A program made the position numbers and the translations under genes. The notes beneath the pieces were generated by a model, which searched no databases, was not told the origin of the DNA, and saw nothing but the letters and a program-made list of their open reading frames with translations. Below are positions 1 through 64,000 of a stretch of 64,000 nt of DNA, piece after piece. Numbering within the stretch: position 1 is the stretch's first letter; each line of letters starts with the position of its first letter. Source of the stretch: Lenzites betulinus (taxonomy: Eukaryota; Basidiomycota; Agaricomycetes; Polyporales; Polyporaceae); NCBI GenBank assembly GCA_022264855.1, contig JABYQU010000017.1:310001-374000 (forward strand), written 5' to 3'.

Positions 1-1497
1 ATGGGCACAACTTCTCCTCGGGGCTCTGCACTAGTCTCCTCGGTGATGAGACGTATGCATGGTACCTTCCTGTCGGGGAACTTCTTCCTGTCTGCATGGG
101 GAACGTGGACTTTCTCGATTATTCCTTGTTCCATGAGCTCACGAAGGCGACTGCGGAAAAATCGTCTGTCTGTTCGTGAGGGATTCACAAAGCCCTATCA
201 ACGTAGCGTGAGCCATGACATGCACCTACGACCAAAATCGGAGAGCATACAATCTTGAGCATGATGTTGCTTGATGTATGCATGTAATGCGGACAGTTCT
301 TCAGCAATTTGGTCAGGCGCGACTTGAGGACGGTCATGCTCGAGAGGTGGCGCGAGTCGATCGGGTCGAAATGCATCGGGGCGAACGGCTTTGTCTCGTC
401 CTGTTCGATCTCATCTTCCGACGCAGCTGCGTCCTGCTCCTGCGCATGTTCCTCGGTCGCAGCTTTCTTCTCTTCCTCAGCGACTTGCTGCCAGATGGGG
501 CTGCGCTCGTAGAAGTACTTATGTACACAGAAGTTAGTGCTAACCCCTGGGCGTCGGAGCTTGACACTATTGAAGGAGGTTAGGCAAGGACGTCCGGCAG
601 AGTATCGTAAAGAGCTTACACTAAGTCAAGCTCGACAAGCTGCTTGATGATGTAGAAGCACGTCTTTTGGTCGTACCCGGATTTCTTGCCCAGATCGAGC
701 ACGCTCACGCCCTGTTCCCTTCCGCGCGTGATTATTTGAAGCCCGGTATATATCATCGGAGTCAGCTTCGACGGCTGCAAGGAAATTGAAGTGATTAATG
801 TCTGGAACCAGTTGTCAGCTCAGAGGGCCTACTCGAATGTGCGAACCCGTCAGGGCCGTAAACGTCGTGTCCGGATCGGCCGCAATCCTCAGCCTCTCGC
901 CATACTCATTTCTGAGATCCGCAAGCGAGCGAATCTTCGCATCATGGATTATACCCAGTCCGGTGTGGGGTACCGGCTCTTCCGTGGGCTCACCCGCTGC
1001 GGCGGTCGACGCCCGGGCCTTCGCTTTCCGGACAGCGCTCGCTTGCGGGGCGATGAATACCTCCGTCGACGCCCCTGGAGGGACGGTTCCGACGTGCACC
1101 CCTGGCTCCTGGACGATCACGGACCACACGAATGCGCAGAAGGCATCGTCGACGTTCTGAGGCTGCGAGCTCCCCGCCTCGCTGCCGCCCGGGTTAGTGT
1201 AGTAGTCGATGATAAAATCTCGAAGACGAGACACGTCGCATCCTGTCACACACCCGTCATTTGTCAGTACATGATTCGGAAATATGGTCACAAACTACGA
1301 GACGGTGAAGTGCGGCGACAGATTGAGAAAAAATACGACCATCGAGGGTTCGAACCCCTGTACGACCGTGTCGCAGGCGTATACAGCGTCGCGTGTGTCG
1401 CGACGCCACGATCACATGCATCATGAAAACCCATCTACTCACCAAGGTCGCCGTCGAAGGAAAGCTCCCGGAGGCAATGGCGGACGAGTTCATCCAT
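1..1497 (-). CDS. TFC3: TFIIIC largest subunit (B-block binding), 5' part, runs off left edge
   Basis: Subunit of transcription factor IIIC that recognises the B box of tRNA genes in the nucleus, for RNA polymerase III. Exons read right to left: 1443-1497, 833-1242, 620-774, 251-566, 1-194 (incomplete). All junctions are GT-AG and keep phase. The start is the ATG at 1497, because exon 1 begins MDELVRHCLRELSFDGDLG and joins CDVSRLRDF in exon 2, as in fungal homologues I recall. Exons 2 and 3 encode the winged-helix B-block domain; KKSGYDQKTCFYIIKQLVEL is its clearest segment. An acidic linker follows, then the second conserved block (RRFFRSRLRELMEQGIIEKV). The family is normally well over 1,000 residues, so only the N-terminal part is present. 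The first intron (200 bp) is unusually long for this window and holds a B-box-like sequence. Confidence 0.9.
1346..1357. promoter_or_regulatory. B-box-like (TFIIIC site) sequence inside TFC3 intron 1
   Basis: GGTTCGAACCC at 1347-1357 is nearly palindromic, so both strands match the tRNA B-box consensus GGTTCGANTCC at 10 of 11 positions. On the minus strand it is followed after 12 nt by six T residues (1333-1328). That is about the spacing from a B box to the Pol III terminator in a tRNA gene. I could not fold a complete tRNA around it. It may be a tRNA or SINE relic, or an isolated TFIIIC site. Confidence 0.45.
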
Positions 1498-2214
1498 CTG
1501 TACGCCGTTTGGCGTCGAAGTAAACGTTGGTTTCTGCGGCGAGAAATTCTTGCGTTTGCGCGAATTGAAACGACCTGAATAGCGAGCCAATTTAGACCGT
1601 GTGATTCTTTCCTATCTCTTCTTGGTGTGTCTTCCGGTCGCAGAGGCTCAAAGAAAGCCTCCGAGTGGCGAAAGTGGCCAAGAGGATGAGCGCGACAACT
1701 CGGAGAATCGCCCGAGAGTGCCGGGCGCGAAGACATTCCATTTTGAGTAATGCGTGCCGTATCATTTTCGGCATCGGCCGACAGGCTGCGTCAGTTCTAC
1801 GGCTTGCTAACTGCGGCCAGACATATGTTTGAAAAGCACCCGTTCACGCGTTTGGCCTCTGGCCACTGAGAGGAAAGGTATAACACATATTTCGGATGTT
1901 GGGAGCCTATCGACAGCACTGCGGATGAAAGAGTGGGTGCGAACGCCGCGACAAGCAGACACGGGTGAGGTATCTAAGGAACCCGTGGGAGGATGTAGAG
2001 ATGGGGGTGGGAGGAGGGTCATGGACAGTATGCAGGGGGGGATAGTACAGTGAATGTATCGTAGGGGCGGGTCATGAGTGAACGTCAACAAGACGCTTTT
2101 TGGATCTACGTTGTATAATCGTCCTCGAACCCATCATCTAAGGCTGCGAAACCGGCGCGCGGTCCCGACCGAAAAGAAAACCCAGGTAAGAAACCGAGCC
2201 GCCACCGTCGCTAT
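1498..2214. other. Intergenic, no gene seen
   Basis: The stretch lies between the TFC3 start and the stop codon of the downstream-lying Ups2-like gene; both genes are on the minus strand. It should hold the TFC3 promoter and the neighbour's 3' UTR. Short open frames here have no recognisable domain and no supporting splice structure. Confidence 0.6.
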
Positions 2215-2887
2215 TCACGACTGCTGTGCGGGCTGCTGCTCCCGCGCGTCCCAGAGCTGTCGCAGGACGTCGGAGAAGCCGATCTTCCCGAGGTGTGCGT
2301 TTTGCTCGAACCGCTGCACGAGCCAGTTCTCGAGCTTGTCCGCCGCGCTTCGCCAAAGAGTCATGCGCGCCTGGATCTCCGCCGTCTGTGCGAACGTCGT
2401 CCGGCCGTTTGGTGATGGCGTGTAGCGGATGGACTCGTAGCAGGTCACGAACTGGGACAGCGAGAGGTTGACGGAGGTGATTGTGGCGGTTTGTGTCGCG
2501 GGGTCTATGAACGAAACTTCTCGGACGTATGCATCTTCAGAGCCGCCGAAAAACTACACCAACAGCGTTAGGCGGTGCACTACCAATCCGTGTAACTAGG
2601 GCACAAACTCACTCGGACGATCCAGCCTGGTGCTTTCTGCTTGCAGCCCAATATCCGTTCTGTCCGGATGACGCCGGTTTGGGGGTCTATCGAGCGGTCG
2701 ACGACATCGATGCTGAGGACGTGGCTGCAGTGGGGATTCGGGTACTTGTGCCACATTCCAATGACGACGTGTTGCCACGGATGTCTGCAGGTTGCGAGGA
2801 GGGGAACGGTGAGCACACGAGCCCATTTTCAATCACACGAACAGGTATTACTCACTCGTAGTTGAAGAGCTGCGAGAAATAATGCAT
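2215..2887 (-). CDS. PRELI/MSF1 domain protein, Ups2/PRELID3-like mitochondrial lipid transfer protein
   Basis: The family carries phospholipids across the mitochondrial intermembrane space, usually with an Mdm35 partner. Exons (right to left): 2856-2887, 2613-2784, 2215-2553, giving 180 residues, the usual family size. The PRELI domain covers nearly the whole protein: MHYFSQLFNYE, then HPWQHVVIGMWHKYPNP, then RTERILGCKQKAPGWIV, then AYVREVSFIDP, and finally the C-terminal helix VQRFEQNAHLGKIGF. The start is the ATG at 2887 because it directly precedes the conserved first strand and its exon ends at a good donor (GTGAGT). Similarity in the first strand and the VREVSFID segment favours the Ups2 branch (phosphatidylserine transfer) over Ups1, but I have not aligned them. 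There is no cleavable presequence, as is usual in the family. Confidence 0.87.
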
Positions 2888-4043
2888 TTTGGCGAGGAAC
2901 GTCTAGCGGTGCGAGGGATGTATGCGGGTTCCGGGTGGTCTTCGGGAGGGGAGGGTCTAGAGGCGAGTATAGAGTAGAGCGCGAGAGGGTCTTGAGGGTA
3001 CGGAGGTGAGAAAGGGAGCGGGGAGCGCACACGACGGCGGGGACCCAAGGCAGGGACGGTGGCGATGGTGGGACCAATCAGGTGGAGCCCGGTGCGAAGG
3101 AGCGTGATAATCCTGCGCAATTTTGGAGTTTTAGCCCGTCCCGGTCCGTTCCGATCCCCGCACCTCGTCCCCGCTGACGTCGCCGGCCGTCCGTCGGTCC
3201 TCCTCCGTACTCCCACCTGCTTCGATTGTATGGTCTGCTGCTCTCAGGGGTGCATTTACTACGGGTACGGCTTGTTTTAACCAGCGATATTGTAATGCGA
3301 TGAGCAGTACGACCGACGTTTTGCAAACCTGTGCTTGATCCAGCATGTAACAACGAAAAGCGGCGAGCGCATTTGAATGGCTCGCTCGAATGAATGCTTC
3401 CATGCTCTTCCCGATGTTCGCCAACGACGGACCGCACAGGAACCAAGGGATCCATGGACCCACGGATAGCCGGAGGACGTTCATTATGCTGCTCCTTATA
3501 GCACTCCGGATCCACTTAGAACTCACAACGGGCAAGAGACCTCCAGTCATGCAAATGTGCAACCAACTAGATCATATTAACGCAGTAGCCCGCACGACCT
3601 CCACATTCCTGAGGCCAGGCAGCCGCATACTACGCGCATAATCGCCGACTGTTCGCCGCACCGATCCCCTGCCGACTCCATCCTGTCGGCGGCGCACTGG
3701 GACCTATCGCGATAAAAGCTTTGAGCGGAGTATTCTCATCCGTGAATCACGCCTTCTACCGGGACGCCAGTGCCGGACATGGCGTGAGTTCCTGCTCCAA
3801 CGCATCGATTAACTTTGCTACTAGCATGTTCAGGTAGTGCTCATATCCGGACAATCACGCATGTATGTCCCATATTCAATATACTGGTATTCCGACATAA
3901 GTTATAGCAGTGTGTATAGTAGTAGAGTCCCAGCTCCGAGGAATTTACACCGGCAGGCAGCCGAATCCAACAAATGCTGCCTACCTTGCAGGTGCGCCCG
4001 GACGTAGTACGTATATGTTGAGCGCACCTCCGGTCTGTGGGCC
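2888..4043. other. Intergenic, no supported gene
   Basis: This lies between the Ups2-like start and the 3' end of the ABC transporter, both on the minus strand. Open frames of up to about 145 codons occur on both strands near 3.1-3.6 kb. They overlap in several frames, show no domain and lack convincing introns. Confidence 0.5.
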
Positions 4044-7000
4044 TCACAGGCGGATTCTGTCGGCAGCGATCTCCTGCAGCTCCGCGAGGCGTGCTTTCAT
4101 CTTGGGCCTGTGCAGCGAAGGAACATTAATGCAACGCGTGAGCCTTGGGTGTGATTTCAGGAAGTAGAGTGCACGTACACCTCGAGCAGCTTGATGTCCA
4201 GCGCCTCCTTCTCCTGCTGCAGCGCGAGCCGCTTCTCCGCGTCGAGCTTCGTGCTGCACATGCGCAAGTCAGCGAGCCTTCTCCGGTGCGAGCTATGTGC
4301 ACTTACAAGACGTATCCGCCCTGGCCATCGTACTGCAAGATCATCGAGTGGTACTTCCACAACGACGGCCGGTGGGACACCGTGAGGAGCGTGATGCCGA
4401 GGCGAGTCGCATACTCCATCATCATGCCCTCCATGTCCGGCGGGACGAGCGACGTTGCCTCGTCAAGCACCGCGTACTGTGCCCCACAGATCGCGCGTCA
4501 GCACCGTGCCTCCACATGTAAGGGGGGAGGGAGACGCACCTTGGGCTGGTGGTAGAACAGCCGCGCCCAGGCGATCTTCTGCTGGTCGCCGCCGCTCAGC
4601 GCCTCACGCCACTCGCGTGCGGCGTCCCAGCCGCCCTCGCGCTCGATGATGTTCTCCATCTGCACGACTTCCAACACGGCGCGCAGGTCATCATCCGTCA
4701 CTCCCCCTATATGCGCATCATCATATCAGTTTTCACTTCCTTGCCAAGGGCGGCGTTAGAGGGGAGACGAGCGACGTACGCGCTTCCATGTCTTCCTTGC
4801 TGTGCGGGTAGATGACTTGGTCGCGCAGTGTGCCGAGGGAGAGGTAGGGACGTTGCGGGATGAGGATGAACTGCGATGCTGGGGGCTTCCGGACTACACC
4901 GCCGTACACAGGCCACAGGCCGCCGAGAATACGGAAGAGTGAGGACTTGCCGCAGCCTGTGTATTACTGAGTATACTGAAGGCTCAGTGCGGTATTGAAA
5001 CATACCATTCGGCCCAACAATGAGTAGATGTTGCTATATACGGACTTGTAAGCTGGCGCATACACAATGATGCAAAAATGGCACCCACCCCTGGCTTAAC
5101 GTGGAAGCTCAGGCTCCTCACGAGAATATCCCCGTTCGGTGTGACGATAGGCACGCTCTCGAAGTGGATCTCCTCGGATTCGATGATCACCCCGCGGCCC
5201 CGCAGGACTGTTTCCGCCAATTGTAAGTAGTTGTACTCGTATGAACGAGAAAATTACGTACTCTTCGCATTCTCCTCAATGCTCGCGCTGCTGACAAGTG
5301 CCTTGTCATACTTGCCTTTGCGCACGTCTGCCATTGTCTCGAACAAGTTCGCCACGCGCGTCGTGTAGCCCGCGAGCTCCGAGAGGTCCTTGTACGAGTA
5401 CATGACACGGCCAAAGGCATCTATACATATGTGAACTGGCGGCCCGCGTTTGTGTAAATGAATGACCTACCTGACGCGGACAAGAGTAGCCGACGGTTCG
5501 TAACGAAGCCTAAAAAAAGAGAGAATGAATAAGTGGGTAGGGCCGTGTTGCCACCCAACGTACCCTCAGTTCGCCCTCCCATGTCAAGCGCGGCCACGCC
5601 AGGCAGTTTGAAGAACGTCGGGATCGCGCAAATGCACAACTGCCCGCGCTCGTAAGAACTTGCACAGCAGATATATGACTCATATCGCACTCACACCGAA
5701 GCTTCCCCAGAGCCATTTGACAATGCCCTCCTCGACGCAGCCGTGCCACCAGCGCTTGGTGAGGACGTGGTTCTCGTGTTTCACGAGTCCGGAGTACTCG
5801 CGCTCGACGAGCATCTTCTCCGTCTCCTCGCCGCCGAAGAACGCGACCTCCTCGGAAAACTCGGCGAGCCGCGAGTGCGTGTGTCGCAGGTTTCCCGCGA
5901 GCTGCGCGGAGAGCGCGGTGTACTGCCCGAACGCGGGCGTCAGCGCGCGTACTGCGGCGGGAGCAACGCGAGAGGGTCAGATCATTCGTCGCGCGTCGCA
6001 GTCGGGTCGCGAGGAGGTGAAACACTTACGCAGCGCAGCACTCGCTTGGACGAGGACGGTTAGCAGGACGAGACCCTCGGCGCCGACGTTCTGCGAGAGC
6101 TGGTAGTTGTAGAGGATGACGTCCAGGACGGGTTTCGCGACGTTCGCATATATGGCTGCTAAATGCGTCGAGAAACGCTGAATGTCGTGTGTGATCATCC
6201 TGTATAATATGAGCGCCATTTCAGCAGGTGCACTGTGCAATATTGCTCACTGATCTGGATTCTTTATCCGGTCGTCGAGGTTCGCTGAGTAGGGTCAGTG
6301 TATGCCGATTGGCAAGTCCGCGGCGCAACACCTACCTAGCTTGTAGAACACCTTCACATCCTGAGCGTCTGCGTCGTCGCCCAGGTATTGTTTCATGACC
6401 TCCTCAGTGAGGCGTGTTCGATAGGCCAACGCCAGCTTGTTCTGAACATAGCTTAACCAACTGTTGGTCCAGGTAGCAGGGATTGCGACCAGTAGCCATT
6501 TCGAGATGTTGAGGAGAAAAGTGAGGGGCTGCGCGCGCACGAGGGAAGCTACAATTCTGCGTGACAGAATGAGTAACAGAGAGCATATGCCGGGCACATC
6601 TTTGCTTACTTTCCATCGAGGGCAGCCACATACAAGGATATGACCGTCCGGAAGATGAGCAAGCTTGAGTGCATGAAGAGAAGCAGCGCTTCTTTCGAGC
6701 GAATGCTTGGGATAACAATGCGCAATATGCGCGATAGTCTCTGGTAGAACACCGCGTCTACCTGATAACAAGACCACGGCGCATGAATAGCCATTCATCA
6801 CTAGGGGTATCGAGCCAGACTCACCGCAACCCGCGGTTTGGATGCGTTCTCTGTCTCCTTTCCTTTGCCTTTGCGCTTGGACGATGAGCTTGAGGAAGAG
6901 GCTGGCCGGGCGGAGAAGCCTCTGTAGGTGGAGATGATGACATAGAACACGAACGAGACGGTAAGACCGCGCTGGACGAGCGGCCGATGGCGCGCATATG

Positions 7001-7058
7001 CATTGGCGAGCCGAGCGATCTGCTCCTTGGTGGGCATGAGCTTGGACTGCGCGGCCAT
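4044..7058 (-). CDS. Peroxisomal ABCD half-transporter (PXA1/PXA2 family)
   Basis: Predicted peroxisomal-membrane half-transporter that dimerises to import long-chain acyl-CoA for beta-oxidation. Sixteen exons, right to left: 6825-7058, 6610-6761, 6336-6556, 6251-6284, 6030-6199, 5695-5951, 5564-5639, 5471-5509, 5262-5420, 5089-5207, 5006-5033, 4780-4956, 4540-4706, 4476-4307, 4179-4253, 4044-4107. Every junction is GT-AG and in phase, giving 713 residues. The transmembrane half has the ABCD motif [13 protein letters not shown] and the EAA-like [13 protein letters not shown]. The nucleotide-binding half has Walker A GPNGCGKSS, Q-loop [19 protein letters not shown], signature LSGGDQQ, Walker [10 protein letters not shown] and the H-loop [10 protein letters not shown] lysine/serine-rich stretch lies in exon 1. 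The start ([13 protein letters not shown]) is the first ATG before the conserved N-terminal segment; the frame stays open further upstream. I cannot separate PXA1 from PXA2. Confidence 0.92.
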
Positions 7059-8624
7059 GTCGTCGTCGCCGTGCGCACTGTCGCGGACGAGGGAGGAGGT
7101 GGCGGTAGAGAGTGGACGAGTGAGCGGACAAGGATTCTGCGCGGCGCCTGGGGTTTTGGCATGTGATAGACGCGTCGTGCGGGGTACGATCGTGTCACTC
7201 GATCGCGCGCCTACCCGCTTCGTCGTCCTACTCCGCTGCAGGCGCTCTTCCCTTCCTCTCCTCCTCCCTCTCGCGTCGTACCATCGTGCACACAGTCCGA
7301 GCGCCATGTAGACACTTTCTGACAGTCTGTTCCACGACAACGGAGAAACCGGATCTCCTGAGTTGTGGGAGGATGCTCATGCATGCCGTCCACTCCAGCA
7401 GTACACTCTTTTGAATTCACATGTTATATGCACAATTGCTAGGTTCAGTAGATATCATCAATCAACGCAAAGACGTGATATAGAGACCAGCAGAGGAGAT
7501 ACGTATGAATGCGTGTCGGGTTTTCAGAAAATACTCGACTTTCTGCTCGAATACTGATCTTCACAATTTAGGTCACTTTCGTCATGTTAGTTTTGTAACC
7601 ATCGTGGGGGACTGCAAAAGGGCCTGCAGCTCTACCAGATGATCTAGGCTCAGGAGGCATCCAGAAGACTCCACCTCGTGTCGCAAATGGTCAGACTCAG
7701 ACAATGTTCGCGCTTTTATAGTCTTTCTCGGCTATAGGAACGACGAGCTACATGCGTAAGTGTATCGAAGCATTTGGTAGCACTCGCATCCGTTCGCACT
7801 CGCTTTCGTCGATTCACTCGCAGAGAATCGTCACAGTCACGGAGCGCTGAACCGCTGGTGCACGCAATCGCCCCTCTCTCCCTCCGTCGTGCTCCAGACG
7901 CGATAAAACAACGTAGGCCTACGAAAAAATGATAGATCGCGGTGAAACCGCTTATCTGGAAGTACGGCCGAAGAAGTTCTCTCACCTATGTATCTCATAT
8001 GTAATAGGCGGCATGTCTCTGCGCCCAGTGTGCCCCATCAATCTGCCTTCTAAAGACAGCAGGCTCGCGATGTTCTCAGGAGTCCAAAACTCATGGAGGG
8101 AGGCCCGGGTGACTGATTGACTTGAACGGTGGGCCAATCGTATTGTCCTCCATGTTGTATGTTTGAAACCTCGATATCGAGTTGAGGGGATTGGTCCATG
8201 TACTCCAGAAGTAATCATGCCGAAAAGGATACTTGTACCCTCCAGATCCCCCGATTGAGGTACTTATTGCAGCGTGAAACCCACGGGCGGGGCACCGCTA
8301 TCCCCCTCACCACATCACTCCGACTGTAACCGGAGGACACACTGCCGACAGACATCAGCGTCGCTTATGCGTTCCGGAAATCATACATAGGCTTTCGCGC
8401 GCCCGTACTAACGGTAAGTACTGTACAAACAACCCTGATCAGACAACACGATTCAGCGACACAAGCAGAAACAACAGCAAACGCGATAGCACAACAAACA
8501 GCGAGAATCCTGATCCGCCAGCCGTTAGGCGCCCGAAAACGACAAGCACCTGCGCCCTCGAGAAAGGCTTGAAGGTATCCAAGCGGCGCCAGGGGGGAAG
8601 GGGGACAAGTAACGTGCCGGTCTT
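7059..8624. other. Intergenic, no supported gene
   Basis: The region lies between the ABC transporter start and the MCM3 stop codon, both on the minus strand. It should contain the transporter promoter. No open frame here has domain similarity or a coherent exon set. Confidence 0.55.
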
Positions 8625-11616
<2,992 letters not shown>

Positions 11617-12274
11617 TGTGGCCGTCGTCGGGTCGATGTGGAAGAGGTTCAAGAGAGACTCAGCCTCAGACCGCGACGGACACGCATTAACGCGTCCGAC
11701 CGCGAAAAGACCTGCCCTGAGCCATCCACGTGACTCGTCAAATTCAAGATCAGGCGCGCGTCCTAGGTCTCAGCAACTCTGCTAATAGTACTTGCTACAG
11801 CCTACCAAACCCCCACCGGCTGATTTCTTGGTGTTCAGTCACTCCTCATGGTTATACACTCGTACTGGATTAAACCTGCCTTTTTTACAGGGCAAATTGA
11901 CGTGTATTACAACCGGTCGTGTTTCCAAGACAGCAGCCATGGTACATATCTCGTACATTAGTCGACCGACTACAGCAGTCGGACATCATCAATCAAGAAA
12001 ATACAGGGATTCCCAAAGATGGGGGGTGCAGGCCAGGATACCAGGAAGGTAGGGATCAATGTGTCGACACGGGATACATGGCGGGACCTATGATACATGG
12101 GCAAGGTCAGATGATTACGGAAAAGCATACATAGCACGGGACAACTGACCAAACAAGAGCCTAAGATTACATCCCTCCTCCAAGCGTTTATACCGGGAGT
12201 TGGTGTATGACTGTACATGCATGAAAATCCAAGGAACATCTCGAAAGCAAACGTACACACCTCGGCTCGGCCAT
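11617..12274. other. Intergenic, MCM3 upstream region
   Basis: This lies between the MCM3 start and the 3' end of the small secreted-peptide gene. It should carry the MCM3 promoter and the neighbour's 3' UTR. I see no gene in it. Confidence 0.55.
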
Positions 12275-12527
12275 TTAAGGGCCGTCACCGCAGCCGGGGC
12301 TACCATTGGGGCAACTGCGCGCATTCTGACGATAAAGAATAAACCGATTAACCATAAGGCGGGGCAGTAAATATGCCGTCGGCGAGACATACGAGGTCGG
12401 CCGAGCTAGCCTGGAGGAAACATGAGTGAGTGCACACAGGTCGGAAAGCGGCAAAGGAACGTACGGGAGCGGCGACAGCGACGCCGAGGAATACAGCAAT
12501 GGCGAGGAGGGAGAATTGCATGCGCAT
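12275..12527 (-). CDS. Small secreted peptide precursor, 43 residues, unknown function
   Basis: Exons right to left: 12465-12527, 12393-12410, 12275-12325. The introns are 54 and 67 bp with good donors (GTACGT, GTATGT) and acceptors (CTCCAG, CGTCAG). Exon 1 encodes a textbook signal peptide, MRMQFSLLAIAVFLGVAVAA. The mature part is about 22 residues and ends in a cysteine pair, CPNGSPGC, then GDGP and a TAA stop. If the second intron is not removed, the frame ends after 41 residues with TAPPYG instead. A TATA box (TATAAAAG, minus strand, 12620-12613) lies about 90 bp upstream of the ATG, followed by pyrimidine-rich sequence, as in highly expressed fungal genes. No family is recognised. Confidence 0.6.
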
Positions 12528-12612
12528 GTTGGGTAAATTTGGCTGGTGGGAGCGGTAGATGTAGCGGCGGGGAGATGGAGCTGCTGCAAAAACGATAGAC
12601 CAGGACCGGGAG

Positions 12613-12620
12613 CTTTTATA
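12613..12620 (-). promoter_or_regulatory. TATA box of the small secreted-peptide gene
   Basis: TATAAAAG on the minus strand, 86-93 bp before the ATG at 12527. The spacing leaves room for a transcription start about 30 bp downstream and a short CT-rich 5' UTR. Confidence 0.6.
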
Positions 12621-13398
12621 ACATTTGGTATGGCAGGGGGATCCTACACGTGGACGAGGCCGAGCGGAAAGCGAACAGCCCTTGATAGTTTGTCACCCAT
12701 TTGGATCAGTGCTAAAATTCGAATATTGACTTGCGCATTCCAGGTACCTGAGGAAGCCGGCGCCGTGCCCTTCCCCCACGCTGCCCGCAGATCCAGATTT
12801 TCCAGGCCGAACTCCGTCAGAATACACGCAACATCAGTCGTTGACCCGAATACTGCTGAGCGATAATATTAATATTTCATCCCCCCCTCGCCCCTCATCC
12901 ACTTGCCCTGGGGCCTGAAGAACACCATCCCTCCGGGTGACAAATGCCCGCGAAGATGATAGAGGACGGCACGTTCAGACTGCCTCAGAGCCCGAAGGCG
13001 AAGGACAGTCGAAGAAGCTTAACTGGGCTCGCTTGGCCTTGCGCCTTTCCGCACTACGTCTATTATCCATTGCACACTCCCGGCATCAATGCTCAGCATT
13101 CTAGGCCTATCCGTCCCAGCCTAGTATTGAACGTTCTCAAAGTGAGTGATCGCTCGGGCGCCCTGTACCTGAGTACCGCCTGCTCCCCTTGTCCCGCTGA
13201 TCTCCAATCCAATCTTTCGGCCGGCGGCCGCCGAGAGCACACGGCCCATCTTCTCGCAGAATCTCTGCGCGCCCATACAGTCATCTGCACACAGCTAGAT
13301 CGCGACCAAAGTGGACGCACCACATCCATCTTTCCTTTCAGTTGGCAACCGGCGAGATAACCGCGTAGATCTTTCGCCGGCCGTCGTCATTTCCTTCC
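12621..13398. other. Intergenic, no gene seen
   Basis: The stretch lies between the secreted-peptide promoter and the left target duplication of the hAT-like element. Open frames of up to 138 codons overlap on both strands with no domain or splice support. Confidence 0.5.
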
Positions 13399-13406
13399 AA
13401 GTACAT
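13399..13406 (+). repeat. 8-bp target-site duplication, left copy (hAT-like element)
   Basis: AAGTACAT here is repeated exactly at 15136-15143, immediately outside the two terminal inverted repeats. An 8-bp duplication is the hallmark of the hAT superfamily. Confidence 0.85.
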
Positions 13407-13440
13407 AGGACCCCTGCAAACTCACCAAGAGCTCATATCC
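13407..13440 (+). repeat. Left terminal inverted repeat of hAT-like element
   Basis: 34 bp, matching the reverse complement of 15102-15135 with one mismatch at the 16th base (T against C). Confidence 0.85.
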
Positions 13441-15101
13441 GTTTGGAGGCCAATTTGGGGGGTTTTCGGGGGTCGGAAATTGGGGGGTTTCCGGGGATTT
13501 TCACATAAGATGCGGCCGGCTACGCCGGATTCGGGGGGTACACCACCGAGTGAACATCAGTATTGGTGCGATACCGAGCCCAGCCAGCACCGGGCTCATA
13601 TCTAAATAAGGATCAGACAGGTGCTTGCTTTGTATTAAATATATATTCCTAGGGGGTATCTATACAGCCGTGTACATAGTATTAATCGGGCCTTGGCCCA
13701 GTATCCCCTCCATACCGAGGCCCCTCGTATAGATTATCTCCCTGCGCGGTATTATCCCTTTACCAGCTCGTATACATGGCCTCTTGCTGCGCCCCGTGAC
13801 CTCCATGGAACTCAGAATATTTTCAAGGCCGTCGGCGCCCAAGCAAGCCGTGCGGGCGCTTATGAGATGCACTTCGAAAATTTGACACGTCACCTCGTCT
13901 GTCCTCTCTCCCTTGCCTCCCATGTCCATCTCTGCTCCGAATTCCCTCCTAGCTTCACCCACAAATCTTTCTAGTGCAAGCTTGAGCTCGCCTATTGGAA
14001 ACTATCTGTGTTTATTTATCTGTCTGTGATTACTGGAGTCTTGCGCCGTACATCCGCCTCTATCTACTTGTCTGTGTCCACCTGGCCCTGCTCGCTCACC
14101 TGCACCTGCTTGCTCACCTGCGCGTCTCTGTATCTGTTAGCTGACATGTACCTATGCCTACCCGCCCACTCGTGTGCTCTGCTCGATGACACCTGTGTCC
14201 ACCTGCCTGCCGTCTATGCCCGTCGCCCTCCGCTTGTGTTCTCCGCTTCCGTCCTATGCTCTCTGCTTGTGCCCTATGTTCTTCGCTCGCATCCTGTGCT
14301 CGCTTGCCTGATCTTCGCTGCCTGCTTGTTCGTCTGCGCCCCACGCCTGCCTGCTTGCTCGCACCTCTGTGTCGCATGCCTGCCTCTCTGCACGTCCCGC
14401 TTGCTTGCCTGCTCACGCCCGCCCGTCTGGGCATCCTCCTTGTACTTATATATTTATGTACTCAATACATTGTATTCATATATGCAAGCAGCATTGATTT
14501 CCGTTGATTACCACCCCCAGTATGTGTGAATTCAACGTGTATGCGAACCCACCCCGCTCATTCACGCGAGCCCAGGATATCCAGCGACCCATAGCAATGT
14601 AATAATAAATGAGTATCATTATAGTACAGGGCATGGGCTCGAACCAGTACATAGGGAGTGGCAGGGATCCCATATTGTCTAAGGGGGTGGTCCCCTTGGT
14701 ATCTCGAGCAGTATAGGATCCTTATCCGGCCGGGTACTGGATCAAGCGCCGAATCCAATATGGTAGGTGTATCAGCGTCACCCGGTGGTGTAGGAGGCAC
14801 ATAACATAGCTGTAGGCGCCCATTGAGCGCCCCACGGGCTCCCCGGCCCGGCGGGGCTCGGGTCAATTTCTATATTTTTCAGGCGGATTTCGTCCCCAGA
14901 TAGCCCGAGCCGGAGGTTGAGCTGCTTGGACGGCCCAGCAGGACTTACTTTCGGAGTTAACTCATATAACTATCCCGGGGAGGGTTTGTTTTCGGGGGTG
15001 GCAGGGACCTAACCTCAGCCGCTGGAGGCTCCATTTTCGGGGAAATCGACCTAAATTTCATGTAAGTTCCGGGCCCTTCGGGCCCATTTTCGGGGATTCC
15101 G

Positions 15102-15135
15102 GGATATGAGCTCTTGGTGGGTTTGCAGGGGTCCT
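15102..15135 (-). repeat. Right terminal inverted repeat of hAT-like element
   Basis: 34 bp, the inverted partner of 13407-13440. Confidence 0.85.
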
Positions 15136-15143
15136 AAGTACAT
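15136..15143 (+). repeat. 8-bp target-site duplication, right copy
   Basis: AAGTACAT, identical to 13399-13406. Confidence 0.85.
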
Positions 15144-17064
15144 GCAAGCTTCGTCGCGGCCCGCTCCCTCCCGCCGTTACGCGTATCCGCTCCATCTATC
15201 CAGCAAATCAGGACTGCCCAGGGCGGTCCCGGATCATAACCATTGCCCGCCACGACTCCGTTGTTTCTTTATCCGAATCCATGCTCATCTTCAGTCTCAC
15301 TCTCATCTCACTAGCATCCCTGCAGTAATCAGCCTGAACATCCAGATTTCAGTTTGCGCAACGTACCACTACGTCATGTTCTGTAACTTATCAAACTTAC
15401 CAAGTCCAAGCCCGACTCTCAGATCTCAGTTCCCGCCCCCTCCATATAATTGTATATGTGCCACCCCGGCATCCACCGGTGTGCACCGCCTGCGCGGTGA
15501 GACCTAAGTTCGTCTCCAGCTGACCGTGACGCGGTGGTTGTGGTCGTCGTTTTTCGCGGTGCCCATCACTCACCGGGACAAGCTCAGTCCATTAGCACTT
15601 ATTAGCACATACCACTATCCAAAATAAGACCCCAGTTCTAGACACACGCCTACCCAAACTTAAAGCAGGCCGGTCTCACCGCTGTCCCCTCATCAATGTG
15701 GTGCAGCCCGCTGCATTGATTGACTCAGAAGTTCGCATGTAAGGCTAATTATTTGCAGTACAGGAGTCGCAGCGCGCAGCTGCTCCGTTATGCTGAATGC
15801 CTCTCGCAGACCGCGCAAATACGGGATTGGCAAGACGAACCTCTCTTGCATCGCCAGTGGCTTAGACAGCGCAAGGCCTCGCGAGTATGAGGCTGTTCGT
15901 GGTGCACCATGACATATGCCACTACGTGTCTTTCGACTTGGGGCGCTCCGGATGGCCGCCAGTTTCCAAGTTTCCAATTACACGGCCAACGGGCATTTCT
16001 AAACATTCTTAAGGGAGAGCGCTCTGAAAATGATTTGAGATGGAAATCTTGTGATGCGGTTAAGGTGTAAGTGAGATGCTCTTCAGGGAAATTTCTCTTA
16101 AGATACTTTGAGATTGATCTGCGTTGCCCTTAAGATGATGCCGCCCAGGGGCTCGTTCCCAGACTGCAAATGCTTCAGGAAGTTAGCTCCCACGATGGCA
16201 CTGAGCATCAGTGCTGCCGTGCCGTCGGCCGATGGTGCCGCTCACGTGAGCGGGCGTCTCGTACTTGTCGTTTCTGACGAGGGCCACGTCAGCTCCCTCT
16301 CTCTTGACTTCCACCACCTGCCCTCTGGGCCGACCCTCCCTCTGCTGTCTTCATCCGCAAATCTATGCACCAAGCTCCATAAAAACGTCAATACGGCGAC
16401 ACAAATACGTCTGGTATGTATAGTATTAGCCATTCACTCAACGTCGTCCTTATGTAGCGGCCACGTCAGCTGCAAGCGACCGTCGAGCTCGCTGCTATCG
16501 GCATTGCACGCCGAGTTTACCACTGTAAATATGTAAGCCCTTGCCCTCTTGATGACTGTTCTTGTTCGCTGAGTAGAATTTTACCGATTACAGCGAATAA
16601 TGACAAGCAAGGACATCTACAACGGCGGGGGCCAATCCCCCACTGCCGCCAGGTAAGTGTCCGCCTTCTTGTCAGACGGTCTCTGGCATGCTGACGTCAA
16701 GCTACAGTATCAGGAGACTGTGTGCAAGGTAAGCAATGATAGGCCCACGCTCTGGGTGCATGAGCAGCCCAGGGTGATTGGCAACGCCCCTCCCGCTATC
16801 CATCGCCGTCTGCACTCGTTTGTCGGCAGCTGGGGCGCCGTCGCGGCCACCTGTAAACATTTTGTACAAGTCATGTATCATAGTTAGATCAGAGAATATA
16901 ATGATTGTTGCCCCGTTCAGTATATTCCGGCCGGTGCTGCAACCGATGGAAATGACCATAAAAGGCATCGGGAGTGCCCGGAACCTGCTCAATCCGGCCC
17001 AACCCGGCCGTTGCTTCGGCCAAATATAGCGAGATCTCGCGATCCGACCTTAAGGTGGTCTTAA
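15144..17064. other. Gene-free stretch between hAT-like element and LINE
   Basis: No frame has recognisable coding character. Several CTTAAG hexamers occur (for example near 16010, 16090 and 16130), and the LINE target site itself is rich in the same hexamer. A weak inverted similarity links about 16088-16120 with sequence near 45.5 kb beyond the LINE, possibly an old MITE split by the LINE, but it is too diverged to call. Confidence 0.45.
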
Positions 17065-17073
17065 GAATCGGCT

Positions 17074-17077
<4 letters not shown>
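17065..17077 (+). repeat. LINE target-site duplication, copy next to poly(A) tail
   Basis: GAATCGGCTGCTC, repeated exactly at 45412-45424 beyond the 5' end of the LINE. Two further T residues also match but merge with the poly(T) tract, so the duplication is 13-15 bp. Confidence 0.9.
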
Positions 17078-17116
<39 letters not shown>

Positions 17117-17254
17117 GTGCTGGCAAAGTAGGTCCTTTCAGACCCAGTGAATGCCATTGCATGTTAAGCGGGCGACCCCGCAACACCAGGCGAGGGAAAT
17201 GCTGTGACGCACACCAAAGTCAGTGGTAGTGTGGGACTCCCTCTTGTCGCTGGC

Positions 17255-18827
17255 TTATCCAGCGGCCGCGGACGCGGTCAGAGGCCTACCCACTAAAACC
17301 CTCGCACCCTGTGTCCAATCTTCAGGTAGCCCTGCGCGGTCCTCCAGGACACGGTCCCACGTGTCCAGGACGACCCGCCGGCGCACCGCCGCCCGGCCAA
17401 AGCGCGGCGAGGTGAGTAGACAGTCCATGAGCAGTCGTTTATTTACCGCGGCATACCAAGCGTTAACAATCGCTGTCTTGGTACAGGGGAAAATCTCCCC
17501 TAGGGGGCCGCCAATCACCCGACAGTTCCGGAGGCGCCAGACAACAAAGGCCGACTCGGTGAGGAGGAGACGGGTGAGGCGCTGCTGGGCGGCGGAGAGG
17601 GCCGGGGGTGTCGACGTCAGCCGGAGGGCCGGTGCGCCCAGCACAAGCCCCACGGAGAGGCGCGGAAGCTCTATCCCCCCCCGCGCTAACACCGCTCGCG
17701 CCTCCTCCCACACAAAACGCTGGCCCGGCTCCTCACATTCTAGCAGGATGTGTTCTATGGTGTCTGGTTGGCTACAGTGAGGGCATTGCGCACGGTGCTC
17801 ATACTGCGGTATGTGCTCCCAGTACGTGCCGACGCGGTGGGCGTCATGCAACGCTTTCCACCAGAAGTCACGCATCCCCCGCCGGAACTCAGGCTTCCGG
17901 ATGGCCCGCCATAGTGCGGGGATGGTCGGGTGGCAGTCCCATTCTCGCAGGGCCGCCAACACCCGTTCTGTCATGACCACGGTACGTCGTCTTTCTGGTA
18001 CGATCGCACGCTCCCGGATCGCGCGATACGCCAGGCGCTGTGTGAGGGTAGGGAGACGGACGCCGTCAGCAACGTAGGCGAGTGGTGGTGGCGGGAGGCG
18101 CGGCCCACGGTCCACGGTCAGCACCGCGCCTCTCGCGGCCAGCATGTCCGCCCCTTCGTTTCCTTGTACGCCAGAGTGGCCCTTGACCCATGCAAACGTT
18201 GTACGGGCCGAGCGCGCGCGTAGCCTGGCGGCCACGTCTCGGACGAGGTCGGCATTGGCCACCCCGACCCAGCCGCGGTCTTCCCATACGCGGAGGTGCT
18301 TAGTGAATCCATGTACGACTAGCAGTGAGTCAGATACCACATTCAGGCGGGCGAAGGGGGGGGTTGCATCGACCGCAAGGGCCACAGCGTAGAGCTCTGC
18401 GCGCTGATTCGTGGCCACCTCACCAGGCACACGGGCAGCGATGTTTCGCGGGTCGCCCGCCCCGTACCACACACCAGCCCCCGCGGTCGCCGTTGTTCCA
18501 CCATTCGCGGCGCAGCTGCCGTCCGTGTAGACCATTACTTCCTCAGGGGGAACCTCGAATGGGCGCGGCGGGGCGCGGAGAGGGGGCCGGCGGTCATGAG
18601 GCTGCGACCCAAACACCCGGAAGCCGTCATGGACAGAGGCGCCCGAGCGGATGCTGGGGTCGAAGATATACGCTCCGGCTTCATCAGTGTCCGGCTCGTG
18701 CCAAACATGCCGGGTGCGGCGGTGCGGGGACAGCCCATCCTCGTTGGTCGGGGCATGTGGGTTCCATAGCGGTGCGAGACGGGCGAGGGCGCGCGCTGCC
18801 GCCGTAACACAACGATGGGGGTTTTCA
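17255..18827 (-). CDS. LINE ORF2, 3' part: RNase H and C-terminal zinc motif (separated by KDZ insertion)
   Basis: This is the C-terminal third of the LINE polyprotein. It holds a type I RNase H domain with the acidic residues in MVYTDGSC, NQRAELYAV, VVSDSLLVV and the KGHSGVQGNEGAD block. A CCHC-type motif (CPHCSQPDTIEHILLEC) and a basic tail follow. It has no initiator of its own. Reading upstream across the 10-bp duplication at 18818-18827 joins it in frame to codon 1163 of the other part, which ends at 36520. Translation from this locus alone is unlikely, although the frame runs on into KDZ terminal sequence to about 18853. Confidence 0.85.
18818..18827 (+). repeat. KDZ target-site duplication, left copy
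   Basis: GGGGTTTTCA, identical to 36520-36529, directly abutting the KDZ element. The Zisupton branch is reported to make 8-bp duplications, so two of the ten bases could match by chance. Confidence 0.88.
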
Positions 18828-18860
18828 GGGACCTCTCTTAGTTTGATAATCAACTCACAT
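18828..18860 (+). repeat. Left terminal inverted repeat region of KDZ element
   Basis: Starts GGGACCTCTC and contains TTTGATAATCAACT. Its partner is the reverse complement of about 36487-36519, which reads ACACCCTG and then TTTGATAATCTACT. The match is imperfect outside the 10-bp core. Confidence 0.65.
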
Positions 18861-19140
18861 TAGTTGATGCCGAACAAGTGTTAACGTGATCACTGTGTGA
18901 TTAAGTATAATGTTTTCATTGCGTTGTGGAAGTGCTGAATACCCATTGAAAGGACTTAATTATTCGATTAGCAAACGTTGATTGAACGCTGAACGAATGA
19001 TCATCATTGTGCCATCGGGTGTTAAGCAATACATTTGAACATTTTTTGTGCTAGCGGCAATACATGACAGGTTCCAGTTCTGTATGTGAAGCAGGTCGCG
19101 TAGCGATGTACCCCGGGCCCATCCTGCAGTCCGAGTGAGT

Positions 19141-20262
19141 AGCAAATGAGTCCCGCGAGGGCACGCGGGCACAGTGGACGCAGGAGCGCGCGCGCAGAGC
19201 ACGCAGGAGCGCGGGGCTACCCTTGCGTCGTTCCCTACGCCCTCGCCCCCTTGTTGCACACGACGGCGCGCGACACTTGCGCGCGGCACTTACGCGCGGT
19301 GCGGTTTTCGCGGCTCGGGGCGGGCGGGCGCGGGCACGGTCAAGATGGCGGCGGGGCGGGCGGGGCGCGGTGGACGACGACGCGCAGCGCGGTGGATGAT
19401 GGCGCGCGGCGCGGTTTTTGCGGCTCGGGGGTGCGGGCGCGGGCACGGTCAGGATGGCGGCGGAGCGCGGTGAACGACGACGACGCGCAGCGCGGTTAAT
19501 GAGCGGTTTTCGCGGCTCGCGGGTGTGGACGCGGGCGCGGTGGACGACGCGGGGCTGCGAGCGCGGTGGACGACGCGGGGCTGCGAGCGCTCGGTCGAGG
19601 CTGGCGCACGGGCACGGTCGAGATGGCGGCGGGGCGCGGTGGACGACGACGCGCAGCGCGGTGGATGATGGCGCGCGGCGCGGTTTTCGCGGCTCGGGGG
19701 TGCGGGTGCGGGCACGGTCAGGATGGCGGCGGAGCGCGGTGAACGACGACGACGCGCAGCGCGGTTAATGAGCGGTTTTCGCGGCTCGCGGGTGTGGACG
19801 CGGGCGCGGTGGACGACGCGGGGCTGCGAGCGCTCGGTGGAGGCTGGCGCACGGGCACGGTCGAGATGGCGGCGGGGCGCGGTGGACGACGACGCGCAGC
19901 GCGGTGGATGATGGCGCGCGGCGCGGTTTTCGCGGCTCGGGGGTGCGGGCGCGGGCACGGTCAGGATGGCGGCGGGGCGCGGTGGACGAGGTGCACGACG
20001 GCGCGCGGCGCGGTGGATGATGGCGCGCGGCGCGGTTTTCGCGGCTCGGGGGTGCGGGCGCGGGCACGGTCAGGATGGCGGCGGGGCGCGGTGGACGAGG
20101 TGGACGACGGCGCGCGGCGGCACGGTGGAACAGGACACGCGGCGCGGTAGACGATGGCGCTCCGTTGTCGAAGCCGGCACGTCGCGGCGCGGTGGACGCC
20201 GGCGCGCCGCGCGGTTTTCGTGGCTCCGGGCGCTGGACGATGCCGCGCGGGCACGGTCGACG
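19141..20262. repeat. GC-rich tandem repeat (minisatellite) near left end of KDZ element
   Basis: The segment beginning GCGGTTTTCGCGGCTCG recurs at about 19411, 19502, 19681, 19772, 19924, 20034 and 20213. The clearest higher-order unit is about 270 bp (19411 to 19681); the next copy is 243 bp because a 27-bp sub-repeat (GCGGTGGACGACGCGGGGCT and so on) is present once instead of twice. It is extremely CG-rich with many CpG dinucleotides. Long frames on both strands are artefacts of the composition. Confidence 0.8.
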
Positions 20263-20680
20263 ATAGCGGGGGGGGGCCGTGGTGGAAAACGGCGCGTCGC
20301 GGCACTGTGACAGACATCCGACGACGCGCGGCGCAGTGCACGACGAGGCGTCGAACCGCGGGCCCATTCGTCGAGATTGAGCACGGTGCGCCGCGCGTCG
20401 TCTCGCGGGATATCGATGTCCGTCAGTGCCGGGCAGCCAACGAACGGCGTAAGACCTCGGGCGTGCGTTGCTGGCTATAGGCCGCTAATACACCTGGTGT
20501 ATCCCACAAAAAAAATTAGTGTATGAGCAGCGATACAGTACAACGCCCTGCGCACCCTACATCCGTCGCGGGCGCTTAACCGTGTTTCGTCTCCTGGTTG
20601 TTCGCACTCGCCTTCCTCGCGCATTCCCAAGTCCCTCTCAATCATTGAAACTTACTCCATTTTGCTGCTTTTCATCTGCC

Positions 20681-21005
20681 ATGGGTTGGCTCACTCCCCC
20701 CCTAGCCTCTGCTGGTGAGAATGTGGTCAGGGTGCCGCAGAAGGAGGTCCCTCGGTGCTGCGCTAGTAAGTGCTCGATTGTGACCGCTTACAAGCACTTT
20801 TTGGCTCACCTGGACTGTAGGTGCGGTTACAACGACGGCCGTCGGGCATCCCGCCGTCAGGGATGAAGCCCAGGCCCACGCGGGCTCTTCAACAGAGCTG
20901 TCTTCGGGGAAGGACGAAGTTAGGGTGCGCGGGAGGCTCGCGCGTGCCGCGCGCGGGGTGATTAAAGGGTTGGGACGCGCCCAACCGAAGGGAAGCTCTG
21001 TGTGA
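20681..21005 (+). CDS. Small KDZ passenger gene, 89 residues, unknown function
   Basis: Two exons, 20681-20765 and 20821-21005, separated by a 55-bp intron with GTAAGT donor and CTGTAG acceptor; phase is kept. The ATG is in a strong context (CTGCCATGGG) after a pyrimidine-rich leader. The protein starts MGWLTPPLASAGENVV and ends with an arginine-rich stretch (VRGRLARAARGVIKGLGRAQ). There is no signal peptide or known domain. It lies between the minisatellite and the 3' end of the transposase gene, convergent with it. Support is intron structure only, so a spurious model is possible. Confidence 0.45.
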
Positions 21006-21472
21006 TGAATAGTTGGTGAGTTTATTCGCTTACTGTGTGTCGTACTCGCGAGACTGAGGATTAGAACAGTGGGTAGAAGGCTTCGTATCATTGTGGTTTG
21101 TATACATAGCGCACCGTTCGATACATTTTCTTGGGCATCGCCGCTGTTGGCCGCGATCATCCGCGCTGGCCCTTCCAAATGATGCATCTACGTCAGGCGG
21201 TCCGTGGTCGCCTGCTATTCTGTGCCCAAAAACATCGGCGTTCAGCGCGACTTAAGCATCGGTGGCTGTGAAGACGCGGATCGGGCCGGAGATTTCTCGG
21301 CCTCCGATTTCGCTTCCGGTTTGGGCGGAGGCGTTGCGCACGTGCTGACGCCCGAGCGCTCGCTGGGCTGCACAAGTCGTTTCGTTCAGTCCGGTAGGCA
21401 CGCCAACGTCGTCTGTGTACACTCACTTTATGTCGGTATCGTGGGCTGGCTTTCAGTGTAGGCAAGCGTCCC

Positions 21473-24400
21473 TCACATTTTCCACTGAGCCAGAATCGGC
21501 TCGTAAGCCTCGATTCCATTCTCGCATATTTGTTCGAGGTAGGGTCGGACGCTCTAGCATGACTTGTCAATATATGTGCGCGGCCACCCCAGAGGACGCA
21601 GGTTGACTCACACGTGTCTGATCAAGCTGACCTGCGGGGACACCTGGTCGCCGTGCTTCGTGGTATGTTCGCTCGCACGTCTCAGCCATGGCCGACCACA
21701 TTGCGGCCGTCTTGAACGCGAAGGCTCGTTCGCCGCCCGCGCGTGCGCGCGCAGATGCGTCCCACATATCGGCGTACGCCTGATATCCCATAGCAGTGCG
21801 CCGAAATTCGGCGCAAATCCGGTTGACGGCTTCATCCGCGCGGTCCTTGTCTGCCTTTGCGCGGAACCATTGAACCTGATCGACGGCTGAAGTGACTTGG
21901 TTAGCACATACGCGCATTACTCAAAGCGCTAAGAGCTGGTTCACTGACCTGTCATTTCCGGCGTATTGTCTGCGGCGGCGGGGGCGGTTCTACGCGTGTT
22001 GGTAGATGCAACTGGTCCGTGAACCCCCCAGAGCCAAGAACCGGGGGTCTTACTGTCGTGCAGGGTTCTTACGGCAGCCACATTTGGGATACGCAGGTCC
22101 TTGTCTGGGTCGATTCGCTGAAGGCGTCTGCCGGGGGTAGCGTCGTGGGCTGCGTCGTACTCCAAGGGTTGCAGGCCGCAAATGCGGGCGAAGTTATGAT
22201 TGTACCTGTCGGCCAAGACTTGCGCTCGGAGATCGGCGCGGTTGATGTCTTGCTGCGCAAATGCATTGGCCTTGTGACCTCGCGCGTTTTTGCGTTTGTA
22301 CTCGATATGTGCCGCGCGATGCTTGATTGCCAGTCGTAAAGCGTCGAGCTGATCGAAGGCGAGCCCGATGCGGAGCTTCATCTCGATGTCTGCCAACGTG
22401 GTCAGCGCGAAGTCCTCCCGCTCGTCACGGTCATATTCAGATGGGAGACCTAGCCCGTCAGGACACGGCTCGTATTCTGGATCCTTTGCGTCCTCCTCGT
22501 CAAAGAAGCAATCGTCGATGTCATCGTACTCGTCTTCAGTCATTGCCATGTGTTTCAGCTGGGCTTTACGCCATTTCATAAACTTGTCGTGGAACGATTG
22601 CCAGGTGACATTGCTGCCGACCCCGTCCTCGACCACGATAAGGTTGCGCGCACGACGATCGCGACCATACCGCAAGTGCAATCTATTTACAGTGCTCAAT
22701 GGTACATCCAATTCAGTCTGATACCGTCACTCACAACTGCTGTTCAAGATCTAGTCCTGTTTTGACGAAGATAGCACTCGATGTTCGCAGGGTTGTGCGC
22801 GCTCTCTGTTGATGAGTCTGGCGCGTGCTCCTTTTCGTACCGAGGATCTCTTGCAATGCTGTTTCAGCGTTGGGCACTGACACGCAAACAGCCATGATTA
22901 GTGGGGTTCGTTGGACAAAGAATGCAGGAGTGCGTACGTTGTGTGCGATCCCAAAGGTACACGCTCGCGGGATACCTCTTGATCTTGTCCAGGTAGGTGA
23001 GTGGTGTCGGAGCTTCGTCGTCGATAGGAAGCTCTAGCCATCCCGCTACATGCACAGGTCCAGCCAGGCCGGTGAGACTGGCGAGGTAACGCGTGGTTCT
23101 ACGCTGGGCGGTGTACGCTTCTTCTAGTTTGCGGCTGAGGAAGGTCGCTGGAGAAGGTTGGGACCAGTCAACAAATCGGTTCGTCCACTTACTAGGTGAG
23201 GCTTCTACCCATGTTTACAGTCTTGCGCCAATTCCAGTAGCTGAACAAAGAGTTCAGCGCATCGTGCCTAGCACCCGCTGTCATCTCGCGCGTGGACAGG
23301 CCAGCGATGTTCAACTCAGCCCAGGGAGTCTCGACTCCCTCTCCGTGCGTGAGGCCAAAGCCACGCGCGTAGCAGAACGCGTATACTACTTGGCACATTT
23401 CTTGGTGCGCGTGCATGTGGAGTTTGGGGAGGAGCATTTTGACGTCTTGCACCATCGAAACCAGGTGAGGGTGGGACTTTGCCATACGTTGGACTATGTG
23501 ACAAATATAACTGCATACCACGTCGTATGACATGCCCCGCTCGAGCAGTTCTGAAGTTCCTTGAAGTGCTCCCGCGAAGGCGTAATCGTTCTGGCCCCAT
23601 CTGGGATACTTGGTGCGTGAACACATGTTGAAAGATAAGACCCAAGAGGTGACTCACGTCTCGGTGGTGTGCAGGTCTATGGTGGCCCCTGGGCGAAATA
23701 GGACGTGATCGCACAGGAATGACATAACCCCGCTGCTGTCGACATATCGGAACTTTCCAGTGCGCTGAGCCCGTGGAATCTTGAATCCGGTGCATGTGAC
23801 GCCCTGCCAATGGACGTGAGCACGCTGCTTGGCGCGAGCAACATAACAGGTGTGACGTACGACGTCTCCGATGTTAGACGTTTCCTTAGCGGGCTTCACA
23901 TGAAATTTATGGTTAAGGAAATCGCGCATCTCGTCTGTTTCACGGACGAAATACGCTCGGCCCGTGGTGAGTGCGATATCGTTCTCGTCGCTCGGTTTCG
24001 TTTTCTTCTGCAAGCTGTAATTCCCGTCGCCACAGAAAATCATGCGATGTATGTACCTGTGGAAATATTAACGACATGGAAGCAGGTTAGGGTGATTATG
24101 CGAACCGCAGCTCCTCGGGGATGTCCTTCCAATCTTCAGGTAGGTTGAAGTGCGGTATCGGGCATGTGAAACATGGGACGCTGAGGTCATCGGGATCCCG
24201 ACCTGGGATCACGATACCATGTCTGCGGCCGGCCCGTTTTTCCGATATTAGAAATCGGTGGATGCGAGACGCGAGTAGGAAATCTCTGTAGCGGTCCTTC
24301 AGATGGGTCAGATCCAGTAATGGCGCGGAGTTCGTATAACTCACCTTGACTCGACCAGAGTCCTGGTCAGGCGGGCTGAGCTGCTCAAGGATGCGCACAA

Positions 24401-25352
24401 AGTCTTGAACACTGCGTTTGCTGATGTCGAAATCGAGGTGGAAGCGTTCTAAGACATCGCAGGTGAAAGCCGTCTCGGTCCGCTCAAGAGTGGCAGGGAA
24501 CAGGTCCGCGCGCACAAGTTGAGACATCTGATGAGGGCAACCCGCGCAGTGACAGTAATGGAGTTTGCAGGAGTGGACGCCATTGTCGTGGACGATGGTG
24601 AAGGTGACGGGCGTCGAGGTCGTGGGAATGTGCGCACAGGGTGATCCATGATGACCAAGATAGATTACGTACCCGAAGTCAGCTAGGTCGCGACGGTCGA
24701 AGAACTTGCCGTTCCAGTGGAATAACCAGTGGAAGGGGAGGTGTAGGTGCGCACGAACAGCGCAAGTCGCACAGGTGCTAGGCCGCCCCCGACACTCACG
24801 GCACTTTGTAGTAGCAGGGCGGTGGCAACCGGGGGTGGGACATGTCGTGGATATTTCGTCGTCGCTCTCTTTCCAAAAGATGTCTGACAGTAGTTGATCG
24901 AAGTGGGCCTCGAATTCGCTGACTCGTGCGGATGGTGTGCGCGGCTGTTTAGAGAACAGCTTCGTCAGCGGTGTCCCATACGACCACAGGTAGAGTTATA
25001 TCACCTTCGGTTTAGCCCCTACGCCACTGTGCTCATCTCGGTGATACGCAGAGGGTTTCTCGGAGGTCGATGGTTCGTCGTCGGAACATATGTCGCCAAG
25101 TTCGCAGTGGCTCGCCTCGTTAAACTCGAACAGAGATGTCGCGGCAGCGGAGGAGTCACCAGCTAGCGGGGATTCTTGAGGGTTCGGGCGTACGCGTTTG
25201 TTTGGCTGTTCGGCAAACTCTAACGAGCGTTCCAGGAGGTTGAGTTGCCCTCCCGGGGCTACGGCGTACTCCGAGTGTATCGTGCGCGCCTTCATGACAC
25301 CGCTGGTCCGTGCGGCGCCCTTGGGCATAGGCGCTCTTTTCTTAATCGGCAT
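21473..25352 (-). CDS. KDZ transposase with CxC2-type N-terminal domain, apparently intact
   Basis: Nine exons, right to left: 25005-25352, 24106-24944, 23658-24056, 23209-23600, 22938-23147, 22735-22876, 21949-22682, 21612-21886, 21473-21553, giving 1139 residues. All introns (49-62 bp) keep phase, and the only odd donor is GTTCGC at 24105. The N-terminal half holds the cysteine-rich CxC2 domain (CPTPGCHRPATTKCRECRG, CATCAVRAH, LHYCHCAGCPHQ). The RNase-H-fold transposase core follows, with likely catalytic acids in FCGDGNYSLQ, SYDVVCSY and THGEGVETPWAELN, and then the family motif ARHDALNSLFSYWNWRK. A long helical C-terminal region follows (EWEA-type heptads, GWLEL, TGLDLEQQL). The first exon is a basic, low-complexity tail, perhaps DNA binding or nuclear import. 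The start is the first ATG (MPIKKRAP). No stop or frameshift is seen, so the element may be active. Confidence 0.9.
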
Positions 25353-26176
25353 GTCGGATGTGAGAAGGGCAAGACCTTTGCGGCCAAGGCACGTCGACGT
25401 CCAAAGCGATTACTTGCTGGGAGAATCGCGAGGGGTGCTGAAAGGTTTTGCGCATTGATCAGAGTGGTGCACGGATGAATATCGTGGAATGTCATGACAT
25501 ACCAGGATATGAGTACTGGTAAATGCGAGCGCGACGGTGGAGCTATGTGGGAGGGCGCAGAGTATGAAAAGGTGGGGGAGGGGAGGTAATGGCGGGGCAG
25601 GAGGAGTAGAGACTGAGAGGGCCGTAGACTCTGAAACAAAGTGGCACCAGAGCGGCCTTCAGCGCCCAGGGCGCGACATGATGTTCCTCTTGGGTTTCGT
25701 CGCAGAAGCCAGCCGAGCTCGTTTCGCAGCTTGTCATCCTCTCGGCCTTCGTCGGGATGCTGCGCTCGGTGTTCGGTGCAAAGGCCTTCTGGGCTATTCG
25801 CAGTTTGTCATCGCTCGTGCTTCAGGGTTCAGCCGCGCAACATCGGCGTGCACCATGTGGGCTAATGGTTGTGTCTAGCGCCATCTGCTCCGCATGTCGG
25901 GGCCGTGCGGCAAAGTGTGTCCGATCACACAGAGCATCGTTCCTTCGTCGGTGGAGAAATGGGGAGGCGCAGGGCACGCATGCTTTCAACCGGTCTTGTG
26001 ACAACCAGAGTCACATTTGAGCATGGTGCACAGCGTTGTGGTCGTCAGGTTCCACCGCCACCATATGGAAGATTCCGGGAAGTTATGTCCGGGCGTCGAT
26101 CTCGTCCGGTATCTCGGTGGGGGCACGCAATTGAGCCATTGATTCGGTAGATACCCTATCTATTATGCGCGTGTCG
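25353..26176. other. KDZ internal spacer, transposase upstream region
   Basis: This lies between the transposase start and the stop of the 427-residue gene, both on the minus strand. It probably carries the transposase promoter. No gene seen. Confidence 0.5.
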
Positions 26177-27572
26177 TCAGTCAGACAACTCGATCACATC
26201 CCAGGGCGAAGGCACCGCCTTCGCTTTCCCTTTCCCTTTCCAGCCCCCGGCCCCCATCTTCGGGACGGAGACAATACCCGAAACGGAACTAGAAGAACCT
26301 TCACCTAGATCGCTGCGCGCAGCAGTATCGTTGACTTCGCTGTCCGTTGAGATACCCGATTGTCGGGCGCGCTTGGCAGGGGAAGGACGAGACGAAGACG
26401 AGGCGGACCGCTTGCGAACAGCGGAGGGACTAACCTCGTCCCCGTAAGGGTAACGGATGTCGTCAAAGAAGGATCGCAGAGAAGGTGAACTGGGGGGTGA
26501 GAAGGAAGCGAGGCGGACTGGGGAACTGCGACGATACTTGTAGCGCAATCGCGGTTTGGGCGAAGGTACCCGGACGGTAGGGAGGATCGGTCGGGTGTCA
26601 GGCCCTTCTGCGGGCGGAAGTAGCAGGGCAAGATACGCGTCTAAGTTCGGCGGGTTGGCTACCTCGAGCTCTCGATAGAGCACACGCTCTCCGGGGGCAA
26701 TGAATGTGGCCTGGTGAGACTTCGGATGCGCACTCCAGTTGCTCGCTGTTAGATGCCACTTTGCGTACTTCGGTTTGGGTCGATCAGAGGTCTTGATGTG
26801 CAGCGCGTCGAAGACAGCGGGTTGGCCAAAGGTGAACTCTACCACCTCGTCTCGGGGGGTGCCACTCGCGCGTATGACCATTGGGTTATGTTTGCCCTGA
26901 TGGGAAATGGTAATCAGGTATTGTACCGAAGGACAAACGTATCCCACGTACCGTAACGTAGGCATAAACGATGACCTCGCAAACACCGAGCGGAGGTCTG
27001 CCGAGCGGAGCGCTCGCCGAAGAGCTGCGGCTCGCGCGAGAAGAACCGCGGGATATGGCCGTGTTGCTGCTGCCAGGGGACGAAGCGAGGAGTTGTGATA
27101 GTATGCCCCCCGGCTGGCGTCTGCGCGGCGTTGGATTACGAGCTCCATCGACCGCGTGACCGTTGATCTCGTCTCTGATGTCCTCGCGTATAACAACGGC
27201 TTCAGCTCCTAGCATGGGATTGCCATGGGGTGGCGGGTGCAGGTCGGCGATGCGGGTCCATATCTTGAGGCGGGCACTGAGACAGCGGTCGGGGAGGAGC
27301 GGTTTCTTGTGGTATAGACACTTCGTGCTGGTACGGGCGCAGCACTGTAGGATAGGGTCAGAGGACGACCCTCGGCTCCAACAGCGCATGTTTGATCTTA
27401 CCACCTCAAAGACAAGTCCCGCATTAGCGTAAGTGCTTCCACCATAAGACACAATGGGGAGGTGCCCAGCACCTGAGACGCATTTGTGCAGTTCGGCACG
27501 CCAGGAGATATCGAGGAGAAGTAGCTCCTCGTCGACTATATCTTTGACGCGCGAGTCGGCGTCCCGAGCCAT
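26177..27572 (-). CDS. KDZ passenger gene, 427-residue protein of unknown function
   Basis: Exons right to left: 27402-27572, 26952-27344, 26177-26896; the introns are 57 and 55 bp and both are phase 0. The 57-bp intron (GTAAGA donor, CCTACAG acceptor) has no stop, so retention would add 19 residues. The start at 27572 is in CACCATGGC, with a TATATAAT box about 130 bp upstream (27711-27704). The N-terminal half has several Cys residues (CCARTSTKC) and a possible beta-rich domain (GGSTYANAGLVFEV; later EVVEFTFGQPAVFDALHI). The C-terminal 150 residues are Ser/Pro/Arg-rich with KKR-type clusters (SPAKRARQ) and end in a short acidic tail, WDVIELSD. I do not recognise the family; nuclear location is a guess from the basic clusters. 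Confidence 0.6.
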
Positions 27573-27703
27573 GGTGACCCAGGAGCGGAGAGCAGAGAGC
27601 GCGGGAGAGCGGCAGAAGAAGCGGGCTATAGGATGACCGGAGCGTGTACGGGGGCGGGGGGTCTCTGGCCGGAGCAGTAAGACCACGGGGGAAGAGCTCA
27701 ACG

Positions 27704-27711
27704 ATTATATA
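27704..27711 (-). promoter_or_regulatory. TATA box of the 427-residue KDZ passenger gene
   Basis: TATATAAT on the minus strand, within an AT alternating run and about 130 bp before the ATG at 27572. It stands out against the GC-rich surroundings. Confidence 0.5.
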
Positions 27712-30641
27712 CATATATATATTGTACCTGTACCATACTTTCGGGTCAGCAATCTTTCCAACGAACTGATAGCAATGAAATGGGGCGTCTTGCTTGCGTC
27801 GCTAATGCAGCAGCATACGTGAGGAGTTGCTCGTGCACATCTTCGTTGGAGGTAGATACTCTGCCTGCGGCTCACCTTGAAAACATAGATCATGCACTGA
27901 GAAACAAAGCCAAGGTTGTGACGTGCATCAATAACCTAGCCTGCGAGACTACCCGGGTGCCCGTGGCCACAACTTGAGTGGCGAGTCGCGACTGACCGCG
28001 GTATACAGAGGCGCGCCCGACAGTCACGGGGATGTCACATGTGACAGCCCAGCGACCTCAAGCGACACCGCGTGCTGCGCTGCTGCCAGTCAGCACCAGG
28101 ATACTTGCGCGCATTAGTCTCCTGGCACTTACTAGTTTTTCACACTCCCCACACGAGATAAAACTCGTAGCCCGTACCCAAGCGTGCAGCGTGACAGCGT
28201 CTCCCAACGCAAGGATTGCCGGTCCCCACAATAAAGCCGCCGATCCATGGTCGCACCCCAGATGGCAATTAGAACATCCTAGTTATCCGTTCCAGAGCAC
28301 CTCGACTACGGACACGAACTTGACCAAATCGCAACTAGTCCTCAAACTGTGATATTTGCCTACAAACCATGCTAATGGCGTAGACTTGAACCCACGCGCG
28401 GCAAATCATGTCATATGTCTCTTCGTGCGACCAGTGCTTTTCAGCCCAGATGCACGCTTGAGTCTTATCACACGGGCAGGACCACATACTGAAATCTGTT
28501 CATAACCAGATGATTAGGGATTAGTGTGTATTTCAAGCCTGCTAGTACCCAGCCACGCCAACACTCGAAAGATCGTGGGTTGGCAAGTCTCCTACGCTAT
28601 CGCCCGTGAAGCATTCGTGATCTGCCAGCGCGAACCGCGGTGACCAAGCAGGCTACCAGGATCATCAAGGTATCGTGCGAGTGACGCCCAGCAATGATAG
28701 AAATGTATATCGCTGCGTGCTCTAGGGAGACCACGCAGTACCTCCCAAGCGTGATGGACACCCACGAAGCTCCAGTCAGCCATCCTCCACCTATCTCTCT
28801 CCTGCAGCATTCCACGCGACCGCTGTATTGTCTGACTTCCAATGCTGGTGTGACCCCATATGGCGGTGAACTGATCAATGTGCAGTTTAACCTCCGTTAC
28901 ACAGCGCGGGCCTTCCCAATGTTCAGGGAACATGCGTGTCGGAGACCTGATGTACACAATCGGCTGTAGTCACACGTATGTTATCGGGCGGCGCCAGAAC
29001 CGGTCAAGAAGTGAAAGTTTCAAGCCAAGCGATTGAACGTGCAGCAGCGGCGATTGACGCAACAGCCATACAGCGCACCTCTCTCATTGCGATTCGTGGG
29101 GACAATAACATACCGGCAGTCGAAGGAGTAGGCTCGGCGGCTAGGGCCGGCCGACCTTGCATCGGTGCGCTGAAACCTCGGACGTCCTCCACACTATTGC
29201 TTCACATCGCCACCCCACGACCTCCGAGTGCATACATTATGAGTACCTCACAAACTGTAAGAGCCGTGCTCGCAGCGCGTCCACATGTATCTGCCACGCC
29301 CCAGGGTTCCGCCTGTACATAGCACTTGCCAGCCAAGACCCCGCCGGGTGTCCAAGTGCCAGGAGGTTCCGTCCATATATACAGCCTGCGTAAGACGGGG
29401 TGTGGCCTTATCAAAATTCTTTAACCCTCACATCTGGACCAAGCATACTCGACATGTCAACTAGAGCTCCCAAAGAGATGTAGCTTTGGAATGAGTACAG
29501 GTTGATAGCGACCACTCGCGGCCACGTGATCGTGTTTCGGCTTCCAGAGAGATGCGTGCAGTGAATTACTCAGGGTGCGATGCGACCGCAATGTCGCCCC
29601 ATCCCTTTTCGCGAGGGCCCATCCCAACCGTTCTCACCAGTTTGGTTGACAATCCATGGCCATAAGTCGGTATACAGGACGATTTGCGTCCATCAATGTC
29701 ATCGGAGGAGAGTATTCCTCAGTTGGCACAGACCCCGCGGCATTTGGCATTGAGCTCGCGCTTTAACAGCACAAGATTTAATCCCGAGGCATCACAGTAA
29801 ACAGATGATCACTGGTGGACACGAACGGACTTCCCTGCCTCGCGCGAACTGCGCCAGTGGACCATGCCACCTTACACCCATGTCGAATACCTACAATGAA
29901 CACGTAAAGACATGATATCGTCAGCCACACTAGTAAGCCTGCCACTGCTTGAGACATCCAAAAGCTGTCCCGCAAGGGAGTTCTTCAGGCGCGAATGATA
30001 CCATACAGCCAGGACTCTGATCATGCCTGCGCTACGCGCAGACAGGTTGCATCCCCTATAGGCCCGCGAGCACTAAGTGTGCAAAGGTCTGGGTGCTGTC
30101 CATAGCTCAGCCATATCGAGAACAGTGGCACTGCCACCGCGTGGCGAGGCCACTGTTCTGGTGAGATTTGGATCTCACGCCGTCCTCGTTGACCCGGCCG
30201 CCCGGTGTCAGTCTCTGATCAATCCGCCTGCTTGACTCTGACATAAACTTTCTACGAATCCTGCGCCGGACGCCCAAAAGCATGGTCCTGGCATTATCGT
30301 TGAAGAAATCCACTCTCCCTGGGGCAAATTGACGAGGGCGCGGCATGCGCCCAAGGCCAACGATGTTCGGTCGGGACAGGAGAACCGTGCCAGCGTTTGA
30401 GATACTCGCAAAAATATTACCTAACGGGACTAGCAGGTGGGTGAGCAAATCCATGGATAGCTAGGCTGAATAGTACGACGCGGGCAGTTCACTAGGGAAC
30501 CGTACAGGTGGAACCGGGCGCCGCCAGATCTGCGATTAACCTGATCGCCAGCTGAAACGAATGAGCTATGTACCTACCTCACGCGCACAAGGTCGGTCAG
30601 CGTAACCCTCCCTCTTGTGACTTCCCGCACTGCACGAAACA
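27712..30641. other. KDZ internal 2.9-kb stretch without a supported gene
   Basis: Open frames up to 121 codons occur on both strands but have no domain, codon bias or splice support. A perfect nested hairpin lies at 30119-30159. The stretch separates the minus-strand genes (transposase side) from the plus-strand genes, so it should hold the promoters of both groups. Confidence 0.5.
30119..30159. repeat. Perfect two-tier hairpin inside KDZ element
   Basis: An 11-bp stem (AGAACAGTGGC with GCCACTGTTCT) encloses a 3x3 internal loop, then a 5-bp stem (GCCAC with GTGGC) around the loop CGC. It spans 41 nt with no mismatch in either stem. Confidence 0.7.
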
Positions 30642-31640
30642 ATGCCCTCTGAGCGCACCGCCTTGCCCTACCCGCACGCGAACAGCGTGGGCGCAGACGA
30701 CGTCTGGAGGGACGTCGACACGAGCTCTCTCTCTCCTAGCGAAAACGAACATCTCCCGCCCAGTGATGATGACGTTGGGGAGCCAGATTGTGCGTTGCAT
30801 GACTTAGGCCTGACCTGCAATTACGAGAATCTTGCTGACACCGACTCGTACACAGCGCGGGACGGTTGGATCCCACCACCATTGGTCGAAGTGGACACCG
30901 AAGGGCGCGAGTGGGTTCCCGACCCGAACTACATCAACGACGCCCAGACGATGTATGGCGTGCGCAGCACGCTAGTGGTGGGGCGCGCTCACCTCTCCTT
31001 AGGCCACGAAGGGTGGCTGCCAGTCGAAGTCGGGAGCCACATCCCGCAACATTTCCTGCTTTTCGAGCGCCTGAAGGCTTCGGGGGACCATCTCTCACTT
31101 CAGGTATGTCCGACTCTATTGCAGTAACCCCTAAACAGCTAACCCTTTGAATAACAGATGTATCTACCCGCTACTCTCGACGCGGCCCGCGCCATGACTT
31201 TCGAGAGCTGGGAAGCAAAATTGGAGGATGCACGCATGTACTTCGACACCCTCATGGACTCCGAGCAACGCGATGCGATCAAGACGCTCGCATACGTTCA
31301 CCTCTGGTTTTCGACTGGCCAAGGGCGCGACGACAACGAGGCCAATACCACGCTTTGGCGCCAGCTGCAGCAAATCCTCGCTTTTTTGGCGTCGGTATGC
31401 CTCTTGCGTGCGACGCCCGCTGAGGAGCTCATCTCCAACATCCGAGCCTGGGCTCAGAAGGAGATTGAGGTGCGTGTATTGGTCACGACCAAAGTACTAG
31501 ACCTAGGAATGGCTTCTTACACGTCCGCACAGGATGGCCTGCCGATGTATCTGCGCAGCCCAGAGACTCGCGCAGAAGCCAATGGGGCGGGCAGGGTCTC
31601 ACCCGAGCCGCGCCTGTTGTCATGGGACGTTCCGGCTTGA
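30642..31640 (+). CDS. KDZ passenger gene, 293-residue protein of unknown function
   Basis: Exons 30642-31103, 31158-31469 and 31533-31640, with phase-0 introns of 54 and 63 bp (donors GTATGT and GTGCGT, acceptors AACAG and GCACAG). The second intron contains no stop, so retention would add 21 residues. The first third is acidic and Ser-rich (SPSENEHLPPSDDDVGEPD). The middle is rich in Trp and looks globular (GWIPPPLVEVDTEGREWVPD, HEGWLPVEVGSHIPQHFLLF). The last part is helical (FESWEAKLEDARMYFDTLM, LWRQLQQILAFLASV). No membrane anchor and no known domain are seen. It is followed 1.2 kb later, in the same direction, by the large passenger gene. Confidence 0.55.
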
Positions 31641-32844
31641 GTAGATCGTTTGTATTGCAACCCGCGTGATAACAAATCGTTTCGTGCTCGTGTGATTCCA
31701 CAAGCGCCATGGGAGCATTGCTCAATATGTTCGATTCGCTAGCCTCTGTGCCTGTCGACGCGCGGAGCACGCCCAACCGCACCTGATGAATCGCCGATCT
31801 GATCGTACCACTGCCGTTGAAAATACGGTGAGTGAAGTGATGTTCATCACTTCACTGATCTAATCTGACGCACTATCCTACCAATGGGCTTCTCATCGCC
31901 CGACGGGGTGGACCGTGCGTCACAGCCCACAGGATTTCGCGTTAACGGCCGCCTACATTCCGTGCGCGTCACTCGCTGGAACCGTTCAGCTGGCTGATTG
32001 TGGCACCGTCTACTAAACGCCGTTCTGACCCGCCCGGTTGATGGAACAATGAAGTGACACAAGGAGCCACGAAAGACGATTCCAAAGGACTCAACAGATT
32101 AACAGTTGCTGAAACAGGGCACTGCGATAACTCCGGCCTGTCTTTCCGAATGAACGTAAGTCCGGCCTTTCTTCCCGAATGAACGACACGTTGAGCCAGA
32201 ATCCCTAATGCTGGCACAGAACGATCAACGCACTTAAGCAAAATAGAACAATGACAAATGTCGTGCTGAACAGTTTCCGCCAAGACAGACCTTACTAGGA
32301 CGTGCCCGCGACGCAAGTTGCATTCAAATATAGCAGGCACGCCAATTGGCTCGCTCAACACATGCACATTCCGGCAGGTGAGCTTACCCATTGGAGATCA
32401 CACCATCGTTGATCACAAGTATTCCTACAACGCTTCTGTTTGTTTGTTCCGGTGGGCGGGCTCCCCCTCCCAACGAAATGATCGTCGATCACAGAATATG
32501 CGAGTGGAACAGCCGTAGTTCGCGTGCATCGGCCTGATTGAGCCCTAGGACTCGACGAGATCTTAGCTGCCCTGCTGAGGTGCACCGTCCAATACGTTTC
32601 AACGAGCTCGCTCGTGAGAATCAGACACAGAGCATCGCTGTACGTGCAAACAGAGTTATCGCAACCTCGCCTCACTCGCTGACACGAGATTACAGGGTCA
32701 CTGCGCCGCCACCCCCCCTCGCCTCCCCAAGTCCGAAAGGCCTTTCTCCCCCATCCCGGACTCACTCCCCTGCGGCATCCTCGCCACCAATCCCGCTCAA
32801 CGAGATCGCGCCCCCGCCTCCCTCTTACCAATACCCCGACAGTC
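31641..32844. other. KDZ internal spacer between two plus-strand passenger genes
   Basis: No supported gene. It contains a diverged direct repeat of about 25 bp (CGGCCT then CTTTCCGAATGAACG) near 32131 and 32160. The last 300 bp is the likely promoter and 5' UTR of the next gene. Confidence 0.5.
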
Positions 32845-35800
32845 ATGTCCGACGAGTCCCAGGGAGATTCTCCTTCCTATAACCCGGACCACGCCGAAGA
32901 CGAATCCAGCGACAGCTCTCACAACACGACGCCCACTCCAAGCGGCTCCGATCTCGAGTCGCAAGAGAACCAAACCCACCCAACGCGCCATGCACACTCG
33001 GCCTCTGCCAGACCTACCAAATCGCCCCGGGCCTTCGAAGACTCGTCTTCGGAAGAAAACGACGAGCACAAACGCCGCCGCCGCAAGGCTGGACGCCACA
33101 AGCCTCGCAAGAGCCGTGTGCCCGACGTGGACATCGAAGTGTTGGATTCGCAGCCTGTCTCGCACGACGGGAAGCCTCGCGGGGCGATTCGCGCTCGTCG
33201 TTTCGACTGGTCACATGGCCCCGGGCGTGACGCACGCTCGTACCTCGAAAGTCGTCTCGACGAGTGGGGCAGCGCCTCCACTGCCGCGACACGGCGGGCT
33301 ATAGCCACGGAGGCCGCCGAACATGTGGTGAATCATTACGTCTTCGACCACCACAACTCAGGCGATGTTCGCAAGGTGAGCAGCGCGTCTTTCTGGTGTT
33401 TACCCACATCAAATAACAACTTGGCACGTAGGCAGTGCGAGTGTGGTTTAGAAATGCCCAGCGTCGAGCGCCGCCCCTCATCGACCCAGCTCCAGCAGGG
33501 CCCGCCGGCAGTACTCGCGATGAGCTGCCTAGCCATGTAACGAGCCAGGTGGTGAAGGAGCTTCAAAATGTCATCAAGGGACGCCCCACGAGCGCGGCGG
33601 CACTGTGGGCGAAGGAGAACGACGCGGCTGTCAGAGGCATGATGGAGGGCACCGGCATCGGGGAACGCCAGCGCGCCATGAAGCAAGGCTTTGGAGCCCT
33701 CCCCGACTCTGAACAGCAGGCCTGGCGAGAGCGAGCCAAGGCCGAGGCCGCCCAGGCCGATGCAGATCCGAACAAGTGTTTCGAGTGAGTCCTGACAATA
33801 TTTGCGAACTCACAGGCGTGCTAACCAACGCCACAGCAATCAACGTATATTCACGCAACTTTTGGCAAAGGTGCTCGACCAGTTTCCGGGGTTCGGCCCC
33901 GAGAATTTCGGCTCGCTGGTGATATACACCCGCATCGCGATGCGAGATCGCGAGGGGATCGTGACTCGAGACGAGTGCGTACCATCCCAAGCTCAATACC
34001 CTAGCGCTGATGATGGTACCAGGCTCACAGTGGGTGCCTCCCCGGATGTCGAATGTCCATCATTCGCAGCCTTTGAGGGCGGCGCGCACCTTGCGGAGCG
34101 CGACCGATGGGAACGGTTCCTCAGCCAGGCACTACGTGCGTAACATCTCACCCGCTCTTGCGCATGCGCTCAACGCCATGGTAATAGCGAACAATCCCCT
34201 GCGCGGAGATCCCAGGCTGATTTGCATGGAAAACGGGAAACCCATGCTTCCCCAAGTCAACAATGCCTGGGTACGTGATGATGTTGTCGCAGTGTTGGAC
34301 TCGTATTTCCGACTGGTTTGGGGTATGTCGTCGTTTACTGTTTGGGCGTTTCATACGGTTACTCATCTGTCACAGCACAATCGAGATCGTCGGAGAAGCC
34401 CTTGAACTGGGACGACATCAACGCGGAACCGGAGCGGTATGTCAGTAGCCCGTGGCAAGATCTTGGCGCAACCAACCCCAATACCTATAACCTCCTCGAC
34501 CTGATCTTGTTGTATTCCAAACTGCTGCAAGCGCAACAAAGAGGCACCCCGTTCGAATTTCGCGCTGCAGACAACTCGGAGGAAGTGCTCGCCCCCCTGG
34601 ACGCTCCACGACTCACGTCAACAGCGGGAGAAAGGCAAGTCGAGCCATCGCCCGATCAGCACGAAGTACCTCGCCCCAAGGCAGTGCATCCAGATAGGCT
34701 TGGACGCTCACAGGCCATTCCGTTTCCCACCGCGCAGGGCATGGACATCGCCGGACCCTCCGGTACCTCAGCGCCGCATACTCCGACGATGCCGACACGC
34801 AGGGTGAAGGTCTTTCCCACCCCGCTACCACAGTCTGGCGGTTCAGCGCACACTGTGTACGAGACCCCCAGCCGAGCGAGGCACGCCCGGCCTCCTGCTG
34901 TACTCCCCGGTACCCTCTCACCCGCATCCTCTCTGTTTAACCCTGTGGGAAGTGCACTCGCCACGACACATCGCAACCTGTTTGCCGATGAGGACGACAT
35001 TGTAGATGCGCGCGGCCCGACGCAAACACGTGCCAGTGCGCAGATAGACTCGGGGAGGAGGGAGACAGTGCCTGTCATCCTGAGGTGAGAGCTACTACCC
35101 TAGGCCGGTGTTCGCACAGTGATCATACTGATGGGAGAGACAGTTCGACGACACAGGAAGAGCGCGGAATGGACAGCGGCAGCTCGAGGGACATGCCCGC
35201 ATCTACCGAGATGGCGGATGTAACTCCGAGGGCTGTGCATCCGCGACCGCGCAAGCGAGCCGCGCCCCCCTCAGCGAGCGCGGAGGATGCGGAGAGAACG
35301 TCGAGCGGGCTAAGCCCGCGGCGTGCTCTACATAGCGCGGACCCGGAACCGCAGCCACCGCCGGATATGCCAGAAGTCGATGGGCGCGGTGCGCACAAGA
35401 GCAACGGGGGGGGCAGCGATCATACGGCGATGGTTTCAGGTAAGATGACGTATATCGGGGTATGTATCACCTAACCAGTCATGTTTTACAGCGGCGACGA
35501 GGCCCGCGGGTTGGACGACGAGGACGAGCACGCGACGAGCGACGAGCCCAGAGACTGGAACGGGCGCGTCCGCAAACGGGCCAAAAGGCGCGGCCCACAG
35601 CTTACCATACCGGGCGTGAAGGGAAACACGGGCCGAACGGATGCACGTTCAGACGAGGAGAACGGCCTGGTCGTAGAGGTTGCCGGACGCGCGCGCGTCG
35701 GTACACGTACCCGGGTAGGAGGAAAGGCCGCCGACACGTCGCGAGGCTCACTCGAGCTAGAGGAGGACAAGGCGGAAGCACAAGAGGGAGACGCGTTGGA

Positions 35801-36027
35801 TGGAGTTCAGGGGCGCAAGCGCAAACGCGAGAGCAAGGCGGGCTCGAGCAAGGCGGGCTCCTCGCGGGTGCGTGAGAGGTAAGCATGCAATCATCCCAGA
35901 TGATATTGCTTGTGTGTGTCCGGCGTTGCTAACACATGTCATCGACAGCCTACCTACGACGATGAAGACACGATCTCATCGGGACAAACCCATGACGAGG
36001 ACACGCCGCGGCAAGGCGGGTGTGTAG
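32845..36027 (+). CDS. KDZ passenger gene, about 913-residue protein, possible frameshift at a G8 run
   Basis: Nine exons: 32845-33375, 33432-33784, 33837-33974, 34023-34135, 34188-34322, 34376-35084, 35144-35439, 35492-35878, 35949-36027. Introns are 48-70 bp and in phase except across exons 7 and 8, where the frames differ by one base. The eight-G run at 35406-35413 is the likely cause; one extra G would join both sides in frame. An alternative donor (GTATAT at 35450) would also restore phase with an intron of about 42 bp. The N-terminus is acidic and Ser-rich, then Lys/Arg-rich. Exon 2 has a stretch resembling an HMG box (SAAALWAKEND then LPDSEQQAWRERAK). The exons 4-5 region (DRWERFLSQAL, ENGKPMLPQ) looks globular. 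The C-terminal third is disordered and charged (GDEARGLDDEDE, RKRAKRR). No certain domain; chromatin or DNA association is a guess. Confidence 0.55.
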
Positions 36028-36294
36028 CGCGCAGCTGCCGTTTCGCGCCCGCCGTGTAGGGAGGGCGTCTCGCGTGCTGCGTCAAGGACGAGCTGCAGCG
36101 CTGCGCGAGCTATGCGCGTCGTGGCGTGATAAGTAGTGTGTGTGCTCGCGGGAGCAGACAAGTTTGAATACAGTGCAGTTACCCTGATTCGGAATGAACG
36201 GTTTCATCGTTCTGTACTGAACGTTTGTGTGGATCTGATGATCACCTTGCGCCAATTCGGGTGAATTCAGTTGGGAGTGCCTCAACATGATCAT

Positions 36295-36391
36295 GTGTTA
36301 ATCACGGCGATAATAAGATGTTCAATGCATATGAAATGTGTTAATCACGGCGATAATAAACTTCTGAATAGATGTTCAATGCATATCAAAT
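36295..36391 (+). repeat. Duplicated 42-bp subterminal block at right end of KDZ element
   Basis: GTGTTAATCACGGCGATAAT (36295 onward) followed by GATGTTCAATGCATATGAAA occurs twice. The second copy runs 36338-36391 and has an 11-bp insertion between the two halves and one G to C change. Subterminal repeats of this kind often bind transposase. Confidence 0.75.
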
Positions 36392-36486
36392 ATCACTCAA
36401 GATCAGGGAGTGAGAGGGAAGAACTACTTGATGATCTACATGTTAAACTGATATGAGGTGATTATGCAAGTCCCGCATTAAGTAAA

Positions 36487-36519
36487 GGGAAGTAGATTAT
36501 CAAAGTAAAAACAGGGTGT
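36487..36519 (-). repeat. Right terminal inverted repeat region of KDZ element
   Basis: The inverted partner of 18828-18860. The core GATTATCAAA is at 36495-36504 and ACAGGGTGT ends the element. Confidence 0.65.
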
Positions 36520-36529
36520 GGGGTTTTCA
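36520..36529 (+). repeat. KDZ target-site duplication, right copy
   Basis: GGGGTTTTCA, identical to 18818-18827. In the LINE reading frame it encodes the end of a CENP segment, and the following residue of the uninterrupted protein is found next to the left copy. Confidence 0.88.
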
Positions 36530-39500
36530 CAGCCAGCCAGCCGCCGGTCACCTTCGCACGCCGTGCACACACACCGCAGGTTGAGTATGTGCGGCGGGCC
36601 CCCAGCGTCGTTGGACTGGAGGCGCGCCACCACGCGCACGCAGTCCGCCACCGTTTTAACCAGGTGGCGCTCGCGCAGGCAGCGTCCCGCGGCGGAGTTC
36701 GCCGCAGCACGCCCACCGCGCATCCCTATGTGATACCATATGGGCAGTGCCAGTCGGAGGGCCTCGTCAGGTAGGAGCGGGGAAAGCGATGTGTTGAATC
36801 GCGTTGCCGTACTGATCATCGTGCGCAGGGGCGCCGGAAGTGGGCGCATCGGACGCACGCTGACGTCCCACTGCTGCAGGAATGGGTTGACGCGAACACT
36901 GCGTGCAACACGCTTGGACGCCAACGTCGGGGCCCCCGCAAACAGGGCGTCCGCAAGGAACGTCCACCGGGGGCGAGAACGTTGCAGGTTAAGGTAGGTT
37001 TTGATCCACATCAGATCAATTGCCCGGTTCCGCGCGCTGAGGTCAAGTAGAGCCACACCCCCATGGGTCACCGGCGCCATGAGCAGCTGCTGGGACACGA
37101 AATGGTGCCCTCCTTCCGTCCACATGAACTTCATTATCAGTTTTTGCAGCTCATCCTCGACCGCTTTAGGCATTCCTTGTGCCATAGTCAGGAACTGAGT
37201 TCTACTCCCCACCTCCATTCCGATTACTAACTTCTTCCCATAGAGCGTGGGTTTACGCCGTCCCCACCGGTCCAGGTTCCGGCGGATTGTATCGACAATC
37301 GCCCGCCACGCCGCGCATGGGTCCGCGGCGTTGCCCACACGGGCACCGAGGACTCGAATTGTGTCGCCGTCCGGGACGACGCGCACCTCAGGGGGGATTC
37401 TCAGGAGGCCTTCATAGACTTCATGCAGCCACACCATCGACGCCCGCCGCACAGGCCTCCCCAGGGGTAGTACCTCAGTCTTACCCGTGTTGAACTTCGC
37501 CCTGGCCGCATTACACCACTTTGTGAGTATGGCAGTCAACGTTTCATAGTCGTCATCCTTGCTGAGGAATACCGTTGTATCATCCGCATAGAGCGTTGTG
37601 ATGAGGCGCGCGGCGACGCCAGGCACTGAGATGCCGCGCAGCGGGGAGTCTCGGAGAGCAATGGCAAGTGGTTCAATCGCGAGGATGAATAGCAGGCACG
37701 ACATCGGGTCGCCCTGGCGGACCCCACGTACTATCTCATATGGCCGGCTCAGCGTGCCGTTCACCATGACCGCACTCGTCGCGGCGGCGTACATCGCACG
37801 TACTGTTCGGATGAAGCGCGCCGGGAAGTTCTGGTGCGCAAGAAGCTTCCACAGGTATCCGTGGTCGATCCTATCATAAGCCTTGTCTTGATCGAGGGCG
37901 ATCACCGCGCCGTCGATATCCTCCGCCTCCGCATACTCAAGCATGAGCGCGGTGAGTTTTATGTTATCAAAAATCCTTCGTCCCGGAAGGAAAGCGGCCT
38001 GGTCCGGGTGGACGAGGTTGCACGCCGGTGCCACAAGGCGCGCCGCTAGTACACGGGCGAGAAGTTTGTAATCAGCATTGAGGAGCGTAATCGGCCGATA
38101 GTTCACAATACAGCGAGTATCTCCTTTCAGTTTGTAGATAGGGCATACCCATCCGCACGCGAAATCAGTCCCTGCTGCAATACCATGGAGCTCGATATCA
38201 TTGAACACTCGCCGCAGCGTGCCCGCGACGTCGAAGAAGGTCTTCCCCGCTTTCCGGCCCGCACGGGCCCAGCGCAGATACAGCTTCCAGAGCTCTACCG
38301 GCAGGCCGTCCAGACCTGCGGACCGACCAGGTGCAGCTGCGTCCATCGCCTCCTCGACCTCGGTGTCGTCAATCGGCGCAGCCAGCGGTGCCTTGAGGGC
38401 GCTCGATAGTCTCCCCGGTACGCCGTCAAGGACGCTCGCGACGTCATCTTCATGTCGCCCGCGATCCGTTACTGGGTCCTGACGTTGTATTGAGTCATAG
38501 TGTGCCCGCGCAATATCGCACATCTCCCGCGTTGAGTTGGCGTACGTCCGGCGTCCATCGGGGCCCAGGGGACGCTCCATCTCGTAGAAAGTCCCGTCCT
38601 CAGGCGGTGGGGCGTTCACTCGTATCCAGTATTTGCCGATCCGCTCGCCGGCGACCCAATCCTTGGCAGCGCCCGCCAGTCGGCGGCCCCCGAAACGCTT
38701 AGCTTCGAGCCGCGCCAGCTGCTCGCGAGCATCCATAGCCGCGGCCAGATCTGGGCCAGCATTGCCCGCTGGGGGGGGCGGCGGGGCGGGTGCCGGGGCA
38801 GCCGGTACATCTGCACTGGTAGCACCGCTTGGCGGGGGGTGCGCCGCGGCACACGCGGACTGCAGCCTCGTCCTAAGCGTCGCAATTTTCCGGTCTTGCG
38901 CCGCCGCTTTCGTCTTGTGGCGTTCTCTGGCGGCGTTTCGCAGCTGCACCTTGAAAGCGGCGAAGAGCGTTTGGGGATTATGGGTCGGGGTCCGTTCGCG
39001 CAGATCATTGAGGTCGTTCTGGAGGCGCATTCCCAAGGAGCGCATGGTCCCGACAAAAGGGGGGTCGTCAAGGAGGCCAAGCGGGAGCGTCCAGCGTCCC
39101 CGCCCCACCTCCGGGGTCTGGTAGTTCGCCAAGGAGACGCTGGCCATTGAATGGTCTGTGACTACTCCCGCGGGGCCGATGGCCCAGTCAGCGGCCGCGT
39201 GCCGTAGGGCGCGGCTGATATACACCCGGTCCAGCCGCGACTGGCTACCGGAGGCCGCTTGGCAGTAGGTGTATTCGCGCGCGTCGGGGTGCGCCATCCG
39301 CCACGAGTCGGTCAGGCCCAAACGCTCGCGGAGAGTCGTGAAGGCCGCCACCGACACCGCCGGGTCAGGCCGGGACGGCATCCGATCAGCGGGGGACTCT
39401 ACGAAGTTGAAATCCCCGAGGCACACCATTGGGCGTATGTGTCGTTCGCTGAGTTCTCGGTCAACCGCGGCCCAGAAAGCCGCGTTGTCGCCCGGTCGGT

Positions 39501-40008
39501 TAGGCGCATACACGTTTAAAAGGGATAGGGTCCTGGTCGCAGTCCACGGGACTGTCAGTACCGCTGCCCGACCGGGGATGAGCTCACACATTACTGTCGG
39601 GGCGCCCGCCGTAGCGAGACACCGTTTGTTGGTGACAAATGCAACACCGCCTGCGCCGAGCGGGTTCACGGGGTCAGGGGACGCGTAAAACGCCAGTCGA
39701 TCTCCGAACAGTTCGTTGAGTGTTTTCAGACGACTTGGAGTAAGATGGGCTTCTTGTACGGCGAGTACCGCTAGGCGACGTTCTTTAACAAGCTGATTTA
39801 TTGTGAGCCACTTATCACTAGTCGGCCCACTTGTAGCTCTGCCGAAACCGTTCACGTTCAGAGTTGCCAGCCGGATTCTTGCCCTCCTCCGAGTTGTATT
39901 GCCGCAAGGCACACCAGGGGGGGCGGCTGCCGCCGGGACAGCCGCGGGGTCATCAGGGGGGTCCCCGGCAGCAGGGGGGCCCTCCCGTCGCCCGCGGCTT
40001 GTGCGCAA
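36520..40008 (-). CDS. LINE ORF2, 5' part: endonuclease and reverse transcriptase, cut by KDZ insertion
   Basis: The EEP endonuclease lies in about residues 45-310 (IRLATLNVNGFG, LAVQEAHL, CLGDFNFVE, SRLDRVYI, VTDHSMASV). The reverse transcriptase spans about residues 590-870, with ALDQDKAYDRIDH, QGDPMSCLLFILAIEPLA and the catalytic LYADDTTVF near residue 805. A cysteine motif (CVCTACEGDRRLAGC) follows and the LINE sequence ends at codon 1163. The present frame then reads 13 codons of KDZ sequence to a TAA at 36478. Joined to 18817-17255 the product is 1683 residues, in frame. The start is the ATG at 40008, although no conserved feature proves it. The 355-bp gap from ORF1 contains an eight-C run on the sense strand. 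Confidence 0.88.
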
Positions 40009-40363
40009 TATGCCTTGCCAGTTACGTTCATCCGTCGTTTGTAGGGTGTCAGGGTTTGCAGCAGTCGGTTGTTTCCTGTTGGCTATCGACCAATTACCAA
40101 CAGTAGTCGGAGTGCCTCTCCAACCAGGGGGCGTGCGGCAGGGCGTTTCCTTCGGGAGGGGTACCCAGCGCGCTTCAGCCTCTCGGCACGGCTCGCCCAG
40201 GCCTAAATAGGCCGCCGTTTAAAAAAGGGGGGGGACTTCATGGCTTTCCTAGCCAGGGCTAGTATGTTGGGCCTGAAGGGGGTACGGGACAGTATCAACA
40301 TTCAACGGGCGCGGGAAGGAGTCTCTCAGTATCTAATTACATTCGATCACGCGTTCTCATATC

Positions 40364-42484
40364 TCAAAAAAGCGGGGGGGCCGAGGCTCCCGCCGCTGTG
40401 GATCCGTGGCTACCACCAAGACCGCCCCGCCGGTCGCGCCTGGCAGCTCCTCCGCGTGGCTGGCTGCTGCCGCGCTGTACTCTCCCTCCGCGTGCTCCTG
40501 TGGCCGGGGGCGGCGGGCCCGGCGGGTCGCCACCATCTACACCTTGGTCCTGTTGCACCGTCCCACCTTGGCCCCAATGCGCGCCAGGCGGCGGCGCGTT
40601 CCATCCAGGAACATCCTGAAAAGGGCACAAATACGTGGGGTGGTCGGCCCCGTGGCAGCCGTGGCATCGTCCAGCGCGGCGCGCGAAGCCCGTGGAGTTG
40701 AACGGGCTCGGGAAGGGGAGGCGTGCGATCGAGTTTCGCCACTCACGCCATCGGGGCGGTGACGAGGTGGGGGAGTCGCAGAAGATCGCCGCGATGATGT
40801 TGCCATTCCGGAGTGTGGTGACTCTGACCTCAAGGGAGCCGAGGATGGTGCGCGCAACGTCCTCAGGGCGAACACCGACGAATCGCGAGTTGGCCTGCGC
40901 GAGGCTGAGTATTCCGGGGAGGACACGCGGTCCGCTGAAGACGCTCCAGACAGCATGCATGATGCTGTTGTCGTGGTCGTGAGCAAAGCCCCCGGCTAGG
41001 AACAGGAAGCGCGGGACGCTCGCGACGGGGCGGTAGAAAAATAATGTAACTGCAGGGGTCGAGACCACTCGCTGCGCGACCAGCCACGCAATCGCCTGCC
41101 GCGATAGCCCGAGTACGATCCACGTGATCGGGGGGGCAGGACGCCGCTCCGCCGGTACCGCCCAGTCGATCTCGGGTGGGACGATCAGGAAATGCAGCTC
41201 ACCAGTGACGGCTTGGATAGTCTCCGTGATTGCTCCGGAGAGCGGCCTCAAGTCTCGTGGGGCGGGGAAGGCCGAGTTCCAAATGTGCACTCCTACGTTC
41301 TCACCCGTTGCCGGATCGCAGAGGGCGGCGAGCCGGTCACGCGGCAGGCCGGCGAGGAGGCCCTCGGGCTCATTGACGACGACCTCCGGGAAGCCCCCTT
41401 CCGGAGTGGGCGTGAAGATCGGTCCCGACGGCAACGTGGTAAGCACAGACGAGTGGTCGCCCGCGGTGTAGGTCGTGGTTCGCGAGAGAGAGCGTCCGTC
41501 CGCATGGGCAGGAGGGGTCGGCAGGCCGGGCGGCGCCGTCGGCATACGGAAGGACGCAGCGAGTGACCCGAAAGGGGTCGCCGGTACTTCAGGAGCATGC
41601 GGGTACGGGGTCGGTGGCCGTCCAGGTGCTGCCATCCCATGGGTCATGCCTCCATCGAGCCGCGGGGTGGGCTCCCACGTGCCGCCAGAGCTGGGCACAG
41701 CCGTCGTCGGGCCCGGGGTTAGCGTGGGGGGCGGCCCGGAGGGGTCTGGCCAGGCCGCAGCAAACGCGTCCGGGTTTATCGGTCCCGAGGGGGCAAGCGC
41801 CGTAGGGAAGCGATTGCGGTTGAAGTCTAACACGGACAGGGGCAAGCCGGCCTCGCTGGCGGTGCGGCCGCCCGAAGGCGGTGACATGAGAGGGAGGTCG
41901 AGTTCCATGTCGAACATGAGGTCCTCCGGAGGCGTGTTCTCAACGTTGCTGCGCGCCGGTCGTGGCGGCCCATTAATGGGGATGGGTCGGGAGCCAGTGG
42001 GGGGCATTGCTCGGTCACCGCCGCCGCCCAACGGGGTGGCGTCCCAAGCTCGGTTTGATGTCGGAGGGCGGTCCTGGGTGGCCACAGTGTCCGTAGGGCC
42101 AAACCAGGCAGGGCGATCGATGCGCGGCGTCGGTCGCCGCCATGCAGCTGGTGCGACCGGTGAGAAAGCCGGAGTCGTTTGTCGAGCGTGCAACGCGAGG
42201 GACGTCCGTGGCAGCCTGCCGCTACGACCACCGGTCGGCGGGGTGGGACTCGGCGATTCAAAACGCGCACATTTGCGCGAGCGCCGATCGGGCTCGGTGT
42301 TGCTGAGGCCACTGGCCGGTAGCTGCGGCGGGGTGGCCGGCGGAGAGCTCGTCGCGCGGGTAGTCACAGCAGGAGCCACCGCAGGCGGCGACGGGGAGCG
42401 GCGGGTTGGCACCGGGACGTACGGGCGGGCAGGGGGCCATACGAAGCCGGGCGGGATGTCCGCGTACTCCAATTCCTGTCCCAT
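40364..42484 (-). CDS. LINE ORF1, gag-like protein with CCHC zinc knuckle, 706 residues
   Basis: A probable RNA-binding ORF1 product that forms the LINE ribonucleoprotein. Residues 1-350 are Pro/Arg/Ser-rich and probably disordered. Residues 370-600 contain a more ordered region (LSRQAIAWLVAQRVVSTPAV, FLAGGFAHDHDNSIMHAVW) typical of fungal LINE gag proteins. A single knuckle, CHGCHGADHPTYLC (C-x2-C-x4-H-x4-C), lies near residue 615, followed by a Gly/Arg-rich tail. The start is the ATG at 42484. A TAA stop sits directly before it in the same frame, so initiation here is by re-entry or leaky scanning unless the preceding 151-codon frame originally fused to it. Confidence 0.75.
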   Translation of the reverse strand: MGQELEYADIPPGFVWPPARPYVPVPTRRSPSPPAVAPAVTTRATSSPPATPPQLPASGLSNTEPDRRSRKCARFESPSPTPPTGGRSGRLPRTSLALHARQTTPAFSPVAPAAWRRPTPRIDRPAWFGPTDTVATQDRPPTSNRAWDATPLGGGGDRAMPPTGSRPIPINGPPRPARSNVENTPPEDLMFDMELDLPLMSPPSGGRTASEAGLPLSVLDFNRNRFPTALAPSGPINPDAFAAAWPDPSGPPPTLTPGPTTAVPSSGGTWEPTPRLDGGMTHGMAAPGRPPTPYPHAPEVPATPFGSLAASFRMPTAPPGLPTPPAHADGRSLSRTTTYTAGDHSSVLTTLPSGPIFTPTPEGGFPEVVVNEPEGLLAGLPRDRLAALCDPATGENVGVHIWNSAFPAPRDLRPLSGAITETIQAVTGELHFLIVPPEIDWAVPAERRPAPPITWIVLGLSRQAIAWLVAQRVVSTPAVTLFFYRPVASVPRFLFLAGGFAHDHDNSIMHAVWSVFSGPRVLPGILSLAQANSRFVGVRPEDVARTILGSLEVRVTTLRNGNIIAAIFCDSPTSSPPRWREWRNSIARLPFPSPFNSTGFARRAGRCHGCHGADHPTYLCPFQDVPGWNAPPPGAHWGQGGTVQQDQGVDGGDPPGPPPPATGARGGRVQRGSSQPRGGAARRDRRGGLGGSHGSTAAGASAPPLF

Positions 42485-42819
42485 TTAATGAGATCAGTAC
42501 ACCGCGTGGCCGGAGCGGGCAGAAATACCTCAGTGTCCGTATCCGTGTTCTCCAGCTCTGGGAGGCCGGTGAAGGCGTCCTCGGCTGATTGGTCTGTGGC
42601 GAGCCTCGCCGCACGCCCCGCGGCTGCATCAATGACACCCGCCGTAACGGATACAGAGCGCGCGCGGCGGGGGGTGTTGGGAGGAGGCGTCGGGCCACGG
42701 TCCGCTTCCGCAAGGGTCAGGTTAGACGGGGGGGCACGATCCTCCGCAGTCAGCGGGTGGGTGTCACCATGCGTTACGGTAGGAGGGGGGGCCGGGTCAG
42801 ACTCGTTGGTGGTGGGCAT
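42364..42819 (-). CDS. LINE upstream frame, 151 codons, overlaps ORF1
   Basis: It starts MPTTNESDPAPPP and is Pro/Thr/Asp-rich. It overlaps the start of the 706-codon frame by 121 bp in a different frame. The last 40 codons, inside the overlap, change character (basic, no bias). This suggests that the natural product either stopped near 42484 or shifted into ORF1 about there. It may be the true N-terminus of ORF1 with a one-base lesion in this copy. Confidence 0.4.
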   Translation of the reverse strand: MPTTNESDPAPPPTVTHGDTHPLTAEDRAPPSNLTLAEADRGPTPPPNTPRRARSVSVTAGVIDAAAGRAARLATDQSAEDAFTGLPELENTDTDTEVFLPAPATRCTDLIKWDRNWSTRTSRPASYGPLPARTSRCQPAAPRRRLRWLLL

Positions 42820-43540
42820 TCTGGCTTGTAGTTCGCGATGGGTCAGGGTGGGCGAGCTGACGAGTCCCTCACTGGCTGCGGGGCTTTATGGCGACACAGA
42901 AACGGTCAACGCTGGGGATGACGGTGCACTCACATTGGCAGGCCCCTTCGGCCAGACACAACGCACTCCGCCCGTGCGTCCATGTCCCTGCACTCGTGCT
43001 ATGAAACACATCTTTCCCGTGTCATTGTCGCGGTTCTGAAGGGGAAGGCGGGCGGCGAGGTAAGGTAGAGGGGGCGGGCGTTCGCTTTGGCGGATGGTGT
43101 GGGCATCGCGCGCACGGCACGACGCGTTCGCTCGTGTCGGCGACTCAGCGCGCCAATGGCCTTCACGCATCTTGCGCAGGATCTAGTTCTGTGCCGGCAT
43201 CGTTAGCTAACCTCACCGCGGGCGTTCACGTACACCTGTCAGCGGAGATGCTTAGCTATGCTCCCGCTTGTCTTCTTCCGCGGCGAAAGTACACTTCGCG
43301 GCGCGCTTTGCGGGTTTTGGGGGCATGGAAGGTTGAGGGGGGGGGCAACTGATTGTATTCTCGAGTACGGGGCGGCTCAAGGGCACAGCAGCTAGCGGCA
43401 GTGTAACGTTCAATCTACGGGAGGGGCGGTGGGCGGGAGCGGAGAGTCATACGTTTATCAGACAGCAGCACCTTCGGGGATTACCGTAGCTAATTTAGGC
43501 CCCTCCCTCAGAACAGCCGCTCGCTCTGCATTCACCTTCT

Positions 43541-44617
43541 TCAGTCGTCGATGCGCCGGTAGCCTGCACGCCGGCGGCCGCCGAGCACACGGAAGCCGCG
43601 GCGGCGCATACCGCTCATGGCGGGAGCCGATACCTTGCTGCGGCTGATCGCGGCCGCCAGTGCCCGTTTCTCACTGCAGCCGCTCCCATCGCCGTACTCG
43701 CCCCGGACAGCGAAGCCCGCCACCGGGGGGGCGGCACCAGCTGGGGGCGTGGTATAGAAGACGCTGGGCTCCGCGATGGGTAGGGCGTCAGGGGGGGTCG
43801 TGGCCAGGAGGGTTGGTGCTACGGCCACGTGGAGGGCGGGCGCATCGGGGGCGCCTGTCGTCGCGCCGGGAGCGGACGGCCCGACGAGCGTCACGGCAGC
43901 GGGGCCCGGCGCTACCTCATATGCCCAGACCGGGTCGCGCGGGAAAAGCGGCCCCGCCCATTCCGGGCGCCCATCCGGGGCGGGAGTGCCGGCCACGACC
44001 GGTGCCCGCGTGTCGTATCTCGCGCTAGCTTCGTTGTTCGTCCAGCTGCGCGGCAGGTCGTGCAGGACGGGTACACCGCGGCGCGTCACTGGGCGCGGGG
44101 CGTCGGGCAAAGCTGGGAGGGGTGGGCGTAGTACCGGGACAGCCTCGCCTCTGGCGGACGCATCGCGCGCCGAGGCACGGAGGCGTTGCGTGATCATGTC
44201 GGCAAGGTTAGGCGGGGGCATCACTGTTTCGGCAGCGCTGACGAAGATAAAGGCGCGTCGCGCGCGTTCGAGTGGGTTTTCATTCGTGACAACAATCTCG
44301 ACGTATTCCTCCTGCCTCGTCCTCTCTCCGGCTATTGTTCCTTTGAAAGCGAGGGGGATGGCGGGGTAGTTTTCGCCCGGGGGGAGGTGGAACGTGGATG
44401 GGGCGTGGGCGAGCGGGTTGACCAGGAATAGTTGCACGCGTTGGCCCCAACGCAGGGGGTGCGTCGATGGGAAGGGCGCGTCAAACAGGAGCGTGGTGCT
44501 ACCTGGAGGGGAGGGGTGCGTCGTCGACACCCTTGGGGTGACGTAGAGGGGGAGAGCGGGTGTTGCGTCCTGTCGGTACAGGATTGGGAGGGACATTCTG
44601 GTGGCAAGGGGATGCAC
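43541..44617 (-). CDS. LINE 5' open frame, 358 codons, unknown
   Basis: A long uninterrupted frame near the LINE 5' end, starting MHPLATRMSLPILYRQD. An internal ATG seven codons on is equally plausible. The first 130 residues look folded (RWGQRVQLFLVNPLAH, YVEIVVTNENPLERARRAFI). The middle is Pro/Ala-rich, and the end is strongly basic (MRRRGFRVLGGRRRAGYRR), suggesting nucleic-acid binding. An eight-C run on the sense strand precedes it by about 45 bp. No family recognised. Confidence 0.5.
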   Translation of the reverse strand: MHPLATRMSLPILYRQDATPALPLYVTPRVSTTHPSPPGSTTLLFDAPFPSTHPLRWGQRVQLFLVNPLAHAPSTFHLPPGENYPAIPLAFKGTIAGERTRQEEYVEIVVTNENPLERARRAFIFVSAAETVMPPPNLADMITQRLRASARDASARGEAVPVLRPPLPALPDAPRPVTRRGVPVLHDLPRSWTNNEASARYDTRAPVVAGTPAPDGRPEWAGPLFPRDPVWAYEVAPGPAAVTLVGPSAPGATTGAPDAPALHVAVAPTLLATTPPDALPIAEPSVFYTTPPAGAAPPVAGFAVRGEYGDGSGCSEKRALAAAISRSKVSAPAMSGMRRRGFRVLGGRRRAGYRRIDD

Positions 44618-44686
44618 AGGTAGGTCAGCTTGGTTGCTCCCAGTGGCTGCTATTTAATAGGGGGGGGAACAGACTTTTGGCCATGC

Positions 44687-44971
44687 TCAACACTGGGGGC
44701 TGACGGGGCGCTCCGGCATTGGGACAGCTTCTAGTTTCTGTGGTTTGTCAGGCGAAGAGCGGCGAAGGAACGAATTCGAAGTTCGAAGGAGCGAAGCAGG
44801 GCGGAGCGGCGTTATGTAGACACATTTATCATGATGGGGCGCAGGCTGGTAGCATTTAGCACAATACGTAACGACTGCCCGCCCTGCACATTTATGCGCT
44901 TCGCACCTGTATGAGGCATGCCGTCTAGGGTTCACTGCCGTCGGTCGCGACCAGGCAGCAGGCACTGGCAA
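44687..44971 (-). CDS. LINE 5'-region small frame with Cys/His cluster, 94 codons
   Basis: The first frame on the LINE sense strand after its 5' end. It contains an unusual cluster, YRCEAHKCAGRAVVTYCAKC followed by HHDKC, which has the spacing of a small zinc-binding fold. The rest is basic and low complexity. Short length makes chance possible. Confidence 0.3.
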   Translation of the reverse strand: MPVPAAWSRPTAVNPRRHASYRCEAHKCAGRAVVTYCAKCYQPAPHHDKCVYITPLRPASLLRTSNSFLRRSSPDKPQKLEAVPMPERPVSPQC

Positions 44972-45411
44972 CGTAGCACCCCAGGTTTGTACAAAAGGGG
45001 GGGAGGCGGCACGTTATCGCGCAACGCCCTTCTTGTGCGGGGGGGGGCGGCGCCCTATTCTTTGGAAAGCAGATGTTCAGTACAAGCTCCGTTGGCACTA
45101 GTCATGCTCACGGGGCTGGTCGGGACCGAGGTCCCTTGCCCCGAGGGGCAATACTCCGAGGAGTAGGCAGCGGGCTGCCGAATCGATCACCTATGGGCGC
45201 ACACGTTACCAGCAGTTGCTTATCATTCGGGTCCGCACACACAGCTTAGTATAGAGATGGGAGAAGAAAACATACTGGAGCCTCCACCGCCAGTACTCTC
45301 ATTGCATTACCTCTGTTCTCCTCGAGTGCAGTGCTCCGCACGCTCTGCCGGGGGGGGGCAGAGCGTGGGAAAAGCCCATGTGGTGGTGGTTCGAGTTCAA
45401 GGCGCCCCCCC

Positions 45412-45424
45412 GAATCGGCTGCTC
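45412..45424 (+). repeat. LINE target-site duplication, copy at the 5' end of the LINE
   Basis: GAATCGGCTGCTC, identical to 17065-17077. The LINE sense strand begins immediately to its left with seven G residues. Confidence 0.9.
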
Positions 45425-45426
45425 TT

Positions 45427-47278
45427 AAGATCCTCTCCAGGGCCTCCAAACGTGATCGTCTTACAAATTCCTTGGGGGTATCTCAAAGGTCTGATCTCTT
45501 AAGAAAATTCATAGATTTTGCTCTGCCCGTGTAAGGGACCACTGATAGATCGCCGGGTCATCCTAATCATGTGGATTGTAAGTGGGCCTAGAGATAAATT
45601 TGTGTATCCTATTAGTGCTAGCGGTGGCGTTGGACTCAGATTAGGGGGGCGGCGTTCGGGCTACGACGCCGCATCGTTCCATGTGTTGCTGGAAATAATA
45701 CAATAGAGAGCTAGCCTAGTCAATTCCACATACCTGGTGTCGTACCTGCTGGATTCGGATGCGCGTGGAAGCTACTATCGACGTGAATGCGGACTTTCCG
45801 AATCCCTTCCGCGTCCGAGGTCGGATTCTTTTGCATACTACCATTCTTCGCCGTAACTCGCGCAGGAACATATGTGGTGTCACAGATACCTTGCGAGGCC
45901 GTTGGAGCAGGCCTCCCTGTGCGAGGGGCTACATTCGGTATACTGTTATAGCTGTGATATAACCGTCAGTGCTAGGTTTGCTCCCAAGCATCTGTCGTCG
46001 GACGTCGGTCGACGCGAGCGAGGCGCTTGCTGAGAAGCTCCCTGCTCGCTCGTCTGCTTAGACCAGGTTCTCGGCCGGCGAATCATACTCGGGCATCCGG
46101 CACACCAACAGGGTGAGGTAATTTTATGAGGAAATCAACGGACAGCGTGGGCTGACAGCATGAACAAAGTTGCCAGGCACACTCCCCGCCAGGCAAACGA
46201 AGTACACGCTGTCCGATGCGCCATCGCCACTCCAGCCAAGAAATTGTCTGAAAATCCGGAATGGGTACCAGTGAGCATATTCCACGACGATCAGCTCCCA
46301 GGAGCCTTGCGCCACAATGGCCACTGTCGTATTCAACCCCCGCAGTCACTGGTCAAGGCACTGTCGGGATTGAACATACAACATACGACTGGTCACTGGG
46401 CCCTGGTCATGGGAGCGCTATGGATGATCCTGCCCGAGCCTCGACCATCATCCGAGATGCCTGCGTTCGCCTGCCAAGCCACCCCTTGGCCAGCGCCAGG
46501 TTCAAACGCCTGTTGTACATCGAACGCTGTCCTGCGCTACTACGATGTCGTGGAAGAGCAAGTCGATGCTACCCTCTACTTCAGCTGGACGCAGGGAGCT
46601 GTAGATTCGCACACCACACTAGTATGATGTCTTCTGCCGCGTCATGTCAATGCATGTGTGCCCCCGACCTGCCTCGGCTACTTGAGATTTCGAGGTCCCG
46701 GCACCGCTTGGCATCGTATGGTGCCTGCAGTGCTGGGCGCGGATACACAGCGCCCGGCGAATTATATATGGCACAATTTCGAACGGCCAGACGCACCCAT
46801 GTTTCACTCCAAGCGTATACACCGGCCATCGCTCCACGTTGTACAATCGTGAATTGTGATGCAAGGTGCGACCACGCTGCTCTTCGGCGCGCTTGCTTGG
46901 CGCGCGGCGGCCTGGGGTCGGATATTCGGATCTGCGGAATATCGGCCTCTTCGTATGAACATTAAATCGTGCAGCGTTGAGACGTTCTTGCTAGCCTTCT
47001 GCGTGCGTACCTTGCTCACACAGATTTGAAACCTGTGCCATGTAGGGCCATGCACTATCGAAGGTAACGATAATCACTGACATCTTCAAAACACTCTAGG
47101 ACGCGAGGGTAATCCTCCTGTCCTCGTTCTTCTGAAGACGCGCCGAGGACTGCCATCTTGGAATGCTTCTTGGGTGGGTATGCTCAGGGCATTCGCAGGG
47201 GCTGATAATGTAAAACGTCTTGTATCGCATATGGTACATATCTACGAGAGTCAGATAGGGTACAGCTCGCGGCGTTCA
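45427..47278. other. Intergenic between LINE and PRP17
   Basis: Overlapping open frames occur at 46160-46627 and 46261-46965 (plus) and 46083-46349 (minus). All are rich in Cys and His through composition, share the same bases in different frames and show no domain. I support no gene here. Confidence 0.45.
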
Positions 47279-49380
47279 TCAGTCCTGCAGGATCACAATC
47301 ACAGTTAGAAATCGTCGGTCATCGACCGGAGACAGAGGAGATGACATACCCAGAGCTTGATCAGCCCGTCCCAGGAGCCGGTGACGACCTTGGACTGGAT
47401 TGTAACGCGTTAGCGCACTGTACACGAAACACAGACGGCGGAGATTCAGGACTCACAGTCTCATGCGGCAGCCACTCGTGGGCGATAACCACTTTCGAGT
47501 GCGCCCTGAGCCGCGACTTGATACGCCCTGTCTTCCACTCCCAGAACACGACGTTGCCCTCACCATCTCCGCTGCTGATCCACTTGCCGTCGGGGGAGAA
47601 GCCAACTTGACACGCGTACCCTGCGACAGAATGGCCGGCGAAACGCTTGTTGCGGGCCTGGCGGAAGTTATCTGTGCTGTAGACTAAGATCTGGTTGTCC
47701 AGACTTTGAGCGGCGAAGTATTTCTCTAATCACGCCCCAGGTGTGAATGTCAGACGCTTAAGAAGTAGCTGCTCAATGAGACTCACTGCTCGGGTGCAGC
47801 GTGACGGCGGGCATTGAGTGCATGTGCGGCTCTGCGATATACTTAATCACCACGGGAATGTCGAAGTCCCAGGCTCGGATAGTTTTGTCGTCGGACGTTG
47901 TGACAAATCGCCTGTTGTCATCGACGAAGGTGATCGTGTTCACAGGTCCGAGATGCTGATCGTATTCTTGCGTGATTTCGCCCGAGTTCATGTCGTACTG
48001 ATACATGGTCAGTGCACCTATATGAAGAAATGAACGGCAGGAACTGACCTGGATGATCTTCTTGTCGGACATTCCCGCAAGGAAGATGTGTTGCTTGTCC
48101 TCGTCGGGATGGAAGCGCACCACATAGGGTATTTTGCCGTTACTGAACCGTTTGAGACACTGGCCGGTCTCTGTATCCCACAGCTTCATCTGCCGATCAT
48201 AGCCACACGACAAGAACTTGCGCCCGTCGTTCGAAAACGTGACGTCCTTAACGGCCTTCATGTGTCCATGAAAGGTACGCAAACAGTTGCCATGAGTATA
48301 CACGTCCCAAAGCTATAGAGCGTCCATCAGCGCCAGCGGTCAACAAAGTACTCAACCGCGAGACGCACTTTGATTTTTGTGTCCATCGACCCGCTCAGAA
48401 GCAGATGCCCGGTATTGGGGAACGACCGGACGACAGAAACACCACCTGTGTGTCCTGTCCAGGTATGGATGCAGACCTTTGGGATGAAACATTCCTGCGC
48501 CCCTGGCTCTTGTTGAAGCTGTGGTGCCTCTGACAAAGGCGGGTGCATGTACGTCCGGCCCTGGTAGTCGTACATCGACTTGCCGTGGAACACAGACGAT
48601 TCGAGTCCAGGAGCACCGCGTTTTGGTTTCGCCTTCTTCGGCATGACCTCTTCCTCAGATTCCTCCTCGGACTCCTCAGCCTCCTGCGTGGCCTCCGGCA
48701 CGGGTGCCTCAGGCTGGTCGCCCTCCCACGTAGCCCACGGCCCTTCGTATGCGCCCTCTCCTTCCACGACCTCCAGATCACCCTTGGGCTTCCGCTTCCG
48801 CTTCAGGCCATTCTTTGTCGCTCTGGGTGCCTTCGTCATACCAATGGTGGCGAAGCCATGTTCCTGTGCCTTTTCTAACGAACCAAGAATCGCGGGCGCG
48901 TTGGGGTCCACTGAAGGGTTGGCTGAGTAGCCGAGAATCGCATGGGTGAGATGCTGTTGCCGGAAAGCGTGTTCAGACATGGATTGCTCCTCAACATGTC
49001 CAGCCAGCGCATTCTGATTGAGGAACCTATTGCGGTCGCCAAAAGGGTTCTCCGGCCCTTGCATAGGCAGCATCATATCTTGGTACGGAATATTGACATG
49101 GATCTGGGTGTCCGTGGGGCGCGTAACAAGCGTTGTTTGATGGAGTGGGTCCTGCGATACGTGGTTATATACGTGTACTGAACGCGTGAATACGATGAAT
49201 ACTAACCTCTGCAAGCACATCTGGCGCTGATGTTGGTAGAAGAGAGGACGAAGGCAGAGCTATGGGTTCCTCGACGCGTGGCTTTTTTGCGGTAGGGAGA
49301 CTAGAAAGACCGAATACATCATTAGTTGGCGAGCGGAGGTCGTCGTCCTCGTCAGATGAGTAGCCCGGAACGAGAGACAT
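47279..49380 (-). CDS. PRP17: Pre-mRNA splicing factor PRP17/CDC40, WD40 repeat protein
   Basis: A second-step spliceosomal factor in the nucleus. Exons right to left: 49207-49380, 48369-49151, 48049-48312, 47787-47997, 47457-47725, 47350-47394, 47279-47284, giving 583 residues. The N-terminal region includes [14 protein letters not shown] and the conserved block [22 protein letters not shown] basic/acidic linker follows ([19 protein letters not shown]). The seven-bladed WD40 propeller covers the rest ([94 protein letters not shown]). The last coding exon is only 6 nt (GAC TGA) and supplies the final Asp of the last WD motif. The gene diverges from the MYB gene with 176 bp between start codons. 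Confidence 0.95.
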
Positions 49381-49556
49381 GACCGCAAGAGCAAGAGCGA
49401 GGTGCTATTACGTAATGCACGCCGGGTGTATCAAGCTTGATGGGCGCCTACAAATGCTTTAGCGTCCGCCATCGGCATCGGAGGCTCTGCTTTAACCACA
49501 ATCGACGCTGGACCATACGGCAACATTCACTTACGACGCCTCTTGACGAGGGGTAG
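49381..49556. promoter_or_regulatory. Bidirectional promoter between PRP17 and the MYB gene
   Basis: The two start codons are divergent and separated by 176 bp, so both promoters must share or abut in this space. No TATA box is evident. Confidence 0.55.
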
Positions 49557-51958
49557 ATGACCGAAAGGGGTGTAGGGAAACCATGGACGACCTACGAAGA
49601 TAACCTTCTCATTCAGGCGGTGGCCATTCACGGAGAAAATGACAACTGGAAAGCGGTCGCCGTCTCCGTACCAGGCCGGACGAACAAAGCCTGTAGAAAG
49701 GTTTGTGCTCGAAGACTCAGTATGAAGAATCACACTCATGCGAGTACCGTAGCGCTGGCTTCACTCGTTGTCCCCTAATGTGAAGAAGACTGCGTGGACT
49801 CCTGAAGAGGACCAGTTACTCCTTTCTCTTTATGCTCTCCATGGGACGAAGTGGTCTGTGATAGCTCGCAATATCTCTGGCAGGACGGATGACGCGTGCT
49901 CCAAGCGGTACAGGGAGGCACTAGATCCGTCCCTGAAGAGGGATGACTGGACGGCGGACGAGGATTCCAGGCTACTCGAGTCCTACTCCCGGCTTGGCGG
50001 TAAATGGGGCCTCATTGGACAAGAGCTAAGCCGCAGCGGTTTAGGTTGCAGGAACAGGCGAGTTACTTGACCGGCGATGTCACCCCTAGCTGAACGATGT
50101 ACAGATGGCGCCTGCTCGAGCGGAAGAGGACCGCAGCAACCCGAGGGGCTGCTACACAAGACCCCTCATCATCGACGTTAGGTGCTGAGTCCCAGCACAC
50201 TGCAGATCACGTCCCTCCACAGGAATCGCCACCTTGGGACGGACGTAGTCCTCAGTATGTCACACCGTCGATGCTTTTCAACAGTTCCCCGAATCATCCG
50301 CAAGAATCACGCACACCTGTATACCGACCAGAGCAGATTCTTTCGGGAGTTCACCTCGCTGGAGCATCGAGTACCCCGCCGCACTCACAACAGTACCAGT
50401 ACGGAAATTCGCTGGACGGCGCATCATCCCATCCTGTGTCGATCGCGCCTTCCCCGAATCACCATGCGTACTATTCCCAAGCTACTGCATCGTCATCCTC
50501 CCATGTCGAAACCCCACTACCGACCCGCGGTGTCACACTACACGCACCCCAGCCCTCCGCGTATACTGCTAATGATTTCGATATGATGGCCATGCCTAAC
50601 CGCTTCGCCGCCCCGGATCCCGATATCGTTCAGCAGAAGGATGTCCACAGCGACCCTTCATCCACCCTGCACTCCCCGCAGCATCAAGCTTCTCTTCCTC
50701 TTCATCCGCTTAACGATCTAGGGCCTTCGGTAATTCCGGAGTCACCGGCTTCGCCATCACCTGTTGGCTCCCCGATACCGCTTTCGAGCCCCCCTCGAAC
50801 ACCCCCTGCATCACACGGTGGTTTGGTTGCTACGGACAGCTCTGCCGATAGCGCACATCGCCCGAAGTCGTACTATCGATCCGATGCTGAGAAGGCCCAG
50901 CAGCTGTCGGTGCCCAGGAGGGCATCCAATCATCAGCGCCCGACCCGCTTGTCGTCCCTTTTACCTGCAACTTCAGAGTGAGTAATTACCCTACGCCCAT
51001 GTGCCCTCACGGAAGATAACATATACTCTCAACTCGCCACAAAATCTAATTGATACAGCGCAAGCCTTCTGGCGTACGCATGTGGGCATCGCGAGTGCTG
51101 GCCGGCACACGCCGCCACCAGCAACAGTGCCTTCTCAACGTCGAAGGAGCTGTCAGACCACAGTAAATTAGTCCATGGCGGTGATCTCGGCGGCACAAAA
51201 CCTTTCAGGTGTGGTCTGCCAGGCTGTGAGAGGAGCTGGAAGGTACGGCCGCCCTCATATCGACACCGATGGGAACGGCTGAACATAGCAATTGTGTTTC
51301 CTGCCATGACAGAGTGTGAACGGTCTGCAATACCATCTACAGATGTATGTCGGACTGTCTAGCTGTCGTGAAAGTTTGCGTGCTCCGCAGGCACAGGGCG
51401 TACACATCGCCTTGCGTGCCTGTGCCCTCTCCTCTTCTCATCGGTAGCTTACGTCGTGTTTCAGATCGAAGGTGCACTTTCAACAAGCCCTAGCAACCCA
51501 GGGAGATCCCCCCGAACCCAGCCATGCAGTGGCACAATCGGCGGTGGGCGGAGTAGAGACCCAGGGCGTGTCAGAAGCCGAAGCCACGAGGGGTGCCCCT
51601 CCTACCACCGCAGACGCGGGAAACACTCTGCACGTCCCTGTAGGAACTGCAGGAGATCCGAGTGTCGAGGAAGCGCGCCCGGTGATGCCAAAGCGGAAAC
51701 TACATCCATGCCCACGCCCAGGATGCGGCAAGCAGTACAAGCAGCTCAGCGGGCTGCGCTATCACTTATCCCATGTGCGTGGTTCTTCAGTACGTGTATT
51801 GTGTGGTACCTGACTCGTGGTGGATTCCGTCGCGTGTACAGGGTCACACGGACGAAGAACTTCCGCTGCAGCTCAATGTCCTACCGCCAACGCTCGCGCG
51901 CATGGTAGCGGAAAAGGCACGTCCTGTACACGAAACAGTAGGTACGGTTGAGCAGTGA
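49557..51958 (+). CDS. Three-repeat MYB protein with C-terminal Sfp1-type zinc fingers
   Basis: A putative nuclear transcription factor of 654 residues. Exons: 49557-49700, 49753-50057, 50105-50977, 51059-51242, 51313-51344, 51465-51774, 51842-51958. Three MYB repeats lie in residues 8-155 (PWTTYEDNLLIQAVAIHG, AWTPEEDQLLLSLYALHG, DWTADEDSRLLESYSRLGG, ending CRNRWRLLERKR). A Ser/Pro/His-rich middle of about 290 residues follows. At the C-terminus is an atypical finger (CGHREC with a distal H-x5-H), then FRCGLPGCERSWKSVNGLQY and CPRPGCGKQYKQLSGLRYHL with SHGH. The last two match the paired fingers of Sfp1-type regulators. The intron after exon 2 has a GC donor (GCGAGT); no GT site restores the frame. 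The start is the first ATG before repeat 1. Confidence 0.85.
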
Positions 51959-52374
51959 ATAGTGATGGACCATCTCCACGCAATGGCGCCGGCCGGCGAC
52001 CATCGTTGGTCATGTTACGGCGTTATAATTTGGGAGGCCTGAAACGAGTTACGTTTCCATATTCTGCACTTGCGGATGCTTCGACAAATTCGCAGACAGA
52101 TGGTCAAATCTTGATGACGACCGGTGTACGTCCGTCAAAACGCATCGCGTCTGCGGACTCTAGCATATCCTAAGTATTACACAAGGTCATACCGACTAGT
52201 GTGTCGGTCTAACCTGAAGCCGCTCTGTATAGCATTTTGGTAGTTCCTGGTGTGCAGTCCGCTGCGAGGCCGTTGAGGGCAGCTCATGAACTGGGTGTTT
52301 ATTAGGAGAATATACACGAATGCTCAAACTACGAAAATAAACGTGAAGTCGCAACAGGATGATCACAGGCTACG
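51959..52374. other. Convergent 3' region between MYB gene and UGO1
   Basis: The MYB gene ends at 51958 and UGO1 ends at 52375 on the opposite strand, so this 416-bp stretch holds both 3' UTRs. No gene seen. Confidence 0.6.
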
Positions 52375-54034
52375 CTACAGCTCGGCCCAACCTCCGTCGC
52401 CCTCGTCCGGACTCCCAACCAACGCGAGCACGAACACCAAAAAGCTCGCGCCGACGCGCATCCCCAACCCGCGATACAGCTGCCCGATCCCGCTGTGCCG
52501 CAACCAGCTCTCGCTCTCCTCCGGGACGTCCGCATGCACCACACCCTCCTTGCCTTTGCCCTTCGCGCTCGAGCTCCGTCTCCTCTTCTTGTGCCGATGC
52601 GGCTTCAGCGGCAGATCCGAGCGCTCCTCGGTCAGGATGTGCCAGAACGCATCGACCATGCCGTTGTACGGCGCCGGCCGGAGCTCGACACACGCCTTGA
52701 GCGGACGCGCGCTGCCGCGAGGCTGCACTTGCAGCCGCCTGCGCACCGTTTCGAATGGCAGCAGCACGAGTGAGCCGGCGACGCCTCCAAGCAGCTCCGC
52801 GATGTTCCATTGGACCGGGTGCGTCTCAGGCGCGATGTGAGCGCCGAGCCCGACGTTCGCTGCGACAAGCCCGGGGAGCGTGAGCGGCACGAGTGCGCGC
52901 AGCGTGTATTCAAGTAGTGTCGGGACGAGAAGATGTGGGTGCAGGTACACACCGCGTACGCCGCCCTCTTGCGCGAGGATTTGGCGGAGCGCGTCGATGG
53001 GCCCGGAGTACGTGCGATGTCGTGAGACGGAGGACTGGACAATCAGGCGCGTCCGGACGAGGTCCAGGGGTGAGAGGAGGAACCCTGTGAGGACTTGCGA
53101 GGCTACCGGGAGGAGAACAGACGTTGTCCCGAAACCCGAGCCAAGCGCGGAAGTGAATGAGGGGGAGAAAGGGGAGAATATCGACTGCAAGAGGGAATAG
53201 ATTGCAGGTTGCAGAGCGGACGAGAGGGCATTTTGCACGGCGGTTGTTAGCAAGCCTGTACGCATCGAGCGCAATAAGCTTCATGGAATGCATGGATAGC
53301 GATGCATTGCGTACCTTTCCACAGCGCAAGCCACCCTTCCGCCCTAAAGCCTGCTAGCTGCTTCATCATGCCCCACGTCCCGTCCGCGCTCCCCACGGGA
53401 ATGACATAATCGGGTTGCGTTCCCTCTTCGAGGACCGATTGCCGTATGATATAGCCGTGTTCATCAGCTGGGCGTGGTGGTTTAGGAGGCCTCTCCGCCG
53501 TCGGATCCGCGAAATACGAGTCGTTCTCGTTCGACGAGTCACTGAGCTATCTCGCAGGAAACGAGACACGGCACAAACACGGGGAACACACACACTTTGT
53601 GTCAATAACAGAACTTCAAGAGCAGGTGCGCAAGAACGCACCTCTGCATCATCATCCGCGCCCTCCACACCGTCATGGTGGCCCTCGCCAAGCTCGGGCT
53701 CACGCGGTACCCACTGCACCTGCAGAAGGGTCTTTCCTACTTCCCACGGTTGCGCGATCGCGTTCGTAGCATACTGCAGGAGCGCGGCAGCAAGGAACTC
53801 CTTCGCAAGGGAGGTTATATCCAGGCCGGAATCGTCCCCCGAGAGTGAAGAGGACAGCTCAAAGAAAGGGTTAGGTGCTGGGCGGGTTGACCATTGATTT
53901 GAGGACGACGGTCCCGAGAGAGGGGGATTGGGTGCGGAAGAGGAGTTTTCCTGGAGGGCGGGCGGAACGAAGGACCAGGCGTTGGAGGGAGGTGCATACA
54001 AGTCGCGCAATGACGCCGGTGTCGGGACAGCCAT
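52375..54034 (-). CDS. UGO1: Mitochondrial outer-membrane fusion protein UGO1 (degenerate carrier family)
   Basis: Ugo1 sits in the mitochondrial outer membrane and links the fusion GTPases Fzo1 and Mgm1. Exons right to left: 53642-54034, 53315-53546, 52375-53255, giving 501 residues. The N-terminal 130 residues are Ser/Pro-rich and lead into a first carrier-like segment (EFLAAALLQYATNAIAQPWEVGKTLLQVQ). A second block includes VASQVLTGFLLSPLDLVRTRLIVQ, a carrier signature with PLDLVRTR. A third reads ELLGGVAGSLVLLPFETVRRRLQVQ. A basic, low-complexity insertion (KPHRHKKRRRSSSAKGKGKE) precedes the final helix (LYRGLGMRVGASFLVFVLAL). The imperfect repeats and large size favour Ugo1 over an ordinary solute carrier. 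The start is the ATG at 54034. Confidence 0.85.
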
Positions 54035-54325
54035 CGCACTCAGTCGTCCAGCAGTCTCACGTTCTACAGGTCAGAGGTGTGGGGGAGAATACATGCTCCG
54101 TGGCGGAGGCGAGCACGTAGACGGAAAGGAATAAAGTCTGACGCGGAGTCGGAGGCGAAAGCGCACGCGGCACGACGGCCACCGCTTGTTTACGTCTGTT
54201 GACGAGTCGGTGTCCCAGTATGCGCGTCGGTAGTAACAAACCGGAGCGGTACCAGATGCTGACAGAAATGTACGGTCATGATATAACCAAAGAAATACTA
54301 CTGCACGAAGTCAGTGTCCCCCGGT

Positions 54326-57300
54326 CTACCGCTCACAGTCCTCCCTGCTCTGCAACACCTGCTGCACCTCTTCCCTCGGAAGCTCGCACATGCCCACACT
54401 CTCTATCATGACCTCCTCCCACTCCGTGTCCGATAGCGTCCCGAATGTGGCCTCAGTGATACGCGCCCACTCCGCGCCCTCACCAGCAAGAAGCCGGGCC
54501 GCTTGCAGGTATGCACGCCACGGCGCTTCCGCTCGCGCACGCTCCCCCTTGAGCGCCGTCCGCGCCGTCTCGACCCACAGCTCTGCCTCCGCAAGGATGT
54601 TCTTACCCTCGTGCGCGCTGATACGCGTGCGGCCGCGGTAGAGCACCTGACGTTGCAGGAGATGTGACGCGAGCTGTGAGGCGATCCGCCTGTAAAGCGC
54701 CGTAACGGTCGTGCACGGAAGCGTGCCGCGCAGGAAGGTGAGATGTGAGGATAGGAGGGCGAGAGGTGCAAGCAGTGTTTGTGCGAGAGCGATATCATCG
54801 GCAGTTTCTGTGCCAGAAGCGGGGGAAGCTTGCCTGAGGAATGCAAAATTCAGATCCGGACACTACAGAAAAGGGACTGCGGGGCACATACGTTGGCGAG
54901 CCTTGGAGATGAGGCTTCAGGCCGGCCTCCACTTCTCCGGTAACGGAATGCACGATCATATCCTCCGCACGAGTCACAAGGTCCTTGTAGTGCCTCACAA
55001 GCTCTTCAAAGATGGTACCTTCTGGTGGTTCGTCTTCGTCGCCGTTCGGATTAGGCAGCGAGGCAACGGACTCGGCCTTCGTGCGTAGGTTCGCTCGCCG
55101 GTTTATTTCAGTCCAGAGCTCCAAGAAGAACTAAGCACGGCGAACCTGCATAAGCACATGTCTCTCGAGGTCGTGAGCGATCGCGTACGTACCAAATCCT
55201 CTCCCCACGTTTCCATGGCACTTGCAATATACTGAGCGCTAACAAAGGCCTTGCACAACCGCTGCACTCCCTCCACGCCTGCGGTGAGCCTGCGCGGATC
55301 CCCGGCCCGTCCCTCGCTAGAGCCAAGTGCCCCGGGGACCGCGCGCATGAGGGTGGACGATAGTGTCTCGAACGCGTCGAGGGACGACGAGATTCGCGCG
55401 TGATATGACTCGAGCAACGGTAGTTGCACAACGATCAGGAAGCGCGTGCGCTGCGAGTACTGCGGTAGGGGAGAGTACCGGTCTTTTGCATGTGCGCCGT
55501 CAGCAAAAGAATATATGCAAGGCGAAGGGACGTACCGGTGACTTGTTCGACGAGTGCCTTGACACGGCGCGCAGAGTTCGTGGGTCGTAGCTCACGCTCT
55601 GTTGCACGTGCATCATGGTCGGCGTCCTCATCCTCGTCAGCTATGAGCCATGCGTCTGAGGCACTGATGATGTCGAGATACTGGTCCATGGCAACTGCAC
55701 GGGCTTGTCAGCAGAGACCTCATTCCCAAGGCGCGCCGGGCATGTACTCACACTTGCGTTCGCCCTCGACCCAGGCCTCAAACCACTCTTTCTTGCCAAG
55801 AATCTCATCGCTGATGCCCTCCCAATGCAGGTCCTTATCTTCCGCGTTTGCTGACGTTGTGCCGGGAAGGTCGAATCCCTCGTCTTTGAGCGCAGTATCG
55901 AACGCAAGTGCCTGGTAGATAGTGTGCGCAAGAATCGGGGGATGTGCAAGCAGAGCAGGGACGGCGCGTCGGAGCTTCCGTTCGAGAACCGGCAAAAGTT
56001 GGAGGGTGAACTCGCGCTGTATACGGGTTTATTGAGTACTCGATGTTTGGACGAGGAGAGTAGGCTTACCCAAGCATTTATAGAGCGATATTCAGACTGT
56101 GCGAGGAGACTCTGTATGATGGACTCCATGAATGGCCGGTGCTCGTGCGATTCATTCACAATATGCGTGAAGTACCACTCGGGCTACGTTACCAGTCAGT
56201 ATATGTATGATACTCAACTTGACGGGTATGGTGTAAACTCACTTTGTCGAGCCGGTTTGTTTGCCGAGTCCCTTCGAAATGATACTTGAACCTGAGCGCG
56301 ATTGGCTGAACAAGTGCCTGTATTGCATATAGGCCTTCTTTCGTCGAGGCCTTGCTCTCGCGAATCCGTTGACCGCTGGAGAGATAAGATTATTGTGTGT
56401 ATTCGAGATACATTGCGTAAGTCATGGACGTACGTAGTTTGTAGCTTAAGCAACTGCGCAAAGGCTGTCTCAAAAGACCGTCTGTCTTCTGGCGCCGCCA
56501 TGGCATAGTCCACCTTTAATGGCCACTTCAACTTCTCCGCCACTTCGATCAGCCGCCTACAATGAGTTCGTGAGCGAAGACATTTCAACCTGGCGGATGA
56601 CAGTTCGTACGATATTAGAACACCCTTCATGTCTCTCCATGTGCGCTCAACAATTCCCTCCAAGAACGCGATGATATGGAGGTCTGGCTGGCTGGCTACA
56701 GCCTCGACCTTCGAGCAGGCGGCAGCGACAGATACAACGAACGCTTGGAGGTTCTCGTACTCTGAAACTACGACCGCATCCGCGCTGCGCACTTGTTCAA
56801 CTGCCGCCTCGCTTTGGGACCGGAACCATCAGCACCGCGAAGGCTCCCCGCGACCATGAGCAACATACCTAAGCCTTAGCGCGTGCTCTATCACTTGCAC
56901 GTAGCCCTTCACGCTCTCAAGCTCCTTCAAGCTCCTGTGGAGTGTCTCGAGGTCCTCAAGCAGGGTTGGTGTTCCATCCGAGTCGCCTAGGGAGGACTCG
57001 AGTTCGCCAGAGAGGAACGTCAGCTCGTCCGCGACTGAATGTCTGAGTAGGGCCAGTTCCTGCGCAGTGTGTAGGTGTGTCGAAGCCTGTTCACGCGTCG
57101 CGTTTATAGCTGTGTCAACAACGGATTGAGATTGCGCAAGCTGAGCTAGGGCCATAGGTAGTCAGAGCCAGTCATCGTCTTCAGGCTCAACGCGTACCTT
57201 TGCGTCCAGATCGTCAAACTCTCTGCGGGCTTGGTCGAGGAGGTCCTCAAGATCTGCACCATGCTCCAGATCGTCAAGAGAGTGAAATGTGGTGTTGAGG

Positions 57301-57374
57301 TGCGCGAGTGCGCGGGCGTCGGCGTCGTGCTCATTGGGGGGTTGGAGGAGGGTTCGGATCTCGACAGAAGTCAT
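54326..57374 (-). CDS. RINT1: RINT1/TIP20 family vesicle-tethering subunit
   Basis: Predicted subunit of the Dsl1/NRZ complex, which tethers Golgi-derived COPI vesicles at the ER. Eleven exons, right to left: 57198-57374, 56869-57140, 56611-56811, 56434-56556, 56243-56375, 56070-56183, 55752-56016, 55536-55694, 55193-55482, 54892-55130, 54326-54833. All introns are 53-62 bp and in phase; 826 residues in all. The N-terminal 170 residues are predominantly coiled-coil. The RINT1/TIP1 domain includes LRFKYHFEGTRQTNRLDKPE, EWYFTHIVNE with HRPFMESIIQSLL, the LPVLERKLR block, KKEWFEAWVEGERKFAMDQY, VTDRYSPLPQYSQRTRFL and EGTIFEELVRHYKDLV. The C-terminus ends LYRGRTRISAHEGKNILAEA and an acidic helix. 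The start is the ATG at 57374, the only one before the coiled coil. Confidence 0.88.
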
Positions 57375-57927
57375 GTTCTAAGGACCACTCAGGTGCTAAA
57401 TCACGCAAGACAAGTGTAAGAGGACGTAGACGTCAAAAGCTGAACGAGTATTATAGCAGCGCACGAGCGGCGTGAGTGAGCAGGTCTGAGTGTAAGTGGG
57501 CGCCACACGTGTCCGGTACGATATCCGGAGGTACGTAGGCGCCCATTGTCGTGCCAGTGATTTCGACCTTCGTCACTACCAGTCGTATATAAGTACGCTC
57601 ACGTACTAATATCGCTCAAGTTCGTAGGCGGCGCTGTACACACTCAGGATTCACTGTTAGAATAGGTTATGTGTTACAATCGTAATATGGCACAATACAA
57701 GGTGGATGGTATGAAACCGGGTCATGACGGCTCGTGAAGATCGTTTAGACATCATGGGCATGGTGGCTTGACAGTAGGAGCCATTAGGAGCCATTGGGGA
57801 TGTATAATATCCAGGTGGCCTGAGATTATGCGGTAGGCGTTGACAATCTAGTGGGAACAGTGGCTGTTAGAAAGTACCACAGGGGCGCATGAGGGCAGGG
57901 CACCTACTATACGCATGCCCCATAGTA
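57375..57927. other. Intergenic, RINT1 upstream region
   Basis: This lies between the RINT1 start and the stop of the next minus-strand gene. It contains a short direct repeat (AGGAGCCATT twice near 57780). No gene seen. Confidence 0.55.
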
Positions 57928-58703
57928 CTACACTATATAACGGGGCCAGTTGGGAGCGTAATGATTGTCTACCCTTCGTTGTTGATGGAATCCATCAGTG
58001 TATCCCTGCCATTGCCTTAGTGGCTCGTAGTACGGAAAGGCACTGCGAGCGGCGGGCGTCGGGGGATGAGTGGGTGGCAATCCATCACTGAAGCGCACTT
58101 TACGCCGGTTCCGCTCAGTGTCACGGCGTGGCGAGTGTACGTGCCATTGTACATGGTGTGGGTATTCATGGGCTCTATATCGCTCGTAGTCATGAGCATA
58201 CGGCCAGCTGCCAGCTTGCTTCTCATTAGGGATAGACAGTATCCTCTCATGAGACAATTTCTCATCGACGCTCTAGTTTGACGGTGAAATAGATATTGAA
58301 CGACCTGATCAAGATTCTCCAGTAAGATGTGCCAGACACATACCAGGACATAATTCCACAGCTTCTTGGCTGCAACGATACGTTCACTGCTCCAGTATTC
58401 AGGCAGCTCCTGCAAACTATGACAAGGTCACCATGCATATGGCCTCCGAGTCGATTGAATTATGAGTCGCGTTGCTCACCGTTCATACAGTCGCTCGTAG
58501 TGCATGATGTCGTGAGGGGTGAGTTGGGGCCGCAATAGGTCCATAATCTTCACGGCGCCGTCCCTGTAACGACGCGCTTTGGCACGCTTGCCGTCTTCAG
58601 ACTTCAAATTCCCTAACCACCTACAAAGGGAGTGTTTCTCCACATACTGCTTGACCTCTAGAATCGCCTGCCATTGGATGATGTAAGAAAAGCCAGGATC
58701 CAT
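57928..58703 (-). CDS. Unrecognised 213-residue protein
   Basis: Exons right to left: 58480-58703, 58344-58416, 57928-58272. Introns are 63 and 71 bp (donors GTGAGC and GTATGT) and in phase. The N-terminal 110 residues are rich in Trp, Tyr, Lys and Arg and look helical (FSYIIQWQAILEVKQYVEKH, KARRYRDGAVKIMDLLRPQL, VAAKKLWNYVL). The C-terminal half is His/Tyr/Pro/Arg-rich and probably disordered (YERYRAHEYPHHVQWHVHSP). There is no signal peptide and no known motif. The start at 58703 (MDPGFSY) is the first ATG of the frame. An open frame just upstream (58721-58963) could be a further 5' exon, but I find no matching splice pair. Confidence 0.55.
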
Positions 58704-59327
58704 CCCGAGCAGTCACGGTGTTAAGAACGAGGGTGATGTGTAGAGGGCTCCTCCGACCACTTAGACTTGTATTTATACAACCCTTGCGCCATGATACGTG
58801 CTCCGGATTGAATAGCCTGAGGAAGAAACTTGGTTCGCGAGTAAACGCCCGGGACCTTGTATATTTTGGTTGCCAGCGCTAGCGCGGGCTTCTTGCTAGA
58901 CAAAAAGTGGGGTTGAACAACCAAATGGCGAAACACAAGGAACAAAAACTTTGGAGACGTCAAGGATCGTTACCATGCGACGTTAGAGCGTCAGCGTGTC
59001 AGCAGCCAAGTCGGCGGCAAGTTGCGGCCGTTGATAGTAAGTACGCTGATCTACTAGTACTGGCTCATCGAAAGACTACAAAAGGACAAGCACTGCTGGA
59101 ACTTTGAGATAGCACGACCCAACTTCTATCACTTTGGATGGTTTGCATGACAACCAGCCTTGAGGTGAGCTAGCGCTCAGAAGCGCACATGCGAGAATGA
59201 ATCTACCATATCACACGGACGTGATTTTGGATGGATGTGCATTAGAGAACGTGGGTATAGGCTGTCAACCACCTGATAGATACTAATCATGAGACGCCGT
59301 GTAGTTTCTCTGCGACCGGACACATCC
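58704..59327. other. Intergenic, possible upstream exon of the 213-residue gene
   Basis: The minus strand has an 80-codon open frame at 58721-58963 (MTSPKFLFLVFRHLVVQ) that I cannot connect to a neighbour by splice sites. The rest shows nothing. Confidence 0.4.
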
Positions 59328-60594
59328 CTAAGCGCTTCCGCCGCTGGCATCGCCAGTCTGGCTGACACCACCGCCACCAGCAGTGTCTAAGGAAAAGCAG
59401 GATGTCAATGATAAGACACACAGCAAGAAAAATCGTTCCACTTACTAGAGTTTGCTGCGTTGTCGATGGTGCCCCCGTAGTTGTAGACGCTACCGCCAGT
59501 AGCCGGACCGGACGAGCCGGTGTAAGCGTTTCCACCAGGTCCAAGGCCGTTGCCGTTACCACCATCAGCGTCACCGGAGAAGGTCGTGCCAGCTCCGCCA
59601 GCAGTGTCTGCAAGGAGTTTGTTAGAACACAATCCGCAACATCATACATGTAACCCCCAAACAATACTTACTACCACCGTTGTTGGCGACGGTGCCCTGG
59701 TCGTCGGCCGAGTTGACGACCGAACCGCCAGACACGTCGCTGGTGGCGCCACTGTACGCGTTACCGCCGGCAGTGCCGTTGTCGCCAGCCCGCTTGCGGA
59801 CGCCAGCGGGGACCTGAGGGCCCGTGGCATCGCCGCCCTGAGCGCTGCCGCTCTCAGACTCACCACCGCCACCGGAGGTGTCTATGACGCAGATAAGTTC
59901 CAGAATGACACAAAGAAGAACAGTGCTCACTCGCGGTGGTGTTCTCAATGGCATCTGCGTCTCCAGTGTTGCTACCCTCGGAAGTGTTAATGACGTCACC
60001 GCCGCGAGACGAGCCGGTAGCGCCACTGTAGGCGTTGCCGCCAGGACCGTGGCCACCGCCGTTACCACCGGTAGAGAAACCGCTGAAGGAGGATCCGCCA
60101 CCAGCCGCGGGGTCTATGTAATTGTCAGCTAAAGTCGGTGGATCGCAAAGAAAGTTCCACTCACTAGAGCCGTCCGCGTTAGTGACAGTGCCCTCCCGGG
60201 AGTCGTTCTCAACGCTCCCTCCGGAGGAGTCCTGTGCAGCGCCTGAGTAGGCGTTGCCACCGGCCGTGTTCATGTCGCCGGCACGCTTGACCTTGGGGGC
60301 AGCAACGGGCGCCGCGGGGCCCTGGCCTGATTGGGCCTGGGCCTTCGCGAGCTTCATCGCCTGGGTGCGGCTGTGGGGATCGTTGCTGTGTGTAGCAGGG
60401 GGAGGAGCGGGGGCGGAGCCGAGGACGTTGGCTAGAGGGAGGTTGGGCATAGCGCGAATGCCATGCATGACATTTGCAGCAGTCTCGGGGTGGGAGATGG
60501 CATTCTCGAGCTGGGGCGATGCGGGTGCGCCCGAAACGAGAGTAGGGCTGACTGCGGCAGCGAGGAGAGAGAACGCGATGACGGGGCTACGCAT
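59328..60594 (-). CDS. Secreted glycine-rich repeat protein with duplicated GGNAYSGA exons
   Basis: Exons right to left: 60165-60594, 59931-60113, 59672-59881, 59446-59607, 59328-59386, giving 347 residues. MRSPVIAFSLLAAAVSPTLV then SGAPASP is a clear signal peptide. A KR site (PKVKRAGDMNTAGGN; again GVRKRAGDNGTAGGN) precedes two of the repeats and may be cut by a Kex2-like protease. The repeated unit, TAGGNAYSGA or PGGNAYTGS followed by GGSV and a short acidic or Asn-rich segment, occurs four times. All four introns fall at the same place and phase (after the first base of the codon preceding [T/P]-x-x-GG), so the exons are symmetric 1-1 copies. No Cys-rich domain or enzyme motif is seen. 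A cell-wall or matrix role is a guess. Confidence 0.82.
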
Positions 60595-60719
60595 GTTGAC
60601 GGCGGTAGTAGATGTTGACGGGGAGGTCTGGGGGGCTTGACGGCGATTAAGGGAGGCTAGGCTAGAAGAGTAAGAGAGTGGAAAAAGAGGGATGCGGCAC
60701 GACGAGCGCGCCAACGAGG

Positions 60720-60727
60720 TTTATATA
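60720..60727 (-). promoter_or_regulatory. TATA box of the secreted repeat-protein gene
   Basis: TATATAAA on the minus strand, about 130 bp before the ATG at 60594. It overlaps the stop codon (TAA, 60723-60721) of a 68-codon open frame on the same strand. Confidence 0.55.
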
Positions 60728-61230
60728 CCCCATGAGAGACCCTTCACATCCCGCTCCATCTTCTCGAGTTCCCGCAGAGGATCGACCGACTCCGGCCGGG
60801 GATCGACCATCGTTGGCTTGATGAGGCTCGTCCTTGACCAGATGCAGACGGTGTACACTAGACGCTGGCGCGCTGTGGTGCATCTGTCTGAAGACGGCCG
60901 TGAAGGTGTGATCGTCAGTGTGTTCAAAAACTCTCCGCAGCGGCCTTGCGCCGCTTGTGTCTTCGAGAGAGCATCACACTTCAGAAGTTTTCATGGGATG
61001 GGGTTCTGCGTTCGTGTGCCGTACATCTTCTGCCACGTATGGTTCGATCTTGAAGCTGGCACGCCACATCGCGGCGTGAATAAGGCCAAGTAGAACGTGA
61101 CGCCGGTGGCTCCAGTAAGTACTGTTGTCGATGGCGCAGCCATGTCACGTTCGATGCTACGGAGCTTTCGGCTGGCAGAAGCGGGCTCAGTGCTTTGCAC
61201 GAACGTCGAAGTGGGCAACTCACTCACCAA
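60721..61230 (-). other. Possible small minus-strand gene, structure unresolved
   Basis: Two open segments on the minus strand look coding. One is 60991-61154 (MAAPSTTVLTGATGVTFYLA and on). The other is 60721-60880, ending in an amphipathic charged tail (ESVDPLRELEKMERDVKGL) and then SWGI. I cannot find a phase-correct intron linking them. A 133-codon frame on the plus strand (60692-61093) covers much of the same DNA. One of these may be real; neither is supported well enough to call. Confidence 0.3.
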
Positions 61231-61455
61231 TCAGCGCGGAAAGATTGCAAGTGGGCGCTTGTGGTTGAGATGATGTGACCAATCTGTCACAATTGTTTGT
61301 TCATTCGGACTTCGCCGCAACCCTCGTGTGCACGGCCTAACACCGAACCTCCACCTCGCGAGCTCAGAAACGACCGCTTACGCGGCCTTCCATTATCTCG
61401 ACTGCCACAACGCCCCGGGTGCGCGGTGGAGACTCCCCCTCGCCTATAGCTCGCC

Positions 61456-62951
61456 ATGTCGGACGATTACGACTCGCTGCCGGACCCTTTCGAGGGGATA
61501 GACTTCGACCAAATCCCCGCGTTGTGCCAACAGCAGCCCGCGGACAACAGTTCCGACTACGACGCCTACTTCGACGATATCGACCCGCGGGAGCTGGATC
61601 GGATCCCCGCCCTGGGTCCCATCGCCGCACGCGATCCGGCACCGTCAAGGCCGCGCACGAATCCAGGTGAAGGGCCTCGCGATCGGCCTCCTCCACCCGA
61701 CGCGGCAGTCGACGACGCGTCACACGTCGCTGTAAACGCAAGTCAGATCAGCGGCGCCGATAACGACGCAAACGCAGTCCCAGCGTCGTCGCAGGCCCTA
61801 GGCTCCAGCGTCGCGGCTCCTTCGACGCAGTACACGTTCGATGAAATCGACGACCACTTCCTCCAAGAAGTCACCATCGTCGAGCTGGAAGCCGTCAATA
61901 ATCATATCCCAGCTGCAGGTAAGGAGCTGCCTTTACACGCTGCAGCTGGCCACTTCGTCGAAATACATATTAACCACATGTCTGACTACCTTCAAGCAGT
62001 CGCGCATAATATAATGGCCACTCAGAACCGGCGGCGGTGTATGTCTTTTTATACACACACAATGTCTTCCAGAACTGACACATGCTTCACGCCCAGCTTC
62101 CACAAGCGAGGCTGGAGAGCGTCGCACTCAACGAAGCGCCTTCAAGCGGAAGCGGTCAGACGTATCCAGCGCCTCGGCGACCCCGTCGTCGAAGCGGAAG
62201 AGACTCAGTAGAGTGCGCTCGGGCAGGGAAGGGTCGGTGGACCCCCACGCCTCCGCCCGCACTGTCCTTACCGCCATGGAGCAAGAGCTCACATGCCCAA
62301 TGTGCGTTCTCCTGCTCAGGCCTTGATGCAACGCAGTACTGATATTTCTCACAGTTGCTTCGAGCTGCTGTGAGTCTCCCACGCTCGTCCTCTCCTACTA
62401 TACCGCGTTACTCACCCTACGCTAGCGTGGCGGCCTACTCCACGAACCCATGTGGCCATTCGTGCTGCGGGGGATGTCTCCTGCAGTGGGTCAAGACCCA
62501 GGTGCGACCCCCATCTTCCCCCCACGCGTATCTGCGCATGCTAACACGCCTGCAGATAAAAACGGGCGGGGAGAGCCTCACACAGCGACTCGAGCCATGG
62601 AAATGCCCCGTCTGCCGATGCGCACTGGACAAGCAGCGCCCGATGATTCCCAACATCGGGATGGACAGCGCCGTGCGGACGCACATCTCCGCCGCGGCCG
62701 ACGTCGGGAAGGCGGACTGGCAGCCCAGCGCGGACCGATACCAGGACTTCGTCAAGCGGAAAGAGTATGCGCGCACCCCAGTCTCCTCGTCTCCTCGCTC
62801 ACATGCTTCTTTCCCTCGCAGGCAATCCGCAACGCTGGCGCAGCAGGTTGCTCAGCTGCAAGACCCCCCTGCGCCGCCGTCACCTCCGGAGTGGAGGGAC
62901 CTCCTGGACGACATGGATTCGGACTATGACGATTCCGGCAGCGAGGCGTGA
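61456..62951 (+). CDS. RING-finger protein, putative E3 ubiquitin ligase, 365 residues
   Basis: Exons 61456-61918, 62097-62301, 62355-62369, 62426-62501, 62556-62764, 62822-62951. The first 155 residues are acidic (MSDDYDSLPDPFEGIDFDQI). A Lys/Arg/Ser-rich linker (KRKRSDVSSASATPSSKRKR) follows, probably a nuclear signal. The RING is spread over four exons: LTCPICFELL, then NPCGHSCCGGCLLQW, then WKCPVCRCAL. The spacing is C-x2-C, C-x-H-x2-C-x2-C and C-x2-C, so eight zinc ligands are present. Exon 3 is only 15 nt (within CPICFELL) and is needed to complete the first zinc pair. The C-terminus is a short coiled coil and acidic tail (DDMDSDYDDSGSEA). Several introns lack stops in frame. The 178-bp first intron may hide another exon. 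Confidence 0.78.
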
Positions 62952-63384
62952 ACGACAGCTCATAAGGAGCGTCTGGTCCGCAGGAGGACCGCTCGCAGCG
63001 CCGAAGTGTGGAAGTAACAATTTAACAACCGGTTTGTAGCCTAGGATCATCGGACAACTATACGGATACGGAATGGTGTAGCATATATCCCCCTGTGCTC
63101 GTGCTTTATGTACTTACGTCAACTCTCTCATGTTATTCATATCACATATTAGCTCTGTTGTTATAACTCAATCATCGGTGGTCATTGAAATCCTCGGAAC
63201 AGGTCGTGACATACATGGCGGTCGTTCACATGATAGGTAGGCGGATAGATGCGCGATACAGGTAAAACAAGAACAAAAACAAAACAAGGCTGATGCAGGG
63301 TACGAGAACAACACAGTCGGTCTCGCCGATAATCGGCTACAACAAAGCAACACATGACAGTCCGAACCTCCACGGGAGACCAAT
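62952..63384. other. Convergent 3' region
   Basis: The RING gene ends at 62951 and the partial minus-strand gene ends at 63385, so this AT-richer stretch holds both 3' UTRs. No gene seen. Confidence 0.6.
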
Positions 63385-64000
63385 TCAGGACTCGAATGTA
63401 ATCTCGAGCTGGCCACCCTCAACCGCGCCTCCGATCCTGAACAGGCTGAGCCCATCCTTCAACGCTCTCGCCGCACTTAGCGACACGGGCTCTCCGTCCA
63501 GGGTCACGCGGGGCTCCCGGGCACCAACGTTCGTCTGCAGAAGAACGACGACATCCTCGGACTCCTGCGGTGGAATCGTGCAAGCAAAAACCATGCACGA
63601 CGCAGCGTCTGTCACCATCACCTTCGGCTGGATCTCTGCAGCGTATTGCGGGGTAGGCACCGCAACCTCGGGCACAGCTACCTCCACTGGCACTTCCGCG
63701 CTGTCACGAGAGTCGCTCTTCGAATCCGCTGCCGCCGTGTCCTCCACAAGGTCGCGTTCCTCCACCCTATCGCGCGGAGGCGCTTTCGGAGTAGTGGGCG
63801 GCGCCGTCTTCACCAGTGCGAGGCCAATAAAGCCCGAGATGCGGCGCGCTACACCCTCGCCCACAACGCGCACCGCGAGCGCACGCACGAACACGCTCCA
63901 GAACCAGAACACGACGTTGATGAGCATGTGCAGGTACCGGCGGAGAACATGCGGCGAGCGGCGCGGGATGAGCGCGGAGGACGCTGCGCGGCGGGATCGG
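63385..64000 (-). CDS. C-terminal part of an unrecognised membrane protein, runs off right edge
   Basis: The frame is open from the window edge to the stop at 63385, so the start lies beyond 64000. The visible 205 residues begin with a basic segment (RRSPHVLRRYLHM). One likely membrane helix follows (MLINVVFWFWSVFVRALAVR), then a second weakly hydrophobic stretch (ISGFIGLALV). A Pro/Glu/Asp-rich linker leads to a compact C-terminal domain of about 90 residues with alternating strands (MVTDAASCMVFACTIPPQES, DVVVLLQTNVG, LSLFRIGGAVEGGQLEITFE). I do not recognise the family. Confidence 0.6.
   Translation of the reverse strand, partial: RSRRAASSALIPRRSPHVLRRYLHMLINVVFWFWSVFVRALAVRVVGEGVARRISGFIGLALVKTAPPTTPKAPPRDRVEERDLVEDTAAADSKSDSRDSAEVPVEVAVPEVAVPTPQYAAEIQPKVMVTDAASCMVFACTIPPQESEDVVVLLQTNVGAREPRVTLDGEPVSLSAARALKDGLSLFRIGGAVEGGQLEITFES

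Follow-up and report, generated by a model that had tools for sequence, protein, structure and literature searches.

A 17.7-kb KDZ transposon nested in a LINE of Lenzites betulinus: ends, target duplication and accompanying genes

We analysed a 64,000-nucleotide stretch of DNA (the window; contig C18:310001-374000) from the 37.4-Mb, 108-contig genome of the wood-decay polypore Lenzites betulinus. The preferred reading, to which we give a probability of roughly 0.93, is that a LINE about 10.6 kb long first inserted in this genome and that a 17,695-bp KDZ DNA transposon (18826-36520) later entered its reverse-transcriptase/RNase H frame. The presence of a KDZ element in the LINE, as a single clean insertion, is confirmed. 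The features of the nested arrangement are as follows.

17078..45411, minus strand: host LINE, about 10.6 kb without the insert, split by the KDZ element
17065..17077, unstranded: target duplication of the LINE, GAATCGGCTGCTC, left copy
45412..45424, unstranded: target duplication of the LINE, GAATCGGCTGCTC, right copy
18826..36520, unstranded: KDZ DNA transposon, 17,695 bp, termini CAGGGACC...GGGTGTG, transposase on the minus strand; placed from the empty site and sister termini

The interrupted LINE and its empty paralogue

The host LINE carries endonuclease, reverse transcriptase and RNase H domains, with a poly(T) on the plus strand at its left (3′) end. The copies of its duplication GAATCGGCTGCTC lie 28 kb apart and comprise 15 identical bases if the following TT is counted; its 5′ limit, 45411, is the point where similarity to a paralogue also stops. 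Since it possesses its own duplication and poly(A) tract, we are dealing with one LINE split by one nested insertion.

The insert is bordered by GGGGTTTTCA at 18818-18827 and 36520-36529, the only two occurrences on the plus strand of the window, so that the exact 10-bp repeat described in an earlier note on this DNA is indeed there. Taking out the insert and one repeat restores a single open frame of 1753 codons running through CENPHRC, and the LINE pieces thus rejoin in frame as that note had claimed. The codon number 1163 given there for the junction was not recovered: if counting begins at the upstream stop, residue 1230 is the C of CENPHRC, so that the figure depends on the assumed start.

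An empty LINE site, which the note had suggested looking for elsewhere, was found in the same genome using the left junction as query. Contig C65 carries a LINE paralogue in which both pieces are contiguous around a single GGGGTTTTCA. At 99.4% identity, it aligns to window positions 17084-18827 plus 36520-45411; the 10,637 alignment columns include 57 mismatches and 3 gap openings, and the 600 bp around the junction contain 4 mismatches. Beyond the LINE stretch, the 18.5 kb of C65 that were compared gave no window match at E 1e-10, and this copy is therefore a paralogue elsewhere, not the other allele. Its frame is open over the junction within a 1165-codon stretch and shifted elsewhere; of the two copies of this long LINE, it is thus the interrupted one that keeps its joined frame open.

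As the LINE duplications enclose both pieces and the C65 site is uninterrupted, the LINE came first and the KDZ element second. Judged from sequence comparison, the element postdates the LINE that it entered. This LINE and its paralogue differ by only about 0.5%, a divergence that bounds the insertion relative to the LINE and not in years. The earlier description of the insertion as recent draws support from this small difference, whereas the identical duplication of 7-10 bp is weak evidence for it.

The transposase and three recurrent genes

Four genes are carried by the element, together with a tandem-repeat region:

19164..20160, unstranded: GC-rich tandem-repeat region (Tandem Repeats Finder), lying between the left end and the transposase
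21567..25352, minus strand: transposase gene, 8-exon model, 1122 aa, CxC2 and KDZ domains; model supported by Trametes homologues
26177..27572, minus strand: gene B, 2-exon model, 446 aa; deposited as hypothetical protein C2E23DRAFT_859409
30642..31640, plus strand: gene C, 2-exon model, 314 aa; no Pfam match
32845..36056, plus strand: gene D, with several exons; 924 aa in the deposited hypothetical protein C2E23DRAFT_885096

The eight exons of the transposase model contain no stop and read toward the left end. The spliced model matches the KDZ transposase domain PF18758 (147 bits for a cut-off of 26.6, E 6.4e-43) and the CxC2 cysteine cluster (5.4e-25); the earlier note was right in placing a KDZ element, complete at both ends, inside the LINE frame. 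Its best relatives are Trametes proteins, with 49-54% identity over 91-99% of the query. In an alignment of 25 proteins (that of the window and 24 of the 26 homologues found), D400, D549 and E613 are present in 96-100% of sequences and would be the catalytic residues.

At the DNA level, the element is single-copy in its own genome. Sister elements were nevertheless recovered by searching the genome for the left-end pattern CAGGGACCTNTNTTAGTTTG, with the reversed pattern as control. With up to two mismatches, nine matches were obtained (C14, C18, C33, C43, C54, C76, C81 and two on C22), all of them starting with CAGGGAC and situated past the 3′ side of a KDZ domain at a distance of 2.2-5.4 kb. 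No enrichment was seen when up to three mismatches were allowed (20 matches versus 36 for the reversed control), and the 11 three-mismatch matches are not counted as evidence. One of these, C34:126037, resembles a terminus; no KDZ match is listed on C34.

Gene B lies upstream of the transposase in the same orientation, while genes C and D are oriented opposite, toward the right end. Of the nine elements that have a CAGGGAC terminus, eight contain gene B, seven gene C and six gene D on the same contig (weakly on C33), this last count rising to eight if paired contigs are included. The element that terminates at C22:38158 has none of the three.

Genes B, C and D might be host passengers without a part in transposition. 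This would agree with the lack of any Pfam match above cut-off for the three of them, and with functions that are only predicted and structure predictions that are poor. Several observations go against it. The three genes recur in sister elements in which amino-acid identity over the codons compared has fallen to 36-50%, and in all four genes it is the third codon positions that differ most between the window element and the C43 element (994 codons compared for the transposase, 425 for B, 154 for C and 427 for D). All four genes are also present, identically ordered, in the C43 element. Finally, 11 of the 12 places where gene B occurs are in elements of the lineage or in contig ends paired with them. 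We therefore hold the passenger explanation to be unlikely: since most sister elements have them too, genes B, C and D resemble constituent genes more than a random cargo, the earlier note having spoken of cargo. The twelfth place, C76:433433-437023, has gene B- and gene D-like matches with no KDZ match listed nearby, and is perhaps a decayed or transposase-less relative.

Within gene D, a three-helix segment (about 120-190) is confidently predicted and includes a VWFRN motif, which we take to resemble a homeodomain recognition helix; a weak HMG-box-like segment follows at 228-289. These features are hints rather than an assignment, and suggest that gene D possibly encodes a DNA-binding or DNA-bending protein.

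Element ends and target duplication

The insertion can be parsed with a 10-bp duplication, as in the earlier note (element 18828-36519), or with a 7-bp one. Both parses predict the identical empty site, so that the repeat and the empty site alone cannot fix the ends and sister elements must settle them. The 7-bp parse gives the following features.

18819..18825, unstranded: target duplication GGGTTTT, left copy (from sister elements)
36521..36527, unstranded: target duplication GGGTTTT, right copy (from sister elements)
18826..18870, plus strand: terminus on the 3′ side of the transposase, imperfect inverted repeat of the other end
36476..36520, minus strand: other terminus (CACACCCTGTTTTTACTTTGATAATC read inward)

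The start shared by the nine close sister termini lies two bases further out on the left than 18828, and sister sequences diverge right outside CCCTG. In the 18,711-bp C43 element (1087442-1106152), the duplication TGAGGGA, through which the opposite end was located, is followed by CACAGG. A right-end pattern built from this C43 end was found at ten places with up to three mismatches, compared to three for the control. With ends at 18826 and 36520, 20 of the first 30 bases of the two termini match in register, and the same value was obtained for the C43 element; it was reached by none of 5000 shuffles.

Both ends are on one contig for five elements, and a 7-bp duplication is seen in three of them: the window element, C43 and C22:83780-115387 (GAGGGAA). 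For C54 (807080-825053) and C81 (35212-57639) both ends were found with no duplication, and some copies have therefore been recombined or mis-assembled. Three further pairs of ends, located on different contigs, share a 7-mer: C76/C16 (ACGCGTG), C33/C2 (ACGGAAA) and C14/C43 start (TCATATA). These pairs were matched by the shared 7-mer itself; by our own arithmetic, the unpartnered ends could be combined in about 30 ways, and the probability of one chance match among these is well under 1%. Genes B and C have identical scores on C33, C2, C14 and the start of C43, which is what an overlap of these contig ends inside close copies would produce. Altogether, both ends were located for eight elements, and six of these (three being cross-contig pairs) are compatible with CA...TG termini flanked by a 7-bp duplication. 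The duplication is exactly 7 bp in four of the six (C43, C33/C2, C14/C43 start and C22), 8 bp in C76/C16 and 10 bp in the window element. The 8-bp duplication of the KDZ types Dileera (Puccinia) and KDZ1 (Cryptococcus) is thus not matched by the lineage.

The 10-bp parse fits the ten bases identical on both sides as well as the empty site, and the window element by itself does show a 10-bp repeat, the 7-bp reading depending on relatives. We nonetheless judge it very improbable in view of the nine sister termini and the four exact 7-bp duplications. In addition, GGGTTTT is preceded in the target by G and followed by CA, which are the last and first bases of the element itself, so the repeat is explained as 7 bp plus three chance matches; by our arithmetic, about 5% of insertions would show at least three extra matching bases by coincidence. 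On this sequence evidence, the element is best read as 18826-36520 with CA...TG ends and a 7-bp duplication. Aligning copy ends, which the earlier note had proposed, hence supports CA...TG termini while shifting its coordinates by a few bases and replacing its 10-bp duplication.

The element at C22:83780-115387 is a 31.6-kb sister with a second KDZ match (C22:98344-99131) between its transposase and gene B, and may contain a nested element. Contigs C2, C14, C16, C17, C21, C33, C43 (at its start), C52 and C76 appear to end inside family elements, as judged from the termini and genes located close to where these contigs stop; the family is probably what breaks the assembly, and would explain several contig breaks. 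Although assembly is evidently hard in such regions, an assembly chimaera has a negligible chance of accounting for the arrangement in the window, as it would not give a duplication at family-typical ends inside a LINE with matched 13-bp duplications (17065, 45412).

Known KDZ elements and a proposed mechanism

In the available part of Kojima 2025 (PMC12730594), Kyakuja-1_LB and Kyakuja-2_LB of Laccaria bicolor are described with 7-bp target duplications and 5′-CA..TG-3′ termini; the Laccaria Kyakuja families are there said to have no terminal inverted repeats and to carry a TET/JBP gene, and Kyakuja with TET genes are also reported from Polyporales. The lineage of the window element shares with them the KDZ transposase, the 7-bp duplication and the CA..TG termini (six of eight elements), but the window element differs by its imperfect terminal inverted repeats and its three other genes. 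A search for TET/JBP gave no PF12851 match in the genome, control genomes being equally silent. From its sequence, we file the element as a KDZ with Kyakuja-like ends and not as Kyakuja, because the reported absence of inverted repeats does not apply to it.

The Cryptococcus neoformans elements KDZ1, KDZ2 and KDZ3, caught inserting with target duplications, are about 9-11 kb long with inverted repeats of 139-241 bp and 4-8-bp duplications, according to the portion of PMC12810828 available. They have in common with the window element a KDZ transposase and a zinc-chelating cysteine cluster, but the latter is of the CxC1 type, in contrast to the CxC2, the 17,695-bp length and the weak inverted repeats observed here. 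Excerpts of two other reports describe many KDZ copies in Pleurotus ostreatus, intact ones being preceded by a CxC2 cluster (PMC7641404), and in Marasmius oreades, where they are bounded by their target duplications and terminal motifs have been surveyed (PMC8290104). The earlier note had considered such clean proof of both ends to be rare; the proof is good, but KDZ ends and duplications are already published (PMC12730594, PMC12810828, and a survey of terminal motifs cited in PMC8290104).

A second KDZ lineage of about 10-10.8 kb occurs in the same genome (C1, C63 and C18:429209-439987). Like the window element it has a KDZ domain and CA...TG termini; unlike it, it displays good inverted repeats, beginning CACCTGATCATCACA / CACCTGAT and reaching a length of about 600 bp in the copy on C18, together with target duplications of 8 bp (GCAAGGGA, GCGTCGTG, GGAGACAG). 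The C63 and C18 copies gave no tblastn match (E 1e-3) to the window transposase or genes B-D.

A DDE cut-and-paste transposon is expected from KDZ membership and the target duplication. In the mechanism we propose, the putative DDE transposase would recognise the element ends, perhaps via its CxC2 cysteine cluster and a shared TTAGTTTG-like subterminal sequence, and would make staggered cuts, 7 bp apart, in the target. Genes B and C, along with gene D, whose product may bind or bend DNA, would serve transposition or upkeep of the element. More tentatively, and with the odds rather against it, the elements of roughly 17.5-18.7 kb could form a distinct KDZ lineage with a multi-protein machinery, made of the transposase and three conserved element-borne proteins, in which a homeodomain/HMG-like architectural factor would join widely spaced ends with weak inverted repeats.

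The window element is a well-documented further member of the known KDZ group, and the proof of its ends is good without being unprecedented. For a large KDZ lineage in a polypore, it provides ends that have been cross-checked and a duplication of 7 bp, and it illustrates that a single empty site can mislead on transposon ends by a few bases. Its interest lies in the three-gene module with a putative role, which makes it a four-gene unit open to testing.
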